From: a virus
Length of the DNA stretch: 61,870 nucleotides
Strand: one strand, 5' to 3'
Virus record (IMG/VR): IMGVR_UViG_3300042885_000276
Span: 1-61,870 of that record
Shown piece by piece: positions 1 to 61,870 of the stretch. The notes beneath the pieces were generated by a model that was given only the letters and a program-made list of their open reading frames with translations, searched no databases and was not told the DNA's origin. Position numbers and translations under genes: made by a program. Position 1 is the stretch's first letter. Each line of letters starts with the position of its first letter.

Positions 1-252
1 GTGATTTTATCCAGCCACGCTGGCGTACCCGTCTCGCGCCTCCTGTGCGTACTCGTTAGCGTACCATTCCCAACATTCCGGCCCGCTCTCAGGCCAACAG
101 CGCCTTGCTTTTTCGTACTCACGTTCCCAGATTGCAGACGTGTCTAATCCTCTCGGCTCCACGCAGGTTTCAATCGTTTTCATGTTGCTTTTAGTTTGGT
201 TTCTCGGCGCATAATCGCGCCCTCTTGCCATCTTGGCGGCTGGCGATGCCGC
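1..252. repeat. Terminal direct repeat, left copy
   Basis: Bases 1-252 recur at 61620-61870. The only difference I find is a C run at 126-128 (three C) that has two C at 61745-61746. This is what an assembler leaves when a circular or circularly permuted phage genome is closed, though a genuine short terminal repeat looks the same. This copy carries the intact version of the small gene inside it. Confidence 0.95.
7..183 (-). CDS. Small hypothetical protein, 58 aa
   Basis: Unknown function. The 58-residue product is acidic and Trp/Tyr/Glu-rich (for example WEREYEKARR near residue 19 and WEWYANEY near residue 38), with no membrane segment. The ATG at 183 follows an A-rich leader (accaaactaaaagcaac), the pattern seen before other leftward genes here; an upstream in-frame ATG near 231 would add 16 residues. 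The gene lies in the terminal repeat. The right-hand copy is frameshifted, so this copy is taken as the true sequence. On the closed circle it belongs to the leftward early operon. Confidence 0.6.
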   Translation of the reverse strand: MKTIETCVEPRGLDTSAIWEREYEKARRCWPESGPECWEWYANEYAQEARDGYASVAG

Positions 253-274
253 AGAGATAGCAAGCGGGCGGGAT

Positions 275-610
275 TCAGGCTTTATCCGGCACGGACCATG
301 CTGGCGTTTGCTTTGAACCGCGAATCTCCGCCGCCTCGTTTGAACGCTCCGCAAGTCTGCGAACGTGGGCGCGGTGACTGTCCATTTCTTGACGGCTGGC
401 GAATCGAGATGGCAGAATCTCAAGATGCAAGCGAGCGGCCAGCGCGTACAAGTCTTCAAGGCTCATCTGCGCGATTGGTACGCGAAGCTCGCCAGCTTCA
501 TCTTTTCGGACCTCGCACGCGATTACGGCCCCACTAGGAAGCCGGTCAATTGCCAGTCCGATTATGCAGTTAACAGCACAGAATTCCTGCGCGTTGTGGT
601 TTAGAATCAT
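275..610 (-). CDS. Hypothetical protein, 111 aa
   Basis: I do not recognise the family. The N-terminal half (residues 10-60) is mixed hydrophobic and looks like a small beta-rich domain (GLAIDRLPSGAVIACEVR). The C-terminal half is Arg-rich and probably helical (RRLAERSNEAAEIRG). The ATG at 610 follows an A-rich stretch (aaccaaaaacagaaaacgaat) and no purine-rich Shine-Dalgarno element. It is a member of the leftward run of small genes. Strand and codon phase agree with its neighbours. Confidence 0.55.
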   Translation of the reverse strand: MILNHNAQEFCAVNCIIGLAIDRLPSGAVIACEVRKDEAGELRVPIAQMSLEDLYALAARLHLEILPSRFASRQEMDSHRAHVRRLAERSNEAAEIRGSKQTPAWSVPDKA

Positions 611-654
611 ATTCGTTTTCTGTTTTTGGTTATGGTTTTAGCCTGTCTCATCAG

Positions 655-677
655 TTTTCGGGAGGCTAACCCGAAAA
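655..677. other. Hairpin between two leftward genes
   Basis: TTTTCGGG at 655-662 and CCCGAAAA at 670-677 form a perfect 8-bp stem with a 7-base loop. A TTAGCCT just upstream could instead pair with AGGCTAA in the loop, giving an alternative fold. There is no long T run after the stem on the leftward strand, so a simple intrinsic terminator is not assured. It may be a processing or pausing site. Confidence 0.4.
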
Positions 678-698
678 GACCGCCGCAGCGGTTTCGAC

Positions 699-983
699 TC
701 ACATTCTTTCATTGCATACAAGGCGCGGAGAGTAGCCTTCCCCATCGTCATAAAATGACTGCAATTCAGCGTAAAGGTTCTCTAACTCGCCGGATTCATT
801 TTCAATCAGCATGTAGCCGCTTTCAAGAAAGCCAGCGTTACAAGCTCCGCCGAAAACGTAGCGATCTCCACGAATGAGCATCACTTCAAAATCGTGAAAC
901 TCTCCACGCTTGTCTTCTATTTCAAGGGTTCCCAGGTGCTCTGCTTTGCTTATGTCTGAAACTTGCCATTTTGATTCGTGCAT
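699..983 (-). CDS. Hypothetical protein, 94 aa
   Basis: Unknown function. The 94-residue acidic product starts MHESKWQVSD, with an alternating beta-type pattern through residues 20-60 (EVMLIRGDRYVFGG, then GYMLIENESGEL) and a C-terminal segment rich in Tyr, Asp and Glu. There is no signal peptide or membrane helix. The start at 983 is preferred over upstream in-frame ATGs because an A/C-rich leader with aaccaaaaacaaaaag precedes it. It is part of the leftward string of small early-type genes. Confidence 0.6.
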   Translation of the reverse strand: MHESKWQVSDISKAEHLGTLEIEDKRGEFHDFEVMLIRGDRYVFGGACNAGFLESGYMLIENESGELENLYAELQSFYDDGEGYSPRLVCNERM

Positions 984-1068
984 AATGTGTCTTTTTGTTT
1001 TTGGTTTCTTGCTAGGGTTTGCGCCCTTTGCTCCCCTCGCTTGCGGCAAGGGGAGACAAGGAAGCAAA

Positions 1069-1353
1069 TCACTTCGACTCTTGAACTGTATCTATGCCAG
1101 CCAGGAACGCACGCATTGCCGTTTCAAGTTCGCGTTTTGGAACGTGCCCATGGATTAGAGGCGTGGTTACTCCGCCGCCCTCGCTATGCATGCGATGGAG
1201 GCAATAGCCGCCATAAGCGCCAGATAAGTGGTAGTTTCCAACGTTAGCGCGGAAATTCCCGTTTTCGTCCTTCGTATACGGCTCCAAAGGTGAACCTGTG
1301 CGTTCGTTGATCCAACGGCATAGCGTTTCCAGCGTTTTAAGTGATGTTCTCAT
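1069..1353 (-). CDS. Hypothetical protein, 94 aa
   Basis: Unknown function. The product begins MRTSLKTLETLCRWINERTG with a helical start, followed by a Gly/Asn/Tyr-rich middle (NYHLSGAYGGYCLHRMHSEG, about residues 40-59) and a helical C-terminus (RELETAMRAFLAGID). The ATG at 1353 is preceded by a strongly A-rich leader (aaacgaaagacaaaaac). It sits between a tiny membrane protein upstream and another 94-residue unknown downstream in the same leftward operon. The two 94-residue products are not similar to each other. Confidence 0.6.
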   Translation of the reverse strand: MRTSLKTLETLCRWINERTGSPLEPYTKDENGNFRANVGNYHLSGAYGGYCLHRMHSEGGGVTTPLIHGHVPKRELETAMRAFLAGIDTVQESK

Positions 1354-1391
1354 GTTTTTGTCTTTCGTTTTTGTTTTTGGTTTCTTGATCC

Positions 1392-1541
1392 TCACAGCGC
1401 GGCGGCGGCGCATCCCGCTAGAATTCCCGCGACGGCAAAGAGCCAAAGCCATAGAAGGCACTGGCGATGGAACTGCTGGCGCTGGCGATGGCGTGAGGCT
1501 GCTAGGTAATGCAGGCGGAGGTTGTTCGGTTCTGTTTTCAT
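1392..1541 (-). CDS. Small single-pass membrane protein, 49 aa
   Basis: The open frame runs from ATG at 1541 to TGA at 1392-1394. The N-terminal 28 residues are Arg/His/Gln-rich (RHRQRQQFHRQ) and the C-terminal 21 are strongly hydrophobic with Trp and Ala (WLWLFAVAGILAG, then an Ala run). This is a basic cytoplasmic head followed by one membrane helix. The leader is A-rich (ccaaaaccaaacac). Function is unknown; phage proteins of this shape are often membrane-acting. Confidence 0.5.
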   Translation of the reverse strand: MKTEPNNLRLHYLAASRHRQRQQFHRQCLLWLWLFAVAGILAGCAAAAL

Positions 1542-1621
1542 GTGTTTGGTTTTGGTTTATTCGTGGCGGTTTAGTCCACGCATGAACGCACCCATGAAGG
1601 ATGCGCTCAAGCGAGGGCTAA

Positions 1622-2020
1622 TTATGATCCGAGGTAGAAACTGATCTGCCCATCATCGCCTTTGCTGAGATTTGAGGGAATCCGTCCCTCCATTGCCATT
1701 TCCTCGTACTCTTCCCAGTCGATCTCGTCTAACGAGTCAGCGCCTGCTTGACGAACATCACCAGCAACCCATTGAAGGAATAAAGCGTTCACTTCTTCCG
1801 CGCTCCAGGCTGCTATTTCTTCCCGTGTCCATCCGCCTGAGCTTCGCGCAAAGTCTCGCATTGCCTCCAGTTTATCTTCCGTATCGAGCAAAGGAGTTTT
1901 TTGGGCCTGCTCCTTTGATGCGTTCCAGGTGTTCCGGCCTGCGTTCTCTCCACCTTCCGCTTGAGAGTGCGAGAGGTCGAAACAATCCAATTCAAGTAGT
2001 GGCGTGATATCGATGTACAT
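1622..2020 (-). CDS. Conserved phage protein of unknown function, 132 aa
   Basis: The product has landmarks I associate with a conserved family of unknown function in phages and bacteria: an N-terminal 'ITPLLELDCFDLSHSQAEGG' segment with 'NAGRNTWNAS', a central 'WTREEIAAWSAEEVNALFLQ' helix pair with 'WVAGDVR', and a C-terminal 'WEEYEEMAMEGRIPSNL' stretch ending in a short beta hairpin (ISFYLG). It is strongly acidic and soluble. The start at 2020 follows ccaaaaccactaaaacaac. It is the second leftward gene after the divergent control region, so early expression is likely. Confidence 0.75.
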   Translation of the reverse strand: MYIDITPLLELDCFDLSHSQAEGGENAGRNTWNASKEQAQKTPLLDTEDKLEAMRDFARSSGGWTREEIAAWSAEEVNALFLQWVAGDVRQAGADSLDEIDWEEYEEMAMEGRIPSNLSKGDDGQISFYLGS

Positions 2021-2040
2021 GTTGTTTTAGTGGTTTTAGG

Positions 2041-2142
2041 TTAGTGCCAGAGGATGATTGCGATTGAGATCAGAGCGATGGTTCCGAGTATCCAAGCCAA
2101 GAGCATGGCGAGCATTGCGTCTGGGGTGTCGTGTGGTGTCAT
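2041..2142 (-). CDS. Small membrane protein, 33 aa
   Basis: ATG at 2142 to TAA at 2041-2043 encodes 33 residues: a short polar start (MTPHDTPD) and one hydrophobic helix through the rest (AMLLAWILGTIALISIAIIL). It would be the first gene of the leftward operon, immediately downstream of the control region. The leader (acgaaaacaaaacacgc followed by ttgcg-type repeats read on the other strand) fits the A-rich pattern of its neighbours. Function is unknown. Confidence 0.5.
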   Translation of the reverse strand: MTPHDTPDAMLAMLLAWILGTIALISIAIILWH

Positions 2143-2278
2143 ATTGCGTTGCGTTGCGTGTTTTGTTTTCGTTGGGTTATCCTAACACGCATAGATTAAC
2201 AGAAAGCGGACAGTTAGCAAGCAGAAAAGCGGACACTTTGAAGAAATACTTGCGAAGTTAGGGCTTTAGCGGGATTAA
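2143..2278. promoter_or_regulatory. Divergent control region between leftward and rightward arms
   Basis: These 136 bases separate the first leftward gene (start 2142) from the first rightward gene (start 2279). They contain three tandem ttgcg units (about 2144-2158), an inverted repeat GCGTGTT/AACACGC at 2156-2162 and 2184-2190, and two direct copies of AAAGCGGACA at 2203-2212 and 2226-2235, 23 bp apart (about two helical turns). The same decamer or close forms occur near other genes here. A clear sigma-70 pair is not obvious. Arrangement and repeats suggest an operator/promoter region. Confidence 0.5.
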
Positions 2279-2854
2279 ATGCCGATTATGGCGAACACTC
2301 CTGTAATTGATCCCGCAACCTGGGAAGCGTTAAAAGCTGCCAGCATTCGAGGCGTTCCAGATTCACAGCTTGCCGAGAGCTTTGGAGTTTGTGAGGCAAC
2401 GATCAGGATCAAACGATTCCGAGATGATGTGTGGAAAGCAGCGTTAACCAGTAAGCAGGAAAAGGCTACTGAAACGATAGGCAATGAAGAGAATGAAACG
2501 GGAATTGAAACGAAAGGCGAAAAAGTGGTAAATTTGCCAACTTCGCCACTTGCCAGCACGTCCACACTTGCGCAGAAAGTGGCTTCTACGGTGTCCGAGA
2601 ACATCTCACGACTAGGAGAGCAGAATCGTCTCCTAGCGCTTCAAATCGCAGGGAAAGGGCTAAAGCAAGCAAATGCTGCTCCGCCGGACGTGCAAAGCTG
2701 GCAAGATGTCAAAGCCCTCATGGACATTGTGGCTAAGGCCAGCGGGATGGATCAAGCCCAAGCCGTCCAAGTTAACGTGCTTAGCTCGCAGCCTATGGAT
2801 TTCTCCCCTCACTTTGAGCCGCTTGTTGAGACTGGAAACGTGGTTGAGGTGTAA
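2279..2854 (+). CDS. DNA-binding protein, putative small terminase subunit, 191 aa
   Basis: Residues about 18-50 look like a helix-turn-helix (KAASIRGVPDSQLAESFGV, then CEATIRIKRFRDDVW). A polar linker follows, then a helical region (about 105-160; SENISRLGEQNRLLALQIAG) and a C-terminal tail 'QAVQVNVLSSQPMDF' of the type often seen at the end of phage small terminases. The DNA-recognition subunit of the packaging motor fits this layout, but the large subunit is 27 kb away, so another regulator is possible. Starts at 2279 or 2288 are both open. It is the first rightward gene and is followed by a G-rich noncoding stretch. Confidence 0.5.
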   Translation: MPIMANTPVIDPATWEALKAASIRGVPDSQLAESFGVCEATIRIKRFRDDVWKAALTSKQEKATETIGNEENETGIETKGEKVVNLPTSPLASTSTLAQKVASTVSENISRLGEQNRLLALQIAGKGLKQANAAPPDVQSWQDVKALMDIVAKASGMDQAQAVQVNVLSSQPMDFSPHFEPLVETGNVVEV

Positions 2855-3270
2855 CTCACTGAGTATCAGTGATGTCCTACTTTGCATGCTCGGTGTTGTT
2901 TGTAGTTATATATTAACCCGGAATTTCTGGCCTGTTTTTTCTTTGATCCCGGCAGTGCATGGGTGGATGGACTGCTAGCTAGCGGCGGCGGTGGCTAGTA
3001 GCCAGGGTGGCGGGCGAGCGCGAGGGGTGGCAGTGAGGAGCGCAGACCACGGGTCGGGTGGCAGTGGGTAGGGCGGGGCGAGCGGCCCATGTTGTGCGTA
3101 TATTCACTCCCCTCATAAAATTCCCCCAAATAAATATCTTCTACCATTACCACCACCGGGTATGATTTATTTATTCACCCACCCCAGGGGTCTTTTCTGT
3201 AAAATCATCCTCAACAATTTCTCCCTCTAAATTATTTCTTATACCATTTGATTCCGTCCGTTTGTGTGTG
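2855..3270. other. 416-bp noncoding G-rich then AT-rich region, possible packaging or replication site
   Basis: No convincing gene is present. Bases 2975-3090 of the plus strand are extremely G-rich and C-poor, with repeated GGGTGGC/GGTGGCAG words and a canonical four-run G-quadruplex pattern at 3051-3078 (runs of three or more G separated by 2, 7, 2 or fewer bases). Then the composition flips to AT-rich with C runs (tttatttattcacccacccc). Position next to a putative small terminase and before a methyltransferase gene fits a pac/cos or origin site, which is inference. AAACGGACG occurs on the minus strand at 3255-3263. Confidence 0.45.
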
Positions 3271-4398
3271 ATGTTTACCGCAGTGAACTACTACAATGAA
3301 TATGACAAAAAGACCGCCGCATGGCTGCGAGAACTCATCAAGGCTGGACTTATTCCAGATGGAGTTGTGGACGAGCGATCAATTACAGATGTGCGTTCAA
3401 GCGATCTCGCCGGATACACGCAGTGCCATTTCTTCGCCGGAATCGGAGGATGGAGCCTTGCTTTGCAACTCGCAGGATGGCCCTCAGATCGTCCTGTGTG
3501 GACCGGAAGCTGCCCATGCCAGCCATTCTCAACCGCAGGAAAAGGACTCGCTCAAGCCGATGAACGACATCTCTGGCCTGTGTTCTTTAATCTCATCAAG
3601 GAATGCCGACCTGAACATGTCTTTGGGGAGCAGGTTGCAAGCGCGATTGGCAAAGGTTGGCTCGATGGAATATCGGCAGACTTGGGCGAAGAAGGTTACG
3701 CCTGCGGGTCTGCCGTATTGGGCGCACACAGCGTCGGCAGTCCGCATATCAGACAAAGATTGTACTGGGTGGCCGACTCCAACAGTGGACGATTCCAGCA
3801 ATGTGACGAGGGAATCGGGAGCGTTCCAGAGCTTAACAAGAACAGCGCAGATGGCTGGATGGGCGACTCCAGTAGTGAACGACACAACGGGCAGCACTCA
3901 CTGCTACGGAAAGAAGAACCAAGACGGGACACGGGAGATATTCTACAAGCTGCCGGGTCATGCGAAGCTAGCGGGATGGGCAACGCCGAACGCCAACAAT
4001 ATGAACGACGGGGAGGGGCTGGAGACGTGGGATGCCCGCCAGATCAAGAACAAGGAGAAGCACGGCAACGGGAACGGAGCTGGGATGCCAATAGCGGTTC
4101 AGGTGAAAACGATCACGGGATGGCCGAGTCCAATGCACTTGGATGGACACATGGCTTCGACAGAAAGGACGACCAACGGGCAGAAACAGCTTCCGAATGT
4201 AGCGGCAATCTGTGGTCTGACTTCCAACTCGCCCACTGCCGAGACGGCAAAACCCGTCGCATCCCAACTGAACCCACATTTTTCCCGCTGGCTCATGGGG
4301 TTTCCGCTAGAGTGGTGCGACTGCGCGGTTACGGCAATGCAATCGTTCCCCAAATTGCGGCGGAGTTCGCCAAAGCATATTTAGAAATTTCCCAATGA
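3271..4398 (+). CDS. dcm-like: C5 cytosine-specific DNA methyltransferase
   Basis: This enzyme transfers a methyl group from SAM to cytosine C5 in DNA, perhaps to protect phage DNA from restriction. Motif I is FFAGIGGW (about residues 54-61), motif [10 protein letters not shown] with catalytic Cys83, the motif VI equivalent GEQV (Glu120), motif [12 protein letters not shown] (Arg161/Arg163) and motif [14 protein letters not shown] (from 354). The 165-330 region is variable with short repeats (VADS, MGDS, MGNA, MAES) and is the expected target-recognition segment. ATG 3271 is preferred; a TTG at 3262 is also in frame. It overlaps the next gene by ATGA. A second long protein is coded in another frame across almost the whole gene. 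Confidence 0.9.
3296..4384 (+). CDS. Overlapping-frame protein with GWPTP repeats, 362 aa
   Basis: A second open frame, shifted relative to the methyltransferase frame, stays open for 362 codons. Its product is not random-looking. It has a segment '[19 protein letters not shown]' followed by '[17 protein letters not shown]', four GW[PA][TS]P motifs (bases 3767, 3857, 3974, 4118), and '[19 protein letters not shown]' near the C-terminus. I know these landmarks from annotated phage and bacterial proteins, and the last resembles motif IX of C5 methyltransferases. Each GWPTP coincides with a VADS/MADS-type motif in the other frame. Either this is a real overprinted gene or a conserved alternative frame. 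It has no Shine-Dalgarno start of its own. Confidence 0.55.
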
Positions 4399-4871
4399 TT
4401 TCATCATTCCATCCCAACTTCAAAAACCTCACGGGTAAACGCTTTGGTCGCTGGACGGTTCTCTCCCATGTGCCAACGGGTAGAAAAGGATCTTCAACCT
4501 GGAGATGCCAGTGCGACTGTGGACGCATCAAGCAGAACGTGTTCTATACCGCTTTAACAACGGGCAAGTCTCTTTCCTGTGGATGCCTTAGAACCGATCT
4601 GCTGCGCGGTAAAGCAGTGGATGTGAAGCCGGAAAGCCCAACTGCTATTGAAGAGCCTATTGGCGATTTGGCTGAGCTTGAGGCGATGCTGGTTGATTCC
4701 AAGAAGCCTGTGGTATCTGAGGCTAAAAAACTCACCCTCAACGATCAACGTCTCTGGCGCTGTATAGCTCGTTGCCGGGTCAAAGGACTCACCTACAAGG
4801 GCCAGAAGCCAACGGATTTCTACGTCAAGCTGGCGATGAAGGATGAGCTTGCGATTTGGCTGAGAGGATAA
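4395..4871 (+). CDS. Zinc-ribbon protein of the phage HNH/AP2-associated type, 158 aa
   Basis: The N-terminal 70 residues match the module found at the front of many phage HNH and AP2 proteins: 'NLTGKRFGRWTVLSH', 'WRCQCDCG' and 'SLSCGCL', with Cys pairs that probably bind zinc. The usual HNH catalytic part is absent. Instead there is a polar linker (75-110) and a helical basic C-terminus (LWRCIARCRVKGLTYKG). It overlaps the methyltransferase stop by ATGA, so it is likely translated with it. A DNA-binding role is inferred. A shorter paralogue lies at 6615. Confidence 0.75.
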   Translation: MISSFHPNFKNLTGKRFGRWTVLSHVPTGRKGSSTWRCQCDCGRIKQNVFYTALTTGKSLSCGCLRTDLLRGKAVDVKPESPTAIEEPIGDLAELEAMLVDSKKPVVSEAKKLTLNDQRLWRCIARCRVKGLTYKGQKPTDFYVKLAMKDELAIWLRG

Positions 4872-4927
4872 ATATCTTATTGTATTTGTTGCATCGACAG
4901 AATCGGCGTGCGATGGTTGATGACGAT

Positions 4928-5266
4928 ATGAAACTAACAGAACAAGAAAAAAGAATCAAGCTGGCTAAGGCTGATGGGTGGGATGAGTCGCCGTCGGGCA
5001 AATGGAGTAATAACGGATTTATTTTGCCTGACCCTCTCAATCCACCCGACTACTTCAACGACCTCAACGCGGTGCATAAGTTGGAGCAACAAACATGGTC
5101 CAAGGAATGGAATCTGAGAGACGATTTTTGTGATCATTTGGCTTTAATCATTGACCCTGTGCATGGTTATAGAGGTCTTAAAGCTATAGATGCACTACAA
5201 GCAACCGCAGCACAACGCGCCGAAGCTCTCGGCCTAGCCCTCAAACTTTGGGAGGCATCGAAATGA
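4928..5266 (+). CDS. Phage ABA-sandwich-like protein, 112 aa
   Basis: The product begins KLTEQEKRIKLAKADGWDES and continues with 'LPDPLNPPDYFNDLNAVHKL' and a C-terminal 'QATAAQRAEALGLALKLWEA'. The PDYxNDLNA...ATAAQRAEA pair is typical of the small phage 'ABA sandwich' domain family of unknown role. The start is uncertain: ATG 4913 would add five residues (MVDDD), and the frame is open back to 4856. It overlaps the next tiny gene by ATGA. Confidence 0.75.
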   Translation: MKLTEQEKRIKLAKADGWDESPSGKWSNNGFILPDPLNPPDYFNDLNAVHKLEQQTWSKEWNLRDDFCDHLALIIDPVHGYRGLKAIDALQATAAQRAEALGLALKLWEASK

Positions 5267-5382
5267 TTGCAAGAATCGCCATCTTAATGTTTGGAATTAC
5301 TATCGCTTCTACGACGTGCATGAACCGCTACTGCGAAATGAAAGAATGGATTCACACTCACTCAGATAAATACAGACCATGA
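5263..5382 (+). CDS. Tiny membrane or exported protein, 39 aa
   Basis: ATG at 5263 overlaps the previous stop, and the TGA at 5380-5382 overlaps the next start (ATGA at both ends), strong evidence that this frame is translated. It has an N-terminal hydrophobic helix (MIARIAILMFGITIAS) and a short polar tail with Cys, Trp and His (RYCEMKEWIHTHSDKY). It may be an anchored or cleaved peptide. Function is unknown. Confidence 0.6.
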   Translation: MIARIAILMFGITIASTTCMNRYCEMKEWIHTHSDKYRP

Positions 5383-6011
5383 GAAACATAAACCTCCCCA
5401 AAACAAAAATATACATTCGCTGTGACGCCTTCGGTGGTCCAGAAAACGAATTTGAACTAGCTTGGCTCGTCTCTGTCAGAGCTATGCGTAACCGTCCATT
5501 CTGCTTCCAGGCATGGGTGGAGAAATACGCTGCATGCTTCGATAAGATTCCGCCGCAGTGCGTCTATTGGTATGAGCCGGAAGATGATCACAAGCCTCTT
5601 CCGCTACATAAAGTTCAGATGTGGGAATGCCTGTCTGGTTCCATTGAGCTTTGGCGCAAGGATCAGTTAAGCGACGTGCCAGTTTTGGTTAACCTTGGCA
5701 AAGGTAATCCACCGATAGGAGGCCACTACTGGTTCACCATCGACCACCTGCCAGAAGGGCAATCATCTGGCCTCCTGGACGTAGGTGACTCAGAGTTGCT
5801 TGAAGAGCATAAGGAGGGCAATGTCATCAAGCTCAGTAATGGGCAGATCGCGATCTATCCGAACAACCGCATTAAGTGGATGCCAGTTTCACTGACCGGC
5901 AAAGACGCAGCCGCAACTATTCCGCCCTGGAGCGTTGCAACAAATAGCCAATGGGACGAGTGGTGGTCTGACTCAGACGAAATCCTTGGCGATGCTAAAT
6001 GGGCGTATTGA
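5379..6011 (+). CDS. Hypothetical protein, 210 aa
   Basis: I do not recognise the family. The product is soluble and rich in aromatic residues. Segments such as 'TKIYIRCDAFGGPENEFELA', 'FCFQAWVEKYAACFDKIPPQ' and the C-terminal Trp cluster 'SQWDEWWSDSDEILGDAKW' look structured. There is no membrane segment or recognisable catalytic motif. It is translationally linked to the preceding 39-residue gene by a 4-base overlap and belongs to the accessory block after the cytosine methyltransferase. Confidence 0.7.
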   Translation: MRNINLPKTKIYIRCDAFGGPENEFELAWLVSVRAMRNRPFCFQAWVEKYAACFDKIPPQCVYWYEPEDDHKPLPLHKVQMWECLSGSIELWRKDQLSDVPVLVNLGKGNPPIGGHYWFTIDHLPEGQSSGLLDVGDSELLEEHKEGNVIKLSNGQIAIYPNNRIKWMPVSLTGKDAAATIPPWSVATNSQWDEWWSDSDEILGDAKWAY

Positions 6012-6031
6012 AACAAACGTAGAACATAAAT

Positions 6032-6322
6032 ATGAACCGTTCCTCTCCATCGTCTTATTCTCCGTCGCTTGTCCCTATACTTATGAAAGACCTACACACT
6101 CCAATCGAGCCAAATCAACTGCATCCGATGTTGTTGGATGATGCGCACATAGGCGACATCGTCGCATTCGACTGCCGCGAAAGGATGCTCACCATCCAAG
6201 TCGATGAGATGCCAAGCGGCAAAAAGCCTGGACACAGGCTTGGAGCGCGGGCGATTTTGGTATTCCTGCCGGAGAACGACCCACATCAAGCGACGGCAAG
6301 CGCTGGACCATTGAAAACATAA
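6032..6322 (+). CDS. Hypothetical protein, 96 aa
   Basis: Unknown function. Residues 35-60 form a beta-type pattern (DAHIGDIVAFDCRERMLTIQ), followed by a basic loop (PSGKKPGHRLGARA) and a hydrophobic strand (ILVFLPE), suggesting a small folded domain. The ATG at 6032 has an A-rich leader (gaacataaat). A later in-frame ATG at 6083 (MKDLHTPIEP) could also be the start. Confidence 0.5.
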   Translation: MNRSSPSSYSPSLVPILMKDLHTPIEPNQLHPMLLDDAHIGDIVAFDCRERMLTIQVDEMPSGKKPGHRLGARAILVFLPENDPHQATASAGPLKT

Positions 6323-6358
6323 CCAAAATCCACATTGACGCAGGAATTAAACACGGAA

Positions 6359-6607
6359 ATGAAACCCATGAAGACCAATATGGCCTTGATTCGGCTTCCT
6401 AATGACGTGGCCCGTTGCGATGGCGTAGGATTCGATGAAAACGGCAGTTGGGACTGGCGCGAAGGCTGTGAGACGTGTTTACGCCGCACTGCTCCACGTG
6501 GAGACATGATGCTCATATCGTTCATCCATCCGCCTGCGATTGTCGCTTTCGAGTGCGAGTTCCTCATTGAGCCAGACAGCAATCATCCAAACCAACTTTC
6601 CAGCTAA
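6359..6607 (+). CDS. Small Cys-containing phage protein, 82 aa
   Basis: The product has a CDGVGFDENGSWDWREGCET core followed by 'CLRRTAP' and ends with 'PPAIVAFECEFLIEP'. This arrangement (a Cys cluster, then a short proline turn and a Cys-containing strand) is one I have seen in small phage proteins of unknown role, and may bind zinc. The start is chosen at ATG 6359 (MKPMKTNM); 6368 is an alternative. Confidence 0.6.
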   Translation: MKPMKTNMALIRLPNDVARCDGVGFDENGSWDWREGCETCLRRTAPRGDMMLISFIHPPAIVAFECEFLIEPDSNHPNQLSS

Positions 6608-6614
6608 CAATTTA

Positions 6615-6836
6615 ATGGGACGCTCACCAAAATCACTCATCAACGAAACCTTCGGCAGCTTGATCGTTGTCGAACTCGTATCTCGCAACACCCATGGCAA
6701 TAGCCGCTGGCTGTGCCAATGCGAGTGCGGCAACAAGACCGAGGTATATTATCAAAATCTCACCTCTGGAAGTGTGCAGTCCTGTGGCTGCTTGCCGAAG
6801 GGAAGGAAGATTGGCTCCAAAAAACAATCCAAGTAA
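6615..6836 (+). CDS. Short zinc-ribbon paralogue of the 4395 gene, 73 aa
   Basis: This is the same N-terminal module as the protein at 4395: 'NETFGSLIVVEL', 'WLCQCECG' and 'SVQSCGCL', with paired Cys likely to bind zinc, then a basic tail (KGRKIGSKKQSK). Nothing follows the zinc module, so this is a stand-alone version or the remnant of an HNH/AP2-type mobile gene. The stop TAA overlaps the next start (TAATG). Confidence 0.7.
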   Translation: MGRSPKSLINETFGSLIVVELVSRNTHGNSRWLCQCECGNKTEVYYQNLTSGSVQSCGCLPKGRKIGSKKQSK

Positions 6837-7294
6837 TGACTATGAATACAGAACACGACAAACCAACGCCTCCTCCAGGATTCAAACTTGTTAAGGGGGC
6901 TGAATTAAAAGCTCCATTTGATACCAGATTGCTCGTGTTTACCGATGAAGACACATGGGATGAATCTGTTTATGCAGGTTCAAATAGAGCAATGCTCCAT
7001 GCAGACTTTTGCTCATGGTATGCGACACCAGATTCACAGCAATCCATTTCCGAGGAGGCCGCAGCAATCGTCGCTGGAGATCGCGAAGCCGACTACGGCG
7101 AAGTAAACGAATCTTTCTCCCGCATCGCAAAGCTGTGGAGTGCCTACACAGGATCGACCATTGAGCCGTGGGATGTGGCGCAAATGATGATTCTTCTGAA
7201 AGTCAGCCGAGCCAAGACGAGCAAGAAGCGAGACACCTTGGTTGACATCATTGGATATGCCGAGTGTGCAGCGAAACTTAACAAAGCTGAATGA
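6836..7294 (+). CDS. DUF6378-like phage protein, 152 aa
   Basis: The C-terminal part carries the landmarks of a small phage domain of unknown function: 'GDREADYGEVNESFSRIAKL', then 'WSAYTGSTIEPWDVAQMMIL', 'LKVSRAKTSKKRDTLVDIIG' and 'YAECA'. I assign it to DUF6378 from memory of those motifs. The N-terminal half (residues 10-70) is a separate small segment with 'GFKLVKGAELKAPFDTRLLV'. The start at 6836 couples to the upstream stop; 6842 is also possible. Confidence 0.75.
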   Translation: MTMNTEHDKPTPPPGFKLVKGAELKAPFDTRLLVFTDEDTWDESVYAGSNRAMLHADFCSWYATPDSQQSISEEAAAIVAGDREADYGEVNESFSRIAKLWSAYTGSTIEPWDVAQMMILLKVSRAKTSKKRDTLVDIIGYAECAAKLNKAE

Positions 7295-7502
7295 TATTTG
7301 GGCTATGCGGTCCTGATGCCAGACTTTGGGTGGGGAAAATGTGAAAAAGTGTAAAAGTCGAGCACATGCAGAAAACAGGCTGTAAACCATTGATGATCAA
7401 TGAGAAAAGCGCGTAAAGCTAACATAATAGAATAGACAAGTGGTTAACATAATTCGAGATAGTTCATGTTGACTCTTAACTATAACTAACGCATCATGGC
7501 TC
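7295..7502 (+). promoter_or_regulatory. Gap with a possible promoter before the 7503 gene
   Basis: These 208 bases hold no gene longer than 17 codons. The second half is AT-rich. TTGACT at 7469-7474 could be a -35 element, with a poor -10 candidate downstream. An identical TTGACT followed at a similar distance by CATCAT occurs before the capsid gene (18522). The call rests on position and this weak match. Confidence 0.25.
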
Positions 7503-8174
7503 ATGTCGTTCATCAAGGCGCACTGCGAATTAGTCACTTCTTCAGTATGGGAAGGTCCGTATCACCAGAGGATTGCGTGGATGGCATTGATGGTGACTTG
7601 TAAAACTAACGGCATCAGCCCGATTACCGAGGCGTCTCTTTACCGGGTGGCGAATATCACCAAGGAGGAAGCGGATGACGCCATTCTAGCTTTTACATCG
7701 CCAGACCCAAAATCACGCACCCCAGATAATGAAGGGAGACGTATCGAGCGAGTCAGCGGTGGATTCAAAATCCTAAACTATTTCCAGTATCGAGATATAA
7801 GGACTCCAGAACAAAAAAACGCCTACATGCGCGATTACATGAAAAAGTATCGCAAGCAGAAAAAGGACAACCTTTCGTGGGAAGAGGTTTACAAGATGGA
7901 GGCAGACGATGCCATGACACTCCCAATACCGGGAGAGTTTGATGCCTCAGTCGAGGCTGCAATAATCGACTTTCTCAATATGCGCTATGAGCTAGCGACA
8001 GCACCAAAGCGTAAGCAGGATCGAGTTCGTTTCTCTGCCTCCATGGCAAAAGCCCTTTTTGACGAAACCCGTGTAGCACTCATAACTCTAACGGCAGCCG
8101 AAGTGGCAGCTAAACTGCGTAATACAGCAATCAGCGGATATCGCTCACCGCGCTTCAACTCGATCTACCGATGA
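7503..8174 (+). CDS. Winged-helix replication-type protein, 223 aa
   Basis: Residues 1-100 resemble the winged-helix domain of phage replication organisers: 'SFIKAHCELVTSSVWEGPYH', 'RIAWMALMVTCKTNGISPIT', 'LYRVANITKEEADDAILAFT' and 'IERVSGGFKILNYFQYRD'. A charged linker follows (MRDYMKKYRKQKKDN), then a helical C-terminal domain (150-223). A role in replication initiation or DNA-bound regulation is inferred. A second winged-helix replication gene lies at 55363-56169, so the two may work at different stages. It overlaps the next gene by ATGA. Confidence 0.7.
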   Translation: MSFIKAHCELVTSSVWEGPYHQRIAWMALMVTCKTNGISPITEASLYRVANITKEEADDAILAFTSPDPKSRTPDNEGRRIERVSGGFKILNYFQYRDIRTPEQKNAYMRDYMKKYRKQKKDNLSWEEVYKMEADDAMTLPIPGEFDASVEAAIIDFLNMRYELATAPKRKQDRVRFSASMAKALFDETRVALITLTAAEVAAKLRNTAISGYRSPRFNSIYR

Positions 8175-8404
8175 ATATTCCAGAAACATTCAGGTTACCA
8201 GCAGAAGCCATGGCTGCTAGAAGACTAACTGGGATAACAGACGACAGCCAGCGCCAAAAGATCATCAATGAGATTTCGGAAGATGAGTGGAAGATCGACA
8301 GAATTGAATGGCGCAACTGGATGGAAATGATGAGGAGTAAATTTGCTAGAATGCACACAACACCACAAGAACGAGTAAATTATGAACGAAGAAACAGAAG
8401 ATGA
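8171..8404 (+). CDS. Hypothetical protein, 77 aa
   Basis: A charged, mostly helical small protein (LPAEAMAARRLTGITDDSQR, then KIINEISEDEWKIDRIEWRN) with no recognised domain. It starts inside the stop of the winged-helix gene (ATGA) and is itself overlapped by the next start at 8382. The tight packing suggests it acts with the replication-type protein before it. Confidence 0.6.
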   Translation: MNIPETFRLPAEAMAARRLTGITDDSQRQKIINEISEDEWKIDRIEWRNWMEMMRSKFARMHTTPQERVNYERRNRR

Positions 8405-8657
8405 ATGGGAAGAAAAATGCCGCAAAGAAGTTGCTGTCAGAGATGAGAAAACAAAGATTTTTGGTGTTTTGAGCGACAGGAATTTGCGCGGATACATGAC
8501 AAACTACGGAATACTTATCAGTATTGATAATGAACATGAGGATTGGTCGAAAGTATTAAGCGCCTCAATTTATGCTGAAAAAGTCAGAGAACTTATTGGT
8601 CTTGAGTCGCCTGATTATTCAAGAGATGAAATTCCAGCCACATCCACAATGGATTAA
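8382..8657 (+). CDS. Hypothetical acidic protein, 91 aa
   Basis: Unknown family. It has a very acidic start (NEETEDEWEEKCRKEV) and a central beta-type segment (KIFGVLSDRNLRGYMTNYGI). The start overlaps the end of the previous gene by 23 bases in another frame, and the ATG follows an A-rich stretch (gagtaaatt). Confidence 0.55.
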   Translation: MNEETEDEWEEKCRKEVAVRDEKTKIFGVLSDRNLRGYMTNYGILISIDNEHEDWSKVLSASIYAEKVRELIGLESPDYSRDEIPATSTMD

Positions 8658-8756
8658 AAAAATTACCAGCTAACAAAAACAACCACTTGCCTCCACCCAA
8701 GAAACAGCATAAGATATCCAATGGGAAACATTACCCACTGCTAAACCTAAAAATAT

Positions 8757-9215
8757 ATGAGAATCATTGACCCAACATGTACGATTGGACATCTAGCCAA
8801 AAATCCTGAGATAAGCGCAGCAAAACTTGCGTCTTGGTCATCAAAAGGCGTGGAGATTTGCAATGATAGTAAACTGTGGCGCTTGTATAGTGGAGATGAG
8901 CCATGCAGCAAAATGATCTCCGCTACTGTGATGGAGGCTTCCGCATGGAATAAAAATGCCAGAGCCTTTGCAGGATGGCAAGCGTCACTTGGACGAGTGG
9001 CCCTACCCATCTTTGAACTTCGTGAAGAAGATGACCCTGAAAAAACATCAATGTGGAAAATCACCTTCAAAGAAGGCAGCGTTGAAGATGTTGAACTTGT
9101 GTGTGCAGAAACAAAAGCGGAGGCTCGCCGTCAGTTTGACAAAATGGCAAGAGTTACTTGGGTTGTAAAAAGCATTGACAAGGTAGAGAAGAAACAAGTA
9201 AATATAAATCAATAA
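8757..9215 (+). CDS. Hypothetical protein, 152 aa
   Basis: Unknown function. It reads as two parts. Residues 1-85 (CTIGHLAKNPEISAAKLASW, then WNKNARAFAGWQASLGRVAL) look like a compact alpha/beta domain. Residues 95-152 (WKITFKEGSVEDVELVCAET, then KAEARRQFDKMARVTWVVKS) look like a small strand-helix-strand module. The leader is A-rich (ctaaacctaaaaatat). Confidence 0.6.
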   Translation: MRIIDPTCTIGHLAKNPEISAAKLASWSSKGVEICNDSKLWRLYSGDEPCSKMISATVMEASAWNKNARAFAGWQASLGRVALPIFELREEDDPEKTSMWKITFKEGSVEDVELVCAETKAEARRQFDKMARVTWVVKSIDKVEKKQVNINQ

Positions 9216-9219
9216 CCAT

Positions 9220-9453
9220 ATGGAAAAGAAGTTCTCTAAAACGATCAAGAATCCTGATACTGGCCGTGAAAAGACGGTGAAATACGGCCAAAAAGGCAGC
9301 AAAATTGGTCCTATTGGCAGCAAGCGTGCTGATGCGTATTGCGCTCGCAGCAACAATATCGCTGGCGATTGGCGCTCTGATTCCAATTCGCCAAATTCCT
9401 TGTCGCGTCGGAAATGGGGATGTTCGGGATCTAAAAGCGTAAAGAAGAAATAA
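9220..9453 (+). CDS. Small basic protein, 77 aa
   Basis: A Lys/Arg/Ser/Gly-rich protein with 'TIKNPDTGREKTVKYGQKGS', 'GSKRADAYCARSN' and 'RKWGCSGSKSVKKK'. The 'DxYCARS...RRKW.C' pattern is one I recall from small basic proteins in phages and large DNA viruses, without a known role. DNA binding or packaging in the virion is plausible. It sits four bases after the preceding stop. Confidence 0.55.
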   Translation: MEKKFSKTIKNPDTGREKTVKYGQKGSKIGPIGSKRADAYCARSNNIAGDWRSDSNSPNSLSRRKWGCSGSKSVKKK

Positions 9454-9457
9454 CACC

Positions 9458-9547
9458 ATGAATACTGAAACAGTCTGGATGTCAGTCATTATTCTTTTGA
9501 TGTCAGTCATTAATCTTTGCATTCTATTGGTCAAATGCCTGACTTAA
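9458..9547 (+). CDS. Tiny membrane protein, 29 aa
   Basis: ATG 9458 to TAA 9545-9547. After a short polar start (MNTETVW) the whole peptide is one hydrophobic helix ending in KCLT. Part of the helix is coded by a 21-bp tandem duplication (9478-9498 and 9499-9519), giving two copies of the heptad-like MSVI-type segment. Function is unknown. Confidence 0.45.
   Translation: MNTETVWMSVIILLMSVINLCILLVKCLT
9478..9519. repeat. 21-bp tandem duplication in a tiny membrane gene
   Basis: Two head-to-tail copies, differing at two positions, start with gatgtcagtcatta. The unit length is seven codons, so the frame is kept and a membrane segment is lengthened. Confidence 0.8.
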
Positions 9548-9573
9548 ATCGGAAAACATAATCTCAATCTACC

Positions 9574-9912
9574 ATGAAGGACTCCTGCTACAAAAAAGTC
9601 AAAGCAAGCTACGACGTGTTTCCATCGGCTCGCGCTTCTCAAGCCATTGCCAAGTGCCGCAAGGAAAGTGGCAATGTTCGCAAGACTGAAGCTGGCTCCA
9701 ATCTCAAGCGATGGGAGAAGGAGAACTGGAAAGACCAACGCACTGGCAAACCTTGCGGATCAGGTGGCGATAACGAGTATTGCCGACCAACGAAGCGAGT
9801 TTCATCCGATACGCCTAAAACGGCTAGCGAATTAGGGCGCAATAAGGTTCAGGCCAAGATGCGCGAAAAAGCCCGTGTTGGCATGGGTGCTAAAGTCAGT
9901 GCAGCTAAGTAA
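9574..9912 (+). CDS. DUF5872-like small basic protein, 112 aa
   Basis: The N-terminal segment 'CYKKVKASYDVFPSARASQA' followed by 'IAKCRKESGN' matches the CYxKVKxxYxVxPSAxASxAxxKCRK pattern of a small domain seen in phages and large DNA viruses. The middle has 'LKRWEKENWKDQRTGKPCGS' with 'YCRPTKRVSSDTPKT', a second known small module. The C-terminus is basic. Its role is unknown; a virion-associated or nucleic-acid-binding protein is plausible. DUF5872 is assigned from memory of the motif. Confidence 0.7.
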   Translation: MKDSCYKKVKASYDVFPSARASQAIAKCRKESGNVRKTEAGSNLKRWEKENWKDQRTGKPCGSGGDNEYCRPTKRVSSDTPKTASELGRNKVQAKMREKARVGMGAKVSAAK

Positions 9913-10069
9913 CAATTTGCCCGCCGTGCCTGTGCTGGCCGAAGTACCTCGCCAAATCAGATTGGTAATTACCGACGAGAAAGTAGTGGTCGAAAAGCGC
10001 AAGAGAGCACACAACTTATGTGAAGAGGTTCAGCCTCGGATCGAGACTCTTGCGGCGGCGGGCAGCTAA
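9899..10069 (+). CDS. Possible small protein, 56 aa
   Basis: The frame is open from a GTG at 9899 (or earlier) to TAA 10067-10069 and fills most of an otherwise empty gap. The product, with 'PVLAEVPRQIRLVITDEKVV', 'EKRKRAHNLCEEVQPRIETL' and a short Ala tail, looks like a strand followed by a helix. There is no ATG start and it overlaps the previous gene slightly, so support is limited. Confidence 0.35.
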   Translation: MQLSNNLPAVPVLAEVPRQIRLVITDEKVVVEKRKRAHNLCEEVQPRIETLAAAGS

Positions 10070-10084
10070 TTTCAATATATCAAT

Positions 10085-10678
10085 ATGGACGAAATGACAA
10101 AATCCCACAAGTGCCGAGTCAGGCATGGAGACTATCAGTTTATTAAAGGATCAGTCCTTGATATTGGCTGTGGTCCAGACGCCATCAAACTTAATCCACC
10201 ATCAACCGTTCGAGGTTGGGACTTGCCTGATGGAGACGCGCAATATCTGACCGGCGTTAATGACAAGTCGTTTGATTGTGTAGTGAGCGCCCATTGCCTG
10301 GAGCACATGAACGATCCAGAAGTAGCTCTTCAAAACTGGAGCCGAGTTCTCAAAGAGGGCGGATATGTGTACATTCTAGTTCCGCTCTACAGTGCTTATG
10401 AGAAGTTCCGCGACTTCCGCTTTGGCAGTTCTCATCAAGCACGTTTTAATCCAGATCACAAAACATCATGGGATATTGTTAGCGTGGACAAGCCGATGAA
10501 CCACGATCACTACGACTACAAACGCATCGTGCAAATGGGAAAAGATGCTGGATTGCACCTTGTTGATCTGCGTATGGAACTAGACGGCTTCCATTGGGAC
10601 AAGTGGAACGATCCTGATTTTGACTCGACTATGCACAATGGGCTAGCTCAGTTGTGCATTGTGTTCAATAAGATTTAG
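10085..10678 (+). CDS. SAM-dependent class I methyltransferase, 197 aa
   Basis: This has a Rossmann methyltransferase fold. The SAM-binding glycine motif is 'VLDIGCGPDA' (about residues 24-33), an acidic second strand has 'VRGWDLPDGDAQYL', and 'SFDCVVSAHCLEHMNDPEVA' followed by 'LKEGGYVYILVP' are the later core motifs. The CLEH signature is common in small-molecule, sugar and nucleobase methyltransferases; the substrate cannot be read from the sequence. It lies directly before two glycosyltransferase-like genes, so a joint glycan or surface modification role is likely. Confidence 0.85.
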   Translation: MDEMTKSHKCRVRHGDYQFIKGSVLDIGCGPDAIKLNPPSTVRGWDLPDGDAQYLTGVNDKSFDCVVSAHCLEHMNDPEVALQNWSRVLKEGGYVYILVPLYSAYEKFRDFRFGSSHQARFNPDHKTSWDIVSVDKPMNHDHYDYKRIVQMGKDAGLHLVDLRMELDGFHWDKWNDPDFDSTMHNGLAQLCIVFNKI

Positions 10679-10682
10679 CATT

Positions 10683-12359
10683 ATGAATTTACTCCCGGTA
10701 GTCCTCAATATCGCGCCTCACGAAAAACGTCAGGCTGAACGCTTGGCGAAATATTTGAAGGAACTAGATGGCACCGAGGTAATTACGATGTCGTTTCAAG
10801 ACCCTCCTGGCATGCGTTATCCAGAGGTGGCAAATTTAGCGTTCAAGCAGTGCGCTAAAACGATGCGTGGTAAGGCTTTTATGTGGATTGAGTGTGACTC
10901 TATTCCAATCCAGAAGGGATGGCTCAAAGCGATTACTGATGAGTATGTGAAGCAGGGCAAGCCGTATCTTTATCCAAAGACTCGCAATCCACCATTTGAT
11001 AATTTTACGGGCATTGGCGTACAAGGACCGGACGCATACGAGCAAGCTCCAGTTGGATATACTACGGGCGGATTTGATGAGTGGATTTCTACCAATTTTC
11101 CAGATCAAATTGGACTCACTGATTTGATTCAACACTCGTATGGCTTCTATGATTCTAGGGGTGATGTCACACTCCACGAGTTCCCGCGTGATTTGCATAT
11201 TCTGCGAGATGATTCTGTGATCTTCCACAAAGATAACGCTCAGAGTTTAATCGACCACATCATGCCATCCATGAAGCGTGATGAGATTATTGGAGTCTCT
11301 GGAGTTGGTGATTTGGGTGATGCGGTGGTGAGCTTAGCAACACTCAAGCACCACGGCGGCATATTCGATTATTACGCCCGCGACAATGGATCAACCAAGG
11401 GATTTGTTGCAAGACTGCCGCTAATCAGGCCGCTGATCGAATCCCAACCATACATCAACTCTGTAAAAATCTGGAAGCGAGAGCCTATTGCTTGGGCATC
11501 AGAAGGCTTCAGGCCAAGTTGGCATGACAGAAGACGTAATCTTGCTACCTGCCATGCTCAGCATGCTCTTGACACGCACTTCATCGACACGCTACCAGAC
11601 ATGAGCAAGCCGTGGCTGACAGTTGAGCAAAACAAGAAGTTCAACGGCCTCATAGTCATCAATCGCAGTCCTCGCTACAATAATCCACATTTTCCATGGA
11701 GAGAGGTAGTTGAACACTATGGAAATCTTTTGTGCTTCATTGGATTGCCGCAGGAGCACGCTGATTTTGAGTATCATTTTGGCAAGGTTCGCTACATCGT
11801 CACACGCGATATGCTGGAAGTTGCACAGGCGATTGCCGGAAGTGAGTTGTTTATAGGCAACCAAAGCTCGTGCATGACAATTGCCGAAGGATTGAAACAT
11901 CCTCGAATCCTTGAGGGATCACTCATCATTCCAGACTGCATTTATCCAAAAGCGCATAACGCTCAGTATGTCTTTGATGGAACGGTTACTCTTCCAGCCG
12001 TCGCTCATGTTCCAGCAAAAAGCCTCAAGTCTAACGCCATTCATTGGTCAAATTTCGACACAACGATTGTGCCAAAAGTTGGACGTGGATACGGTTGGAT
12101 ATATGACCATGGAGGCATTCGGATTCAAGAAGGCACCGTGAGAAAAGTGGCATCCAAGGTATCCAAGCTACTTGGAATCAGCCATGAGCAGGCCGAAGCA
12201 GAGGTTGTTAAAGCCACTGTTAAAGCCGCGCCAAACTCTTTTAGTGGCAATCTACGCATGTCAAACATGACTGCTGCAATGGATGCCCTTCGTGAGAATG
12301 GCTACACAGATCATCCAATCTTTACTCTCATGAGTGGAAATATTGGAGATTTGCTTTGA
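10683..12359 (+). CDS. Two-domain glycosyltransferase-like protein, 558 aa
   Basis: The N-terminal part (1-190) has features of a GT-A type fold: 'VVLNIAPHEKRQAERLAKYL' and a 'FMWIECDSIPIQKGWL' segment, where the acidic ECDS probably acts like a DxD metal/nucleotide-sugar site. The C-terminal part (about 195-420) has 'GVSGVGDLGDAVVSLATLKH' and 'LFIGNQSSCMTIAEGLKHPR', which resembles the GT-B heptosyltransferase layout. The last 70 residues look like a helical add-on (ISHEQAEAEVVKATVKAAPN). The gene sits between a methyltransferase and another GT-like gene, just upstream of the portal. Confidence 0.65.
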   Translation: MNLLPVVLNIAPHEKRQAERLAKYLKELDGTEVITMSFQDPPGMRYPEVANLAFKQCAKTMRGKAFMWIECDSIPIQKGWLKAITDEYVKQGKPYLYPKTRNPPFDNFTGIGVQGPDAYEQAPVGYTTGGFDEWISTNFPDQIGLTDLIQHSYGFYDSRGDVTLHEFPRDLHILRDDSVIFHKDNAQSLIDHIMPSMKRDEIIGVSGVGDLGDAVVSLATLKHHGGIFDYYARDNGSTKGFVARLPLIRPLIESQPYINSVKIWKREPIAWASEGFRPSWHDRRRNLATCHAQHALDTHFIDTLPDMSKPWLTVEQNKKFNGLIVINRSPRYNNPHFPWREVVEHYGNLLCFIGLPQEHADFEYHFGKVRYIVTRDMLEVAQAIAGSELFIGNQSSCMTIAEGLKHPRILEGSLIIPDCIYPKAHNAQYVFDGTVTLPAVAHVPAKSLKSNAIHWSNFDTTIVPKVGRGYGWIYDHGGIRIQEGTVRKVASKVSKLLGISHEQAEAEVVKATVKAAPNSFSGNLRMSNMTAAMDALRENGYTDHPIFTLMSGNIGDLL

Positions 12360-12407
12360 AATTCTATTTGACCACTTTCAATCAAACCCTTATAACCAAG
12401 AAATCTT

Positions 12408-13454
12408 ATGCTCTTAGCTATTCCTGTTAGTGCCAGTGACGCCAAAAACCTGCCTCATACGGCGGAAATCTTCAAGAAGTTCGGTCCTTACGCTGGTTTC
12501 CAGTGTGCAATCTTTGCCCGTTTAGAAATTGAGAATGAAGCTCGCGTGTTTGCTGAGCAGATTAAGCCTTTATTCTCCAACCTAGACATTCACATTATCG
12601 ACTTCCACTCCAATGGAGCTACGGAAGCTGCCGCTAAGCATTTCCGCGCTGTTGCTCAGACGGTAAGCGAGAAATATACCGCTGGACCTTGGTACTTCTA
12701 TGAGTTGGATAATACGCCAATTCAAATTGGCTGGCTGAGTAAGCTCCAACGTGAGCATCACGAATCTGGTAAGGCTCACATGGGGGCAATCGTTCCAACT
12801 CGTGGATTTTCTATCATGCCAGACGGATCACTCAAGCCGTCATTTGGCGATCCTCACATGGTTGGCACCGGCATCTACCATCATGCAATGGGTGCTCTTT
12901 CGCCAAACATTGGTCAACTTGACCGTTCCATGCCTTGGGCTGGTCCGCTTGAGCCTTTTGACATCCGACTTCGTTATGAGGTTGTTCCACACGCTCACAA
13001 TACGATTCTCATCCAGCACAACTGGAACACGGGCAACTACCGAGTAGAAAATGGACAAATTGTCTGTGATGATCTTTCTGGCGATGTGAACCTTAGCCAT
13101 GCCAAGCCTTATGACGGTCACGCAGTAGTCGTTCACGGTTGCAAAGATGGAAGTCTCGCGAAACTGGTTTTGGCTGACAAGATCACCACTAAGGCTTCCG
13201 AAGCTAATAAGGTTGAACCAAAAACGGTGGTTGAAGAACCCAAAAGCCTTACTGGACAAGAGGGCCAGCTTCCATCTGTTGGATTCCTCGCCTTCCGCAT
13301 CAAGGGAGTTGTGGAAGCTAGTAAAGATCGCCTAACAGCCAAAAAGATTGCAGAGCAACTCGGCGTTAAGATTGAAGAGATCGTTTCAGCATGTTCCGAA
13401 AATGGAAGTGGATTGAAGGTTGCGGGACCGCCTAAATGGGTTAGCCTCGCATAA
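12408..13454 (+). CDS. Glycosyltransferase-like protein, 348 aa
   Basis: The N-terminal 250 residues resemble the GT-A-like half of the preceding protein: 'LLAIPVSASDAKNLPHTAEI', 'WYFYELDNTPIQIGWLSKLQ' (ELDNTP in the place of a metal-binding DxD), then 'MVGTGIYHHAMG' and 'HNTILIQHNWNTGNYRVENG' with 'VVHGCKDGSLAKLV'. The C-terminal 70 residues look like a small helix-turn-helix-type module (KDRLTAKKIAEQLGVKIEEI). Such genes are often next to phage portal genes. The acceptor is unknown. Confidence 0.65.
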   Translation: MLLAIPVSASDAKNLPHTAEIFKKFGPYAGFQCAIFARLEIENEARVFAEQIKPLFSNLDIHIIDFHSNGATEAAAKHFRAVAQTVSEKYTAGPWYFYELDNTPIQIGWLSKLQREHHESGKAHMGAIVPTRGFSIMPDGSLKPSFGDPHMVGTGIYHHAMGALSPNIGQLDRSMPWAGPLEPFDIRLRYEVVPHAHNTILIQHNWNTGNYRVENGQIVCDDLSGDVNLSHAKPYDGHAVVVHGCKDGSLAKLVLADKITTKASEANKVEPKTVVEEPKSLTGQEGQLPSVGFLAFRIKGVVEASKDRLTAKKIAEQLGVKIEEIVSACSENGSGLKVAGPPKWVSLA

Positions 13455-13456
13455 TT

Positions 13457-15733
13457 ATGGCTGATTCCACAAATACCCTTGAGTCTTATAATCCTCCCGT
13501 CGTAGATGACCGGGGCAAATTCCTTGACGAGCGAATCAAAGATGTTGGCGCTGCTCGAAGCCTTTGGTTCCGCCTCCAACAGGCTGATTTGAAATCGAAT
13601 CAGCAAATGGCAAAGGTTCAAGCAATGGTTGATGGCGCTCCTCCATTAGACCAAATGCAGCTTGCCAAGCAGGGTCTGGCATACATGTCCAACTTCAATC
13701 CAGGCGATGCTAAAGCTGTTCTGGATACGTCTCTTGCTGCGTTCTATGACCTCATTTCTGGCACCGAAAGCCTAATTGACCTTCGCACTAAATATGGTTC
13801 CGAACAGGAACGTCAAGAATGGTCGCAGAAGATGAGCCTGAATATGAGCCGCGTCATTCGTCGCTGGCCTCAGTTCAACTTCAAGTACAGCTACATACCG
13901 CACTACATGGTGCTACACGGTGTTGGTATTGCTTACTTCCAAGACCCTCTTAATTGGGAATGGGACGTAACGAATCTCGCCTACTTCAAGATTCCTCGTC
14001 AGACACGCGCCAACGAAGCTGAAATCCAATACGCCTGCCTCAAGAAGCTAGAGAATCCTGCTGACTTGATGAAGTACATCAATATGGGCGATATTGCTGA
14101 TGAGCAAGGATGGGATCGCGATCAACTCAAGAAGGCAATCATGAACGCCTCTGAGCAGATTCCAGACATGCTCAACTGGATGGAATGGGAAGCTCGCTGG
14201 AAAGACAACGACATCACCTATGGCGAGACGAGTCCGTCTATCTCTGTGATTTACATGTGGGTGCAGGAGCTTGATGGAAGCTACTCTATGTACGCTTTTG
14301 CCGAGAATGGTTACCCGATTACCGATGGAGTTCCTGAGAACTTCCTCTTCAAGCGTCGTCACCTTTATCGCAATGCTAGCGAGGCGTTTACCTTCTTCAC
14401 TCGCGGCATTGGCACCAATGGCAACTATCATGGTATTCGCGGACTTGGCTCTGACATGTTCAATGCCTTCCAGCAGTTGATGCGCTTGGAAAACAAGAAG
14501 GTGGATGTCGCTCAAACCGCTGGCCCACACTGGCAGGTTGAAAGCGAAGAAGCAGTCGAAAACTTCCGCATCGTTCCGTATGGCGCTGGCTATCTTGTGA
14601 CTCCTGGAGCAAACTTCGTCCAGGTTCAGCAGCCGAATATCATTCAGAACATTGAGCCAGCCGTTCAAAGTCTGCGTCAGACTTTCTACAACAATATTGC
14701 TCAATACACGAGCAGCAAAACGCTCGATACCGGCAGGGAGCTTTCCAAGTTTGAGGCGATGTCTCGAATGGAAATGGCATCGCAGCTTTCTGTGACTTCC
14801 ATCAACCTGTTCATGCAGCCGTTTGACCGCCTGATGAATGAAGTTGGTCGCCGCTTCTTCCGTCCTGGATACCAACGTGGTGAGCCTGGAGGAGAGGAAG
14901 TTTGGCAGTTCCGCCAAATGTGCCTTGAAGATGGCATTCCAGAAGAAGCATTGAAGAACATGGACTTGCGCTACACGCGAGCCAGCCGCTCCATTGGATT
15001 TGGTAGTCCTTCCGCACGTCGCTTGGCATACGAGAACCTGATGCCAATGTACCCGTATTACGATGAATACGGCAAGCAGACTCTCATCCGCAACTTCACT
15101 GGTGCTATCGCTGGCTGGCAGATGGCTGATGAGCTTACAACTCCTGCTGGAGCCAACCAGCGTCCACCGATTGATGCTGCAATTGCAGATGCTCAGAATG
15201 CAATTCTTGCTCAGGGTGCCACTCAGGCAATCCTGCCAAACGAAAACAAGAGCGTTCACTTGCAGGTTCATATTGCCAAGCTGACTGAGTTTTATCAGCA
15301 GTTTGACCAAGCGGGTCAGAATCCTGAGATGTATGCTCAGATCGTTCCGCCAATGGCAAACATCTTTGATCATGCCGCTCAGACTCTTGAGCAGTTCACT
15401 GGTCCAGAAGCTCCTCAATACCGCCAGCAACTCCAACAGTTCAATGAGATCATTGTCAATGGCTCGCGACACCTACAGAAACAGCAGGCGATGGAGGCGG
15501 AGGCATCTGGTCAACCTCAAGAAGATCAAGGACCGTCTGAGATTGAAATGAAGATGGCGGAGTGGCGTGCAAAAATGGATCAACGAGCCGAGGAGTTCCG
15601 TATGAAAATGGAACAACGCCAAGCCGATGCTGCTCAAGCTCGCGCTCTCAAAGATACCGCTGCCGCTGCCGCTATTGCCTTGAAGGGCGCTTCATATCAA
15701 GCGCAACAGGCATCCATTAGAAGTTCTCTATGA
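13457..15733 (+). CDS. Portal (head-to-tail connector) protein, 758 aa
   Basis: The portal is the dodecameric ring through which DNA enters and leaves the capsid. Sequence type, size and place (immediately before scaffold and capsid) fit a podovirus-type portal. Features include a helical N-terminus ('DVGAARSLWFRLQQADLKSN'), a hydrophobic core with 'YIPHYMVLHGVGIAYFQDPL', and 'GIRGLGSDMFNAFQQLMRLE' near the middle. A long Gln/Met/Ala-rich tail (from about residue 650; 'EIEMKMAEWRAKMDQRAEEF') is probably a coiled-coil barrel. It is longer than the T7 portal, mostly in this tail. A long open frame on the opposite strand is only a shadow. Confidence 0.85.
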   Translation: MADSTNTLESYNPPVVDDRGKFLDERIKDVGAARSLWFRLQQADLKSNQQMAKVQAMVDGAPPLDQMQLAKQGLAYMSNFNPGDAKAVLDTSLAAFYDLISGTESLIDLRTKYGSEQERQEWSQKMSLNMSRVIRRWPQFNFKYSYIPHYMVLHGVGIAYFQDPLNWEWDVTNLAYFKIPRQTRANEAEIQYACLKKLENPADLMKYINMGDIADEQGWDRDQLKKAIMNASEQIPDMLNWMEWEARWKDNDITYGETSPSISVIYMWVQELDGSYSMYAFAENGYPITDGVPENFLFKRRHLYRNASEAFTFFTRGIGTNGNYHGIRGLGSDMFNAFQQLMRLENKKVDVAQTAGPHWQVESEEAVENFRIVPYGAGYLVTPGANFVQVQQPNIIQNIEPAVQSLRQTFYNNIAQYTSSKTLDTGRELSKFEAMSRMEMASQLSVTSINLFMQPFDRLMNEVGRRFFRPGYQRGEPGGEEVWQFRQMCLEDGIPEEALKNMDLRYTRASRSIGFGSPSARRLAYENLMPMYPYYDEYGKQTLIRNFTGAIAGWQMADELTTPAGANQRPPIDAAIADAQNAILAQGATQAILPNENKSVHLQVHIAKLTEFYQQFDQAGQNPEMYAQIVPPMANIFDHAAQTLEQFTGPEAPQYRQQLQQFNEIIVNGSRHLQKQQAMEAEASGQPQEDQGPSEIEMKMAEWRAKMDQRAEEFRMKMEQRQADAAQARALKDTAAAAAIALKGASYQAQQASIRSSL

Positions 15734-16083
15734 TACCAGCAAATACACAAAAAACGCGACTCGAAAAATTCAGAGATGGAGATGGTCCTGGGCGTCTTTC
15801 TGCACTGCTCAAAGACCCAGTGATGATTGAAGCTCTAGCGATTATTGAAGAAAAGACCGAGCCTAACGACTCGATTCTGACTGGCCTTGTGCGCGATTAC
15901 AAGGCGGAAGCTCCTATGGTTATCTCTATGATCCACGCCGGACAGGCTGGCATTCGTCGCACGTTGCGATTGTTGAAAGCGTTGGCATTTAGACCTCAAG
16001 CTGACAACCAACACATGGACGCATTCACTCTTGAAGCGTACAGCCACATTGACGAAAAATATCTCGAACAGACCCATCAGTAA
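15730..16083 (+). CDS. Hypothetical head-module protein, 117 aa
   Basis: A mainly helical small protein (LEKFRDGDGPGRLSALLKDP, then MVISMIHAGQAGIRRTLRLL). It overlaps the portal stop by ATGA and is followed after five bases by the scaffold gene, so it is part of the head assembly operon. The family is not recognised. Confidence 0.65.
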   Translation: MIPANTQKTRLEKFRDGDGPGRLSALLKDPVMIEALAIIEEKTEPNDSILTGLVRDYKAEAPMVISMIHAGQAGIRRTLRLLKALAFRPQADNQHMDAFTLEAYSHIDEKYLEQTHQ

Positions 16084-16088
16084 AATAT

Positions 16089-17252
16089 ATGGACACCGAA
16101 AACACACAGCCACCAGAATACGACGCAACAGCAGAAGCTCAAGCCATGTGGGATCGCGCCCAATCGTTCCTTCCAAAAGAGGAAGAAAGCGCCAAGGTTG
16201 AGGAGAAAGTTGCACCCACTGATCCAGAGCCATCCAAGGAAGATGTGAAGCGTGATGAGCCAGGGGAAAAGATCGAGGAAGTCACTGAAAACGATCTTCC
16301 AAAAGGATCTAAAGCTACTCCTGAAGCCATTTCCACATGGAAGGACATGAAGGCTGAGTTGAAACAGCTTCGTGAAGAACGCGACAGCTTGAAGAACACG
16401 CTTCCTGAAAAGGACAAGACTGTTCAGGAGAAGATGATCGAAATCGAAGAGATGCGGAAGAAGATTGCCGAGTTTGAGGGCAAGGATATTTCCGCATACG
16501 AGAGACGCATTTCTGAGATGGAATCTAAACTTGGTGAGCATGAGCAGTTCCGCTCCATTCACGATGTTCAGAACTCCACTGCCTACTATGAGTCCATCCT
16601 TGAACCTGCTGCCGCTATTGGTCAGGCAATTGAAGTGCTGGCAGGAGCAAATGATGTTGATGCAAAGACGCTTCAAGGCGTTTTGGAGATTAGCGATCCT
16701 ATTGAGCAGCGTAAAAAACTGCGTGAAGTGACCGAAGGCTGGCACCCAACAGATGCCGCTGAACTCATGGAGCATGCTCGCAATACTCAGACGCTTCTCA
16801 GGAAGTCGTCCGAGATGCTTGAGAATGCTGACAGGGCTAAGCAAGAGCTTTCATTCATGGAGCAAGAGAAAGCTCGCAGAGCCAAAGAGGATGAAGACAA
16901 GCAATTCTCGTCTGCTACCGAAGCTGCAAATAAGCTGCTCCAAGAGAAGATTCCTTTTCTCAAAGATAACAAAGATCTCATGGAGGCAGTCTCAAAGGCT
17001 GAGATCAGAAAAGACCCTGCTAGCATGGCTGTAGCAGCGCGTGCAAGCGTGATTCTTCCACATTTGTTGCGTCAGCTTGACGAGCGTAATGCCAAGATTT
17101 CCGAACTTGAGACTTCGCTAAAGTCACGCATTGCAGCTTCACCGCGTCCTTCTAGCACTTCTACGCCTGCGAGCACGAGCGATAACCTGCCTACTGGCTA
17201 CGACATGGATTCGATTATGGCTCGATTCCAAGCGCACCAGCGGCAAGGGTGA
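16089..17252 (+). CDS. Scaffolding-type protein, 387 aa
   Basis: The product is highly charged and largely coiled coil: an acidic N-terminus (PTDPEPSKEDVKRDEPGEKI), a long heptad region (about 85-150; 'LREERDSLKNTLPEKDKTVQ', 'IEIEEMRKKIAEFEGKD'), more helix to about 320, and a Ser/Thr/Pro linker ('RPSSTSTPASTSDNLP') before a short basic C-terminal helix. Position between portal and capsid and this composition fit the internal scaffold that directs procapsid assembly, with the C-terminal helix as the usual capsid-binding end. Confidence 0.75.
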   Translation: MDTENTQPPEYDATAEAQAMWDRAQSFLPKEEESAKVEEKVAPTDPEPSKEDVKRDEPGEKIEEVTENDLPKGSKATPEAISTWKDMKAELKQLREERDSLKNTLPEKDKTVQEKMIEIEEMRKKIAEFEGKDISAYERRISEMESKLGEHEQFRSIHDVQNSTAYYESILEPAAAIGQAIEVLAGANDVDAKTLQGVLEISDPIEQRKKLREVTEGWHPTDAAELMEHARNTQTLLRKSSEMLENADRAKQELSFMEQEKARRAKEDEDKQFSSATEAANKLLQEKIPFLKDNKDLMEAVSKAEIRKDPASMAVAARASVILPHLLRQLDERNAKISELETSLKSRIAASPRPSSTSTPASTSDNLPTGYDMDSIMARFQAHQRQG

Positions 17253-17255
17253 TGC

Positions 17256-17555
17256 TTACGGCATAATAATTAACGGGGCATCGTCAGGTTTCACTTCCTG
17301 ACTTTGCTTGTTGAGAATATGAAGGTCTTCAACAGTTGCCCTTTTCTTGAAGTCGCGCACCTGAAGAAGCGCCTGCGTGATTCGCTGCATCATGCCAACG
17401 AATGGCTCATGCTCGTCTTCTGACTCAAATACGGGAGATTTGAAGCCTGCCACTTGGCCTGTTTCGTCGTCGCCAATAACGAGTTGTGCCTCGAAGCGAG
17501 AGTTTGAGCCGACTGGCAGTTGGTCGATGCGGATGTAGATGGATGGGGTTGTCAT
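17256..17555 (-). CDS. Lone reverse-strand protein, 99 aa
   Basis: A reverse-strand gene inside the head operon, ending three bases from the scaffold stop. The product starts 'TTPSIYIRIDQLPVGSNSRF' and continues 'EAQLVIGDDETGQVAGFKSP', 'MMQRITQALLQVRDFKKRA' and 'VEDLHILNKQSQEVKPDD'. It looks like a folded alpha/beta protein, not an accidental frame, but I do not know the family. With the HNH gene that follows it forms an insertion between scaffold and capsid. Confidence 0.6.
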   Translation of the reverse strand: MTTPSIYIRIDQLPVGSNSRFEAQLVIGDDETGQVAGFKSPVFESEDEHEPFVGMMQRITQALLQVRDFKKRATVEDLHILNKQSQEVKPDDAPLIIMP

Positions 17556-17776
17556 ATAGGATTGAAATTGGCAACGCCGTGGGAGCAACCAACTCGCCAC
17601 GGCGTCTGGCACTAGGGACACATGAAAACAAAACCTTGTGCGTGAGAAAACATCGCAGATGGATTTGGATTCGTCAAGAATCTCTTGAAAAGAGAGCGAT
17701 CCTGGGTTAAAAAAGCAATGCCGCTGGAATTGGCGTTCCGAGCGGCATCTATCAACATCAACTGAACACACAGCTA
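17556..17776. other. 221-bp gap with strong hairpins
   Basis: No gene is seen. Two hairpins stand out: ACGCCGTGG ... CCACGGCGT (about 17571-17610), and the one listed separately at 17711-17748. The gap separates the reverse-strand gene from the HNH gene and would hold the promoter of the former. No sigma-70 pair is clear. Confidence 0.4.
17711..17748 (-). terminator. Hairpin with T run on the reverse strand
   Basis: ATGCCGCT (17718-17725) pairs with AGCGGCAT (17741-17748), with an inner GGAA/TTCC. Read leftward, the stem is followed by TGC and six T, the shape of an intrinsic terminator. It would stop leftward transcripts before the 17555 gene, protecting it or insulating the head operon from antisense transcription. 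Read rightward there is no T run. Confidence 0.5.
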
Positions 17777-18505
17777 ATGCCGAATATATTTATTATCCGT
17801 GATAAGGACGAGTCCGTCAAGAGATCAAGGGGAGACGTTGGGCTGGACGGGCTTATTTTTTGGTCGTATTTTAAAGATGCCGGTAAACGTAAAGGTGAAA
17901 TCAGAGAGCGATGGTTGAATCAAAATGATTTCGATATTCGCAAGGAGAGGGCGATGATATCTGGTAGCAAGTCCTACCAAAAAGCACTGACGGAAAATCC
18001 ACAAAAGCTGAAGGATCGGTTTAAGTCATTTAGGGATAGGAATAAAAAAAGCGAGATTCAACGGTGTCGAGAATGGAGAAAAAACAATCCACAAAAGCAA
18101 CGGGAGGCATGCAAACGGTGGAATGATGCCAACCCAGACGCATGCCGAGAGCATAGAAGAAAAGCTCAAAAGAAGGCAATAGCCACGGCTAGCCTGACTT
18201 ATTTCAAGTCGCGAATGAGGCATCGCGTTAGAGAGGCAATGAAGAGGGGGCAGTTTAAAAAGACATCATCAACTCGCGATATGATCGGATGCAATTGGGA
18301 TGAATTACGCTCTCATATTGAAAATAAATTCTTACCCGGAATGTCGTGGGAAAATAAATCCGAATGGGAGATAGATCATATCATTCCGCTATCGTCTGCT
18401 TCTTCGGAAGAGGAAATTAAGAAGCTGTGTGCATGGCATAATCTTCAGCCACTCTGGAAAGCAGACAATAGGAGCAAGGGTGATAAAATGCCTTACTCCG
18501 CATAA
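17777..18505 (+). CDS. HNH homing-type endonuclease, 242 aa
   Basis: The C-terminal domain holds the HNH core 'EWEIDHIIPLSSASSEEEIK' followed by 'LCAWHNLQPLWKADNRSKGD', with the DH pair and downstream N and H as metal and catalytic residues. The N-terminal part is charged and helical with several 'xxNPxKxRE' repeats (TENPQKLKDR, NNPQKQREAC, ANPDACREHR), probably for DNA contact. Codon use is more AT-rich than in the flanking scaffold and capsid genes, as expected for a mobile endonuclease. It stands alone; I see no intron around it. Confidence 0.85.
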   Translation: MPNIFIIRDKDESVKRSRGDVGLDGLIFWSYFKDAGKRKGEIRERWLNQNDFDIRKERAMISGSKSYQKALTENPQKLKDRFKSFRDRNKKSEIQRCREWRKNNPQKQREACKRWNDANPDACREHRRKAQKKAIATASLTYFKSRMRHRVREAMKRGQFKKTSSTRDMIGCNWDELRSHIENKFLPGMSWENKSEWEIDHIIPLSSASSEEEIKKLCAWHNLQPLWKADNRSKGDKMPYSA

Positions 18506-18773
18506 TTTCAGTAAAATAATCTTGACTGTTGAGCTTATGGTGCCATCATCGCCATGAGCTAAAAAGCGTGTATCAACGCTCCTAGGAGGCTCTCTAGGTG
18601 AAATGGTGACTGAGCGCCCTACACGGGGCAAACCCAGCAATGGGGCATTCCAGGCTCAAGAATGGAAGTAGAGCAAGCGTCATGGCATTCAGCCAATGGC
18701 ATCTTCTTGTTCAAACAAACAACCCGTTCCAACACCCGCCTAATAGGCAAAACAACTAAACTCACCTACGACT
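18506..18773 (+). promoter_or_regulatory. 268-bp leader region of the major capsid gene
   Basis: Noncoding. It contains TTGACT at 18522-18527, short stems (CCTAG/CTAGG near 18580-18600, GCCC/GGGC near 18615-18630) and a second GGGGC word nearby. Its place directly before the most highly expressed phage gene suggests a late promoter and a structured leader, but no -10 element is convincing. I considered a group I intron remnant beside the HNH gene and cannot show one. Confidence 0.35.
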
Positions 18774-19952
18774 ATGGCATGTACAGATATTAATCAATTC
18801 TTGGAGTCTGAGAGCCAGAGGATCGTCGACGATCCTTCCGAAAAATCATTCATCAGCAATCCTTGGCAGAACGATTCTATCGTTCCGCGTTCCCGCTGGC
18901 CCAATGGTATGGGCGATACCCCGAACTTCCTGACATTTGAGCGTGCGATGCCGTTCGGTTCCGATGTCACGTTCACCACCTACGGCTTCAATGACGGCGG
19001 TAGCGGTGACGAAGGCGGTTCTTGCCAGCCTCCTGTGTCCACAATCTATCCTTCGCAGACTCGTCGCTCGATGGAACTCAAGATTGCGGCTGTCGAAAGC
19101 CCTCCCTTCTGTATTGAAGATGCTCGTATGAGCTACAACATCGTTCAGCAGGCTGCTGCCTTCATCCGTAACCTTCGTGGATACTCCCGCTACCTGTGGG
19201 AAAATCAACGCCGCGATCAGTTCACGTCCATCTGCTCCAACAAGTACGTCGCTGACGCTGGCCTTACGGTCAACTCCGCTTCGTTCGCCACTGGAACGAT
19301 TGGCACCCTGAAGCGCGAGATGCTTGATTACATCCGCTACAGCCTCATCCGTAATGGAGCAGACATTCAGAACGGCCTCTCCGTCAACAAGATGGGTCAG
19401 CCTCTTCTGCCACTCGTCCTCTCCGATGAAGCTCAGCAGACGCTCGCTACTGATGGCGTGACCATCCAGAACATCCGCTGGGACTCCGAAAAGGTCCGTG
19501 CGCTCAACAATGCCCCTGGTTCCTTTGACAGCCTCAACGGCTTCAAGATGACCATCGACATCGCTGCTGCTCGCTGGAATCTTGTCGGTGGTGCTTGGGT
19601 GCGCGTTCCCTTCATGCTCCCTGCTACCAACAAGGGTGATCCTGCGAACGTCAATCCAGCCTACTTCACGGCTCAATACGAAGATGCGATCATCGCTACC
19701 AAGCAGGTTGTGAAGTTTGCGATTCCTGATTCTCAGCTTGCCGCTGGGGAAATGAAATTCGCTCCTCAGGACTACCTTGGCCGATTCAACTGGATCAACA
19801 AGTATGACCGCACTTGCAACGTGGACGAAAACATTGGCTTCTTCCGTGGCAAGTTCGCCTACGGTGCTCAGCCAGTGATTCCTGAATACGGCGCAATCCT
19901 CCGCTTCCGTCGCTGCCCAACCAACTGGGTTGTGAACACCGCTTGCTCTTAA
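18774..19952 (+). CDS. Major capsid protein, 392 aa
   Basis: This is the main head subunit by position (after portal and scaffold), size and composition: neutral, no low-complexity or catalytic motifs, Pro/Asn/Arg-rich loops, and regular codon use rich in C-ending codons that suggests high expression. Landmarks are 'FGSDVTFTTYGFNDGGSGDE' (about residue 61), 'NIVQQAAAFIRNLRGYSRYL' (spine-like helix) and 'IPEYGAILRFRRCPTNWVVN' at the C-terminus. There is no Shine-Dalgarno before ATG 18774. A strong terminator follows. Confidence 0.8.
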   Translation: MACTDINQFLESESQRIVDDPSEKSFISNPWQNDSIVPRSRWPNGMGDTPNFLTFERAMPFGSDVTFTTYGFNDGGSGDEGGSCQPPVSTIYPSQTRRSMELKIAAVESPPFCIEDARMSYNIVQQAAAFIRNLRGYSRYLWENQRRDQFTSICSNKYVADAGLTVNSASFATGTIGTLKREMLDYIRYSLIRNGADIQNGLSVNKMGQPLLPLVLSDEAQQTLATDGVTIQNIRWDSEKVRALNNAPGSFDSLNGFKMTIDIAAARWNLVGGAWVRVPFMLPATNKGDPANVNPAYFTAQYEDAIIATKQVVKFAIPDSQLAAGEMKFAPQDYLGRFNWINKYDRTCNVDENIGFFRGKFAYGAQPVIPEYGAILRFRRCPTNWVVNTACS

Positions 19953-19969
19953 TTGAGTAAAACCACTTG

Positions 19970-20007
19970 AGGCGGGGTTAGTCTAAAAAACTAGCCCCGC
20001 CTTTCTT
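19970..20007 (+). terminator. Intrinsic terminator after the capsid gene
   Basis: AGGCGGGGTTAGT pairs with ACTAGCCCCGCCT (13 bp with one G-U pair) around a short A-rich loop, followed by TTTCTT. It starts 18 bases after the capsid stop. It is the clearest rho-independent terminator in the window and would cap the head transcript. Confidence 0.9.
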
Positions 20008-20044
20008 GCATACACACCAAAACTCTGCTAATAGCTAATTGCTT

Positions 20045-20317
20045 ATGAAACTCTCTTTTACCTCACCTGAAGGCTGGCAAATGCCAGAAGACGCAACACC
20101 TGGACAGCCTTTTCAAGCTGTTGGAACATTCCTCGCCGATGAAGACGGCAATCTCACTCTGACAGCCATTGATGGAACCGAAATTCCAATGATGGAAGAC
20201 GACGAGATGGAGATGGAAGATGAAGGAGTTGAAGTCGAAGTGACGATGCCTGAAAAAGAAATGTCTGAAGAAGAAGACATGATGGATCGCGCTAAGAAAA
20301 TGGGCGTCTTCAAATAA
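20045..20317 (+). CDS. Small acidic protein after capsid, 90 aa
   Basis: The N-terminal half is a small beta-type segment ('KLSFTSPEGWQMPEDATPGQ', 'TFLADEDGNLTLTAIDGTEI'). The C-terminal half is almost pure Asp/Glu/Met (EMEMEDEGVEVEVTMPEKEM) and ends in a short basic helix (RAKKMGVFK). Proteins like this commonly follow the capsid gene; a head-associated or chaperone role is possible but not shown. Confidence 0.6.
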   Translation: MKLSFTSPEGWQMPEDATPGQPFQAVGTFLADEDGNLTLTAIDGTEIPMMEDDEMEMEDEGVEVEVTMPEKEMSEEEDMMDRAKKMGVFK

Positions 20318-20329
20318 CCATCTCATCTT

Positions 20330-20695
20330 ATGAGGCCAGCATTTTCTGATGAAGTAAACGCAATGGTTGTCTTCGTTGCCGGAGACACATGGAATGGATT
20401 TCCGTCCATCACCGTGTCCAATCGTATTGCGCCTGGAAATCTGGCCTCAGTTAAGATGGCATTCAAGCTCAACCCCAAGAGCACAATGCCAACACTGGAA
20501 CTCACCAGTGGCACAGACATCACCATTAGTGATCCGGTGAATTGGGTATTCACCATCAATCCAGGTCGATATGAATTGCCAATTGGGCAATATGTCTGGC
20601 AGATTGAAACCACCGACACTAGCTCGCCAGCTTATGTCGAAACATTGATGGAAGGCATCGGAGAAGTGCTCTCCAACTACACGACTACAACCTGA
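20330..20695 (+). CDS. Beta-rich virion protein, probable fibre adaptor, 121 aa
   Basis: The product shows an Ig-like or sandwich pattern ('VVFVAGDTWNGFPSITVSNR', 'ASVKMAFKLNPKSTMPTLEL', 'YVWQIETTD') and ends in Thr repeats. The last base of its stop is the first base of the next start, the large fibre gene, so the two are likely coupled and the small one may be a base-plate or fibre-attachment protein. The family is not firmly recognised. Confidence 0.55.
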   Translation: MRPAFSDEVNAMVVFVAGDTWNGFPSITVSNRIAPGNLASVKMAFKLNPKSTMPTLELTSGTDITISDPVNWVFTINPGRYELPIGQYVWQIETTDTSSPAYVETLMEGIGEVLSNYTTTT

Positions 20696-23394
20696 TGAGC
20701 CAGACAAACATTTCCGTTAATTCCACGCTTGGTCCAACGATTGAGGTTCTAAGTGACGGAGGCATTGTAATCAATGTTGCCACTCCTGTCAGTGGAACTG
20801 GAGATGTGACTAGCTCAAGCTCTTCGGTAGATAACCAGATTGTCCGTTTTGATGGGACAAGTGGCAAAATTATCCAGAACTCTGGAATCACGATTGCTGA
20901 TGGCGCTACTGGAACGCTTTCTGGCACGAATACCGGAGATCAAAACCTTTTCGGCACGTTTGCTGTTGCAGGCCAAAGCAATGTAGTGGCAGATTCCACC
21001 AGTGATACACTCACACTTGTTGCTGGTAGCAATATTACCATCACGACGAATGCCTCAACGGATTCGATCACGATTAACTCGACAGCCAGTGGCTCAGGTG
21101 ATGTTGTTGGACCAGCTTCGGCAACTGATAATGCGATTGCTCGTTATGATCAAACCACTGGCAAGTTGATTCAAAACTCAGGGATTACTATTGCTGATGG
21201 TGCGTCAGGAACACTCAGCGGAACTAATAGCGGTGACCAAAACCTATTTGGAACCATCGCTGTAGCTGGACAGTCAAATGTTGTGGCTGATTCTACGAGC
21301 GACACGTTGACATTGGTAGCTGGGACCAACATTACAATTACCACTAATGATGCTACTGACAGCATCACGATTAACAGCACTGCATCTGGTGGAGGAACAC
21401 CCGGCGGGTTAGATACTCAGGTTCAGTTTAACGATGGCGGTAATTTCGGTGGTGATTCAGGACTGACGTACAACAAAACTACAGACACGCTTTCAGCGAC
21501 AAATCTGACCGTTAGCGGCCTTTCGACATTGGCTCACATCCATGGTTCTATTGCTGGCAATCTTTACATCCATGTCAAGAATACCAGTGGAGTTACCATA
21601 GCAAAAGGAACGCCAGTTTATGCGACAGGTAGCGTTGGAGTTAGTGGCAGAATTGAAGTATCAGCGGCTGACTATACCAACTCAGCCAAGATGCCAGCTA
21701 TCGGGATCACTGATGCTGAATTAATCGCAAACGCACAGGGTAACGCCGTCATAGTTGGCGAAGTCACAGGACTAGCAACTAACAGCTACGCAATCAATCA
21801 AGAGCTTTTTGTTGGAACATCTGGACTGCTTGGAGCACTACCAACAACTGGAGAAGCCCAATCAATTGCTGTTGTTTCTCGCGTTCATGCTTCCACTGGC
21901 ATCATTGTTGTTAATTCTCAGGCTAGGCTATCAAATGGAGCAATAACCAACGCAAGGCTAGCCAACATGGCTGCTAACACGATCAAAGGTCGTGTTACCG
22001 CATCAACAGGCGCTCCTGAAGATATTACGCCAGCTTCGCTAACCGAAGAAACAACTCCGGCAGCAGGAGATTTCTTATTAGGCTGGGAATCAGGAGGCGG
22101 TATTCGCAAGTTTGACGTTGGTGATTTGCCAGGAGGAGGCGGAACACCTGGAGGTGTTGACACTGAGTTGCAATTCAACAACTCAGGAACCTTTGGAGGT
22201 GCGGATATTCGCTGGGTTGATCCGTATCTTGAAATGCCAATTGACGGCACTTTTGCGACAAGGGCAAAAATTGGAATGCAGTCTGGGGCTAATGCTGATA
22301 TTTATACAGCAAACGCCGGAAGTTTACTGACTTATGGTGGGAATGCTGGCGCTACTCCACAAAGTCCAGGAGGCGGGTCTGGTGGTAGCGGAGGATACAT
22401 TCAAACCTTTGGTGGTTCTGGTTTTACAAGTGGCGAACCCGGTGGAGATTACAGTGGAGGATCTGGTGGTTATATTGACACAACTGGTGGTGGAGCATCA
22501 GATGGTCAAAATGGTTCTCCAGGTGGAAATATTATTACGACCAACGGTGGCGGAAATATCGACACTAACCAAGGCTTCATTGAGCTAGGTCAATTCGGTA
22601 GTAGAACTACCATTGATAGTGGTGCAGTTGGTGGAGATTATACACTCATCACACCAACAGGTCCAGGTACCGCTGGTCAATTGCTAAATATTGCAAGCGT
22701 ATCAAGCGGACTTGTTCAACTTGGTTACCTCTCTACACCCATTGCTATCGCCAACGGCGGCACAGGTCAAACCACCGCAGTCGCAGCGTTTGACGCGCTT
22801 GCGCCAACCACGACAAAAGGCGATCTTATTGCTCACAATGGCACCGATAATATCCGAGTTGCTGTAGGTGCTACTAACGGCCATGTGCTTACGGTAGATA
22901 GCGCCGAGGCAAGTGGAATCAAATGGGCTGCGGCTAGCAGTGGGAAACTAGCCCAAGCGGTTACTGCATCGTCTGTAACATCTGGATCAACTACAGCAAA
23001 CATACCATTTGACGACACCATTCCGCAAAACACGGAAGGACTTGAAATATTAACGCTAGCAATAACGCCAACAAATGCCAGCAGCACGCTCCAAATTACT
23101 GCGACCGTGACGGTTTCTGGCGGCGGACTAGTGAGTGTGGCTGGGGCATTGTTTGTTGATTCAACGGCTAACGCAATTGCGGCAAACCTTAACACTGTTG
23201 GAGGTAATGGGTATTTCAGTTTTTTAACTGTCGCAGCATCCATTTCAGCAGGCTCAACCTCCGCTCGAACCTATAAATTTCGTATAGGTAATTCAACCAG
23301 CGGCACTGTTTATTACAATAGATGGGCGACTGGTGACTTATACTCAACTGCTGGACCAGAGACTAGAATAACAATTCTCGAAATATTACCATGA
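20695..23394 (+). CDS. Tail fibre protein with tandem beta repeats, 899 aa
   Basis: A long Gly/Thr/Ser-rich protein. Residues 36-134 and 135-233 are two near-identical 99-residue units ('GKIIQNSGITIADGATGTLS' / 'GKLIQNSGITIADGASGTLS', 'QSNVVADSTSDTLTLVAGSN'), typical of trimeric phage fibres. A Gly-rich segment around 555-640 ('GGSGGSGGYIQTFGGSGFTS') follows, then 'GGTGQTTAVAAFDALAPTTT' (a GGTGQTT fibre motif) and a C-terminal beta domain. It would mediate host contact. The downstream 125-residue gene overlaps by 4 bases. Confidence 0.85.
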   Translation: MSQTNISVNSTLGPTIEVLSDGGIVINVATPVSGTGDVTSSSSSVDNQIVRFDGTSGKIIQNSGITIADGATGTLSGTNTGDQNLFGTFAVAGQSNVVADSTSDTLTLVAGSNITITTNASTDSITINSTASGSGDVVGPASATDNAIARYDQTTGKLIQNSGITIADGASGTLSGTNSGDQNLFGTIAVAGQSNVVADSTSDTLTLVAGTNITITTNDATDSITINSTASGGGTPGGLDTQVQFNDGGNFGGDSGLTYNKTTDTLSATNLTVSGLSTLAHIHGSIAGNLYIHVKNTSGVTIAKGTPVYATGSVGVSGRIEVSAADYTNSAKMPAIGITDAELIANAQGNAVIVGEVTGLATNSYAINQELFVGTSGLLGALPTTGEAQSIAVVSRVHASTGIIVVNSQARLSNGAITNARLANMAANTIKGRVTASTGAPEDITPASLTEETTPAAGDFLLGWESGGGIRKFDVGDLPGGGGTPGGVDTELQFNNSGTFGGADIRWVDPYLEMPIDGTFATRAKIGMQSGANADIYTANAGSLLTYGGNAGATPQSPGGGSGGSGGYIQTFGGSGFTSGEPGGDYSGGSGGYIDTTGGGASDGQNGSPGGNIITTNGGGNIDTNQGFIELGQFGSRTTIDSGAVGGDYTLITPTGPGTAGQLLNIASVSSGLVQLGYLSTPIAIANGGTGQTTAVAAFDALAPTTTKGDLIAHNGTDNIRVAVGATNGHVLTVDSAEASGIKWAAASSGKLAQAVTASSVTSGSTTANIPFDDTIPQNTEGLEILTLAITPTNASSTLQITATVTVSGGGLVSVAGALFVDSTANAIAANLNTVGGNGYFSFLTVAASISAGSTSARTYKFRIGNSTSGTVYYNRWATGDLYSTAGPETRITILEILP
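20800..21393. repeat. Two tandem 297-bp units in the tail fibre gene
   Basis: Units at 20800-21096 and 21097-21393 each encode 99 residues. Protein identity is very high while many third positions differ, so this is an old in-frame duplication kept by selection on the protein. Confidence 0.85.
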
Positions 23395-23768
23395 AACATA
23401 TAGAATTAATCGGTAACATGGTTACATCAGTGCGATCTGCTCCATATCCAATCGAATCACCAACAACCATTGAAGCGCCTAATGAAGTTGAGTGTGGTTG
23501 GATTAAAAACGGTGACGAGTGGATTGCCCCCGTGGTACCAGTAGTCGTCAGTTTCCGCTCCTTGGCATTCGCTCTCTTGCAAACCGGACTTTACCAACAG
23601 GTTAAATCCGCTGCTTTAGCAACTCCTGAGGGGGAAATTTGGTGGAGCACCGCACAAAGCACCACCGTCCATCGCGATCATCCTTTCGTCATTGCACTTG
23701 GCGCTGCTATCGGTCAAACACCTGAGCAGTTGGATGCTATTTTCGCATCGGCATTGGCTTCTCAGTGA
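23391..23768 (+). CDS. Tail-fibre-linked protein, 125 aa
   Basis: This gene begins within the fibre stop (ATGA). The N-terminal half is polar ('TIEAPNEVECGWIKNGDEWI'). The C-terminal half is helical with 'FRSLAFALLQTGLYQQVKSA' and 'ALGAAIGQTPEQLDAIFASA'. Placement right after a fibre gene and the layout resemble small fibre chaperones or attachment proteins, which is inference. Confidence 0.55.
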   Translation: MKHIELIGNMVTSVRSAPYPIESPTTIEAPNEVECGWIKNGDEWIAPVVPVVVSFRSLAFALLQTGLYQQVKSAALATPEGEIWWSTAQSTTVHRDHPFVIALGAAIGQTPEQLDAIFASALASQ

Positions 23769-23817
23769 GAATTGAATTTTGATTGATTTGTGAACTAAAC
23801 ACTACAATTTATCCACA

Positions 23818-24021
23818 ATGCCTGGACAATTACAAACACTGTCGGTTCCGCCTCCTGTTAGCGTTCCAACGCTGCTGAATGCTATTCGTGTGGGATTGGT
23901 AAACCTTAATAATCCAGGAACGATCACTTATGATCCACTGGCTGTTCCGCCGCCTCCAGTGAGCGAGCAGACGCTTTACTACGCCATCTACAATGCAGCA
24001 GGAGGGGAAATTCAATCCTAA
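23818..24021 (+). CDS. Small protein with two PPPVS adaptor motifs, 67 aa
   Basis: The protein is mostly two copies of one short motif: 'LQTLSVPPPVSVPTLLNAIR' near the start and 'LAVPPPPVSEQTLYYAIYNA' near the end. The next protein begins with a third copy. The shared element is likely an adaptor that docks these proteins to a common virion partner. Confidence 0.65.
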   Translation: MPGQLQTLSVPPPVSVPTLLNAIRVGLVNLNNPGTITYDPLAVPPPPVSEQTLYYAIYNAAGGEIQS

Positions 24022-24023
24022 TT

Positions 24024-24926
24024 ATGGCTGGCGTCCCACAGACATTGCAGATACCACCACCTGTGAGCATTCAGACGATGCTTTACAATACCTATTTGCA
24101 GATTATTGGCGGTGGAAATGCGCCATTTGTTGGACCGCTTGATGCACTGGTGGCGCAGGGTGCAATGATTCGTCATGCCTCCTCAGTTCGTAGGCTGCGC
24201 TCCGCTTACACTGGCCCAGCTTGTCGGCTACGAGGTAACGGTGCCAATGCTGAAGCTGATATTGCCTTTTTGCCTGATGGCACACTTGATCTGACTGCCG
24301 CCGCAGCCATAGCCGCTGATAGCGGTGGGACACAGGCAAATTGGGTCACTGCGTATGATCAATTTCAAAATACGGATGCCACGCAGCTAACGACTGGCAA
24401 TCAAATGCAGTTTGGAACTACATTCCAAAGCCGTGGTGAAATGGGTGGATCAGCAGCTTCCAATCGAACTCTTGGACTTGATTTACAGGCTTTGCCGCAA
24501 CCTACATTTTTCTCTATCGTTGCAAATCAATCTTCTATCACTGGAACTAGAGTATTACTTGGAACATCTTCAAATTCATTAAATAGGTTTACTCGAATGA
24601 GTGGCACATTGCCACAGCAAAACTGGGGAACTACACTTGCTGGCACAAGCATTTCACCAGGAAAACATGTCTATGGTTTTTTGAGCAATGGCTCCAGCTC
24701 ACAAATTTATATCGACGGAAACTTGAATGCAACTGGTGACGCCGGTAATACACAGCTTGAAATGCCCAGTGCTCGCATTGGCGGAAATCAATCAACAACC
24801 AGCAATTGGAATAATACAGCAGGCAATACTATTTCAGAAGTCATTGTTTTTTCCAGTAACCCAACAACGCTTCCTGGGTGGCCCGCTTTCGTAGCCGCTC
24901 AGAAGACGTACTTTGGCATTCCATGA
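24024..24926 (+). CDS. Receptor-binding-type protein with lectin-like domain, 300 aa
   Basis: It opens with the PPPVS motif shared with the preceding gene ('PQTLQIPPPVSIQTMLYNTY'). Residues about 55-115 ('SSVRRLRSAYTGPACRLRGN', 'DLTAAAAIAADSGGTQANWV', 'TAYDQF') match a pattern I know from arabinofuranosidase-B-type modules in phage tail proteins. Residues 120-300 look like a concanavalin/LamG-like beta sandwich ('TFFSIVANQSSI', 'VYGFLSNGSSSQIYIDGNLN', 'ARIGGNQ', 'ISEVIVFSSN'). Binding of host surface sugars is likely. Confidence 0.7.
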   Translation: MAGVPQTLQIPPPVSIQTMLYNTYLQIIGGGNAPFVGPLDALVAQGAMIRHASSVRRLRSAYTGPACRLRGNGANAEADIAFLPDGTLDLTAAAAIAADSGGTQANWVTAYDQFQNTDATQLTTGNQMQFGTTFQSRGEMGGSAASNRTLGLDLQALPQPTFFSIVANQSSITGTRVLLGTSSNSLNRFTRMSGTLPQQNWGTTLAGTSISPGKHVYGFLSNGSSSQIYIDGNLNATGDAGNTQLEMPSARIGGNQSTTSNWNNTAGNTISEVIVFSSNPTTLPGWPAFVAAQKTYFGIP

Positions 24927-24959
24927 TTATCTACATTTAATCACACTTCAGAATAAACC

Positions 24960-25271
24960 ATGAGCCACGACGAATCTCTCGCCATTGACGAACTTCGCAA
25001 AACAATCCGATGGCTCATTGGTGGCGTCATTGGACTTTTAAGTGGTGCCGCTGCCGTGGGCGGATGGGTAGCAACGCAAGAAGGCCGGATCTCCAGTCTT
25101 GCTGATGCTGATCGAATCTCCAGCACAGACCGCTCTGAAATGCGAGGAGAACTGAGGGCACACTCATCCATCATCAATGCGATCCAAAAAGATTCAGCCG
25201 TTCAATCACGCGACTTGCAATACATCCGTGAGGCAGTAACCGAGATTAAGGACTCCATGAAAAAGCCCTGA
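24960..25271 (+). CDS. Single-pass membrane protein, holin candidate, 103 aa
   Basis: One membrane helix at about residues 16-39 ('TIRWLIGGVIGLLSGAAAVG') is followed by a charged helical region likely to form a coiled coil ('RSEMRGELRAHSSIINAIQK', 'YIREAVTEIKDSMKK'). This shape and the place at the head of the lysis-type region fit a holin or a lysis-timing partner, but phage tail-associated proteins can look alike. Confidence 0.5.
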   Translation: MSHDESLAIDELRKTIRWLIGGVIGLLSGAAAVGGWVATQEGRISSLADADRISSTDRSEMRGELRAHSSIINAIQKDSAVQSRDLQYIREAVTEIKDSMKKP

Positions 25272-25274
25272 CTT

Positions 25275-25727
25275 ATGTGGCCGTTCACCTCCAAGCCAAA
25301 GCTACCTCGCCGTCAACTTCGAGGAGATACCGTGCAAGCCATGGTTGTATTGGCTCTGAAAGGTAAGACGCAGCCGAATTTCCGCCTATTCATGCAAAAG
25401 GGCATTATGGCTTGTCCGCCAAAAACAATGCTGCGTAAAGCCGCAGATCAAGCATATAAACCTTGGCAAGAAAACTTGTGGGAGTGCGAAGATCAAGCCC
25501 GTGCAGTAGTGCATCACGCGCAACTACTCGCCGCCAAGGAAGGTTGTTCTTGGGCTGTTGGAACACTGCGTGCCAATGCACCTGAAGGCTCAAGCCACGA
25601 TCTCCATGTGTTCGTTTGGGCTATCCTTGATTTGCCAGAAGGCTTGCAATTTACCTTGTTCGACCCAACTGCCGACGACTGGGCAGATGTGCCAGACCTA
25701 TCTGGCGTTGATTACGCACTCACATGA
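25275..25727 (+). CDS. Transglutaminase-like cysteine protein, 150 aa
   Basis: A Cys-His-Asp order like that of the transglutaminase-like fold is visible: Cys71 in 'LWECEDQARAVVHHAQ', His108/His111 in 'SSHDLHVFVWAILDL' and Asp near 130 in 'FTLFDPTADDW'. The N-terminus is basic (SKPKLPRRQLRGDT). It could act on peptide or protein amide bonds. The call rests on motif order, so another fold is possible. It overlaps the next gene by ATGA. Confidence 0.4.
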   Translation: MWPFTSKPKLPRRQLRGDTVQAMVVLALKGKTQPNFRLFMQKGIMACPPKTMLRKAADQAYKPWQENLWECEDQARAVVHHAQLLAAKEGCSWAVGTLRANAPEGSSHDLHVFVWAILDLPEGLQFTLFDPTADDWADVPDLSGVDYALT

Positions 25728-26203
25728 ATATGGAACCAAACATGAAGCCTCGCATTGCCCTATTCAATGGCGATGGAGTGGTGTCCTGGCTTATCAAAAA
25801 GCAGACGCGCTCAAAGTATTCACATGCGGCGATGCTTATTCCAGGCACCACAAATCGCATTATTGAATCGCGAGAGTTCAAGGGCGTCAGACTCCACACT
25901 CTGGACGAATCAGATAACCGGTTGATCGACTGGTTTGCCATCCCAAGCATGAGTGATGAGGATTACGACTATGCTATCAGCTTGTTCTTGGGGCAGCTTG
26001 GAATGCCATACGACTACTGGAGCGTGGCTCGATTCGTCACCAAAAAGCCAGCGCGAGAGAATGGCAAATGGTTCTGCTCAGAGGCAGTTCACAAGATGCT
26101 AGCGGATGCCGGAACTCGTCTTCTTCTGCGCATTCCATCGGCAGAAGTTTCTCCTGCTCATTTAGGAATCTCACCACTACTTGTTCAAGTTGCCGCACCA
26201 TGA
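25724..26203 (+). CDS. Permuted papain-like (YiiX/NlpC-type) amidase, 159 aa
   Basis: A circularly permuted NlpC/P60-like fold is suggested by His34 in 'SKYSHAAMLIPGTTN' coming before Cys118 in 'GKWFCSEAVHKML', the order of the YiiX/YaeF-type family. 'LGQLGMPYDYWSVARF' between them is also typical. Such enzymes cleave peptide or lipid amide bonds. In this setting a cell-wall or membrane-directed role is likely. The start overlaps the previous stop; ATG 25739 is an alternative. Confidence 0.7.
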   Translation: MNMEPNMKPRIALFNGDGVVSWLIKKQTRSKYSHAAMLIPGTTNRIIESREFKGVRLHTLDESDNRLIDWFAIPSMSDEDYDYAISLFLGQLGMPYDYWSVARFVTKKPARENGKWFCSEAVHKMLADAGTRLLLRIPSAEVSPAHLGISPLLVQVAAP

Positions 26204-26394
26204 AATACATCTCACTTATCTTTGTCGTCTCAACACTGTCTTCCTGCTCGATTACAGACTCATCCAACGTAAAGCGCATCGCTGTGGCTGGAGGAGTCGG
26301 TTATCTCACTGGAGGTCAAGCTGGCGCTATTTCCGCCGCCACTGCCGAGTTTAGCAGAACCAGCGCAAAATCCCCTCGCAATATTCAACCATGA
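26200..26394 (+). CDS. Small lipoprotein, outer-spanin candidate, 64 aa
   Basis: The N-terminus is a lipoprotein signal: basic start (MKYIS), hydrophobic run (LIFVVSTL) and lipobox LSSC with Cys16. The mature part is short, with a Gly/Ala-rich segment ('VAGGVGYLTGGQAGAISAAT') and a polar tail. Small lipoproteins in phage lysis regions are often outer spanins (Rz1-like), but this one lacks the usual proline-rich body. Start and stop both overlap neighbours by ATGA-type junctions. Confidence 0.6.
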   Translation: MKYISLIFVVSTLSSCSITDSSNVKRIAVAGGVGYLTGGQAGAISAATAEFSRTSAKSPRNIQP

Positions 26395-26486
26395 GTTTAT
26401 ATTTAAACGCTAATGAGTTTATAGGATTCAGTTTTGCAGTGGTATCCATATCAGTCTGGGCGCTAATAGTTTCAGTAAAACCATAA
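26391..26486 (+). CDS. Tiny membrane protein, 31 aa
   Basis: ATG 26391 overlaps the lipoprotein stop. One membrane helix (EFIGFSFAVVSISVWALIVS) is framed by a short polar start and KP at the end. It may be a lysis accessory or holin-like peptide. It is supported by the overlap and clean hydrophobic profile only. Confidence 0.5.
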   Translation: MSLYLNANEFIGFSFAVVSISVWALIVSVKP

Positions 26487-26496
26487 AATATACCAA

Positions 26497-26616
26497 ATGA
26501 AAAAACCAACAAAGCCAGCCAAAACAGTCAAGAAAGCCGTCAAAACACAAGGCAAAGATACACTATCCTTCCTTGGAATCCCATTTGGGAAGATCCCCAA
26601 AGGAATGAAGAAGTAA
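26497..26616 (+). CDS. Tiny Lys-rich protein, 39 aa
   Basis: The product is strongly basic with Lys-Ala/Thr-Val repeats (KPTKPAKTVKKAVKTQ) and ends 'FLGIPFGKIPKGMKK'. The leader is taccaa before ATG 26497. The composition suggests nucleic acid or membrane contact. Function is unknown. Confidence 0.5.
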   Translation: MKKPTKPAKTVKKAVKTQGKDTLSFLGIPFGKIPKGMKK

Positions 26617-26640
26617 ACCATCAACACCTATCCTCGCGAT

Positions 26641-27639
26641 ATGAAAAACTGGTCCACCGCTGTTCATGAAACCCAAGAGATTCGCCACAAGAAGACTGTG
26701 GCCGACTTTGAGAGTGAGCGTAAAAAGCTGCTCAACGTCATTTCAGAAAAGGACAATCAGCTTAATATCGCACTTGGAATCGGTGGCGTGAAGCCTGTTG
26801 CATCCAAGATTAATGCGGTCAGCGATTTTGACTCCGAAGCAACTTTTGTAGCCGTCGCATCAGATTGGCATGTCGAAGAGACGGTTGAAGGAAAAACCAT
26901 CAACAACCTCAACGAGTTCAATCTTGATATTGCTGAACAACGAATCAACCGCTTTTGGAACTCGATTATTCGCATGGCGAAGATTCAACGCCATGGTGCC
27001 AAAATTGATCGCCTCGTACTGATCTTGGGTGGCGATTTAATGACTGGATACATCCACGAGGAACTGTTGGAGAATAACGCTCTGTCTCCAACGCAGACAG
27101 TGTTGTGGCTTCAAGATCAGATCGCCAGTGGGGTTGAATTGCTTTCTAAGCACTTTGGAGAAATTGTGATTCCATGTTGCTACGGGAATCACGGACGCAA
27201 CACTCGCAAGCCACGTCATGCTACAGGCGCTGCCAACAGCTATGAGTGGATGCTTTACAAAACAATGGCAAAGCATCTTGCCAACAAGGCTTCTTGGCAT
27301 GTTTCTGACGGCTACCATTTGCTTCTGGACCTCTATGGCAAAACACTCCGTATTCATCACGGAGACGGCTTGCAATACCAAGGTGGAGTTGGTGGGTTGA
27401 CCATCCCAGTTGAGAAGGCCATTTCCTCGTGGAACAAAGGTGTTCCAGCAGACCTAGACATCTTTGGTCATTGGCATCAAAGCCAGCAAAATCCTAAGTG
27501 GGTATGCAACGGGAGCTTGATTGGCTTCAATGCTTACTCCATCGCTATCAAGGCACCTTACGAGCCACCATCACAGACTGGCTTTATCTTTGACAAGCGA
27601 TACGGAAGAACGGTCACGTTCCCAATCTTTGTCGATTAA
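26641..27639 (+). CDS. Calcineurin-like metallophosphoesterase, 332 aa
   Basis: All five metal-binding motifs of the family are present in order: SDWH (Asp75, His77), GGD (Asp132), YGNHGR (Asn183, His184), HHGDG (His239/His240) and FGHWH (His277, His279). The enzyme would cleave phosphomonoesters or phosphodiesters; the substrate (nucleic acid, nucleotide or protein) is not evident. Residues 1-60 form a helical extension with a charged segment (RHKKTVADFESERKKLLNVI). It lies amid lysis-type genes, an odd place for a DNA-processing enzyme. Confidence 0.9.
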   Translation: MKNWSTAVHETQEIRHKKTVADFESERKKLLNVISEKDNQLNIALGIGGVKPVASKINAVSDFDSEATFVAVASDWHVEETVEGKTINNLNEFNLDIAEQRINRFWNSIIRMAKIQRHGAKIDRLVLILGGDLMTGYIHEELLENNALSPTQTVLWLQDQIASGVELLSKHFGEIVIPCCYGNHGRNTRKPRHATGAANSYEWMLYKTMAKHLANKASWHVSDGYHLLLDLYGKTLRIHHGDGLQYQGGVGGLTIPVEKAISSWNKGVPADLDIFGHWHQSQQNPKWVCNGSLIGFNAYSIAIKAPYEPPSQTGFIFDKRYGRTVTFPIFVD

Positions 27640-27659
27640 CAACCATACCACAAAACCAA

Positions 27660-28028
27660 ATGAAATGGCAAAAGGCTATCGACAAGATCAATGCTGAAAA
27701 GTATTGCATTCCACATGGCTGGGATACCAAGGAGCATATTGCCGAAGAGCTTCAATGTTCTCCCGAAAGGGTACATGATATGCTGAAAAACGGTGTCTCA
27801 TCTGGAGCATTTGAGGCGCAAGACTTCCCAGTTTGGGATGCTAAACGTCGCATGACAATTCGCGTTCGTTGTTACCGACAGAAGGAAGAAACCAATGCTG
27901 ATTCTTCACTTGAAGATCGAATCAAGGCTTCACTTGCTCGCAACCCGAATAAAACAAGCTATCAAATCAAAAACAATATTCGTGGGGCCACCATATCAAT
28001 GGTTGATAGCATCCGCCAAAAACAGTGA
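27660..28028 (+). CDS. Helix-turn-helix-type protein, 122 aa
   Basis: The region 'WDTKEHIAEELQCSPERVHD' with 'MLKNGVSSGAFEAQDFPVWD' reads as a winged-helix or MarR-like DNA-binding domain. A second basic helical part follows ('LEDRIKASLARNPNKTSYQI'). It overlaps the next gene, which starts with GTG. It could be a regulator of late or lysis genes. Confidence 0.55.
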   Translation: MKWQKAIDKINAEKYCIPHGWDTKEHIAEELQCSPERVHDMLKNGVSSGAFEAQDFPVWDAKRRMTIRVRCYRQKEETNADSSLEDRIKASLARNPNKTSYQIKNNIRGATISMVDSIRQKQ

Positions 28029-28282
28029 AGGTTACTTCAATAACCGTTAAAAAGCGAAAGCTAGGCCGTCACAAGGCTTTAGGTCTTGCTTACGGCAACG
28101 GTAATATTGAGATTGACGAGCGTTTATGCGGGCAGCATCATCTCCGCATTCTCATCCATGAATTCCTCCATGAGTGGGAATGGATTCTGCCAGAGGAAGT
28201 TGTTGATACACTCAGCAGCGATCTGGCTAAATTCCTTCACAAGCACAACACCCGTATGATTGAGGAAGACAAATATCCATGA
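28025..28282 (+). CDS. Small zincin-like protein with HExxH, 85 aa
   Basis: The product contains 'RILIHEFLHEWEW' with an HExxH motif (His45, Glu46, His49), a zinc-metallopeptidase signature, after a strand segment 'NGNIEIDERLCGQHHL'. This layout is seen in small phage metalloprotease-like proteins. The start is GTG at 28025, in a GTGA overlap with the preceding stop. A third zinc ligand (perhaps Glu50 or a later residue) is not certain, so catalysis is not assured. Confidence 0.6.
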   Translation: MKVTSITVKKRKLGRHKALGLAYGNGNIEIDERLCGQHHLRILIHEFLHEWEWILPEEVVDTLSSDLAKFLHKHNTRMIEEDKYP

Positions 28283-28380
28283 TCCAAGATTTCTCTATCG
28301 CGCAAGTTTCTATTCTTGCGATAACCGCCATCTGCCTGCTTGTTTGGGGCATCATCATTGTTAGCTCTCCAAAAGTATGA
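28279..28380 (+). CDS. Tiny membrane protein, 33 aa
   Basis: ATG 28279 overlaps the previous stop, and its TGA overlaps the endolysin start (ATGA at both ends). One membrane helix (SILAITAICLLVWGIIIVSS) with a polar N-terminus (MIQDF). Its position directly before the CHAP endolysin makes it a holin or pinholin candidate. Confidence 0.6.
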   Translation: MIQDFSIAQVSILAITAICLLVWGIIIVSSPKV

Positions 28381-28871
28381 AACTATCAGAAGCACTCGTT
28401 CAAGTAGCACTCAAAGAAGTCGGAGTCACAGAGATCAATGGCACAAATTGCGGACCTCGCGTTGATGAGTACAAGGCGTCTACTTGGCTTAATCCTAAGG
28501 TTGGTTGGCCGTGGTGTGCAGCTTACGTTTGTTGGTGCTTCCGTGAGGCTCTGGCGCTAGCTGGAATCAAGGAAACCAAGACATTTAAGCGTCCAAGGAC
28601 AGCTGGAGCATGGGACTTCGAGAATTGGAGTCGTGAACAAGACGAATCAACACACACGAAGAAGCCGCATAAAGGCGACATTCAGGCTGGTGATATTTTG
28701 ATTTTTACATTCAGCCACATTGGAATTGCTCTCTCATCTCCTGACAAAAATGGCAACATCAAAAGTATTGAGGGGAATACAGATGGTGCTGGAAGCCGTG
28801 AAGGTGGCGCTGTTCTCAAAAAGACTCGCCACATCTCAAAGATTCGCAGTCGAATCCGCATCATGGTATGA
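28377..28871 (+). CDS. CHAP-domain endolysin, 164 aa
   Basis: This is a peptidoglycan hydrolase of the CHAP/NlpC type, cutting cell-wall peptide or amide bonds at lysis. The catalytic Cys47 is in 'WPWCAAYVCW' and His114 in 'TFSHIGIAL', followed by 'GNIKSIEGNTDGAGS', where the third polar residue is expected. There is no signal peptide or separate wall-binding domain, so a holin would be needed for export; a 33-residue membrane protein is coded immediately before it. Confidence 0.85.
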   Translation: MKLSEALVQVALKEVGVTEINGTNCGPRVDEYKASTWLNPKVGWPWCAAYVCWCFREALALAGIKETKTFKRPRTAGAWDFENWSREQDESTHTKKPHKGDIQAGDILIFTFSHIGIALSSPDKNGNIKSIEGNTDGAGSREGGAVLKKTRHISKIRSRIRIMV

Positions 28872-29062
28872 CCGACTTTGAAGTCATCAAAAACCAGTTT
28901 GAGTCACGCGCTAAGTGCCGTCATGGCAACTCGCCCAAGATCAATCACGACGGCTGCACCTGGATTGAATGCAAGCCAGAAGGCTGCAAGTGCATGATGG
29001 CAGATGGAGATGGCATTCCACTTAGCCGTTTTCTAGCTGAGTGGGTAGAGAAGTTTGGTTAA
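28868..29062 (+). CDS. Small Cys-rich protein, 64 aa
   Basis: Overlaps the endolysin stop by ATGA. The protein has Cys residues in 'CRHGNSP', 'CTWIECKPEGCKCMM', suggesting a small metal-binding or disulphide fold, then an amphipathic helix (LSRFLAEWVEKF). It ends one base before a convergent reverse-strand gene. Role unknown. Confidence 0.6.
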   Translation: MTDFEVIKNQFESRAKCRHGNSPKINHDGCTWIECKPEGCKCMMADGDGIPLSRFLAEWVEKFG

Positions 29063-29290
29063 TCACTCCAGACCTTCGTGCTTCCCAAGATATTTCGGTT
29101 TGTAGGAAGGAGTTATTTTCGCTGTCATGCAGACGCCATTCTGCCCCTTAAAGAACTGAATCTCATAGTTTGAACAAAGCCCGTGTTCAATATTTCGCCT
29201 GATCAAAGGAGCGGCAAACTCTGGCTCAAATACAGTCGCTTGCAGCATCGTCAGCGCATCTTCAATAGTCTCAACTTCATGGTTTATCAT
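29063..29290 (-). CDS. Reverse-strand hypothetical protein, 75 aa
   Basis: The product begins 'MINHEVETIEDALTMLQATV' (helical) followed by 'LIRRNIEHGLCSNYEIQFFK' and a basic tail. It converges exactly on the small Cys-rich gene with no spacing. With the next gene it forms a short leftward island before the large terminase. Family not recognised. Confidence 0.55.
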   Translation of the reverse strand: MINHEVETIEDALTMLQATVFEPEFAAPLIRRNIEHGLCSNYEIQFFKGQNGVCMTAKITPSYKPKYLGKHEGLE

Positions 29291-29327
29291 ATTTCAGATA
29301 TGACATCGTAAATTGACTTATCGCAAG

Positions 29328-29537
29328 TCACTTCTGCAACCGCTGCCCAAAGACCGGTCTTGGCTTTCTAAAGACCACCTGCTTTACCTCAATCTTTGGT
29401 TGAGGTATATCGTGATGAACCCTGCGAGTTGCGTTCCAAGCGTGGAATTGGCTGGATGTCATCACGTCTTTGCTGCATAGACAACAACCTTGCCACAGAG
29501 ATCGCCCGTTTTTATAACAAGTTTGGCAGATGTTCAT
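29328..29537 (-). CDS. Reverse-strand zinc-finger-type protein, 69 aa
   Basis: The N-terminus has two Cys pairs: 'CQTCYKNGRSLWQGCCLCSK', a likely zinc ribbon. The rest is basic and rich in Val, Pro and Arg (KQVVFRKPRPVFGQRLQK). Likely binds nucleic acid; no regulator family is recognised. Start ATG at 29537. Confidence 0.55.
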   Translation of the reverse strand: MNICQTCYKNGRSLWQGCCLCSKDVMTSSQFHAWNATRRVHHDIPQPKIEVKQVVFRKPRPVFGQRLQK

Positions 29538-29588
29538 AGATCATATAATATTGAAACTTACCAGTTCTGAACTACCCATTCAACAGAT

Positions 29589-31397
29589 ATGAAGCAGAAG
29601 CCCCAAAAATCTCGCGTCGTCCAACTAACGCGAGGACCAATCGAGACGTATGGCATCAAGTTTGATCATCAATTTGGCAATCAACTGGATGTCGAGTTGA
29701 TCTTCCTCAAGTGTCCAACGGGTTCGTTATTCGGTTGGAAGGGCGATAAAAACCCACAAGGAAAGCCTGCGTGGATTCATTTCGTCAACGCGGTGAACCT
29801 CATCTGGAACTACCCAGGAAGTAGGACTCCTTTCATGTGGCACCCTTGGGCGATCAAGATGGCAAAAGCCGCATTTGAGAATAAGCGTCTAGCGATCTCG
29901 TCTGGTGGTTCTGGCGGCAAGACTGGTTTGTTCGCTGTTTACTGTCTCGTTTGGTGGTTGGCAAATCCATACAAGAACGTCGTTCTCGTCAACACCACGA
30001 CCATCAAGGACTCGATGGGGCGTATTTGGGGCCAGATTACTCGTTACTTCAATGGCATGGCTGGAGCACCTCCTGGAAAGCTGGTAGAATCCTCGCACTG
30101 TATCAAGTCTATGGACTTAAATACCGGCGTTGTAATGGATGAGTACGGCATCCGTTTGTTTCCAGGTGAGCAAAGCAAAGCCGCTGAATCATCACGCGCC
30201 ATTCGAGGTCAGAAGCATGGCCCCGGCGGTAAGCTCATCGTTGTTCTGGACGAGTGCGCTGAACTTTCGCCATCCATCATCAATACGTTCGAGGAAAACT
30301 TGACGCAGAATCCGAATGTCCAGCTTATCGCGCTAGCCAACGCCAATTCGCCATTCGATACCTTTGGGCAGCTTTGTGAGCCTATTCCTGGAGGGTGGGA
30401 CAGCTACAACCCAGATTGGGATGAGTGGAAAGGAAAAGGCGCTCACGTCATCCGCATCAATAACGAAACATCACCAAACATCATTGAGGGAAAGGTGATC
30501 TACCCTTTCTTGATGACTCGTGAGATGTTGGAAGAAAAGCGAGAGAAGCTAGGTCAGCATACAAGAGCTTACTGGCGAGGTGTTCTTGGTGCGTTCTTGC
30601 TTGATGGAGACGATGACAATATTTATTCGGCATCTGAAGTTCTTCAAATACCGCCAGATTGTGTATGGCAGGGAATACCAACCAAGGTTGCTGGATTTGA
30701 TATTGCTCACACAGTAGGTGGAGATAAATCAGTTTTGATGATTGGCAGTATCGGTGTTTGTACTGATGGCAAGAAACGTCTTAAGTTTGAAAAATCGTAT
30801 TATTTAAACGAAGACTTATCTAAAAAAGACATTGATAGAACGACGCAAATGGTATCTCAATTAAAGGACATTTGCCAGAAGGAGGGAGTTAAAATTGAAA
30901 ACTTGGCAATAGATAGTTCAGCCGGTGGTGGAAAGACATTCTCTGACGCAATTTGGTCACAGTGGTCTAATGGCTTTTTGAGAGTGGACTTTGGTGGAAG
31001 ACCAAGTGATAGACCTGTTTCATCTGCCGACAGGGAGAAATCTAGCGTGAGATTTCATAACAAAGTGTCCGAAATTTGGGGGATCGGTAAAGAACTTCTT
31101 CGATGCGACCAATTGCGATGTATCCCAAAAGGAATGGCCGAAGACATGACGGCTAGAAAGTACAAGGACAATAAAGCGCAAGATGGTGGATCAAAGATTC
31201 GAGTTGAGTCAAAGATTGAAATGAAGCGCAGAACAGGCAAGTCTCCAGACGAAGGCGACTCTGGCTTTATTTTGATCGACTTGTGCCGAGAGAGGCATGG
31301 CTTATCTGGTTTGGATAAGCCTGGAAATCACACACCCGGCAAACCGAATCCATTGCAGAAGAGATTCAAGCAGTTGGCTGGCTTGTGGGCTGCTTAA
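29589..31397 (+). CDS. terL: Terminase large subunit (TerL), 602 aa
   Basis: This is the ATP-driven packaging motor and nuclease. The ATPase has a Walker A at about 103-112 (SSGGSGGKT; Lys111, Thr112), a Walker B 'LIVVLDECAE' (Asp221, Glu222) and a coupling segment 'LIALANANSPFDT'. The C-terminal nuclease has acidic strands at 'VAGFDIAHTVGGDKSVLM' (about 366-383) and 'ENLAIDSSAGGGKTFSDAIW' (from about 437). Bases 30780-30910 are more AT-rich than the rest, a possible recombination patch. It is separated from the putative small subunit by 27 kb. Confidence 0.9.
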   Translation: MKQKPQKSRVVQLTRGPIETYGIKFDHQFGNQLDVELIFLKCPTGSLFGWKGDKNPQGKPAWIHFVNAVNLIWNYPGSRTPFMWHPWAIKMAKAAFENKRLAISSGGSGGKTGLFAVYCLVWWLANPYKNVVLVNTTTIKDSMGRIWGQITRYFNGMAGAPPGKLVESSHCIKSMDLNTGVVMDEYGIRLFPGEQSKAAESSRAIRGQKHGPGGKLIVVLDECAELSPSIINTFEENLTQNPNVQLIALANANSPFDTFGQLCEPIPGGWDSYNPDWDEWKGKGAHVIRINNETSPNIIEGKVIYPFLMTREMLEEKREKLGQHTRAYWRGVLGAFLLDGDDDNIYSASEVLQIPPDCVWQGIPTKVAGFDIAHTVGGDKSVLMIGSIGVCTDGKKRLKFEKSYYLNEDLSKKDIDRTTQMVSQLKDICQKEGVKIENLAIDSSAGGGKTFSDAIWSQWSNGFLRVDFGGRPSDRPVSSADREKSSVRFHNKVSEIWGIGKELLRCDQLRCIPKGMAEDMTARKYKDNKAQDGGSKIRVESKIEMKRRTGKSPDEGDSGFILIDLCRERHGLSGLDKPGNHTPGKPNPLQKRFKQLAGLWAA

Positions 31398-31469
31398 TGT
31401 CCAAAAGCCTCAAGCGTGTGCCTGAATGGATTGCCTCGATCAATTCTGTTTTGTTGTTCATTTTTTTAA

Positions 31470-31727
31470 TCAAAATCCGTTCACTTTTGGCATCAGCAAA
31501 ACCTCTATCGCTTCTTCTCCAATAAGCTGATCAAGAGTTACTTTATACATCCTTGCTATTTTTAATGCGGCATCAACAGTCAGTTCAAAGCAGTCTTTTT
31601 CTAGCTGCGAACACCAACTGGAAGCACGTCCCATGTGCTCATTCACTGCCTGCTGACTCAAACAGTTGATCTCTCGGAGGATACGATAGCGTTGACCTTG
31701 CGTAGTTTTTACTTGTATTGGTTTCAT
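31470..31727 (-). CDS. XRE-family (Cro/CI-like) regulator, 85 aa
   Basis: A helix-turn-helix of the Cro/CI type: 'GQRYRILREINCLSQQAVNE' with 'MGRASSWCSQLEKDC' as the turn and recognition helix, then 'TVDAALKIARMYKVTLDQLI', the standard last helices. Small dimeric repressors of this kind control phage transcription. It is the first gene after the terminase on the reverse strand, with palindromes just upstream that may be its operator. Confidence 0.8.
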   Translation of the reverse strand: MKPIQVKTTQGQRYRILREINCLSQQAVNEHMGRASSWCSQLEKDCFELTVDAALKIARMYKVTLDQLIGEEAIEVLLMPKVNGF

Positions 31728-31732
31728 ATATG

Positions 31733-31760
31733 GTCACCAATCTTATCACGTTATTTAACG
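31733..31760. promoter_or_regulatory. Possible operator of the XRE regulator
   Basis: Two palindromes lie between 31727 and the next reverse-strand gene: TGGTCACCA (about 31733-31741) and CGTTATTTAACG (31749-31760). Spacing and position right before the regulator start suggest autoregulation. No binding evidence exists in the sequence beyond symmetry. Confidence 0.35.
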
Positions 31761-31769
31761 AGATGCAAA

Positions 31770-31946
31770 TTATTTCGCTTTTACGACTTCAACTTTAACG
31801 AATGGAAGCATGAGGACGCTGATGGTCTTATTCTTCCCAAGTGCGAATGAGTGCGTCACCGCCTTGAATATAGACTTCTTGAGCATCATGACGCCGTGAT
31901 AGCGAAAGATTGAACCGTTGGTGAGTCGATAGTAGCGGATCATCAT
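31770..31946 (-). CDS. Small basic protein, 58 aa
   Basis: ATG ATG start at 31946 immediately follows the stop of the upstream leftward gene. The product is basic and mixed hydrophobic (MIRYYRLTNGSIFRYHGVMM, then LKKSIFKAVTHSFALGKNKT and VLMLPFVKVEVVKAK). Family unknown. Confidence 0.5.
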   Translation of the reverse strand: MMIRYYRLTNGSIFRYHGVMMLKKSIFKAVTHSFALGKNKTISVLMLPFVKVEVVKAK

Positions 31947-32171
31947 TTATTCAGTTGGGATACATGGCTTTTTCCATTGGGCTTTTGGCAATCCTGATGG
32001 CCTTCGACCTTTGCAGGCAATCAGTTCAGCATAAAGAGCCTCGCTGATTTCTATTCCGATAAGGCGCTGCATCCAGCCCTTTGTTTGGCGTATTCTCAGT
32101 GTTGCTAGCTGGCGTGAATTTGGCGATCCACAGTTAAAAAGGGCTTCAATGGTTTTCTTGGTCAGGATCAT
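31947..32171 (-). CDS. Small basic helical protein, 74 aa
   Basis: The product starts 'MILTKKTIEALFNCGSPNSR' and has a core 'RIRQTKGWMQRLIGIEISEA' followed by 'LYAELIACKGRRPSG'. The 'KGWxxRLIGxEIS' core is one I recall from small unknown phage proteins. The stop is adjacent to the next start (31946), so the two leftward genes are coupled. An in-frame upstream ATG near 32300 would give a longer, less natural N-terminus. Confidence 0.5.
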   Translation of the reverse strand: MILTKKTIEALFNCGSPNSRQLATLRIRQTKGWMQRLIGIEISEALYAELIACKGRRPSGLPKAQWKKPCIPTE

Positions 32172-32596
32172 AACGGGATTGGCTTCAGTCTCAGTTGGGA
32201 ATCCTCTCTCAGGCACAACCCCTCCCACCTCCCCATGCACAAAGCAATGGTTAGGTATGGGAGGGCAACCCGGCAGTCTTGTTTTAATTCGCACCGCCAA
32301 CTCTGATGATTACTCATTTTGAGCTAGACCCCCACGAAATCCCCCGTTTTGGCGCTACGGGGAGCACATGACGTTCTCACGGCCTGCATGTCGAGCGTTT
32401 CATTCCTCTCGGTTTGAGTAGCCTCTTTTGCTGAGTAGGCTAAAAATCAGAACATGAAAAAGCCCGAACTCCGGGGTGCAGGCGGAAATTCGGGCTTTTG
32501 CTTCGGATTACCGTGGATTGCTCCAGTTGCACCCGAAGCCAGCTTTTTCAAGCTGTGATAACCATAATCCCACTTGCGCCATTCCGTCAAGCGGAT
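32172..32596. other. 425-bp noncoding region with promoters/terminator
   Basis: No convincing gene. It contains C-rich words (cccccacgaaatccccc near 32331), a short stem TAGCCT/AGGCTA near 32420-32442, and the strong hairpin listed at 32457-32500. It should hold the promoter for the leftward pair 31770-32171 and one for the rightward tail genes from 32597, but no sigma-70 pair is clear. I see no tRNA. Confidence 0.45.
32457..32500. terminator. Bidirectional hairpin terminator
   Basis: aaaaAGCCCGAA ... TTCGGGCTtttg: an 8-bp GC-rich stem flanked by A on one side and T on the other, so it can act in both directions. Rightward it could end readthrough from the terminase region; leftward it would insulate the reverse-strand regulator island. 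Confidence 0.75.
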
Positions 32597-33358
32597 ATGG
32601 TAAAAAATATGCAAGACGTTTATCTTTATCGAAAGGACCGCCGCTGGCAGAAAGCCTCCAAAGTCATTGAGGTGACGATGACCAGCAATCAGACTGCCTA
32701 TGCTGGCATCACTGGTGTTGCTTCAACCAACATTGTTACGGTTACCGGAGCGACCTTGGCTGACGGGCAAATCCTCACGTTGAGCGCCAAAACAGGCGGA
32801 AGCGGCCTCTCTCTTGGAGTCGGCTACTACATTATCAATGCTAGTGGAGCGGCTGGACAGCTTTCACTCACTCCAGGAGGCTCAGTTGTTGCACTCGGCA
32901 CCAACATTACCGCACCTTCATCTGGCATTGTCAGCCAGCCTGAGCTTAGCGTGTGGTCGTCTGAGTATCGGGATACGTTTAATTACTCAAATGGATTGCT
33001 TCAACAAGCATCAACATACAATAGCGGCGGACCATCTCCAGAAGATGTAACCACTAACACAAGGCCAGCTAACATTAGTAATTCTGAAGGCATTACTTTG
33101 ATTCCAAAAGGACCAGTAACGATTGCTCAGAGTGAATCAACATTTCGTGGCACGATCACCAACACTGGACCTTTTCAAAGCGTTGCTGGATTTGATGTTT
33201 CTATAACAGATGAAATGGCCCACGCCCCACTCCGTCAAACATTCCTAAAGAAGTCATTCTGGAAATTCGACCGAGGTGGAAGTATTGCCCCGCGATACCT
33301 TTATGCTGAGTATATGCAAGGAGATCAAATTCTGGATAACCCTCCCGAAACCCTCTAA
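32597..33358 (+). CDS. Beta-rich virion/tail protein, 253 aa
   Basis: The product has short beta repeats typical of tail proteins: 'GITGVASTNIVTVTGATLAD' and 'GGSGLSLGVGYYIINASGAA' with 'LSLTPGGSVVALGTNITAPS'. Later it has 'STFRGTITNTGPFQSVAGFD', and near the end 'KKSFWKFDRGGSIAPRYLYA'. ATG 32597 is chosen; the frame is open further upstream into the terminator hairpin. The stop overlaps the next start (TAATG), and it is likely a virion structural gene. Confidence 0.6.
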   Translation: MVKNMQDVYLYRKDRRWQKASKVIEVTMTSNQTAYAGITGVASTNIVTVTGATLADGQILTLSAKTGGSGLSLGVGYYIINASGAAGQLSLTPGGSVVALGTNITAPSSGIVSQPELSVWSSEYRDTFNYSNGLLQQASTYNSGGPSPEDVTTNTRPANISNSEGITLIPKGPVTIAQSESTFRGTITNTGPFQSVAGFDVSITDEMAHAPLRQTFLKKSFWKFDRGGSIAPRYLYAEYMQGDQILDNPPETL

Positions 33359-34206
33359 TGGCTAGCAATTTCCAACTGTTACCGACTCCGCATGAAGAGG
33401 AGTTCATGTTCTCTGTGCGAGTGCCACAGGACTACATTGGTCCTGAATTGGTGTTTCCAGATGGCTCGACGTTGATTTCTGCCCAAAGCGCATCGCTTAT
33501 TGGTGCGCGTCCAACTTCATTTAATCAGTGTGGCTGGACGGTGGGACGTGAGATGCTTTCAAAGTTCCCAGCCTACGGTAACTATGTTTACCTGAAGTCT
33601 GATAAGCAGAGAGATCCAGATTACATCACATTATTTTTTGGCAGGCCGAGAACTCCGGCACAGCGCAGGGTGCCGTTCAACAGCTACTATGATACAAGGC
33701 AATACACTTGGCCTTCTGTGCTTGAAGACCTGTTTGCAGCTAAAGCAGTTGGATTCCCGCAAGTGGTCAACAATGGAGCAAATACAGAGACGGCTGACAG
33801 GCTTATGCCAAGGTATCGTTACCGTCCTGGCATCTCGTATAATAGCACCATCTTGGTTGAGCAGTTTTTGTCAGATGTGGCTTATTCCGCTGGTGAATTG
33901 ACGCACATTCAGCCTGTTCCAACAGATGTTGATGGCAATTACATTGGTTTGAGCATGAGATTCGAGAGGTGCTTGCATCCAACTTGCGTGTTTCCGAAGG
34001 TTCAGCCAGAGACGCCAGTTTTTGGCGTTGGCATATATCCGGCACCACTAAATCGAAATTCTTCCGTGCAGATTTTCCCAGCTACAAACTTCCTAGATTG
34101 GGCACCGTTCATCATTGAGGACCGCCAACAGAACACTAACGGTCTTTGGTTGAGAGAACGAATCACGATCTATCCTCCATCACCTCCAGACGAGGTTATT
34201 CAATGA
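33358..34206 (+). CDS. Virion structural protein, 282 aa
   Basis: A neutral protein rich in Pro, Tyr and Arg with long stretches of alternating strand pattern ('FMFSVRVPQDYIGPELVFPD', 'YNSTILVEQFLSDVAYSAGE', 'DWAPFIIEDRQQNTNGLWLR'). It sits between two beta-rich virion genes and overlaps both neighbours by 1-4 bases. No family is recognised; a tail or base-plate component is most likely. Confidence 0.55.
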   Translation: MASNFQLLPTPHEEEFMFSVRVPQDYIGPELVFPDGSTLISAQSASLIGARPTSFNQCGWTVGREMLSKFPAYGNYVYLKSDKQRDPDYITLFFGRPRTPAQRRVPFNSYYDTRQYTWPSVLEDLFAAKAVGFPQVVNNGANTETADRLMPRYRYRPGISYNSTILVEQFLSDVAYSAGELTHIQPVPTDVDGNYIGLSMRFERCLHPTCVFPKVQPETPVFGVGIYPAPLNRNSSVQIFPATNFLDWAPFIIEDRQQNTNGLWLRERITIYPPSPPDEVIQ

Positions 34207-34793
34207 TTAATACTGGCAACGGAGACTTTGCACCTGAGAACAGCCCATTTGCTCAACGAAATTGGGCATGGGGAATGTCTGGCATTAGCGCAAATGTGAG
34301 CCGCGACGGAAGCTCTACGGTGATTGCAAATCTGCCAAGGTCGAATGTGCAGATGGAGAGCATCAATAACTCCGGTCCACCATTTGCAGCTGGATCAAAT
34401 ATTCAAGTCACTGGAACTTTTGTTGGAGGGGTATTTACTGGCAGTGTTCTTTTTGTTGGACCAGGAACTCCACCCACAACATCAACGACGACAACTCCGC
34501 CACCAACAACATCATCAACGACGACGAGCAGCAGCACAACAACAAGCAGCAGCACCACGACAAGTAGTACCACAACCAGTACCAGCAGCACCACTACAAG
34601 TAGCAGCACTACTTCGTCCACAACGACTAGTTCATCAACTACCACTTCTTCTACAACGACTACACCGCCTCCAACCACTTCTTCTACAACTACAACTAGC
34701 ACGACGACAACGACCACGCCTGCGCCAACCACTTCATCAACTTCATCAACTTCATCAACAACTACAAGCACAACCACTACAGCACCGCCATAA
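34203..34793 (+). CDS. Mucin-like Thr/Ser-rich virion protein, 196 aa
   Basis: Residues 1-93 are an ordinary beta-type domain ('NWAWGMSGISANVSRDGSST', 'GTFVGGVFTGSVLFVGPG'). The rest, to the C-terminus, is almost only Thr, Ser and Pro (TTTTPPPTTSSTTTSSSTTT and similar). This is a disordered, extended stalk that would be a natural target for O-glycosylation. It is followed directly by a methyltransferase gene and glycosyltransferase-like genes. ATG 34203 overlaps the previous stop (ATGA). Confidence 0.7.
   Translation: MINTGNGDFAPENSPFAQRNWAWGMSGISANVSRDGSSTVIANLPRSNVQMESINNSGPPFAAGSNIQVTGTFVGGVFTGSVLFVGPGTPPTTSTTTTPPPTTSSTTTSSSTTTSSSTTTSSTTTSTSSTTTSSSTTSSTTTSSSTTTSSTTTTPPPTTSSTTTTSTTTTTTPAPTTSSTSSTSSTTTSTTTTAPP
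34480..34790. repeat. Low-complexity ACN/TCN codon tract
   Basis: About 310 bases of degenerate Thr/Ser/Pro triplets (aca, acg, act, agc, tca, cca). It is not a perfect microsatellite: synonymous codons are mixed, which suggests the amino-acid composition is under selection. A long Val-rich open frame on the opposite strand is a by-product. Confidence 0.85.
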
Positions 34794-34796
34794 TTC

Positions 34797-35375
34797 ATGC
34801 TTACAATACCAGAGGCCAGACCGTATGATGAGCGAAGTGCTGATGCAATGCCTTGGCACACAACTCTGCTTGGAAACTACATGCAGCACAATTTCTGGAT
34901 GTATGCAATTATTGAAAGAGTGATGCTAGCAAATCCACAAATTCAATCCGTTATTGAAATTGGAACTGGCTCTGGGTGCGTAACTACAATTTTTGGTCTA
35001 TGGGGAATTCATCGTGGAATACCCGTTGTTAGCATTGATCATGTGCATCGTCATCACGATCATATTCTCAAAACACTTGGTGTGGAGTTTTTGCAAATTG
35101 ACGAAGAGCTTCCATCCACTCAAGATACAATCCTGAATCGAATTGGAGACAAGCCAACATGGTTGTTTTGCGATGGTGGATGCAAAAGTAGAGAGTTAAA
35201 GCAATTTGCTCCACTGCTTCCAAGCGGTTCTATTATTTCAGCCCATGATCTAGGAACTGAATTCCGTCATCATATTGATGCTAAAAAATTGTGCGACGAT
35301 GGAATCATTCAACCATACAAACCTGAATGGTGGATGGAATTCAACGTGCAATTAGCACTGTATATCAAGTCATGA
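34797..35375 (+). CDS. Methyltransferase-like protein, 192 aa
   Basis: The core looks like a class I SAM fold: 'IQSVIEIGTGSGCVTTIFGL' (motif I, about residues 49-68), 'IPVVSIDHVHRHHDHILKTL' (acidic end of strand 2) and 'PTWLFCDGGCKSRELKQFAP' with 'LPSGSIISAHDLGTEF'. This resembles the cephalosporin-hydroxylase/sugar O-methyltransferase type. It lies four bases after the Thr-rich gene and overlaps the next gene, as part of a putative glycan-modifying cluster. Confidence 0.7.
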   Translation: MLTIPEARPYDERSADAMPWHTTLLGNYMQHNFWMYAIIERVMLANPQIQSVIEIGTGSGCVTTIFGLWGIHRGIPVVSIDHVHRHHDHILKTLGVEFLQIDEELPSTQDTILNRIGDKPTWLFCDGGCKSRELKQFAPLLPSGSIISAHDLGTEFRHHIDAKKLCDDGIIQPYKPEWWMEFNVQLALYIKS

Positions 35376-36031
35376 TTGATAGCGTGCTCTACGTTGGAAG
35401 TGGTCTATCAGCACTCCAAGCAAATGAGTACAGGAGTAAGGTAGATGTTTGCTGTTCGGTAAACAACGCATGGCGTGCATTAATGCCAACTGGTTCTGAT
35501 TATTGGATTTATCCAGGAGACTTCCCGCCTGAAAATTTTCCACCAAATGAATTTAAGCACCAGAGGATCAGTTACGATGATTTTCAAAACTCAGCAGAAC
35601 GAGTTTTTGCCAGATTAGGCCAAAAACATATCTTACCTCAACATAAAGCTGGATACACTATATTCTTCCAAGGGCTGTATTGGATATTTGATAATTTGAA
35701 GCCAAAGAGGATTTACACCATTGGATTCGACCATGATTACTCGGCTGAAAAAGTGCGTAAATGGATTGAGCACAAATGTCCAGCGCCTAATAATAAGTTC
35801 AATGGAGAGTCTCCAGCATCTGTAAAAGATTGGTCCGACAACTTTTTTAGCAATTGCCCAGAGGATTCAATCTACGGTCATGGAACACCCGATCCATTAA
35901 GGCTTGGCGTTGATGAGCTTACTGAATTTTTTAATCGCGCATTGGAGTGCTCGTCGCAACTTGGCATTGCATTATTTAATGCGTCAGGTATAATTAATGG
36001 TCTAAATAATTTCCCTCAAGGGAAACCATAA
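35372..36031 (+). CDS. Hypothetical protein in glycan cluster, 219 aa
   Basis: The product begins 'MIDSVLYVGSGLSALQANEY' and has 'VCCSVNNAWRALMPTGSDYW' and 'KRIYTIGFDHDYSAEKVRKW'. The layout (nucleotide-binding-like glycine loop, later a strand with GFDHDYS) is broadly like small GT42 or DUF115-type sugar enzymes, but the match is weak. It overlaps the methyltransferase stop by ATGA and is followed by a GT2-like gene. Confidence 0.55.
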   Translation: MIDSVLYVGSGLSALQANEYRSKVDVCCSVNNAWRALMPTGSDYWIYPGDFPPENFPPNEFKHQRISYDDFQNSAERVFARLGQKHILPQHKAGYTIFFQGLYWIFDNLKPKRIYTIGFDHDYSAEKVRKWIEHKCPAPNNKFNGESPASVKDWSDNFFSNCPEDSIYGHGTPDPLRLGVDELTEFFNRALECSSQLGIALFNASGIINGLNNFPQGKP

Positions 36032-36041
36032 ATATGAAACT

Positions 36042-36932
36042 ATGACATCGCCATCTCTAACCATTTCAATGGCAACCTTCGACGATTTCGATGGAATTTT
36101 TTTCACGAGTCAGGCCATCCGAATCTACCAAGAACTTCCAGAGAACACAGAATTCCTGATTCTCGACAATAATCCCGACAGTGATCATGGGAGGCAGATC
36201 AAGCACTTCGCTAAGGACGTTCCAAATATGCGGGTGGTTGATGTCACTGATCGCCAAAGCAGCTTCGTTAAATATGACGCATTCAGTCTTGCTACTGGCG
36301 ATGTAATCCTTGGCCTTGATTGCCATGTTCTGCTCCAACCTGGATTTATCGCTTCCATGATGGAATACTGGTCACGCAATCCAGACTCCAAAAATATGCT
36401 TACAGGGCCACTGCTATATGACAGTCTAAAAGCCACAAGTGAGCAAATCGACCCCGTGTGGCGAGGTCACGACTTTGGAATTTGGGGCGATAATAAGGAG
36501 GGCTTGAAGTCAGGTGAGCCTTTTGAGATTCCAGCCCAAGGAATGGGATGCTTTTCGTTTATTCGCGCCAACGCTCCTGTAATCAATCAAGGATTCCGAG
36601 GCTTTGGTGGTGAAGAATGGTATATGGCTGAGATGGTTCGTCACAATGGTGGTAAGGTTATCTGCCATCCAAAGATGGGTTGGAATCACCGTTTTAACTG
36701 GCCGAAGCGAACATTCCCACTCACGATTGATGACAAGTTGCACAACTACTACACGGGTTGGCTGGAGATTTACCGCAACATTAATCACCCGATGATGGTA
36801 GAAATGACACAGCATTGGATTTCTGAGCTTGGTGAGGATGTGGTCAAGCTGGCTATTTTCAAAGCCGTTCTTGGTAATGCGTTTACGCTGCCAACAAATC
36901 CGCCAAAATCCCCCTTGCCCATCCAGCCATAA
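36042..36932 (+). CDS. GT2-family glycosyltransferase, 296 aa
   Basis: A GT-A glycosyltransferase: 'SLTISMATFDDFDGIFFTSQ' (start of the nucleotide-sugar fold), 'TEFLILDNNPDSDHGRQIKH' and 'GDVILGLDCHVLLQPGFIAS' with the DxD-like LDCH motif (about residues 91-97). 'GFRGFGGEEWYMAEMVRHNG' (GxEE-type catalytic segment) follows, then 'HPKMGWNHRF'. It would transfer a sugar from a nucleotide donor; the acceptor may be the Thr/Ser-rich virion stalk or a host surface glycan. Confidence 0.8.
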   Translation: MTSPSLTISMATFDDFDGIFFTSQAIRIYQELPENTEFLILDNNPDSDHGRQIKHFAKDVPNMRVVDVTDRQSSFVKYDAFSLATGDVILGLDCHVLLQPGFIASMMEYWSRNPDSKNMLTGPLLYDSLKATSEQIDPVWRGHDFGIWGDNKEGLKSGEPFEIPAQGMGCFSFIRANAPVINQGFRGFGGEEWYMAEMVRHNGGKVICHPKMGWNHRFNWPKRTFPLTIDDKLHNYYTGWLEIYRNINHPMMVEMTQHWISELGEDVVKLAIFKAVLGNAFTLPTNPPKSPLPIQP

Positions 36933-36950
36933 CGGTTAGAATCGGTGGAG

Positions 36951-37913
36951 ATGTCCACCGGCCTAACAGTTGCGGATGTCAGGTCAATGATTGGCAATGC
37001 CATCTTCCCTGGCAATCCTAATTCAGAGCTTTTCCTACCGATTCTCAATCAGGGAGTCGAGAGGATCATCAACTCTGGTTTGTGGAAGAATATGTACGGC
37101 CAAGTGGATTATCCTTCCACCACTGGCTACATCACTCTTCCGAGGCGCTACGAGTCAATCGTTGGCGTAACTCGCGTCAACTGGCCCACGATGCCATTCT
37201 CGCGCATGCAGGAGTTTATGACTTCTGGCCCTGGCTATATTGACGAGACAACGAGAGATCTTCGCATCATCTTGGATCAAGGTGATGTTTGCACGCAGGA
37301 ATATCAAGCTGACGCTGGATTGATTCGCCTCACTATCGCTGACGCAAACGATGTTGGTCAAGTTGTGCGACTATATGGTCAAGATGCAAACGGCAACACT
37401 ATTTTCGATGCTAACGGTGTAGAGGGTATTGACCTAACGCTCGCTAATCCAACGGCAACCACCGCTGTTCAGATGTTCGTTACTCAAGTAGTCAAGCCTC
37501 TCACCACTGGCAATGTCACGCTGTCAGTCGTTGTTTCTGGCACTCTGACTGAGCTTTCCGTCTATGAGCCTAGTGAAACGAATCCTATTTATCGTCGTTA
37601 CAAGGTTGGCACAATCGAGGCTAGTCCAGACAATAAGCCAGTGCTTCGATGCCTTTGTAAGCGTCGTTTTGTTCGACTCATTCAAGAGACTGATTTAATC
37701 TGGCCTGACAACATTGGTGCGCTGAAATTCGCAATGAAGGCTACTCAATTGGAAGACAGTGGAGGAGCAACAGAGTTTCAACAATCGCAGATTTTCTGGC
37801 AAAAGTGCTACGAAGTTCTCAACCAAGGGCTGAAACAAAACCGAGGAGCCATCCGTCCTAAAATGGCGATGGACTGGTCTTTCTCAGCCGGACAAACTCC
37901 GCAAACTCGATAA
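36951..37913 (+). CDS. Putative head-tail or tail tubular protein, 320 aa
   Basis: The N-terminal part 'TVADVRSMIGNAIFPGNPNS' with 'FLPILNQGVERIINSGLWKN' and 'GYITLPRRYESIVGVTRVNW' is a pattern I recall from podovirus-type tail or adaptor proteins. The middle is beta-rich and the C-terminus has 'ALKFAMKATQLEDSGGATEF' helices. ATG 36951 is preferred to GTG 36945. It opens the final virion-protein run. Confidence 0.6.
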   Translation: MSTGLTVADVRSMIGNAIFPGNPNSELFLPILNQGVERIINSGLWKNMYGQVDYPSTTGYITLPRRYESIVGVTRVNWPTMPFSRMQEFMTSGPGYIDETTRDLRIILDQGDVCTQEYQADAGLIRLTIADANDVGQVVRLYGQDANGNTIFDANGVEGIDLTLANPTATTAVQMFVTQVVKPLTTGNVTLSVVVSGTLTELSVYEPSETNPIYRRYKVGTIEASPDNKPVLRCLCKRRFVRLIQETDLIWPDNIGALKFAMKATQLEDSGGATEFQQSQIFWQKCYEVLNQGLKQNRGAIRPKMAMDWSFSAGQTPQTR

Positions 37914-37916
37914 ATT

Positions 37917-38510
37917 ATGGGATATCCAAATAGGCAAGATAATATTATGGCCGCCGCATTCGACGGCACCCTAGAAGACAAAATCAATGCCTACAATAAG
38001 GCGGGTCTTGCTTCTGGTTACAGAATGGATTCTGAAGGAAATATCATCGCTCCTTCTGCCAATGCCAAACCAAGCGGACGTCTCATTCCTGGCAGCAGCC
38101 CCGGCTCATACATTTGGAAGCCTTACGATACGCCAAATCAATCACCTTTGGATCAATCCAAAATGCAGTCCAGCGGAATGTCGCAGCCGCAAAAAATGTC
38201 TCAAAGTTCCGTTTTTGGCGCTATGCGGTCAAATAACGCTACACAACGAGAATACCCTAATCAACGCTTGTCAGGCATTGATACCTTTAGGATGAGGCAA
38301 AATCGTCCATCAGCATACAGTCTCAATACAGGACAAGCTGGCCCTGATGCTTTGGCTGAGATGCAGGAGAATTATAATGAGTTGCTTCCACCATCTCTTC
38401 AAAGATCAACTCCAGTTGGACGCTCTCGTCATTCTCCAGCAAGAATAGCTGAACGCGAATTGCGAGCAAAATCTCGCCAGCTTGACCGCATACTTTCACC
38501 ATTCTATTAA
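37917..38510 (+). CDS. Disordered-type virion protein, 197 aa
   Basis: The product is rich in Ser, Gln, Asn, Pro and Met, with little regular hydrophobic pattern ('DQSKMQSSGMSQPQKMSQSS', 'PNQRLSGIDTFRMRQNRPSA'), and has a basic helical C-terminus ('ARIAERELRAKSRQLDRILS'). It is likely an internal or tail-tip protein. No known family. Confidence 0.5.
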   Translation: MGYPNRQDNIMAAAFDGTLEDKINAYNKAGLASGYRMDSEGNIIAPSANAKPSGRLIPGSSPGSYIWKPYDTPNQSPLDQSKMQSSGMSQPQKMSQSSVFGAMRSNNATQREYPNQRLSGIDTFRMRQNRPSAYSLNTGQAGPDALAEMQENYNELLPPSLQRSTPVGRSRHSPARIAERELRAKSRQLDRILSPFY

Positions 38511-38514
38511 GCCT

Positions 38515-38922
38515 ATGAGGATGCCAAATTACTCTTCTCTACTAAGTGGATATAATACATCGTTGCAGAACGCTACGACGAATTATGGCAATCAACTACA
38601 GAATGCCACAACGAATTATAACAACATGCAGAGAGATGTCATGACTGAGCATGGCAATGCTATGGCTCGCATGCAAGGAGGCATGCACGAGCCTGGTCGT
38701 TACAACATGCTTCATGGTGCTGGTAGCCGTCCTGGTTTGACTGCTGGTGCGCCAATCATGACTAATGTTTCCTTCGGAGGATTCCGTGAAAAAGGCGGGC
38801 CAGTAACTCCAGGTAAGGCTTACATTGTCGGCGAGAAGAAACCGGAGCTTTTTATTCCAGATGAACCTGGGATGATCGTGAATATTTCTCGCAAGTCAGT
38901 TTTCGATGCGATGAAGCGTTAA
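38515..38922 (+). CDS. Small virion protein with GGPVxPGKxYxVGE motif, 135 aa
   Basis: The N-terminal part has Asn/Thr/Tyr repeats ('LQNATTNYGNQLQNATTNYN'). The C-terminus carries 'GGFREKGGPVTPGKAYIVGE' and 'KKPELFIPDEPGMIV', the motif that in many phages ends the tape-measure or a related internal tail protein. The next gene carries a second copy near its N-terminus. The ATG at 38515 is chosen over the frame-open region upstream. Confidence 0.6.
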   Translation: MRMPNYSSLLSGYNTSLQNATTNYGNQLQNATTNYNNMQRDVMTEHGNAMARMQGGMHEPGRYNMLHGAGSRPGLTAGAPIMTNVSFGGFREKGGPVTPGKAYIVGEKKPELFIPDEPGMIVNISRKSVFDAMKR

Positions 38923-38947
38923 ATTAACCAATTACTATCTACTGATT

Positions 38948-39799
38948 ATGAATCAATACAACGATGGACTTGCTGATGCGCGTAGAAACATTGAGCAATA
39001 CAACGCAGTTCGTGTCGGCATGGCTAATATGCTCCTAAATAAGATGGCTCAACCTGAATTTGAATTCGGTGGCTTCCGTGAAAATGGTGGTCCCGTTACT
39101 CCTGGAAAAGTCTATGTAGTTGGAGAGAAGAGGCCGGAATTATTTGTTCCAGATGCGCCTAGAGAGGTCGCTCCAATGTATGAATCTTTAGGCGGAGCAT
39201 CCAGGCTCACTCCAAGGTTCCAGGACATTTTTCTCAATACGAGGCCACGAATCTCAACCGCCGAACAGCTTCTACAGGCTGCTCGTGAAAAGTTGATGAA
39301 CGCTGGTGCTGCCGCTCGAATGAAGATGCGTGAGCAGGAAGAACGGGGCATGCGTTCGTATGTGCCTGCAAATCCAGAAGCGGCGGATTTGGAACTCACG
39401 AAGCGCATGCTAGTAGCTGGAAATCTTCCAATGCCATTAGCCACACCAATGCCAACGCAGCTTCAACAACGTCCAACAGGCGGAGTCATTGCCTCCTACG
39501 GTCCTCAAGAGCGCGTTGTTACCAGTCGATACGGAACCGGAACAGCAACTTCCAATACCAGAAAACCAGCCACCTTTGATGGAAAAACCAAAGCTCAATT
39601 CTTTGGTCAAGCTGCTGCTCGCCAATGGGTGGACAACAAATATGCGCGTGCTGAGAAGACTGGTAAGATTGATCAGAAAACAGGCAAGCCGATCTACACA
39701 AGTAAGCCCATTCCAAAAGGCTCAGACGCAGGCACGGAACGAGTCCTTGAAGCCATGAAAAAAGGTGGAGAAAAGGAAAAGAAGAAAAAAGCCGTTTAA
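38948..39799 (+). CDS. Virion protein with GGPVxPGKxYxVGE motif, 283 aa
   Basis: A motif near residues 39-75 ('GGFRENGGPVTPGKVYVVGE', 'KRPELFVPDAP') duplicates the end of the preceding protein. The remainder is charged and helical ('AEQLLQAAREKLMNAGAAAR', 'EAADLELTKRMLVAGNLPMP') and ends in a Lys-rich tail (GGEKEKKKKAV). 'YGPQERVVTSRYGTGTATS' in the middle precedes a possible small folded domain. Likely an internal virion or tail protein. Confidence 0.6.
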   Translation: MNQYNDGLADARRNIEQYNAVRVGMANMLLNKMAQPEFEFGGFRENGGPVTPGKVYVVGEKRPELFVPDAPREVAPMYESLGGASRLTPRFQDIFLNTRPRISTAEQLLQAAREKLMNAGAAARMKMREQEERGMRSYVPANPEAADLELTKRMLVAGNLPMPLATPMPTQLQQRPTGGVIASYGPQERVVTSRYGTGTATSNTRKPATFDGKTKAQFFGQAAARQWVDNKYARAEKTGKIDQKTGKPIYTSKPIPKGSDAGTERVLEAMKKGGEKEKKKKAV

Positions 39800-39802
39800 T
39801 TT

Positions 39803-40594
39803 ATGCCAGTTCAAAGTAAGTATCCAACTAACACTCGTATCTCTCCCAAAGAGATGATGGATGAGCTATCAACGCCCAAGAGGTCTTTGCCAGCCACTCC
39901 ATCTATGGATCAACTTGCAAACATTGCTAAATATGAATACGAAAGACAACGTGGGAATTTTAATCGCCCTGCTCTACTTCCTAATAGCGGCAATTATAGA
40001 CAGGAAGAATTTCTCAATTGGTGGAACAATTTGGTCAAGGATTATCAAATTAAGCAGGAGGCGTTGATGCGCTCTAAAGAAACTCTTGATATGGAGAAAG
40101 AGCTTGGTTTGAGGCCATTGACTTCTATGATGTCTGGAAGTCCATCGTCTGATTTGGATGAAGCAATTATTGGCGCTGAACAAGGCGGAACCGGAATTGG
40201 TCAATTGGCGGCTGGCCTTGGATCAGTAGTTGGAGTTCCAGGTTCAGAAATTCGCAGGAAAATGTACAAAGAGAGGGCTGATGTCATGTCTGATTACAGG
40301 GGCAGGCGCAATCCAGGCATTACCGTTGGAGATATTGCTAATAAAGCCATTGTAATGCTTCCAGAAGTGTATAATCCAGTAAACAAACCAGGGATTACCG
40401 CAAAAAGCGCAAATGCCATTTGGCAAGCAATTCGAGGATACCTTCCAAATAAATCGCTTGAAGACGCTGCTGTTTCAGCTGGTTCCAGTGTTATTGGTGA
40501 GAAAGCAGAAGATTTAGCCACAAAGGGCAAAGGACTTATTGGAAATACAGTTGGCGCTACTTTTGAGGAGGCTTATAACCGTTTATTTAAATAA
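39803..40594 (+). CDS. Hypothetical internal virion protein, 263 aa
   Basis: The N-terminal half is polar and helical ('SMDQLANIAKYEYERQRGNF', 'WWNNLVKDYQIKQEALMRSK'). The C-terminal half has a Gly/Ala-rich hydrophobic segment ('EQGGTGIGQLAAGLGSVVGV') and amphipathic helices ('AVSAGSSVIGEKAEDLATKG'). Membrane-interacting Gly/Ala segments of this kind occur in podovirus ejection proteins. Family not recognised. Confidence 0.55.
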   Translation: MPVQSKYPTNTRISPKEMMDELSTPKRSLPATPSMDQLANIAKYEYERQRGNFNRPALLPNSGNYRQEEFLNWWNNLVKDYQIKQEALMRSKETLDMEKELGLRPLTSMMSGSPSSDLDEAIIGAEQGGTGIGQLAAGLGSVVGVPGSEIRRKMYKERADVMSDYRGRRNPGITVGDIANKAIVMLPEVYNPVNKPGITAKSANAIWQAIRGYLPNKSLEDAAVSAGSSVIGEKAEDLATKGKGLIGNTVGATFEEAYNRLFK

Positions 40595-40596
40595 TC

Positions 40597-42114
40597 ATGC
40601 CAGTCATTGACCTTGCCGACTACCTTGGAATGCCTGCTCAGGCACCCGCAGAACCGCTTTTTTACCAAAATCAGCGCGATGCTGCCTATGAGCAAGATGC
40701 GGCAGACTTCAACCGACAAGTTGCGGCACGAGGCGAGCTTCGCAGGCTTCAGCGCCTAGCTCCAGTATTTGAATCCCAAAAAGCTCAACTTGCCTACGAC
40801 GACATCGCGCAAAAAGCCAACGACTTGCGAAAGAAGCAGGAGATTGAGGCGCAGGTTGAACGTGCGGCAAGTGAACTAGCTGGCGGCAATCTAAATCCTG
40901 AGAGCGATGATTTTGCGGTGAAATATCGCGATCTGGCGACTCGCAATCCCTTGGCATTTAGTGATCCTCGATTCAGCACCGTGGCTGGACTGTATGAAAA
41001 TCAATACAAGGGCTATCAGCAGGCGAAGCAGCAGAGGGCGGAAGCTGAAGCAAGGGCTGCTCAAGAAATCATTGACGCCAGAAATCGAGCAATAGCTTTT
41101 GGTGTTCCTCCTGAAAAACTTCCTAGCAATGCGGGCCTGGAGCAAATTGCGATTGAGGAAGGTAAGGTTAAAGTGGCAGGCAAAGGAACTCGTAGTGGTT
41201 CTACCTCCGAAGAAGGACGCAGGTTAAAGAACATTTTGGATGCCAATAAGGATGAACTGGATTATCTCGAAAAACAAATTGATGCTTTCAAATTAGAAGA
41301 TACAGATCAAAAATATCTTGATGTTCAAGATGCTGTAAATAAATCCCGCGCAGAATGGATTGCATTCAATAGAACCGGAGGAGTTCCAGCCGCACCAGCC
41401 GCACCAGCCACTCAGCAGCAGGTAAGTCCATCTGCCGCAGCCGCAAGTTCGGCGCTTACCGGAATGGCATCTGCCGCAACTCCATTCTCGCCAGCAGCAT
41501 TGCCAGCTTCGATATTGGCTAGCGCGTTGCCACAGGCTCAGGCTCCGGTTCAACAGCCAACCGCTCCAAGCGTTCCAGATTTCAACACGCAGCTTGCTAA
41601 TATTCCATACGCTCAACAGCAGCAGTTTATTCAAGTGGCACAAGCTCAAGAGGCTTCCAATAAAGCCATTGCTCCTGCGTGGGAAAATGCCAAGCAAGAT
41701 ATTGGTAGCAAAATTGCCAAAGTGGTTCCAGATAAGGTTTATCCAGGCACATCAGTCAATCAATTGGAGTCTTTTGCCAAAGCCGTCCTCAAACCAAGCG
41801 AAAACATCATCAATAATCCTGAGTATGGAACCATTCCAGCTACTTGGGAAGTTTTGCAAAAAGCTGGCATTCCAATTGGTGAAATGATGAGCAATAGAAC
41901 AGTTTTCAGGGAGCCTGGAGAAAATCGCAGATTGCTTGGATTTTTGGGAACTCAGCAAGTTGGTTATCAGGAGCTTCTTCAAGAATGGGCTAAGGATTTC
42001 TTAAGCAAAAGAGGCTTGGTTCAAACAAATGTTCAGAACAACGCCAATGTTCCGCGTGAAGAGGTTGATAAAGCTGTAAACTTCTTGAACAAGAAAGTTC
42101 CGGTGCCACAGTAG
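40597..42114 (+). CDS. Putative internal virion (ejection) protein, 505 aa
   Basis: An Ala/Gln-rich, highly helical protein: 'AAYEQDAADFNRQVAARGEL' and 'KANDLRKKQEIEAQVERAAS' at the N-terminus, a coiled-coil 'QQAKQQRAEAEARAAQEIID', then a long Pro/Ala linker (about 265-325, 'APAAPATQQQVSPSAAAASS'). It ends with a compact C-terminal domain. Position right before the giant protein, with a 3-base gap, suggests both are packaged together and ejected. Confidence 0.6.
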   Translation: MPVIDLADYLGMPAQAPAEPLFYQNQRDAAYEQDAADFNRQVAARGELRRLQRLAPVFESQKAQLAYDDIAQKANDLRKKQEIEAQVERAASELAGGNLNPESDDFAVKYRDLATRNPLAFSDPRFSTVAGLYENQYKGYQQAKQQRAEAEARAAQEIIDARNRAIAFGVPPEKLPSNAGLEQIAIEEGKVKVAGKGTRSGSTSEEGRRLKNILDANKDELDYLEKQIDAFKLEDTDQKYLDVQDAVNKSRAEWIAFNRTGGVPAAPAAPATQQQVSPSAAAASSALTGMASAATPFSPAALPASILASALPQAQAPVQQPTAPSVPDFNTQLANIPYAQQQQFIQVAQAQEASNKAIAPAWENAKQDIGSKIAKVVPDKVYPGTSVNQLESFAKAVLKPSENIINNPEYGTIPATWEVLQKAGIPIGEMMSNRTVFREPGENRRLLGFLGTQQVGYQELLQEWAKDFLSKRGLVQTNVQNNANVPREEVDKAVNFLNKKVPVPQ

Positions 42115-42117
42115 GTT

Positions 42118-45100
42118 ATGGCTACTTGGCACGAGATTACACGCGATCCAGAATATCAAGAACTTTCCGAACAGGGAAAGGCTTTGGTTAAGCAGGGATT
42201 TTTTGAACGAGAAATATCCTCTGATCCTGAATTTAAAGCGTTCTCGCCACAGACACAAAAGGCTGTTTTTGATGACTTTTGGCAAACTCCAGACGATTCG
42301 GGTCAAGGAATAGTTACCTCCACACTCGGAAGTGCTGCCCGTGGATTCGGTGAAATTGTTCCAGGCACATTGGAAGGTGTTGGCGCTCTGACCGGCATCA
42401 CACCTATCAGCGATCTTGGCGAATCTGCTCGCGAAGGGCTGGAATACATTGCGCCAGTCAATCCAATTTACGAGCAAGGCATTCCTGCCAAAGTGGCAAA
42501 TGTGGCTGGTAATGTGGCTAGCATCATCGGCACAAGCGGCGTTGGTGGACTTGCTGGTAAAGCTCTAGGTGCTGAGCGTGCTGCCGCTGCTGGTTCTGCT
42601 GCTGCTAGGCAAGCTCTCACAAATCAAGCCATTCAAGCTGGTGCTAAATCTGCCCTATACGGCACAGGGTTTGCTCAAGGCGCTGCTGCTAAAGCTGCCG
42701 AAAATGAGCGTCTTGGCATCACTGGCGCTGAAGGGTATTTGAATCTTCTTGGCGGTGGCATATCTGAGCTTGCCCCAGAAATGCTTCCATTCGGCTCTGC
42801 GCTTGAAACGTCTGCCGCCCGTCGCTTGCTTGGAGGAGTTGATGATGCTGCTGGTAGAGTAATTCCAGGTATCCGCATGAGCGCAGCGCAAGAAGCTGCC
42901 GAAGGTGGTTCCACGCAAGTTCTCAGTAATCTCTCAACTCAGCTTACTGCTCCCACTGGCGTTGAAGCTCCAGGTTTGTTTGAGGGCGCTGGTGAAGCTG
43001 CTCTTTGGGAGGGCGTTGGTGGCGCAATGTTTGGCGCGATCAACAAACTTGGCCGAACACCTCCAGAGAGGCAGACTGACATCCAAAAAGCGTTCGTTGC
43101 GGAAGATAATGTGGATGCTGTTGATAAAGTTCCAGATCAGACAGACGACGAAAAGCTCGTCAACATGAACGCTGGCGGCACCACAGTGGTTGATCCACAG
43201 GGGAAAACAGCGGTTATTGCGCCACCAGCGCCAAAGACTCCAAGCCAAGTCATCGCTGAAAATCTGGCAACGGCTGCTGAAAATACATCCAACGATGCCA
43301 GTAAAGCTGTTGCAGCGGCGAGGGCTGTGACGCAACAAGTTACCACAACAAATGAGCCGATCACTCAAGAAGCCTTACCGCCAGAGCCGGAGATTCGACA
43401 GGACATGCAGGAATCACGGCAGTTGCCCTTGGTGCCAGAGCAACCGCTTGCACAAGAACCACAAGCGCCCGTTGAGTTGCCAGTTCCAACTGTTGAGCCT
43501 ACCGTAGAAACGCCAATCCAAAATCCAGCAGAAATTCATCGAAATCGCAATGCAGAATCTGAATCGTATATAGTGAGGGATGCCGAAGGGTTTGCCGACC
43601 GAAAAGCAACCAGGGAGGTGGTTGAGGTGGCTGCTAAAGCTGCGGGAATGACTGTGGATGAATGGGCGGCAGATCAGGCAGCCAAAAACATCAAGGCTAA
43701 TAAAGATTTCTTCGATGCCCTGAACGATGGGGACACTTTGGAGTGGATCGACAACAACGGGAGAAAAGGAACTGGACGCGTAGAAATCGGATTGGATGGA
43801 GAGAAAACGGTGCGCAATACCACCGAAGGTTCTCCCTCAGAAGACTACCAGTACACAAATCGGTCTGGCATTTTCGCCCAAGTTGCGGATTCCTTGAAGA
43901 TCACACCCAAAAGAAAAGAAGCCGCCCCCGCAACCGAAGCCCCCGCCCCCACTGCCGAAACTCTTGGTGTCACAGCGCCACCGGCCCCGACGCTGGAAAC
44001 CCCCGAAGGCGCGGCACGCAACGCCGACATGCTCCGTCAAGCCCAAGCCCGTTTGGCTGGCACCGAGCAAGGCCCGCGCATCGGCTTTCTCCAACCTTCA
44101 GAAGTTGCTCCCGCAACCGAAGCCCCACCAATCACTCCTACCAAGGAGACGCCGACGCCCGCTACCGAAGGCACGGTCATGCCGGGAGGCAGCGCCATGG
44201 AGCGGGATGTGACTAAGCCGGAGCAGATGACGCCGGAGGAACACTTGAACGCTTGGAATCAATTAAACATTGATGCTCAAAAAGCGAGGGAAAAGGCAAA
44301 CGCTGCTAAAGCGAAATTGCTTCCTAAAAATCCTGCGTCGCAAATTAGGCAAATGGAGAAAAACGCCAAACTAGAGCAAGAAGCAATTACTCTAGAAAAT
44401 TTGAGAGATGAATTTCCTCCAACTCCTAGTTTTGCAATTGAGAATGCGGTAAAAGAAGGAAAGCCATTCTCGGTAGATCTCCATAAAGCATCAGGATATG
44501 CCTATATTCCCTCTGGCTACACCCGCCAAGGCGACCTCTACGTATTCCAACCGGGGGTAACTGGCGAATTAGTTCAGGTAGCGCCTTCTGCTGCACAGGC
44601 CGTGACGAAGCCAGCTACAGTCAAATCTACAGAGTTGCGAGTTGGTGATGAAGTGTCGTTCAAGGGAAATACATACCGTGTAAAGAGCAAGTTACTTGAT
44701 GGCAGAGTTCGAGCCGAGTTCACAAATCCAGAAGGCATCGCCAAACTTCCAGCGGGTTCTGTTAACATCACAACCCTACCTCGTAACGTCAATCTCACAC
44801 GCATTGAAAAACCATCTCCCCAAACCACAACGGTAGCCACACCAACAGAAACCGCCGCTCCCTTGGCTAAGGAAGCGGCGGTAGCCAGTGTTGTTCAACA
44901 ACCAGCAGAGGGGTCGATCCCTGCTGTTGAGCAAGAATCTGCTATAACTCCCATAGAGTCAAATGAAAAAGCGGACATTGCAGATGCCGCAATGGCATTC
45001 TTGGAAGAGGATTTGACCGAGAGCAAAAGGCAATGGAGTCCAGAAAAGATCGCTGCTGCAAAAGCCTACTTCGCTAGCGGTGGCAAAGACATGGATGTGC

Positions 45101-48100
45101 TTCGTGCTGCATTTCCCAAACTCGTTGGCTCTCGTCCGATTGTTCAAGCCTATCTCAAGGCTGATAAGGAAGCGTCAGAAGCTCAAGCTAAGCGTGATGC
45201 AGCCGATGCTAAGCTCGCCAAAGAAATCGAGCGTGACGAGAAGGAGCAAGCCAAAGCAGAAGAGGCACAAAGGAAACGTGAAGAGCTAAACATTAAGACG
45301 CTCAACTCGCTCATTCAGAAAACGCGCACGAACGTCGTTCAAGGCACCGTCAAGCCAACCGATGCCAATCAAGCTGTCGCGATTCTCAACAGTTCAGGCG
45401 AGATTCCAAATGTGCTATTCACCTGGATTGGCACCTCAAAGGACTTCCTTGCTGATCCTGCGAATCGCGTTCGTTATCCTGAGACTTGGAAAGCCATCAG
45501 TAGTAATCCGAACATTGAGGGAGCGTCTGATAATGGACAGCCGATTGTCTTCACGGACAACATTGGCGTATCCGATCTTGACCGTAAGCTAGCCAATCTT
45601 CAAGGCACTACGCCAGAAGTGGCGGCAGTTCGTCGCGTCATCCTTCATGAGAACATCCATAAAGGCATATTCTTCTTATCAAAGAAGGAGAAGATGCAGA
45701 TCTTCTCGTTATTGCGCCGGATGTACTCTCCAGAGGAGCTTGATTCGCTTGCTAAGTCCTATAGCAAATACTCTGACTGGCGCACGAATCGAGATAACTA
45801 TTTCAGCTTATTAGAAGAAGCGATGATTCGTGACTTCGACTCAATGGCGGAAATTCCGCGTGATGGCATTTGGGCAGAGTTCATGCAATTTCTGCGTGGC
45901 ATCTGGCAGAAGATCACTGGCAAGACGAGCGAGCCTACGCTAAAGGACTACAAGGATGTTTTCCGCTTGATTCGCAATAGCCTGAAGAACTCGGAGAAGG
46001 CTAATGCTGACATGCTGGTGAATGGTGGTGGCGTGCGGATTGGCATTGCATCCAAAGTCGAATACGATTCCCCAAACGATGCCGCATTCAACAGTGGCGC
46101 TGAAGTAGCTCGCAACACTGATTACGACGAACGCGACAAGGAAGTGCGTTCTACTATTCGTGCAGCATACGATATTGCTCCGAAGACAAATGGCCCATCG
46201 GTGCCGCTAGACGAGCTTTTCAGCATCGTGCAGCAGTCGATGCCTGATCTGACGGAAACCGAGTTCAGCCGTATCTTGCAAGGGCTGTATGAGGACAGTG
46301 GGGCACTGTTGATTGAAGGTGAGGTTGCTCCATCCTATACTTCAGAAGAAGAGGCTAGACATGCCGAACTTGAGGCCAAGTTCAACGCTGGCACCATCAC
46401 GCCAGAAGATACGGCAGAGGCGCAGGCTTTGGTGGATGAACGGGCGAAGGCGGCGGGGTATGATGGCGGTATAGTGTGGCATGGAGATCGTAATGAGGAG
46501 TTTGTAGATAATTACTCTCCATTTACCGAGCCTAAGATTCCATTTTTTACAACACCATCAAAAAAATCCGCTAGTTGGTATGGAAATCCTCGCTCATATT
46601 ACAGCAAAAAAAGTAAAGTTGCTGGAATATCTGATATTTTCAATGCGGCTAACGCGCTTGGTATTACCAAAGATAAATCCGATCCATATTATGAATTTTG
46701 GCCTGAAATAAAAAAATATTCAGAATACGATGGGGTTAACGATAATGATCTTGTTTATGTTCCGTCTATCCGAGAAGAGTTGGTAAAACGTGGATTCACA
46801 AGAGTCCGAGTTTTGGATCAGTTAGAGAATCAAGAAATAACTGCTGATATTTTTATTGATTCACCCTCTCAAATCAAATCCGCAGACCCATTCACAGGAG
46901 TCCCACTCAACCAGCGTTTCGATACTGGTAACGATATTCGCGGCAACATCAACACCTTCACCACCGAAGGCGAACGCGCTGGATCTGTCATCGTTATGCC
47001 ACCGTCTGGATTCCAGACAAGAGCGATGGCGTCAATGATTGATCCTAAAGACGCTGCAACCAAACAGTTCGCGAAGAATATTAAGGACATCAACAGTGGC
47101 ACAGCTAAGGCTGCATTCGACGGCGTGCAGTTTGTTGACTTCGAGCCAGTTGATCACATTGTTAAGCCAAACAAGTCATACGAAAAGATAGCCATTGACT
47201 ATGTAGATGGACTTCTTGGTGAGGGTAAATCCATTGAGGATATTGCCACATCTATTATGACTCCTATGTTCTTCGATAGCATTGGTATCAGCAATGATGT
47301 CAAGGCTCGTCAGGCTCTCACATCAGAAGTTCTTCGTCGCGTCACCGATCTAAACGGCCTATCTAATACTCGTCTAGCATCCAAGCGATTACAGAAGTTG
47401 GAAGACTTAATCAGTGCATTCTGGCAAGGTCTTGGAACTGAGAGCGGTGGAAACCAAGGCCAGCGTGCTTTCATTATCGGAAGCCCTCGTTATTCATGGA
47501 TGTTTTTGAAGGACTCCGTGAAGAAGGAGATGAAGGAACGCCGAAACAACATTCTCACTGTTCAGTTTGGCAATAATAACGCTACCAGCTTCACTCAGAA
47601 CTCGTATGAGAATGCGGATAAGGCTTCCACCATGTCTGCGGATGAGATTGCCAGTGACATTGAAGACTTCAAGATTGATCAAGATTTGCTCGATGGAGAG
47701 GCAACACTAACTGGCAAACTTGCGAAGATGTATGAAGAGTTGAAGGACTTACTTCGTGAGAATGGAATCTTGGCTCGACTTGACGCTCAAGAAAACATCA
47801 CGGCAAAAGCATCTATTTCACCAGCGCGGAGAGAGGAACTTGCTGCTTTGAGCAAGGATGAGCGTGCAAAATTGCGCGACAAAAACAATAAGCGCATTGA
47901 GCAAATCCTGAACACTCTACTTGGAAAAGAAGAGGATGCCGATACGACAGAGAAAAAGACCGTGCGTAAGAAGCGTGAGAAGATGGTCGATGCTGTGAAG
48001 AAGCGCGTTGAGCAGGGTAAACCTATTGAGCCTACTGACTACGTTCCAATCATCACCGAGAATCCACAACGCGATGAGATTATTGATGATGTTTCTAATG

Positions 48101-51100
48101 CTTTGCTACAAGCGGCAAAGAAGCGCGGAGTCAAGCCTTCTCAAAAAACCGCATTGGCAGACTTAGTTGCCAGTATCAAATCTCTGCTCAAGAGGAATAT
48201 AAAAGGTGAAGATTTAAAAGCTGACGAAGCTCCATTGGGTCAATTGCTGGCGAGGACATATCTCGACAACCTCACGGCAACTGAAGCTAAGTTGTTTACT
48301 GAAAGCTGGAATGATGGACGTAAAAAGGTTCGTGCTATGCTTACAGAGATGGGTGTTGAAGGCACTCAACTTGAGGCTGAACTGAATGCCATCATGCCAG
48401 CAACTCCAACGATTGCATACAATCCATCGGCAGTTCGCAAAGCAATCACACGCGCATTGCGTGAAGCCGGTCTTGATGCCAATGACCTTTTGGCTAACAC
48501 GCAGTCAGTTAAATCCGAAATTCTCAAAGTTTGGGATAATGCCGCTGTTGATGCTGGCTTAACACCTTCTGTTTGGCAAGAAGGGCGCAAACTTGCTGAG
48601 AAGTCTATTGATGAGTTTGTTATTGAGCGCAAGGCATCCAAGGAAAAGGCAAAGAAAATTGCCAAAGTGGTATCTGAGCAGGCTAACAATCCAGTTTCAC
48701 TAGCTGATTTCAGCAACTCACTGTCTCAATACAAACTCAATGATGGCAAGGTTAAAGAGCTTTTCGACAAAGCTAAAGTTCTTGCGAATAAGAAGGTTCA
48801 AATTGCCTACGACATGGCTGTTCGAGTCCTTCTTGTATCAGAGAATAATCTAGCTCAAAGCGCATTCTTTAATTCCGCCACCAAGCCAGACACCATCGTT
48901 AAGGCTTTCCGTCAGCAAGTGAGTGATCCAATGAGTCGTCAGGATTTCAAGGATCGCATGGAAGCAATGAAAGTCAGTGGAGAATTGGCCGATAGGCTTT
49001 TCGACAGGGCTGCTCGTGAAAAAGACAATGCACAGTGGAAGCGTGCTCAAGACATGCTTGAAGGGCCAAATGCTCTGCGTAACATTCTTCGCGAGATCAA
49101 TCGCGCACGTCCAGGTAATCAAGCGCCATTGTCTGAGCAGATTCCTTGGCGTCAGCTTCTTTCGCAAAGCTCAAAGACAGTTGAAGAATACCGCCAGCGT
49201 ATCCTTGACGCAATCTCTGCCAACGAATCACTCAAGAACGCAACGCCAGAGCAAAAGGCACGTCTCGCAGAACTATTCACTGAAGCATGGGAAACCAAGC
49301 GTAAACGCATTCTCGACAGCATGCAGGAGCGATTGATCCGTGAGCAAGAGGCAAAAGGTAATCTCAGCAAAAAAGCTGCTAAAGCTCTTCAGGAAAATCG
49401 CATGCGTATAGTTGAGGACATCAACCTTGGCATTTTCGACAACGATGAAATCGCGAAGATCATAGCTGAGAAATTCGGCATCAAGTCCGAGTTCACTGAT
49501 GAAGAGCGCCAGAAAATTGAGTCGCTGATTGCAATCTTGCAGGATGAAAAACTCAACCGCGTAAAGCGCAACAAAGCAGCTTACGAGTTGCTGGAAACGC
49601 TCAGCGCACAGACTGGTATTTCAATTGCTAAGTTGTTGGCAAACTTCTGGGTGTCTAGCGTGCTTTCTGGGATGAACACGGTGTTCTCTATCGGCATGTC
49701 TGTCTTTAGTGGTATGGGCGAGCTCACCACTGCCCTGTCTCGCATCTTTTCTGCTGCATTCTCAAATCCAAAACAGCTTTCGTCTGAAGTTGCAGCGGCA
49801 TTTAAGACTCTGGCAAGAGTAATATCTGCCGTCCCTCGTCAAGCCAACAGAGCTTGGCAATACCTCGTCACAGGAGATCAAGCATTCCTTGATCCATCTA
49901 TGAACGATGCGCTCAAAAACATGGATTACGCATCCATCGGTAAGAATAACCAGCTTGCTGAGCAGATGGCGAAGTCTGATAAGATTCTCGAAAAGAGCAT
50001 GGGTCTTTTCATGCGAACAGTTAGCCGACTACTTACCGCTCTCGATTTGTTTAATAGTGGACTCACCAAAGAAGGCTCGCTTTCTATTGTGTTCCGCCAG
50101 CTTGATCTTGATCCTGTTAAAATCCAAATGCTTGAGAAGAAGTCTGACTTGAAGGCATATAAGGATCAGGTGATTCGAGACTATTTCAACAATGTGCAGC
50201 CAAAAACTCTCAACGAAAAAGCACTCGTTGAATCCTACGCCATGGCTGAAATGATGAAGGCTCTGGATGAAATTGGCAACGTGTCTGAAAACGCTGACCA
50301 AATGGCAATGCAGGGTGCGATGACGCTCGATCCTTCTGGCCTTGGTGGATATGGCTACCGTTTCGTTAAATCAATGATGAAGAGTGCTGAATCTGGCACC
50401 GATAAATTGTTGGAACGAAACCTTCGCAAATGGGATGAGGCAGTCGGTGTAGATGAGAAAGCGGAAGCTGGCGTGAAGTTGGTTTTGTCTTATATCTTCC
50501 AATTCGCTGCCTACAACGCTGCAAACTTGGTAGGTGTCCGATTTGCTCGCTTCGCTGGTAACAAGTTCAACCAGAGTCTTAGCTTCTTGCCTTTAATTGG
50601 CGCTTTGAGGCTGTATGAGGCCGAGTTTGATTCTGACCGCATTCGTGGCAAGGAGGCGTTCACAGATATGATCAAGCGTAACCAACTCACGGGCGTAATT
50701 GCTGCTGTGATTGGATACTATGTTCTTAAAGCTATCGCAGAAGAACCGGATGATGAGAAGCGAGGCGCATTCATCAATGGTGGTTGGAGCAACTTGACCC
50801 CAGAAAAGAAACAGCAAAAGATAGCTTCTGGACAAAAAGAATACACGCTTGGCTTTGGGGATACGGTGATCAATTATGGCAACTGGCCTGGATCTGGCAT
50901 CCTAGCAGCCATCGGTGGATTATCAGATTTGATCCGCTTCTCGCCTGACCAATGGAATGATAAGACTGTTGCCAACAAACTACTGTCTGCAACCACGTCT
51001 GGCGTGTTTTCAGCTATGGAAGTTCCAGCCCTGTCTCAGTTCCAAGAACTGTTTGGTAGTAGCTTGTCCAGCAAAGATCCGAATGAGCAAAAGCTCACAA

Positions 51101-51630
51101 AATTTGCTCGCGTCATAGGAAACTATGTGGGCGGTTTCGTTCCTCGTATCCTCAAAGATATTGATTATATATCCGATCCAAACTTCAGGAAATACGAAAC
51201 GCTGTGGGAGAAAACAGCCTCGCACATCCCTGTTTATCGTCGTTACGAAGGCAAGGAGTACTACGACATCTTGGGCCAGCAAATCCAACGCAATGTGTAT
51301 CCTGGAAGCCGCGAGTTCATGGTGAAGCCAACTGATCCAGCCTATAAGGTTCTCGGCGCTCTCAATTCCCGTGGAATCTGGCTGACTCCTGCTAATGCTG
51401 AACACCGCATGGTTGGCAAGGGCGCTCGTCGTCGCTCCCTCACGCAGGAAGAAGCTGACAACTACAGCCTTGAAACCGGCAAAGGCTATAAGCAGATGCT
51501 TCTGCGATACGGTCAGCGTGCGCTCCAGATGCCCACAGAACGCGCCAAAGCATTCTTGTTGGACAAAGCTGACGAAGTGCGCGACAGGGCGCTCAAGAAG
51601 GTCTATAGGGGCTATCAACCTGCAACGTGA
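42118..51630 (+). CDS. Giant polyvalent virion protein with metallopeptidase and ADP-ribosyltransferase-like domains, 3170 aa
   Basis: This is probably an ejected internal protein, by size, place and parts. Domains in order: a short helical N-terminus (WHEITRDPEYQELSEQGKAL); a Gly/Ala-rich membrane-active-looking segment (about 60-320); Pro-rich linkers (to about 700); a KOW/SH3-like segment (about 835-880, ELRVGDEVSFKGNTYRVKSK). A zincin domain has HENIH (His1177, Glu1178, His1181) and Glu1233/1234 as the likely third ligand. An ART-like domain (about 1450-1610) has VWHGDRNEEF, SKKSASWYGNPRSYY and PSQIKSADPFTGVPLNQRF, the ending I know from ART domains of polyvalent proteins. Long helical regions follow, then an 'ANFWVSSVLSGMNTVFSIGM' segment (about 2510) and a C-terminal set of helices. 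Composition shifts at domain borders. Confidence 0.85.
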   Translation: MATWHEITRDPEYQELSEQGKALVKQGFFEREISSDPEFKAFSPQTQKAVFDDFWQTPDDSGQGIVTSTLGSAARGFGEIVPGTLEGVGALTGITPISDLGESAREGLEYIAPVNPIYEQGIPAKVANVAGNVASIIGTSGVGGLAGKALGAERAAAAGSAAARQALTNQAIQAGAKSALYGTGFAQGAAAKAAENERLGITGAEGYLNLLGGGISELAPEMLPFGSALETSAARRLLGGVDDAAGRVIPGIRMSAAQEAAEGGSTQVLSNLSTQLTAPTGVEAPGLFEGAGEAALWEGVGGAMFGAINKLGRTPPERQTDIQKAFVAEDNVDAVDKVPDQTDDEKLVNMNAGGTTVVDPQGKTAVIAPPAPKTPSQVIAENLATAAENTSNDASKAVAAARAVTQQVTTTNEPITQEALPPEPEIRQDMQESRQLPLVPEQPLAQEPQAPVELPVPTVEPTVETPIQNPAEIHRNRNAESESYIVRDAEGFADRKATREVVEVAAKAAGMTVDEWAADQAAKNIKANKDFFDALNDGDTLEWIDNNGRKGTGRVEIGLDGEKTVRNTTEGSPSEDYQYTNRSGIFAQVADSLKITPKRKEAAPATEAPAPTAETLGVTAPPAPTLETPEGAARNADMLRQAQARLAGTEQGPRIGFLQPSEVAPATEAPPITPTKETPTPATEGTVMPGGSAMERDVTKPEQMTPEEHLNAWNQLNIDAQKAREKANAAKAKLLPKNPASQIRQMEKNAKLEQEAITLENLRDEFPPTPSFAIENAVKEGKPFSVDLHKASGYAYIPSGYTRQGDLYVFQPGVTGELVQVAPSAAQAVTKPATVKSTELRVGDEVSFKGNTYRVKSKLLDGRVRAEFTNPEGIAKLPAGSVNITTLPRNVNLTRIEKPSPQTTTVATPTETAAPLAKEAAVASVVQQPAEGSIPAVEQESAITPIESNEKADIADAAMAFLEEDLTESKRQWSPEKIAAAKAYFASGGKDMDVLRAAFPKLVGSRPIVQAYLKADKEASEAQAKRDAADAKLAKEIERDEKEQAKAEEAQRKREELNIKTLNSLIQKTRTNVVQGTVKPTDANQAVAILNSSGEIPNVLFTWIGTSKDFLADPANRVRYPETWKAISSNPNIEGASDNGQPIVFTDNIGVSDLDRKLANLQGTTPEVAAVRRVILHENIHKGIFFLSKKEKMQIFSLLRRMYSPEELDSLAKSYSKYSDWRTNRDNYFSLLEEAMIRDFDSMAEIPRDGIWAEFMQFLRGIWQKITGKTSEPTLKDYKDVFRLIRNSLKNSEKANADMLVNGGGVRIGIASKVEYDSPNDAAFNSGAEVARNTDYDERDKEVRSTIRAAYDIAPKTNGPSVPLDELFSIVQQSMPDLTETEFSRILQGLYEDSGALLIEGEVAPSYTSEEEARHAELEAKFNAGTITPEDTAEAQALVDERAKAAGYDGGIVWHGDRNEEFVDNYSPFTEPKIPFFTTPSKKSASWYGNPRSYYSKKSKVAGISDIFNAANALGITKDKSDPYYEFWPEIKKYSEYDGVNDNDLVYVPSIREELVKRGFTRVRVLDQLENQEITADIFIDSPSQIKSADPFTGVPLNQRFDTGNDIRGNINTFTTEGERAGSVIVMPPSGFQTRAMASMIDPKDAATKQFAKNIKDINSGTAKAAFDGVQFVDFEPVDHIVKPNKSYEKIAIDYVDGLLGEGKSIEDIATSIMTPMFFDSIGISNDVKARQALTSEVLRRVTDLNGLSNTRLASKRLQKLEDLISAFWQGLGTESGGNQGQRAFIIGSPRYSWMFLKDSVKKEMKERRNNILTVQFGNNNATSFTQNSYENADKASTMSADEIASDIEDFKIDQDLLDGEATLTGKLAKMYEELKDLLRENGILARLDAQENITAKASISPARREELAALSKDERAKLRDKNNKRIEQILNTLLGKEEDADTTEKKTVRKKREKMVDAVKKRVEQGKPIEPTDYVPIITENPQRDEIIDDVSNALLQAAKKRGVKPSQKTALADLVASIKSLLKRNIKGEDLKADEAPLGQLLARTYLDNLTATEAKLFTESWNDGRKKVRAMLTEMGVEGTQLEAELNAIMPATPTIAYNPSAVRKAITRALREAGLDANDLLANTQSVKSEILKVWDNAAVDAGLTPSVWQEGRKLAEKSIDEFVIERKASKEKAKKIAKVVSEQANNPVSLADFSNSLSQYKLNDGKVKELFDKAKVLANKKVQIAYDMAVRVLLVSENNLAQSAFFNSATKPDTIVKAFRQQVSDPMSRQDFKDRMEAMKVSGELADRLFDRAAREKDNAQWKRAQDMLEGPNALRNILREINRARPGNQAPLSEQIPWRQLLSQSSKTVEEYRQRILDAISANESLKNATPEQKARLAELFTEAWETKRKRILDSMQERLIREQEAKGNLSKKAAKALQENRMRIVEDINLGIFDNDEIAKIIAEKFGIKSEFTDEERQKIESLIAILQDEKLNRVKRNKAAYELLETLSAQTGISIAKLLANFWVSSVLSGMNTVFSIGMSVFSGMGELTTALSRIFSAAFSNPKQLSSEVAAAFKTLARVISAVPRQANRAWQYLVTGDQAFLDPSMNDALKNMDYASIGKNNQLAEQMAKSDKILEKSMGLFMRTVSRLLTALDLFNSGLTKEGSLSIVFRQLDLDPVKIQMLEKKSDLKAYKDQVIRDYFNNVQPKTLNEKALVESYAMAEMMKALDEIGNVSENADQMAMQGAMTLDPSGLGGYGYRFVKSMMKSAESGTDKLLERNLRKWDEAVGVDEKAEAGVKLVLSYIFQFAAYNAANLVGVRFARFAGNKFNQSLSFLPLIGALRLYEAEFDSDRIRGKEAFTDMIKRNQLTGVIAAVIGYYVLKAIAEEPDDEKRGAFINGGWSNLTPEKKQQKIASGQKEYTLGFGDTVINYGNWPGSGILAAIGGLSDLIRFSPDQWNDKTVANKLLSATTSGVFSAMEVPALSQFQELFGSSLSSKDPNEQKLTKFARVIGNYVGGFVPRILKDIDYISDPNFRKYETLWEKTASHIPVYRRYEGKEYYDILGQQIQRNVYPGSREFMVKPTDPAYKVLGALNSRGIWLTPANAEHRMVGKGARRRSLTQEEADNYSLETGKGYKQMLLRYGQRALQMPTERAKAFLLDKADEVRDRALKKVYRGYQPAT

Positions 51631-52271
51631 TGCAAGAACTCATTCGCAAGAACACCATCCCAAAGGAATTCAACCACGCGAAGCTGCGTGAGCTATTTCC
51701 AACGGCTATCATCACTGGCGATACATACGGCTTCTTCTACCACGTTGAAGCTACAAACACGGTATTCGTCAGATACGGCTGGCGTGATCTAGCGAAATCC
51801 GTTCAAGAGCACCTGGAGGGAAATGGCATTGAGATTCCAGCGAATCTTGGCCTTATCATGCAGGAGGCATTCTGCCAGCATCGTCCTGATTTATGCGTTG
51901 ATCGCGATCCTGACAGCGAGGCAAAGATTGGAGCATTTCAGATGATGAAGCGGTTCTACAATTCTGCCGTGAAGCCCTACCTTGCTGGACAGCTTGTGGA
52001 TCAAGAGGAGGCTAATCGAAGAGCGGCTATTTGTGCGACCTGCCCGAAGAACACGGACAAAATTGTGGAGTTCTGCGTTAGTTGCTCAACTCGTAGCCTT
52101 GTTGGGCATATCAACCAGTTCTTGACGAGTCGGCATACGCCTAGCGATCCTCTGTTGAAGAACTGCGCCGTGTGCCATTGCCTACTGCCAATGAAAATAT
52201 GGATAAGAAAAGATGATATGGACGAGCCTGAGCTTCGTGAAAAGTGGCCTGAGCACTGTTGGATGAAGTAG
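51630..52271 (+). CDS. Cys-rich zinc-binding-type protein, 213 aa
   Basis: The last rightward gene, starting on the last base of the giant gene's stop codon (TGATG). The N-terminal half looks folded ('FPTAIITGDTYGFFYHVEAT', 'ENGNGIEIPANLG'-like segment). The C-terminal half has paired Cys: 'CATCPKN', 'CVSCSTRSLVG' and 'CAVCHCLLPMKIWIRKD', i.e. two zinc-ribbon-type sites. It abuts the convergent leftward gene with no spacer. Function unknown. Confidence 0.65.
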   Translation: MQELIRKNTIPKEFNHAKLRELFPTAIITGDTYGFFYHVEATNTVFVRYGWRDLAKSVQEHLEGNGIEIPANLGLIMQEAFCQHRPDLCVDRDPDSEAKIGAFQMMKRFYNSAVKPYLAGQLVDQEEANRRAAICATCPKNTDKIVEFCVSCSTRSLVGHINQFLTSRHTPSDPLLKNCAVCHCLLPMKIWIRKDDMDEPELREKWPEHCWMK

Positions 52272-52559
52272 TTAAAATTCCGCTGGAGTATTCGCTTGAT
52301 TGTCAGTCGGACAAAATTGTAGTTCATCTAGCATATCAGAAGGTTCGGCCTTCCCGTTTGCCATTGCTTCAATCCAGCGTGCAGGGTCAATGGTTGCTGT
52401 ATGCTTCCATCCAACATCCAACATCGCAGATTCAAACTGGCAGATTTCGTCAGCGGATAAGCATTTAATCACTCCGTTAAGCGCATAGACAAAAAGCATC
52501 CGGCCCAACAAGGTTTCTGATGAAACACTGACAACATCGTTCTTGGATTTGGTATTCAT
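52272..52559 (-). CDS. Hypothetical protein, 95 aa
   Basis: The last gene of the leftward arm. The product 'SSETLLGRMLFVYALNGVIK', 'CLSADEICQFESAMLDVGWK' and 'HTATIDPARWIEAMANGKAE' is helical and soluble. No family recognised. Its stop is directly next to the stop of the rightward arm. Confidence 0.55.
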   Translation of the reverse strand: MNTKSKNDVVSVSSETLLGRMLFVYALNGVIKCLSADEICQFESAMLDVGWKHTATIDPARWIEAMANGKAEPSDMLDELQFCPTDNQANTPAEF

Positions 52560-52570
52560 TCGCGGTGAGT

Positions 52571-52858
52571 CTACACTTGATTGTTTGGCACAAAATAAGA
52601 CACGACTTCTAGCCCGTCATCGCGCCAATCTTGAGCAATGTCTTTTTGATCGGTCACAAACTCCTCGTCTCCTACCGTGCATTTCCACTCTTTTCGCTGA
52701 GACATTAGAGATTCGATCTGTGTCGCAGCATCTGCCATTATTGCAGATATTTCATCCGCGTAAGGTGTCCATCCAGAACGAAGAAGCCGAACGAGGCGCT
52801 GCATGGAATGCCGAGGGGCATCCTGCGCGAGTCCAGGCGTTAATTGGTCGGCATCCAT
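52571..52858 (-). CDS. Hypothetical protein, 95 aa
   Basis: A helical N-terminal two-thirds ('RHSMQRLVRLLRSGWTPYAD', 'AIMADAATQIESLMSQRKEW') and a strand-type C-terminus ('WRDDGLEVVSYFVPNNQV'). It follows the same leftward direction and close spacing as its neighbours. Unknown role. Confidence 0.55.
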   Translation of the reverse strand: MDADQLTPGLAQDAPRHSMQRLVRLLRSGWTPYADEISAIMADAATQIESLMSQRKEWKCTVGDEEFVTDQKDIAQDWRDDGLEVVSYFVPNNQV

Positions 52859-52862
52859 GAGC

Positions 52863-53180
52863 TTATGCGTTCTCCGTTGGACGCATCCGGCGGTTGATCG
52901 CGTTGATTAGACGCAGGTGATTGCTTTGGGATTTATCGACAGCATATCCCAACGTGTCGATCACATGCGTCAGGTTTGCCGCAAGGCGCTGGAACTCTTT
53001 GAGCATCAGCCGGACATCTTCCACATGCACGGCTTCAACCTCGCCACCGTGAACGGGATCAATCAGCCGTTGAGTGATTTCATCCAACTTGAACGGAGAA
53101 CAAAACGATGGACGACGACACCCACCAGTCTGCTGCGGTTGAAAGGGTTTTGGCTTCGGCGTGGATTTCTTCTTGGGCAT
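52863..53180 (-). CDS. Hypothetical protein, 105 aa
   Basis: A basic Pro/Lys-rich start (PKKKSTPKPKPFQPQQTGGC), then a long helical region ('VHVEDVRLMLKEFQRLAANL', 'TLGYAVDKSQSNHLRLINAI', 'NRRMRP'). It may be a small DNA- or protein-binding factor. Four bases separate it from the next leftward gene. Confidence 0.55.
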   Translation of the reverse strand: MPKKKSTPKPKPFQPQQTGGCRRPSFCSPFKLDEITQRLIDPVHGGEVEAVHVEDVRLMLKEFQRLAANLTHVIDTLGYAVDKSQSNHLRLINAINRRMRPTENA

Positions 53181-53192
53181 AGCGTGGGGTGG

Positions 53193-53414
53193 TTAGTGGT
53201 GGGCGCTCGTCATCTTATCGTTCGGCAGCACAATCTTTCTCCAATGCGTTGCGTGATCATATCCACGGTCATACGCACCCTCCCAGATGTCATCGCCATC
53301 AGACCAATCTACATCGCCGTATTTGTTGGCGTCTTCTTTGGTTGGCAGGCGATCATCAACTAGAACCCATGAGAGTTCGAGTAGAATCTTTTGCAGTTCA
53401 TCAATGGTTTTCAT
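53193..53414 (-). CDS. Hypothetical acidic protein, 73 aa
   Basis: A short acidic protein with 'MKTIDELQKILLELSWVLVD', 'DRLPTKEDANKYGDVDWSDG' and 'EGAYDRGYDHATHWRKI'. It looks folded and phage-like but is not assigned. A sigma-70-like promoter lies directly upstream, inside the end of the HNH gene. Confidence 0.55.
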   Translation of the reverse strand: MKTIDELQKILLELSWVLVDDRLPTKEDANKYGDVDWSDGDDIWEGAYDRGYDHATHWRKIVLPNDKMTSAHH

Positions 53415-53426
53415 ATTCGGTATCTA

Positions 53427-53456
53427 ACTATACGTCCGTTTTTGGTTGAGATGCAA
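53427..53456 (-). promoter_or_regulatory. Sigma-70-like promoter for 53414 and downstream leftward genes
   Basis: On the reverse strand TTGCAT (53451-53456) is followed after 18 bases by TATAGT (53427-53432), a good match to -35/-10 elements, 13 bases before the ATG at 53414. The spacer contains AAAACGGACG, the motif repeated in other control regions. It would let the four last leftward genes be expressed apart from the HNH gene it overlaps. Confidence 0.5.
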
Positions 53457-53997
53457 GTGGGATTTTTCTTTTTGGTCTTTCACTCACAGGAACAGGAAAT
53501 GCTGTTTGTGTCTTATTTATAATAAATGAAAGCGTCCCTTTGCTGCTCAATCCAAACTCAATCATGGTTTTATTGAATCCATTCTCTTTATAGTATTCAA
53601 TAATTTTTACATGATCGTGTTTCATGGCATGCCTAGAAGTTGCAAATGCGTGAGCATGTCTAGCTTCAGCAGGTCGATCCATCATGTTTTGTGATGATGT
53701 TCCAGGTATGATATTATCAATGTGATTATTCAATGAGTTTCCATCTAGGTGGCGGCATACGATATTAGGCTGGTAGATTTCATCGCCAAATTTAAACCAA
53801 GCATTGAAGCGGTGAACAAGGCACTTACAACGCTTTGTTTTTGGGCCGAATGAAAACACTCGATAACCATTACTTAGTGATTGACCAACAATCGAACCGT
53901 CTGGTTTTGTGATTGTTTTGCCATCAGGTGTTATGCGGAATCCCATGTTGGCAGCTAATTCCTCATTTCTGTTTGGTGTATAGAATGGTTTTTTCAT
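53428..53997 (-). CDS. HNH endonuclease (HNH_3-like), 189 aa
   Basis: The domain 'LVHRFNAWFKFGDEIYQPNI' with 'VCRHLDGNSLNNHIDNIIPG' and 'TSSQNMMDRP' is the HNH_3-type core (HxxDGNxxNNxxxNI). The N-terminal part (ITPDGKTITKPDGSIVGQSL) is the usual strand-rich lead-in, and the C-terminus has a possible HTH ('IIEYYKENGFNKTMIEFGLS'). AT-rich codon use marks it as mobile. It lies directly after the helicase gene; start 54006 is an alternative. Confidence 0.8.
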   Translation of the reverse strand: MKKPFYTPNRNEELAANMGFRITPDGKTITKPDGSIVGQSLSNGYRVFSFGPKTKRCKCLVHRFNAWFKFGDEIYQPNIVCRHLDGNSLNNHIDNIIPGTSSQNMMDRPAEARHAHAFATSRHAMKHDHVKIIEYYKENGFNKTMIEFGLSSKGTLSFIINKTQTAFPVPVSERPKRKIPLASQPKTDV

Positions 53998-53998
53998 A

Positions 53999-55366
53999 TT
54001 ACTCATTTTCTCTTGCTGGATCAAAGCGGAAGAACCTTCCATTGAGCGTTGCCTTAACGATTTTCAGCCTCTCTCCATTTCTATTCTTCTTGATAAAAAG
54101 GTTCCTCTCGTAATTCGGCTCATCCTCTTTCTTTTTCTCCCATGCCTTTGCCTGCTTCTCAAAGGGCTTTTGGATGATTATCAAATTGTCTGAATCTTGC
54201 TCGATGGCTCGCGACTCGCGAACCTTTCCATCCTCATTAAGCTGTGACGGCATGATGATGTGAGCGCCAGTCATTTTAGCACACTGCTTTGCTGTGGCCG
54301 TGATATGGGCAACTTCTCGCTCACGGTTTCCACCATTGGTTTTAGATGTCAGGCAGAGTTGAATGTAATCAATGGAGGCCACTAATTTCTGCCCCTGCTT
54401 TAATCGCTTTGAGCGCCTAGCAATATCTCGGCAGATTTGTTCAATGGTCTTGCCAGCGACATCCACGATGGAAATCGGCCACTTGGATAGACGCATCGTT
54501 TTGACGCCAATGCTTTGATGCTCAACACGAGTCAGCATCCCATGTTTCAAATTACTAGAATCAATACCGGCTTGTGAGCAAATCAACCTTCCAGCCTCTT
54601 CTGTGTCTCGCATCTCGTAGGTGTAGATCACGCCAACATGATCCTGAAGGCATGCGGATTCCACAAATTGACGAGCAAGGCAGCTTTTACCGTCACTGGA
54701 TTCACCAGCGATAACAGTTAGTCGTCCATCTTCCAGACCACCAAGGTATTTATCGAAACCAGCAAACCCAGTGGAGATGCCTGGAATCTTGCCTGGATTG
54801 GCGCAACGCTCCTCAATTCCATTCAAAACGTCTGTTAAAAGCTCTCCAATTTGACGACATGGCAAATCTGCGCTGGAATCATCGTTTACAGCCTCACAGA
54901 CGAGCTTGGTGACGTGCTGGATGGCATCAGTAGCGGAAACACCATCGGCCTCTTGAAACGCCTGCAAATGGGCAATACCAGCAGCCATGGCACCGATCAT
55001 CTGGCGGAACGCAAATTTGTCCCGCAAGATGGTTAGGTAATACTGATAATTTGAAGCAGACGGAATCAGTGTGAAAAGCTCACTGATGAACGCAGGTCCA
55101 CCAACGATAGTCAGCTTATTCGCATTTCTGAGAGCATGAGTGAGTGAGATTTGATCAATCGGCTTACCTGCTGCGAATAGACCGATAATTGTTGTGAGGA
55201 TGATACGATTTGCCTCATGATACATGATCTCGGCATGAGGCGCTTCATCACACAGCGATGGTCGTTGAAGCAAGCATGAGAGGATCGCTTGCTCCGTATC
55301 ATCGTCATACGGAAGCTGTTTGTTGAGAGAGGCTAGAAGATCCTCGGTTGTTGGTGGTTGTGTCAT
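53999..55366 (-). CDS. DnaB-like replicative helicase, 455 aa
   Basis: This unwinds DNA at the phage fork. The N-terminal domain begins 'LPYDDDTEQAILSCLLQRPS' as in DnaB. The RecA-like ATPase has 'GLEDGRLTVIAGESSDGKSC' (Walker A GESSDGKS), 'KLVASIDYIQLCLTSKTNGG' (Walker B with Asp), 'GAHIIMPSQLNED' and a C-terminal 'KKNRNGERLKI' arginine-finger-type region. The start at 55366 overlaps the upstream initiator's stop by ATGA. No phage DNA polymerase is coded, so host polymerase is probably recruited. Confidence 0.9.
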   Translation of the reverse strand: MTQPPTTEDLLASLNKQLPYDDDTEQAILSCLLQRPSLCDEAPHAEIMYHEANRIILTTIIGLFAAGKPIDQISLTHALRNANKLTIVGGPAFISELFTLIPSASNYQYYLTILRDKFAFRQMIGAMAAGIAHLQAFQEADGVSATDAIQHVTKLVCEAVNDDSSADLPCRQIGELLTDVLNGIEERCANPGKIPGISTGFAGFDKYLGGLEDGRLTVIAGESSDGKSCLARQFVESACLQDHVGVIYTYEMRDTEEAGRLICSQAGIDSSNLKHGMLTRVEHQSIGVKTMRLSKWPISIVDVAGKTIEQICRDIARRSKRLKQGQKLVASIDYIQLCLTSKTNGGNREREVAHITATAKQCAKMTGAHIIMPSQLNEDGKVRESRAIEQDSDNLIIIQKPFEKQAKAWEKKKEDEPNYERNLFIKKNRNGERLKIVKATLNGRFFRFDPARENE

Positions 55367-56169
55367 TGTTGTTTCTGAGCCTCCACGATAATCTTCGGCC
55401 AATTTTGGCAAAAGTCGAAAATTGTAGATGCCCTAACAAAAGCTGGGCAAAACTTGTCTTTTGATCGCTCCCAGCACCAAGAAACAATGTGGATCAGTTC
55501 TTGGATGTCTTTATCACAGATGCGGAGGAATCCTTGAAGCTGCTTGGCATCCTTTGGCTGGAAATAGTACTTTTCACCAAATGTCTTGATGTAGCCATCT
55601 GAATAGGCGGTGATGAATGGATGGAATCTGGGGTCTGCCGGAAGTGAAGGTCTGCCACGCCTTTTGGGTATTGGCATTGAAGAATTAAGCCTCAAAACCT
55701 CTCCGGCATTTATTGCCGGTAATGGTGTATTCTCTGATGTACTCTCTGTACATATAGTAGTTTGGCTAAAACAGCCTTCCAAGTTTGGCGTTTTTGTGCA
55801 TTCCAGTATGGCGCTTTCCGCCATACTGAGGGAATTAATTTTGGCAATATATGTCAGTTTAGCCTCTAAAGCACTCAAGTTGAGACGATAATAAAGCTGC
55901 GCTGGAATCCCAATTAATTTCTCCTCCCAGCAACCTAAATCCTTGAGATTTCTCCTAGCACTCTCCTGCTCACGTCGAGAGAGACACGTCTCCTCTTCCC
56001 ACTCTGCTTGAGTTTTATAAAACCATCCACCAGGGTCTTTTGTTCGACTGCTCCAGTAAAATGCCTGACTAAGCATCACACCAGCATTGACTGATCCTGC
56101 CATTTTTGCAAAAATTCGGTGGTATGCAATTGGCCTGTCTAAAAGTTGGATAAAAAGAGATTGATTCAT
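55363..56169 (-). CDS. Winged-helix replication initiator/helicase loader, 268 aa
   Basis: The N-terminal 110 residues are a winged-helix of the phage replication type: 'RPIAYHRIFAKMAGSVNAGV', 'MLSQAFYWSSRTKDPGGWFY' and 'WEEETCLSRREQESARRNLK' with 'LIGIPAQLYYRLNLSALEAK'. The C-terminal part (about 190-268) is basic and helical, as in helicase-loading proteins. The start at 56169 sits immediately after a structured leader with a T run. It overlaps the helicase gene. Confidence 0.8.
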   Translation of the reverse strand: MNQSLFIQLLDRPIAYHRIFAKMAGSVNAGVMLSQAFYWSSRTKDPGGWFYKTQAEWEEETCLSRREQESARRNLKDLGCWEEKLIGIPAQLYYRLNLSALEAKLTYIAKINSLSMAESAILECTKTPNLEGCFSQTTICTESTSENTPLPAINAGEVLRLNSSMPIPKRRGRPSLPADPRFHPFITAYSDGYIKTFGEKYYFQPKDAKQLQGFLRICDKDIQELIHIVSWCWERSKDKFCPAFVRASTIFDFCQNWPKIIVEAQKQQ

Positions 56170-56246
56170 AAAAACAAAAAGGCCGCTCAGGTTGCTCCCC
56201 CGGTTGCGGCCCGGTTTTACCCGGCGAGGAAGCGGCCTGAACGGCC
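56170..56246 (-). promoter_or_regulatory. Structured leader with terminator-like hairpin before the replication initiator
   Basis: Read leftward, GGCCGTTCAGG (56236-56246) can pair with CCTGAGCGGCC (56181-56191), one mismatch, closing a long imperfect hairpin. The 3' stem is followed by TTTTTGTTTTT and then the ATG at 56169. An inner GGCCGC (56206-56211) and the AGGCCGCT next to the outer arm compete for the same partner, so alternative folds are possible. This looks like an attenuator or operator directly controlling the initiator. Confidence 0.55.
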
Positions 56247-56340
56247 AATGATTGATAAAGCATCTGGTTCTATATGGACGCAACTCCCAAGAACTTCGAC
56301 ACACCAACGCTACTGCATCAAAAAATACAGTCAACAAAAA

Positions 56341-56715
56341 CTACCCAATCGCGGCCAGTTCTTCGTGTTGAGCCAGCACATTCTGCACATAGGCAATTTC
56401 CAAGGCTTCGCCAAATTGAGCTTCGAGTAGGCAATTGTAAAGCCTGTCTGCATCCTTGCGCGATTCGACCAGCTTACCACGCCATATATCCTCAATGCGG
56501 ATCAGTTGCGCCTGGAAGCTCTCCTGGCGTTCTTGAAGGCGTTGGTTTAACTCGGTGATCACCTCACCTATTTTGAGGCATTTAAGCTCCAATTCGGCAG
56601 ATTTCGTGATAAGACTGTTCCGTTCTAGTACAATTTTTCGGGCAAATTCTGTAGAAACCATGTATTTTTGAGAGAAAGCCATTTTCTCAGCCGCATCTGT
56701 CTCTGGTGTATTCAT
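56341..56715 (-). CDS. Coiled-coil protein, 124 aa
   Basis: Highly helical with strong heptads ('ITKSAELELKCLKIGEVITE', 'LNQRLQERQESFQAQLIRIE', 'ESRKDADRLYNCLLEAQFGE'). It starts 'NTPETDAAEKMAFSQKYMV', a start often seen in small phage ead/Ea22-like proteins of unknown role. It is followed downstream by the structured leader of the replication initiator. Confidence 0.6.
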   Translation of the reverse strand: MNTPETDAAEKMAFSQKYMVSTEFARKIVLERNSLITKSAELELKCLKIGEVITELNQRLQERQESFQAQLIRIEDIWRGKLVESRKDADRLYNCLLEAQFGEALEIAYVQNVLAQHEELAAIG

Positions 56716-56717
56716 AT

Positions 56718-56960
56718 TCAGTTATTGATAAAGTGTACGTCGATCTCTGCTGCGATGTCCTCAACCATGTCGTCCAGTGTATCGACAGCGCATTCCCAAA
56801 CTGCATCGCGCATCAATGGGTCGTAGCTGGCGATTTGAACGGCTAGCAGGTGAATGAGAACTTGTGTAGTCTCGTCCTTGGATGCCTTAGTGCTATTAAG
56901 TGTGCGAGCCAATTGATTGTGTAGGCGGCATTCCGCGGATGGTTGTTTTGAGTTTGCCAT
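56718..56960 (-). CDS. Hypothetical protein, 80 aa
   Basis: A helical acidic protein ('ECRLHNQLARTLNSTKASKD', 'LIHLLAVQIASYDPLMRDAV', 'WECAVDTLDDMVEDIAAEID'). Its start codon overlaps the resolvase stop (TAATG), so the two are translated together. No family recognised. Confidence 0.6.
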   Translation of the reverse strand: MANSKQPSAECRLHNQLARTLNSTKASKDETTQVLIHLLAVQIASYDPLMRDAVWECAVDTLDDMVEDIAAEIDVHFINN

Positions 56961-57409
56961 TATTTGATTGTTCTCCGGCAGTATTCAGCAATGAGCAGAC
57001 CGTCCGCAATTGCATGTGTAATCTTCAGATGTGGAAACAACTGCTGAGATTTGGCCTTGCTCACGTTCTTATCGCCTTTTGTTAAGCATCCAAGCTCTTT
57101 CTGCCATCTTTGTGGAGTGACGTAGGTGTATGGGATGCGTGCCGCAGTGAGTGCCATCTCTAGGTTTCCAAATCCACGTCCAAATTTGAAGGACGATGAA
57201 ACTCCCTGCCCCGGCATGGAATGCACAGATTCAAGACAACAGTGAATCGTGTCACGCTTAAAATCGTCTGGATTCCATTCATCAAACACTTCCCACAAAT
57301 CAGTCAGAGTCTCAGGCATTTTTACAGCCCAAGCCTTCGCTGGATTATTGTCAGGAATGAAGGCGATGCTACCAGACTGTCCTGGGTCCACTCCGATAGA
57401 CAGCTTCAT
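56960..57409 (-). CDS. RuvC-like Holliday junction resolvase, 149 aa
   Basis: An RNase H-like fold with the RuvC acidic residues: Asp8 in 'SIGVDPGQSGSIAF', Glu60 in 'CCLESVHSMPGQG' and Asp136 in 'HAIADGLLIAEY'. It resolves or debranches recombination and replication junctions before packaging. Size is close to phage RuvC-like proteins. It overlaps both neighbours, in the recombination operon with SSB, exonuclease and RecT. Confidence 0.85.
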   Translation of the reverse strand: MKLSIGVDPGQSGSIAFIPDNNPAKAWAVKMPETLTDLWEVFDEWNPDDFKRDTIHCCLESVHSMPGQGVSSSFKFGRGFGNLEMALTAARIPYTYVTPQRWQKELGCLTKGDKNVSKAKSQQLFPHLKITHAIADGLLIAEYCRRTIK

Positions 57410-57549
57410 GATCCCTCCATTTCTAATTCCATCACGCGAATCCTAGCCCACTCAATCCACTCGGATTCAGCCTTGCTGATTTCCTCTTTGCAGGAGTGAT
57501 AGACAATCGCATCGTCAAACAGTGCGATCTTTTCTTTGTTTGGATTCAT
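57406..57549 (-). CDS. Small acidic helical protein, 47 aa
   Basis: ATG at 57549 overlaps the upstream stop and TGA 57406-57408 overlaps the resolvase start (ATGA at both ends). The product is one or two charged helices (NPNKEKIALFDDAIVYHSCK, then SKAESEWIEWARIRVMELEM). Function unknown. Confidence 0.6.
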   Translation of the reverse strand: MNPNKEKIALFDDAIVYHSCKEEISKAESEWIEWARIRVMELEMEGS

Positions 57550-57740
57550 AGGTCGATCTCGTCTGTATTGAAATAATTACGCACGTTGCTACTTGGGTAT
57601 GCAGCATTGAGCAATGGAAACACCAAGTCCATAATTGTGGCTCGGCATGTCATGTCATCATCTGGAATCTCAATCGAGATCGTTGGTGATGGTATGCCTT
57701 CTCGCGGAGGATTGATTGTTGGTTCAAGAGTAAGTTTCAT
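57546..57740 (-). CDS. Hypothetical protein, 64 aa
   Basis: Strand-rich start ('LTLEPTINPPREGIPSPTIS') and a helical middle ('TCRATIMDLVFPLLNAAYPS'). Four-base overlap with the downstream tiny gene. A hairpin lies directly before the ATG. Unknown role. Confidence 0.5.
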   Translation of the reverse strand: MKLTLEPTINPPREGIPSPTISIEIPDDDMTCRATIMDLVFPLLNAAYPSSNVRNYFNTDEIDL

Positions 57741-57750
57741 ATAAAAAGTG

Positions 57751-57775
57751 TGGCCGATATTTTAACCCTCGGCCA
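57751..57775 (-). other. Hairpin before the 57740 start
   Basis: TGGCCGA (57751-57757) and TCGGCCA (57769-57775) form a 7-bp stem with an 11-base loop. Read leftward it is followed by CACACTTTTTAT and the ATG. It could be a weak terminator/attenuator after the SSB gene, similar in layout to the leader at 56170-56246. Confidence 0.45.
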
Positions 57776-57794
57776 ACGGGCTTGTTGATTTAGA

Positions 57795-58172
57795 TTACCA
57801 GGGAATATCAGTGGTATCTTCGTCCTTCATCAGTGGATGCTCTCTCGCTGGTGTTGCTGTTTTTGGAGCAGAACGAGATCCGCCATCGAAGATGAACTCC
57901 TTTCCATTGCCAATAAATGGAGTGTACTTTTTGGCTTGGCGTTCTTCCTTGGTGGTGCTCTCAGAGACACTGTGAGTTTTGCCAAACTTGTCTTCACCAT
58001 CACGGTTGCTTTTCACATCCAGGGATAGGTAGCACTTGCCATTTGCATGTGCGTTGATGCGGCTCTCTGGGATGCAGATCGCGACATACTCTTTGCCGTC
58101 TTTTCCGGTGATTTTCTTTGCGCCCTGAAGAGCGAGAAGGTCGAAACTGATGTTGATTGTGCTATTTGCCAT
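57795..58172 (-). CDS. Single-stranded DNA-binding protein, 125 aa
   Basis: The N-terminal 80 residues form an OB-like strand pattern ('INISFDLLALQGAKKITGKD', 'YVAICIPESRINAHANGKCY', 'SLDVKSNRDGEDKFGKTH'). The C-terminus is a polar linker ending in the acidic tip DEDTTDIPW, the DxIPF-type tail that SSBs use to bind partner proteins (here Trp in place of Phe). Position in the recombination operon supports the call. Confidence 0.75.
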   Translation of the reverse strand: MANSTINISFDLLALQGAKKITGKDGKEYVAICIPESRINAHANGKCYLSLDVKSNRDGEDKFGKTHSVSESTTKEERQAKKYTPFIGNGKEFIFDGGSRSAPKTATPAREHPLMKDEDTTDIPW

Positions 58173-58181
58173 ATTGTTGTG

Positions 58182-58814
58182 TTATTTTGATTTACATTTA
58201 GCTCTTTTTCTGTGTGAGCAGTTGTCGCATAATCCATGACGAACGTGCTTACAAGATGTGGTTCCGCATTGGATGCAATTTTTGTGTTTTCTTGACCACT
58301 GTCCACATGTTTTGTGAAGTGTTGCGTGCTGAGATTGCGTCATAACTTCAAGATTCTCTATACTATCGCCAGTGCAATCTCCGTTTTTATGATGAATGAT
58401 CTCATTCGGCAATAAATACCTACCAAGATGATTCTCCATAACTAATCTGTATCGCAATACATGCGATCCTCCAGAGTGAGATGGATATGGATGGTTTGGA
58501 GTATAAATCAGCGTTCTGTTATCATGTATTTTAATTTCTCCACCTTTCCACTTTGGATTATAAGATCCAGTTTTGCAGTTAATTGGCCTATCTGCTTGCA
58601 AGTTTCCATTATTCTTTAGTCGTTGGTAATGAGGTCCACACAATCCACGATTAGCTACTTTTCTTTGGCAATTTCTAATTGGGCATGCTTCTCCTTTTTT
58701 GCGATAGCCATCTTCTTTGCTTGCTCGGTTGTCAGAGTTCTTTTGGATTTCTTCCCACCAATCGAACCCATTGACGCCAAGTATTTTTTGATTTCTTGAT
58801 TCATTTAAATTCAT
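58182..58814 (-). CDS. HNH endonuclease with zinc modules, 210 aa
   Basis: The N-terminus has 'CPIRNCQRKVANRGLCGPHY', a Cys/His zinc site. The centre has the HNH core 'EIIHHKNGDCTGDSIENLEV' followed by 'MTQSQHATLHK'. The C-terminus has another Cys cluster ('CIQCGTTSCKHVRHGLCDNC'). A homing-type nuclease inserted between SSB and exonuclease genes. Codons are more AT-rich than its neighbours. Confidence 0.85.
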   Translation of the reverse strand: MNLNESRNQKILGVNGFDWWEEIQKNSDNRASKEDGYRKKGEACPIRNCQRKVANRGLCGPHYQRLKNNGNLQADRPINCKTGSYNPKWKGGEIKIHDNRTLIYTPNHPYPSHSGGSHVLRYRLVMENHLGRYLLPNEIIHHKNGDCTGDSIENLEVMTQSQHATLHKTCGQWSRKHKNCIQCGTTSCKHVRHGLCDNCSHRKRAKCKSK

Positions 58815-58841
58815 AATTGACTACCAATAAACGTAAGCCGT

Positions 58842-59639
58842 TTACGTTGCAAGCCATTTCTTTTTCTCCCATACAGGAATATCCAAACTGAGTACTCCCT
58901 TAGAATATCCAGGCCAATTTCCAGTAGCAAGACAAGTCGAGTATGTGTCAATGCAGCGATTCATCTGTGCCCTTCCAATTTCTAAAGCCTCTTCCGGTGG
59001 TTGATAAAAAACAACATCGTGAGGCTCTTGTGTCTCTACAACCATCCATAGCCATAATGGTGGCTCCTCTAAACCCAGTTCTAATGCTAGAAGAGTTTGA
59101 TACCAAGCGCATTGAGCCGTATATTTTAGTCCAAATACCTTTCGACCAAAATCATCTGGGTCGGCTGATGATGTAGTTTTTAGGTCCAGTATCATAGGCT
59201 TACCACTTTCATCCTGGCCGTATGCGTCAAGCCGCCCCTTGATCTCGACGCCCTTGTAATTGTTCACAATGCCTACTTCGCGCTGCTTGCACAGGTTGAG
59301 CATGTATTGAGCGTCAGGGCTATTGCGGACAGCCTCAACAGTGCGGACAACTGTTGCATGCTCAGCCAGAGACAGGATGGTCATGCCAGCGTGTTTATCG
59401 CGCCATGCCTTGCCCTCTTTGGTCCGAAGATCAATATCAACAGGCTTAACGGTATGGCTGTATGGTTTGCCTTCGAGCACAGTTTCGTGAACGATGGTTC
59501 CAATAGTCATCTCAATTGAAGGCTCAAATGTCTTTTTGAGCGATGACTGATAATGCTTTGGGGACTTGAGGATGGTCTTTAGGCTACTGAAATTAGCAGC
59601 CGGATGCGACCTATAAGTTTGTTCGTCTAGGATAATCAT
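58842..59639 (-). CDS. PD-(D/E)XK exonuclease (RecE/YqaJ-like), 265 aa
   Basis: This degrades one strand of double-stranded ends so that the partner annealing protein can act. The motif 'GRLDAYG' (Asp138) and 'ILDLKTTSSA' (Asp152, Lys154) form the PD-(D/E)XK core, with Glu121 in 'REVGIVNNY' and His51 in 'GTIVHETVLEG'. The C-terminal helices are typical of the RecE-like phage family. It overlaps the RecT gene start-stop by 4 bases, a standard pair. Confidence 0.85.
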   Translation of the reverse strand: MIILDEQTYRSHPAANFSSLKTILKSPKHYQSSLKKTFEPSIEMTIGTIVHETVLEGKPYSHTVKPVDIDLRTKEGKAWRDKHAGMTILSLAEHATVVRTVEAVRNSPDAQYMLNLCKQREVGIVNNYKGVEIKGRLDAYGQDESGKPMILDLKTTSSADPDDFGRKVFGLKYTAQCAWYQTLLALELGLEEPPLWLWMVVETQEPHDVVFYQPPEEALEIGRAQMNRCIDTYSTCLATGNWPGYSKGVLSLDIPVWEKKKWLAT

Positions 59640-60373
59640 TCTGCCACCTCCTGCATCGAAGGAAGCGCAAGGCTTGCGGTTGGTTTTGGGGTTATGTCGC
59701 GCTCAAGAACGACATCGCCATCTTTCTCGATGTGCTCTGCGATTTCACTAGCAAGCGGCAGCAGTTTGCACAGTCGGCGCAAACTTGTCTTCTTCGCCAT
59801 TTCGCCGTAATCCGTAGCCCATGGACCAGAGTTACCAGAGCGTGAACGCTTGCGGATAGCATCAACCTCATCCTTTGTCATGGTAGCGGTTTGAGTTTCG
59901 CCAGACTTGAGAACGGCTTCTGCATATACAGCTTGGATTTCTCCACGAGGTTTACGCCACTCGACCTTGTGCGTGATTTTGCCATTTTCCCATACGAACT
60001 CATCATTCTCACAAACGAGTTCAGAGCGAATGCTGACAACATCGCCGGAGCGACGAACAAGCTCGATCATGCCCATATATGACAAAATCAGAGTGCATTC
60101 AGATCCGTAAGGAATCAGATAGGCACGTCGTCCATCTGGCTCAAGACCTGCGGCAGAAAGGTCTAGCAAGCATTTGAATAGACTTGCCTGAGTGCAATCC
60201 TGCAACTTTGGTGTTCGCTGCAATGCTGTGAGAGCAATGCGCGAGAACCGCTCAGGAGTCATGTGCTTTGGCAGCGCCAATGCTACTTGCTCGCGGAACT
60301 TTTCTCCGCCGATCATCTCTTTGAGAGTCGGTTGCTTAATCGTTGGTTTTGTTTCTGTATTGTTGTCGCTCAT
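59636..60373 (-). CDS. recT: RecT-family single-strand annealing protein, 245 aa
   Basis: The core 'ALPKHMTPERFSRIALTALQ', 'ASLFKCLLDLSAAGLEPDGR' with 'AYLIPYGSECTLILSYMGMI' and 'ELVRRSG', and 'VEWRKPRGEIQAVYAEAVLK', is the RecT signature. The C-terminal part has 'RKRSRSGNSGPWATDYGEMA'. It binds single strands made by the adjacent exonuclease and anneals them. Length is close to the E. coli Rac RecT. Confidence 0.9.
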   Translation of the reverse strand: MSDNNTETKPTIKQPTLKEMIGGEKFREQVALALPKHMTPERFSRIALTALQRTPKLQDCTQASLFKCLLDLSAAGLEPDGRRAYLIPYGSECTLILSYMGMIELVRRSGDVVSIRSELVCENDEFVWENGKITHKVEWRKPRGEIQAVYAEAVLKSGETQTATMTKDEVDAIRKRSRSGNSGPWATDYGEMAKKTSLRRLCKLLPLASEIAEHIEKDGDVVLERDITPKPTASLALPSMQEVAE

Positions 60374-60396
60374 GTGTTTTGTATGTGGGTGAGAAA

Positions 60397-60558
60397 TTAA
60401 CTGAACCTAAGTTTTAATGCGGCAATAATGCTTTTCCAGTTATCCGGTTTGCGCTTTGGAAATGGATGGTTAGTGCGGCCAATGACTGGCATGGTGCCAA
60501 CATCAATGCCGAGGTAATCAAGTGCGGCGATGACGCCAGGAGTGCGATCTACATTCAT
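60397..60558 (-). CDS. Small hypothetical protein, 53 aa
   Basis: ATG 60558 overlaps the upstream stop (ATGA). The product 'VDRTPGVIAALDYLGIDVGT', 'MPVIGRTNHPFPKRKPDNW' and 'SIIAALKLRFS' is a short alpha/beta-looking protein with a Pro/Lys-rich turn. Family unknown. Confidence 0.5.
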   Translation of the reverse strand: MNVDRTPGVIAALDYLGIDVGTMPVIGRTNHPFPKRKPDNWKSIIAALKLRFS

Positions 60559-60905
60559 GCCAGTTTTCCGTGCATATATTCGCGGCTCGCGTTGTAAGCC
60601 ATCTTCAATTCGACGGCTTTGCCAATGTCGATGCCACGTGCTTTAGACGAATCCAAAACACGGATAATGATGTCTGCGAATTCTTCTTCTTCGCAGGTAA
60701 GCGGGCAATCTTTGTCGCACTGGCTTTCAAGGTGGCCCTTGCGTGCTGCCTCCCAAAGTTCGCTCACTTCTCCGTGAAGGTTTGCTGTCCATTTGGAGTA
60801 GAGTTCGACGGAAGAGTATTCGTAATCCGCGTCATGGAATCCCTTGTCTGATGCGTTTTTATAGGCTGCATCGGCCAGTTCATTTAGTGCTTCTCTTGTA
60901 TTCAT
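60555..60905 (-). CDS. MazG-like nucleotide pyrophosphohydrolase, 116 aa
   Basis: An all-helical protein with MazG-type acidic residues: Glu46 and Glu49 in 'LHGEVSELWEAARKG', then 'EEEEFADIIIRVLDSSKARG' (Glu73-75, Asp78), the two metal-binding helices. These enzymes hydrolyse nucleoside triphosphates or alarmones; in phages they may affect host nucleotide pools or stress signals. 'KMAYNASR' ends the fold. The gene is in the leftward early operon. Confidence 0.75.
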   Translation of the reverse strand: MNTREALNELADAAYKNASDKGFHDADYEYSSVELYSKWTANLHGEVSELWEAARKGHLESQCDKDCPLTCEEEEFADIIIRVLDSSKARGIDIGKAVELKMAYNASREYMHGKLA

Positions 60906-60929
60906 ATTTTATCGGGTTGAGTTGTAATG

Positions 60930-61148
60930 TTAGTCCGATTTGTCCGCTTTGTCCAGTTGCTTTTTCGGCGCTTTTAACGATTGCAAATATTCCACAATTG
61001 TTGGCACCGTTTCTTTGCGCGGCTTCACTTTGCCACTGGCCCATTCGTAAAGGCGCTGGCGATCAGTTCCGATCAGTCGAGCCATTTTAGTTGCTGATCC
61101 GTGCGGACCTTCATCAAGGTGTTTTTTGAGTAGTGCTGCGAGGTTCAT
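60930..61148 (-). CDS. Small helix-turn-helix protein, 72 aa
   Basis: Residues 5-60 read as an HTH of the Cro/YdaS type: 'ALLKKHLDEGPHGSATKMAR', 'LIGTDRQRLYEWASGKVKPR' with 'PTIVEYLQSLK'. The tail is a Lys/Asp repeat (DKADKSD) coded by GGACAAA-type repeats that contain the AAAGCGGACA motif found in the divergent control region. It may bind that motif or simply encode it. Confidence 0.65.
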   Translation of the reverse strand: MNLAALLKKHLDEGPHGSATKMARLIGTDRQRLYEWASGKVKPRKETVPTIVEYLQSLKAPKKQLDKADKSD

Positions 61149-61153
61149 ATTTT

Positions 61154-61375
61154 TTAGTGTGTTGCGAGATATTCGAGAGATTCCATACACTCAGGCTCAC
61201 GAGCGGCCCAGCGCATGATGATGGCTTTCATGGTGCCGATTTTGGCGACTCTTCGGGAAGCTCCGTCTTTGTATTGTTTTGCGGCGCTTTCAAGAATGGT
61301 TTCGAGCAGTTTTTCGGCTCGTTCATATCGTTCGGTGAATGTCGTCACCAGTTCTGGGTCTGCTTCGGTTGTCAT
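61154..61375 (-). CDS. Hypothetical protein, 73 aa
   Basis: A helical protein ('PELVTTFTERYERAEKLLET', 'ESAAKQYKDGASRRVAKIGT', 'AIIMRWAAREPECMESLEYL'). ATG 61375 follows 'aacaacccaaaat', the A-rich leader type. The family is not recognised; a small regulator is possible. Confidence 0.55.
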   Translation of the reverse strand: MTTEADPELVTTFTERYERAEKLLETILESAAKQYKDGASRRVAKIGTMKAIIMRWAAREPECMESLEYLATH

Positions 61376-61397
61376 ATTTTGGGTTGTTAACTTTGGT

Positions 61398-61412
61398 CTA
61401 ATCGTCCGTTTT
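61398..61412 (-). promoter_or_regulatory. AAAACGGACGATTAG motif upstream of the 61375 gene
   Basis: This 15-bp element on the reverse strand lies 23 bases before ATG 61375. It matches AAAACGGACGTATAG near 53428-53442 and AAAGCGGACAGTTAG at 2203-2217 at most positions. Its repeated occurrence before genes suggests a regulator site or promoter part. Confidence 0.4.
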
Positions 61413-61446
61413 GTGCAAATGGTTTTTCGGCCCTTAGAAATGATTT

Positions 61447-61593
61447 TCACGGCTCCTGCCACCAGGGCTTGAGCTTGGCGAGTTTGCGGTCTTCCGCCTC
61501 GCGTCTTTCCTGCGCTTGCCGCGCTTCCTGCTCCCGCTGGCGCTGTGCTAGGAGAGCGAAGAAAGCGGCGAGCTTGTCGGTGTTTGCGGTCAT
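61447..61593 (-). CDS. Small charged helical protein, 48 aa
   Basis: ATG 61593 to TGA 61447-61449. Almost all one charged helix: 'TANTDKLAAFFALLAQRQRE' then 'QEARQAQERREAEDRKLAKL' and a short end 'KPWWQEP'. The leader is A-rich (aaaaataacacaaaaac). It would lie just downstream of the small gene in the terminal repeat on the circle. Unknown role. Confidence 0.5.
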   Translation of the reverse strand: MTANTDKLAAFFALLAQRQREQEARQAQERREAEDRKLAKLKPWWQEP

Positions 61594-61619
61594 GGTCGTG
61601 CGTTTTTGTGTTATTTTTG

Positions 61620-61870
61620 GTGATTTTATCCAGCCACGCTGGCGTACCCGTCTCGCGCCTCCTGTGCGTACTCGTTAGCGTACCATTCCCAACATTCCGG
61701 CCCGCTCTCAGGCCAACAGCGCCTTGCTTTTTCGTACTCACGTTCCAGATTGCAGACGTGTCTAATCCTCTCGGCTCCACGCAGGTTTCAATCGTTTTCA
61801 TGTTGCTTTTAGTTTGGTTTCTCGGCGCATAATCGCGCCCTCTTGCCATCTTGGCGGCTGGCGATGCCGC
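61620..61870. repeat. Terminal direct repeat, right copy
   Basis: Same sequence as bases 1-252, lacking one C (61745-61746 against 126-128). It is best read as the overlap left at the join of a circular assembly. The single difference falls in a short homopolymer, where sequencing errors are common. Confidence 0.95.
61626..61801 (-). pseudogene. Frameshifted copy of the 7-183 gene
   Basis: The same gene as at 7-183, with ATG at 61801. The one-base deletion at 61745-61746 changes the frame after about 19 codons, so the original stop at 61626-61628 is no longer reached in frame. It is almost certainly the same locus as the left copy on a closed circle, so the break is more likely an assembly or read error than a real pseudogene. 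Confidence 0.7.

Follow-up and report, generated by a model that had tools for sequence, protein, structure and literature searches.

A conserved hairpin leader of exchangeable types at the start codon of a phage replication module, a candidate leaky terminator

Introduction

Regulatory RNA elements ahead of replication genes are known from several mobile genomes. The immunity RNAs of phages P4 and P1 act by premature termination, and on plasmid rep genes attenuation is controlled by antisense RNA. Two further systems resemble the locus described here. IsrK is an sRNA of the Salmonella prophage Gifsy-1 whose promoter feeds the downstream operon by terminator read-through (PMC4825925). Hairpins also precede phage homing endonuclease genes, namely T4 segB and the I-Tev genes, Aeh1 mobE and seg43(25) (PMC2988022); for the last of these, in Aeromonas phage 25, a highly stable hairpin is predicted directly ahead of the RBS.

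The locus analysed here lies on a virus contig, between a recombination block and a replication module, and carries a long hairpin whose U-tract runs up to the start codon of the first replication gene. A literature search, with most subscription journals outside its coverage, returned analogues and no description of this arrangement. The leader hairpin is real, is conserved among close relatives and is of more interest than a lone hairpin; its action is predicted from sequence.

Results

The window, meaning the whole stretch of DNA analysed, is IMGVR_UViG_3300042885_000276, a virus contig of 61,870 bases. On its minus strand the gene order is a recombination block, an interval of ~170 nt, an O-like replication initiator gene and a DnaB-like helicase gene. 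The recombination block holds genes for a RecT-like protein (59636-60373) and exonuclease VIII (58842-59639), an HNH gene and a Holliday junction resolvase gene (resolvase 56960-57409), and two small genes also belong to it upstream of the interval. The upstream gene at 56341..56715 (minus strand) encodes a 124-aa protein with no Pfam or PHROG match at E 0.001 and no confirmed relative in cellular genomes, and among 50,697 records of named phages there was no match to this protein and no DNA match to the leader. The gene behind the hairpin (55363..56169, minus strand; 268 aa) is a replication initiator, as the original prediction had it, matching PHROG 9773 'replication initiation O-like' at E 7.6e-41; its start at 56169 agrees with homologue matches that begin at residue 1 or the first few residues. 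The helicase gene (53999..55411, minus strand) is next in the replication module and matches Pfam DnaB_C at E 6e-41 and PHROG 19. Elsewhere in the window, a ferredoxin-like gene (5379-6011) is kin to cyanophage genes and matches 100 phage records, 95 of which bear Synechococcus, Prochlorococcus or cyanophage names. A cyanobacterial host is thereby hinted at, although relatives of the O protein in cellular genomes (23 loci) are spread over many bacteria.

Read leftward, a long hairpin, a T run and an ATG follow one another as originally claimed. The terminator-like hairpin (56181..56246, minus strand) is 66 nt long with a predicted energy of -42.9 kcal/mol, and consists of an 11-bp outer stem, in which GGCCGTTCAGG (56246-56236) pairs with CCTGAGCGGCC (56191-56181), a 9-bp inner stem and an 8-nt bulge on the 3' side. 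The U-tract TTTTTGTTTTT (56170..56180, minus strand) abuts the ATG at 56169, placing a terminator-grade hairpin with its T run in the leader of the O-like gene that it precedes, and UUUUUGUUUUU, directly after the stem, is a U-tract of the kind expected of an intrinsic terminator. Folding of 56165-56260 (minus strand) gave a minimum free energy of -44.1 kcal/mol (z -4.9); shuffled sequences averaged -29.1, and 0/200 did as well. After linear G+C correction the hairpin ranks second among 12,356 90-nt segments from both strands of the record; the sole place with a stronger corrected fold is 44851-44940 (minus strand), opposite a 3170-aa open reading frame (42118-51630) that has no Pfam match at E 0.001. 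A search of 55800-56800 against Rfam returned three sub-threshold matches, none above the gathering cut-off. The O frame is open upstream to 56337, through hairpin and leader, with no in-frame ATG in that stretch, and the HNH-gene frame of locus L041 (4962-5786) is uninterrupted across both elements too. Translation of the hairpin as an N-terminal extension was rejected, T2 leaders (see below) having an in-frame stop just before the ATG by eye. A short possible reading frame with a GTG, TTG or ATG start was also seen by eye in several leader types, at ~56302-56270 in the window, near the inferred transcript start.

Relatives were sought with the 124-aa upstream protein and not with the hairpin, so that the anchor is independent of it. 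This search returned 25 viral loci, and a wider alignment-based search returned 29, the same 25 and four at 45-49% identity. A common layout, in which the upstream stop codon is soon followed by a TTGAC element and a long hairpin precedes the next gene, is present in 25/25 loci of the protein search and 25/29 overall. The four most distant loci have no such leader; the strongest 64-nt fold in the 600 nt downstream is -22 to -25 kcal/mol, and the layout is absent. Two of them, L096 and L097, do not differ in the compared downstream region; from 1501 onward their upstream-gene end resembles that of L070, but a different gene without a leader lies behind it. The 25 hairpins comprise 15 of type T1 (the window type, including a variant T1b), four T2, five T3 and one T3b (L070), which shares an inner motif with T3. 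Because many loci are near-identical contigs, the number of loci should not be taken for a number of independent events. At least three unrelated hairpin sequences occupy the same place. The distance from stem to ATG in the 24 T1-T3 loci is 11 nt (n=3), 13 nt (n=4), 14 nt (n=11), 16 nt (n=1), 6 or 14 nt (n=2) and 6 or 12 nt (n=3; L060, L067 and L068), and is therefore 11-16 nt in 21/24 if L059 and L069 start at the HNH-gene ATG; in L070 a further in-frame ATG inside the hairpin makes the start uncertain. A T2-like variant, T2b, came from an O-protein search (L010, on the same contig as L118), and pattern searches added L100 (T3b), L119 and L121 (both T2b), which, having been found by hairpin patterns, give no unbiased support for the hairpin.

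Several broader distributions were considered and set aside. A mobile or repeated hairpin is contradicted by its single copy in the record and by the T1 motif pattern, whose matches in 16 contigs are confined to the leader locus in 15 and in the remaining one, L122, are a G+C-rich chance match. Matches of the inner-motif pattern in L102, L103, L106-L108, L110 and L113-L116 are chance occurrences in other contexts. Nor is the hairpin a property of the O-gene family: by eye, only 4/58 O-homologue starts carry one (L002-L004, which are near-identical contigs of the window phage, and L010), where an uninterrupted basal helix of >=9 pairs had to end 11-15 nt before the start, L137 being without a start and L009, L023 and L152 left out. 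A compact 9-bp hairpin in L011 falls just outside these limits at ~18 nt before the start, and other strong folds at O-homologue starts are mostly large branched structures.

An approximate terminator index was 38.6 to 48.4 for T1/T1b, about 0 for T3b, -30 to -40 for T3, -53 for T2b and -61 for T2; it is only a crude guide, because two other terminator-like hairpins near gene ends in the window, at 19921-20010 (plus strand) and 32451-32540 (minus strand), score -0.6 and -26. A canonical terminator appearance is confined to T1/T1b (15/25 loci), the U-tracts of T2, T2b and T3 being weak and that of T3b marginal. The absence of a good U-tract from T2, T2b, T3 and T3b suggests that termination may not be what is conserved.

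In all six variants (T1, T1b, T2, T2b, T3 and T3b) the predicted fold consists of small 5' stems, one or two in number, then a linker and the long hairpin, with a 3'-side bulge of 6-8 nt that is clear in five of the six and small in T2b. The predicted 5' stem of the window leader RNA spans 56262..56300 (minus strand), its first base lying near the inferred transcription start. Among related phages pairing is kept on the mRNA strand. In the T1/T1b hairpin (8 rows, 26 pairs) 98.1% of 208 cells are paired, and three variable pairs of the long helix switch between standard pairs only (C-G/U-G, U-A/U-G and U-G/U-A); no pair is changed on both sides and one inner pair is broken in 4/8 rows, the sequences being close relatives. 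In the T1 5' stem 95.5% of 88 cells are paired; all changes are confined to one side of a pair, and 4 rows have one pair broken. For both T1 elements every shuffle equals the observed value, since variable pairs change one side only. As U-G pairs become A-C mismatches on the plus strand, these T1 changes indicate pairing of the mRNA strand. In T3/T3b (6 rows, 18 pairs) 98.1% of 108 cells are paired, one inner pair is broken in 2 rows and four pairs are changed on both sides, in 8 cells, values reached by 0/500 shuffles for cells and 57/500 for pairs, where shuffle counts are not probabilities. Two pairs of the T3/T3b 5' stem are also changed on both sides, and comparison of T2 with T2b by eye reveals compensating differences at two outer pairs and one inner pair.

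At the other end of the interval, a promoter-like -35 element, TTGACT (56329..56334, minus strand), lies 6 nt after the upstream stop codon, and is separated by a 16-nt spacer from a promoter-like -10 element, TAGCGT (56307..56312, minus strand), which fits TAnnnT and has 3/6 matches to TATAAT. The TTGAC is kept in every leader variant examined. TTGAC with TAnnnT at 16-17 nt is found in T1, T1b, T2, T2b and both T3b leaders, and the L070 contig, L112, carries a complete TATAAT; neither of the two T3 leaders tested has TAnnnT at this spacing. Within the window, 1/127 TTGAC sites on both strands has TAnnnT at 16-17 nt, namely the one at 56334, by a test chosen after the sequences had been seen. 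The position of these elements suggests a transcription start near 56300.

The genes behind the leaders vary within a hairpin type. Behind T1 leaders lies an O-like gene in 3 loci and, in 12/15, the start of one and the same HNH nuclease gene, so the hairpin has no fixed link with the initiator; T3 leaders have that HNH start behind them in 2 loci and a different HNH gene in 3, where HNH identity was tested for L041 and L060 only. In L055 (T2) a 115-aa gene precedes the O-like gene. BLAST comparison of six locus pairs revealed that homology changes <=6 nt from the start codon in four: it runs to 56166 between the window and L041, to 10647 between L118 and L119 (ATG at 10645) and to 5028 between L060 and L069 (ATG at 5023), and between L058 and L069, whose leaders are unrelated, homology on the right sets in precisely at the ATG (5050). 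In the remaining pairs, window/L055 and L060/L058, homology is lost at the TTGAC element and picks up again only within the downstream genes. On the left, leader exchange is bounded by the TTGAC element in these two pairs and in L058/L069. Leader and module are thus swapped independently of each other, in many cases at the ATG though not in all, and such separate exchange hints that replication-gene expression is gated at the leader.

Whole modules and single genes also differ among these phages. Replication modules are swapped wholesale, the window having O-like and DnaB genes (53428-56169) and L041 having genes for HNH, an initiator-like protein and a primase-helicase (5157-8457). The first gene of L119 (4604-5937) joins an O-like N-terminal part to a part matching homing-endonuclease and unknown PHROGs, and the next gene retains the C-terminal part of the L118 initiator. 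In the same two closely related contigs a pentapeptide-repeat-like gene differs in repeat number (L118:9632-10258 and L119:3426-4217).

Discussion

Tentatively, the hairpin is read as a leaky terminator that closes a dedicated leader RNA, with the replication module depending on read-through. A leader RNA of ~120-130 nt would begin at a promoter just past the upstream stop codon and end in a strong intrinsic terminator; the U-tract of this terminator reaches the start codon of the gene that opens the replication module. The initiator would be made only by polymerases reading through, because no promoter fits between hairpin and ATG. The leader would hold replication-gene expression low by default, and expression would rise once termination is overcome, either because the terminator leaks or because a factor of phage or host acts on it. 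Leader and module are distinct cassettes, exchanged between phages and joined at the ATG or close to it. This possibility is favoured because of the strength and rank of the hairpin, the T1/T1b index, the layout in 25/25 loci, the combination of TTGAC and TAnnnT, the kept pairing and the junctions at the ATG. Counting against it are the four distant loci without a leader, the T1 pairs that never change on both sides and include one broken inner pair, a T1 -10 element with half of the consensus positions and the T3 leaders without TAnnnT; a strong terminator before a gene that the phage must express would also be odd unless read-through is frequent. An extension of the leaky-terminator reading, decidedly speculative, is that position-fixed, type-variable leader cassettes gate the replication module, each perhaps with its own factor, and through controlled read-through could set compatibility or exclusion groups of co-infecting phages.

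The poor U-tracts of the other hairpin types are the main result against a terminator, and keep alive the alternative that the conserved function is that of a 5'-UTR hairpin at a near-fixed distance from the start codon, which would protect the mRNA or hold the start region open for initiation without a Shine-Dalgarno (SD) sequence, termination in T1 being incidental. This alternative is rather unlikely. It accommodates the stem-to-ATG distances, which hold despite differing U-tracts, and the last 8 nt of the T1 leader, including the AUG, are unpaired (P paired 0.06); the non-sequestering hairpin of seg43(25) (PMC2988022) may offer a parallel. No SD sequence lies before 56169, and most gene starts across the window are without one, an SD match of 4 or more occurring at 9/58 first-ATG starts, chosen mechanically, against about 22% of random places. 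Against it, the U-tract of T1 is better than such a role needs, and part of the start region is predicted to be paired in T1b, T2 and T3 (P 0.57-0.67). An SD-sequestering hairpin, as in T4 homing endonuclease genes, was rejected for the window, given the missing SD and the unpaired AUG of T1. By eye, the G-rich 3' arms lie close to the ATG in T2, T2b, T3 and T3b.

It is unlikely that the leader is instead a small RNA gene whose product acts in trans, with the downstream gene expressed by read-through in the manner of IsrK. The 5' stems, linker and closing hairpin in 6/6 variants would suit an sRNA, and IsrK (PMC4825925) provides the precedent; however, leader sequence is wholly different between types at one locus, no target is known, and the T2, T2b and T3 hairpins score as poor terminators.

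Slightly less likely again is an ordinary insulating terminator at a mosaic junction, behind which recombination set a foreign replication module that lives on read-through. Recombination at gene borders is common in modular phage genomes, and both the differing downstream modules and the ATG junctions in 4/6 comparisons fit this; an insulator would not account for a promoter-like site within the same short interval or for different structured leaders at the same place in 25/25 close loci.

Classical attenuation, by mutually exclusive terminator and antiterminator pairings or under antisense-RNA control as on plasmid rep genes, is very improbable. The layout proposed in the original prediction stands as far as the terminator-grade hairpin with its T run and the kept pairing are concerned, a promoter-like site lies upstream of the hairpin, and the extra GGCCGC copies are present, together with a GGCC-GUUCA-GGCC alternative in the T1 5' arm. 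The exclusive pairings did not hold up: constrained folding found no alternative structure of comparable strength, the candidates reaching -27.3 and -30.7 against -44.1 kcal/mol and so being 13-17 kcal/mol weaker, opening of the 3' arm costs 13.8 to 22.6 kcal/mol in 6/6 variants, and by eye T1b lacks one of the extra copies. A promoter-like plus-strand match at 56087-56115 would read antisense through the hairpin, such matches being no commoner there than in shuffles (17 against a mean of 13.1). A DNA-level element, whether a single-strand initiation hairpin (origin) or a protein-binding operator as also entertained originally, is scarcely credible despite its place adjoining the initiator and helicase genes, for the U-G changes preserve pairing in the mRNA strand and not in its complement, the hairpin is found before an HNH gene as well, and hairpin sequence varies by type. 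An integron attC site, with core motifs GTTRRRY and RYYYAAC, was rejected, neither motif occurring in the T1 hairpin.

If read-through does set replication-gene expression, the leader would be a compact RNA gate at an exchange point of the replication module, and the natural leader types at one locus make the mechanism testable by simple reporter swaps. In either case the locus is a clean instance of module exchange at a start codon.

Compared with known systems, the T1 hairpin shares with intrinsic (Rho-independent) terminators a G+C-rich hairpin directly followed by an interrupted U-tract, but it directly precedes a same-strand gene and has its end at that gene's start codon, and the U-tracts of the other types are weak. 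The P4 and P1 immunity RNAs share the promoter, short RNA and termination ahead of replication genes that are predicted here, whereas no integrase or repressor was found among the 29 window proteins scanned with PHROGs. As in the homing endonuclease genes of PMC2988022, a stable hairpin lies directly upstream of the start, and many relatives have an HNH nuclease gene first; the window hairpin, like that of seg43(25), sequesters no SD, unlike others of that group, and the hairpin is present where the nuclease is absent. IsrK resembles the locus in layout: it is a short phage RNA that has a promoter and a terminator to itself (PMC4825925), both predicted here, and read-through yields the mRNA of the genes behind, although here those genes are replication or HNH genes and the leader has no Rfam match at gathering score. 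The present locus is a variant of known leader and terminator elements, set apart by its place at a module border and by its exchangeable types.
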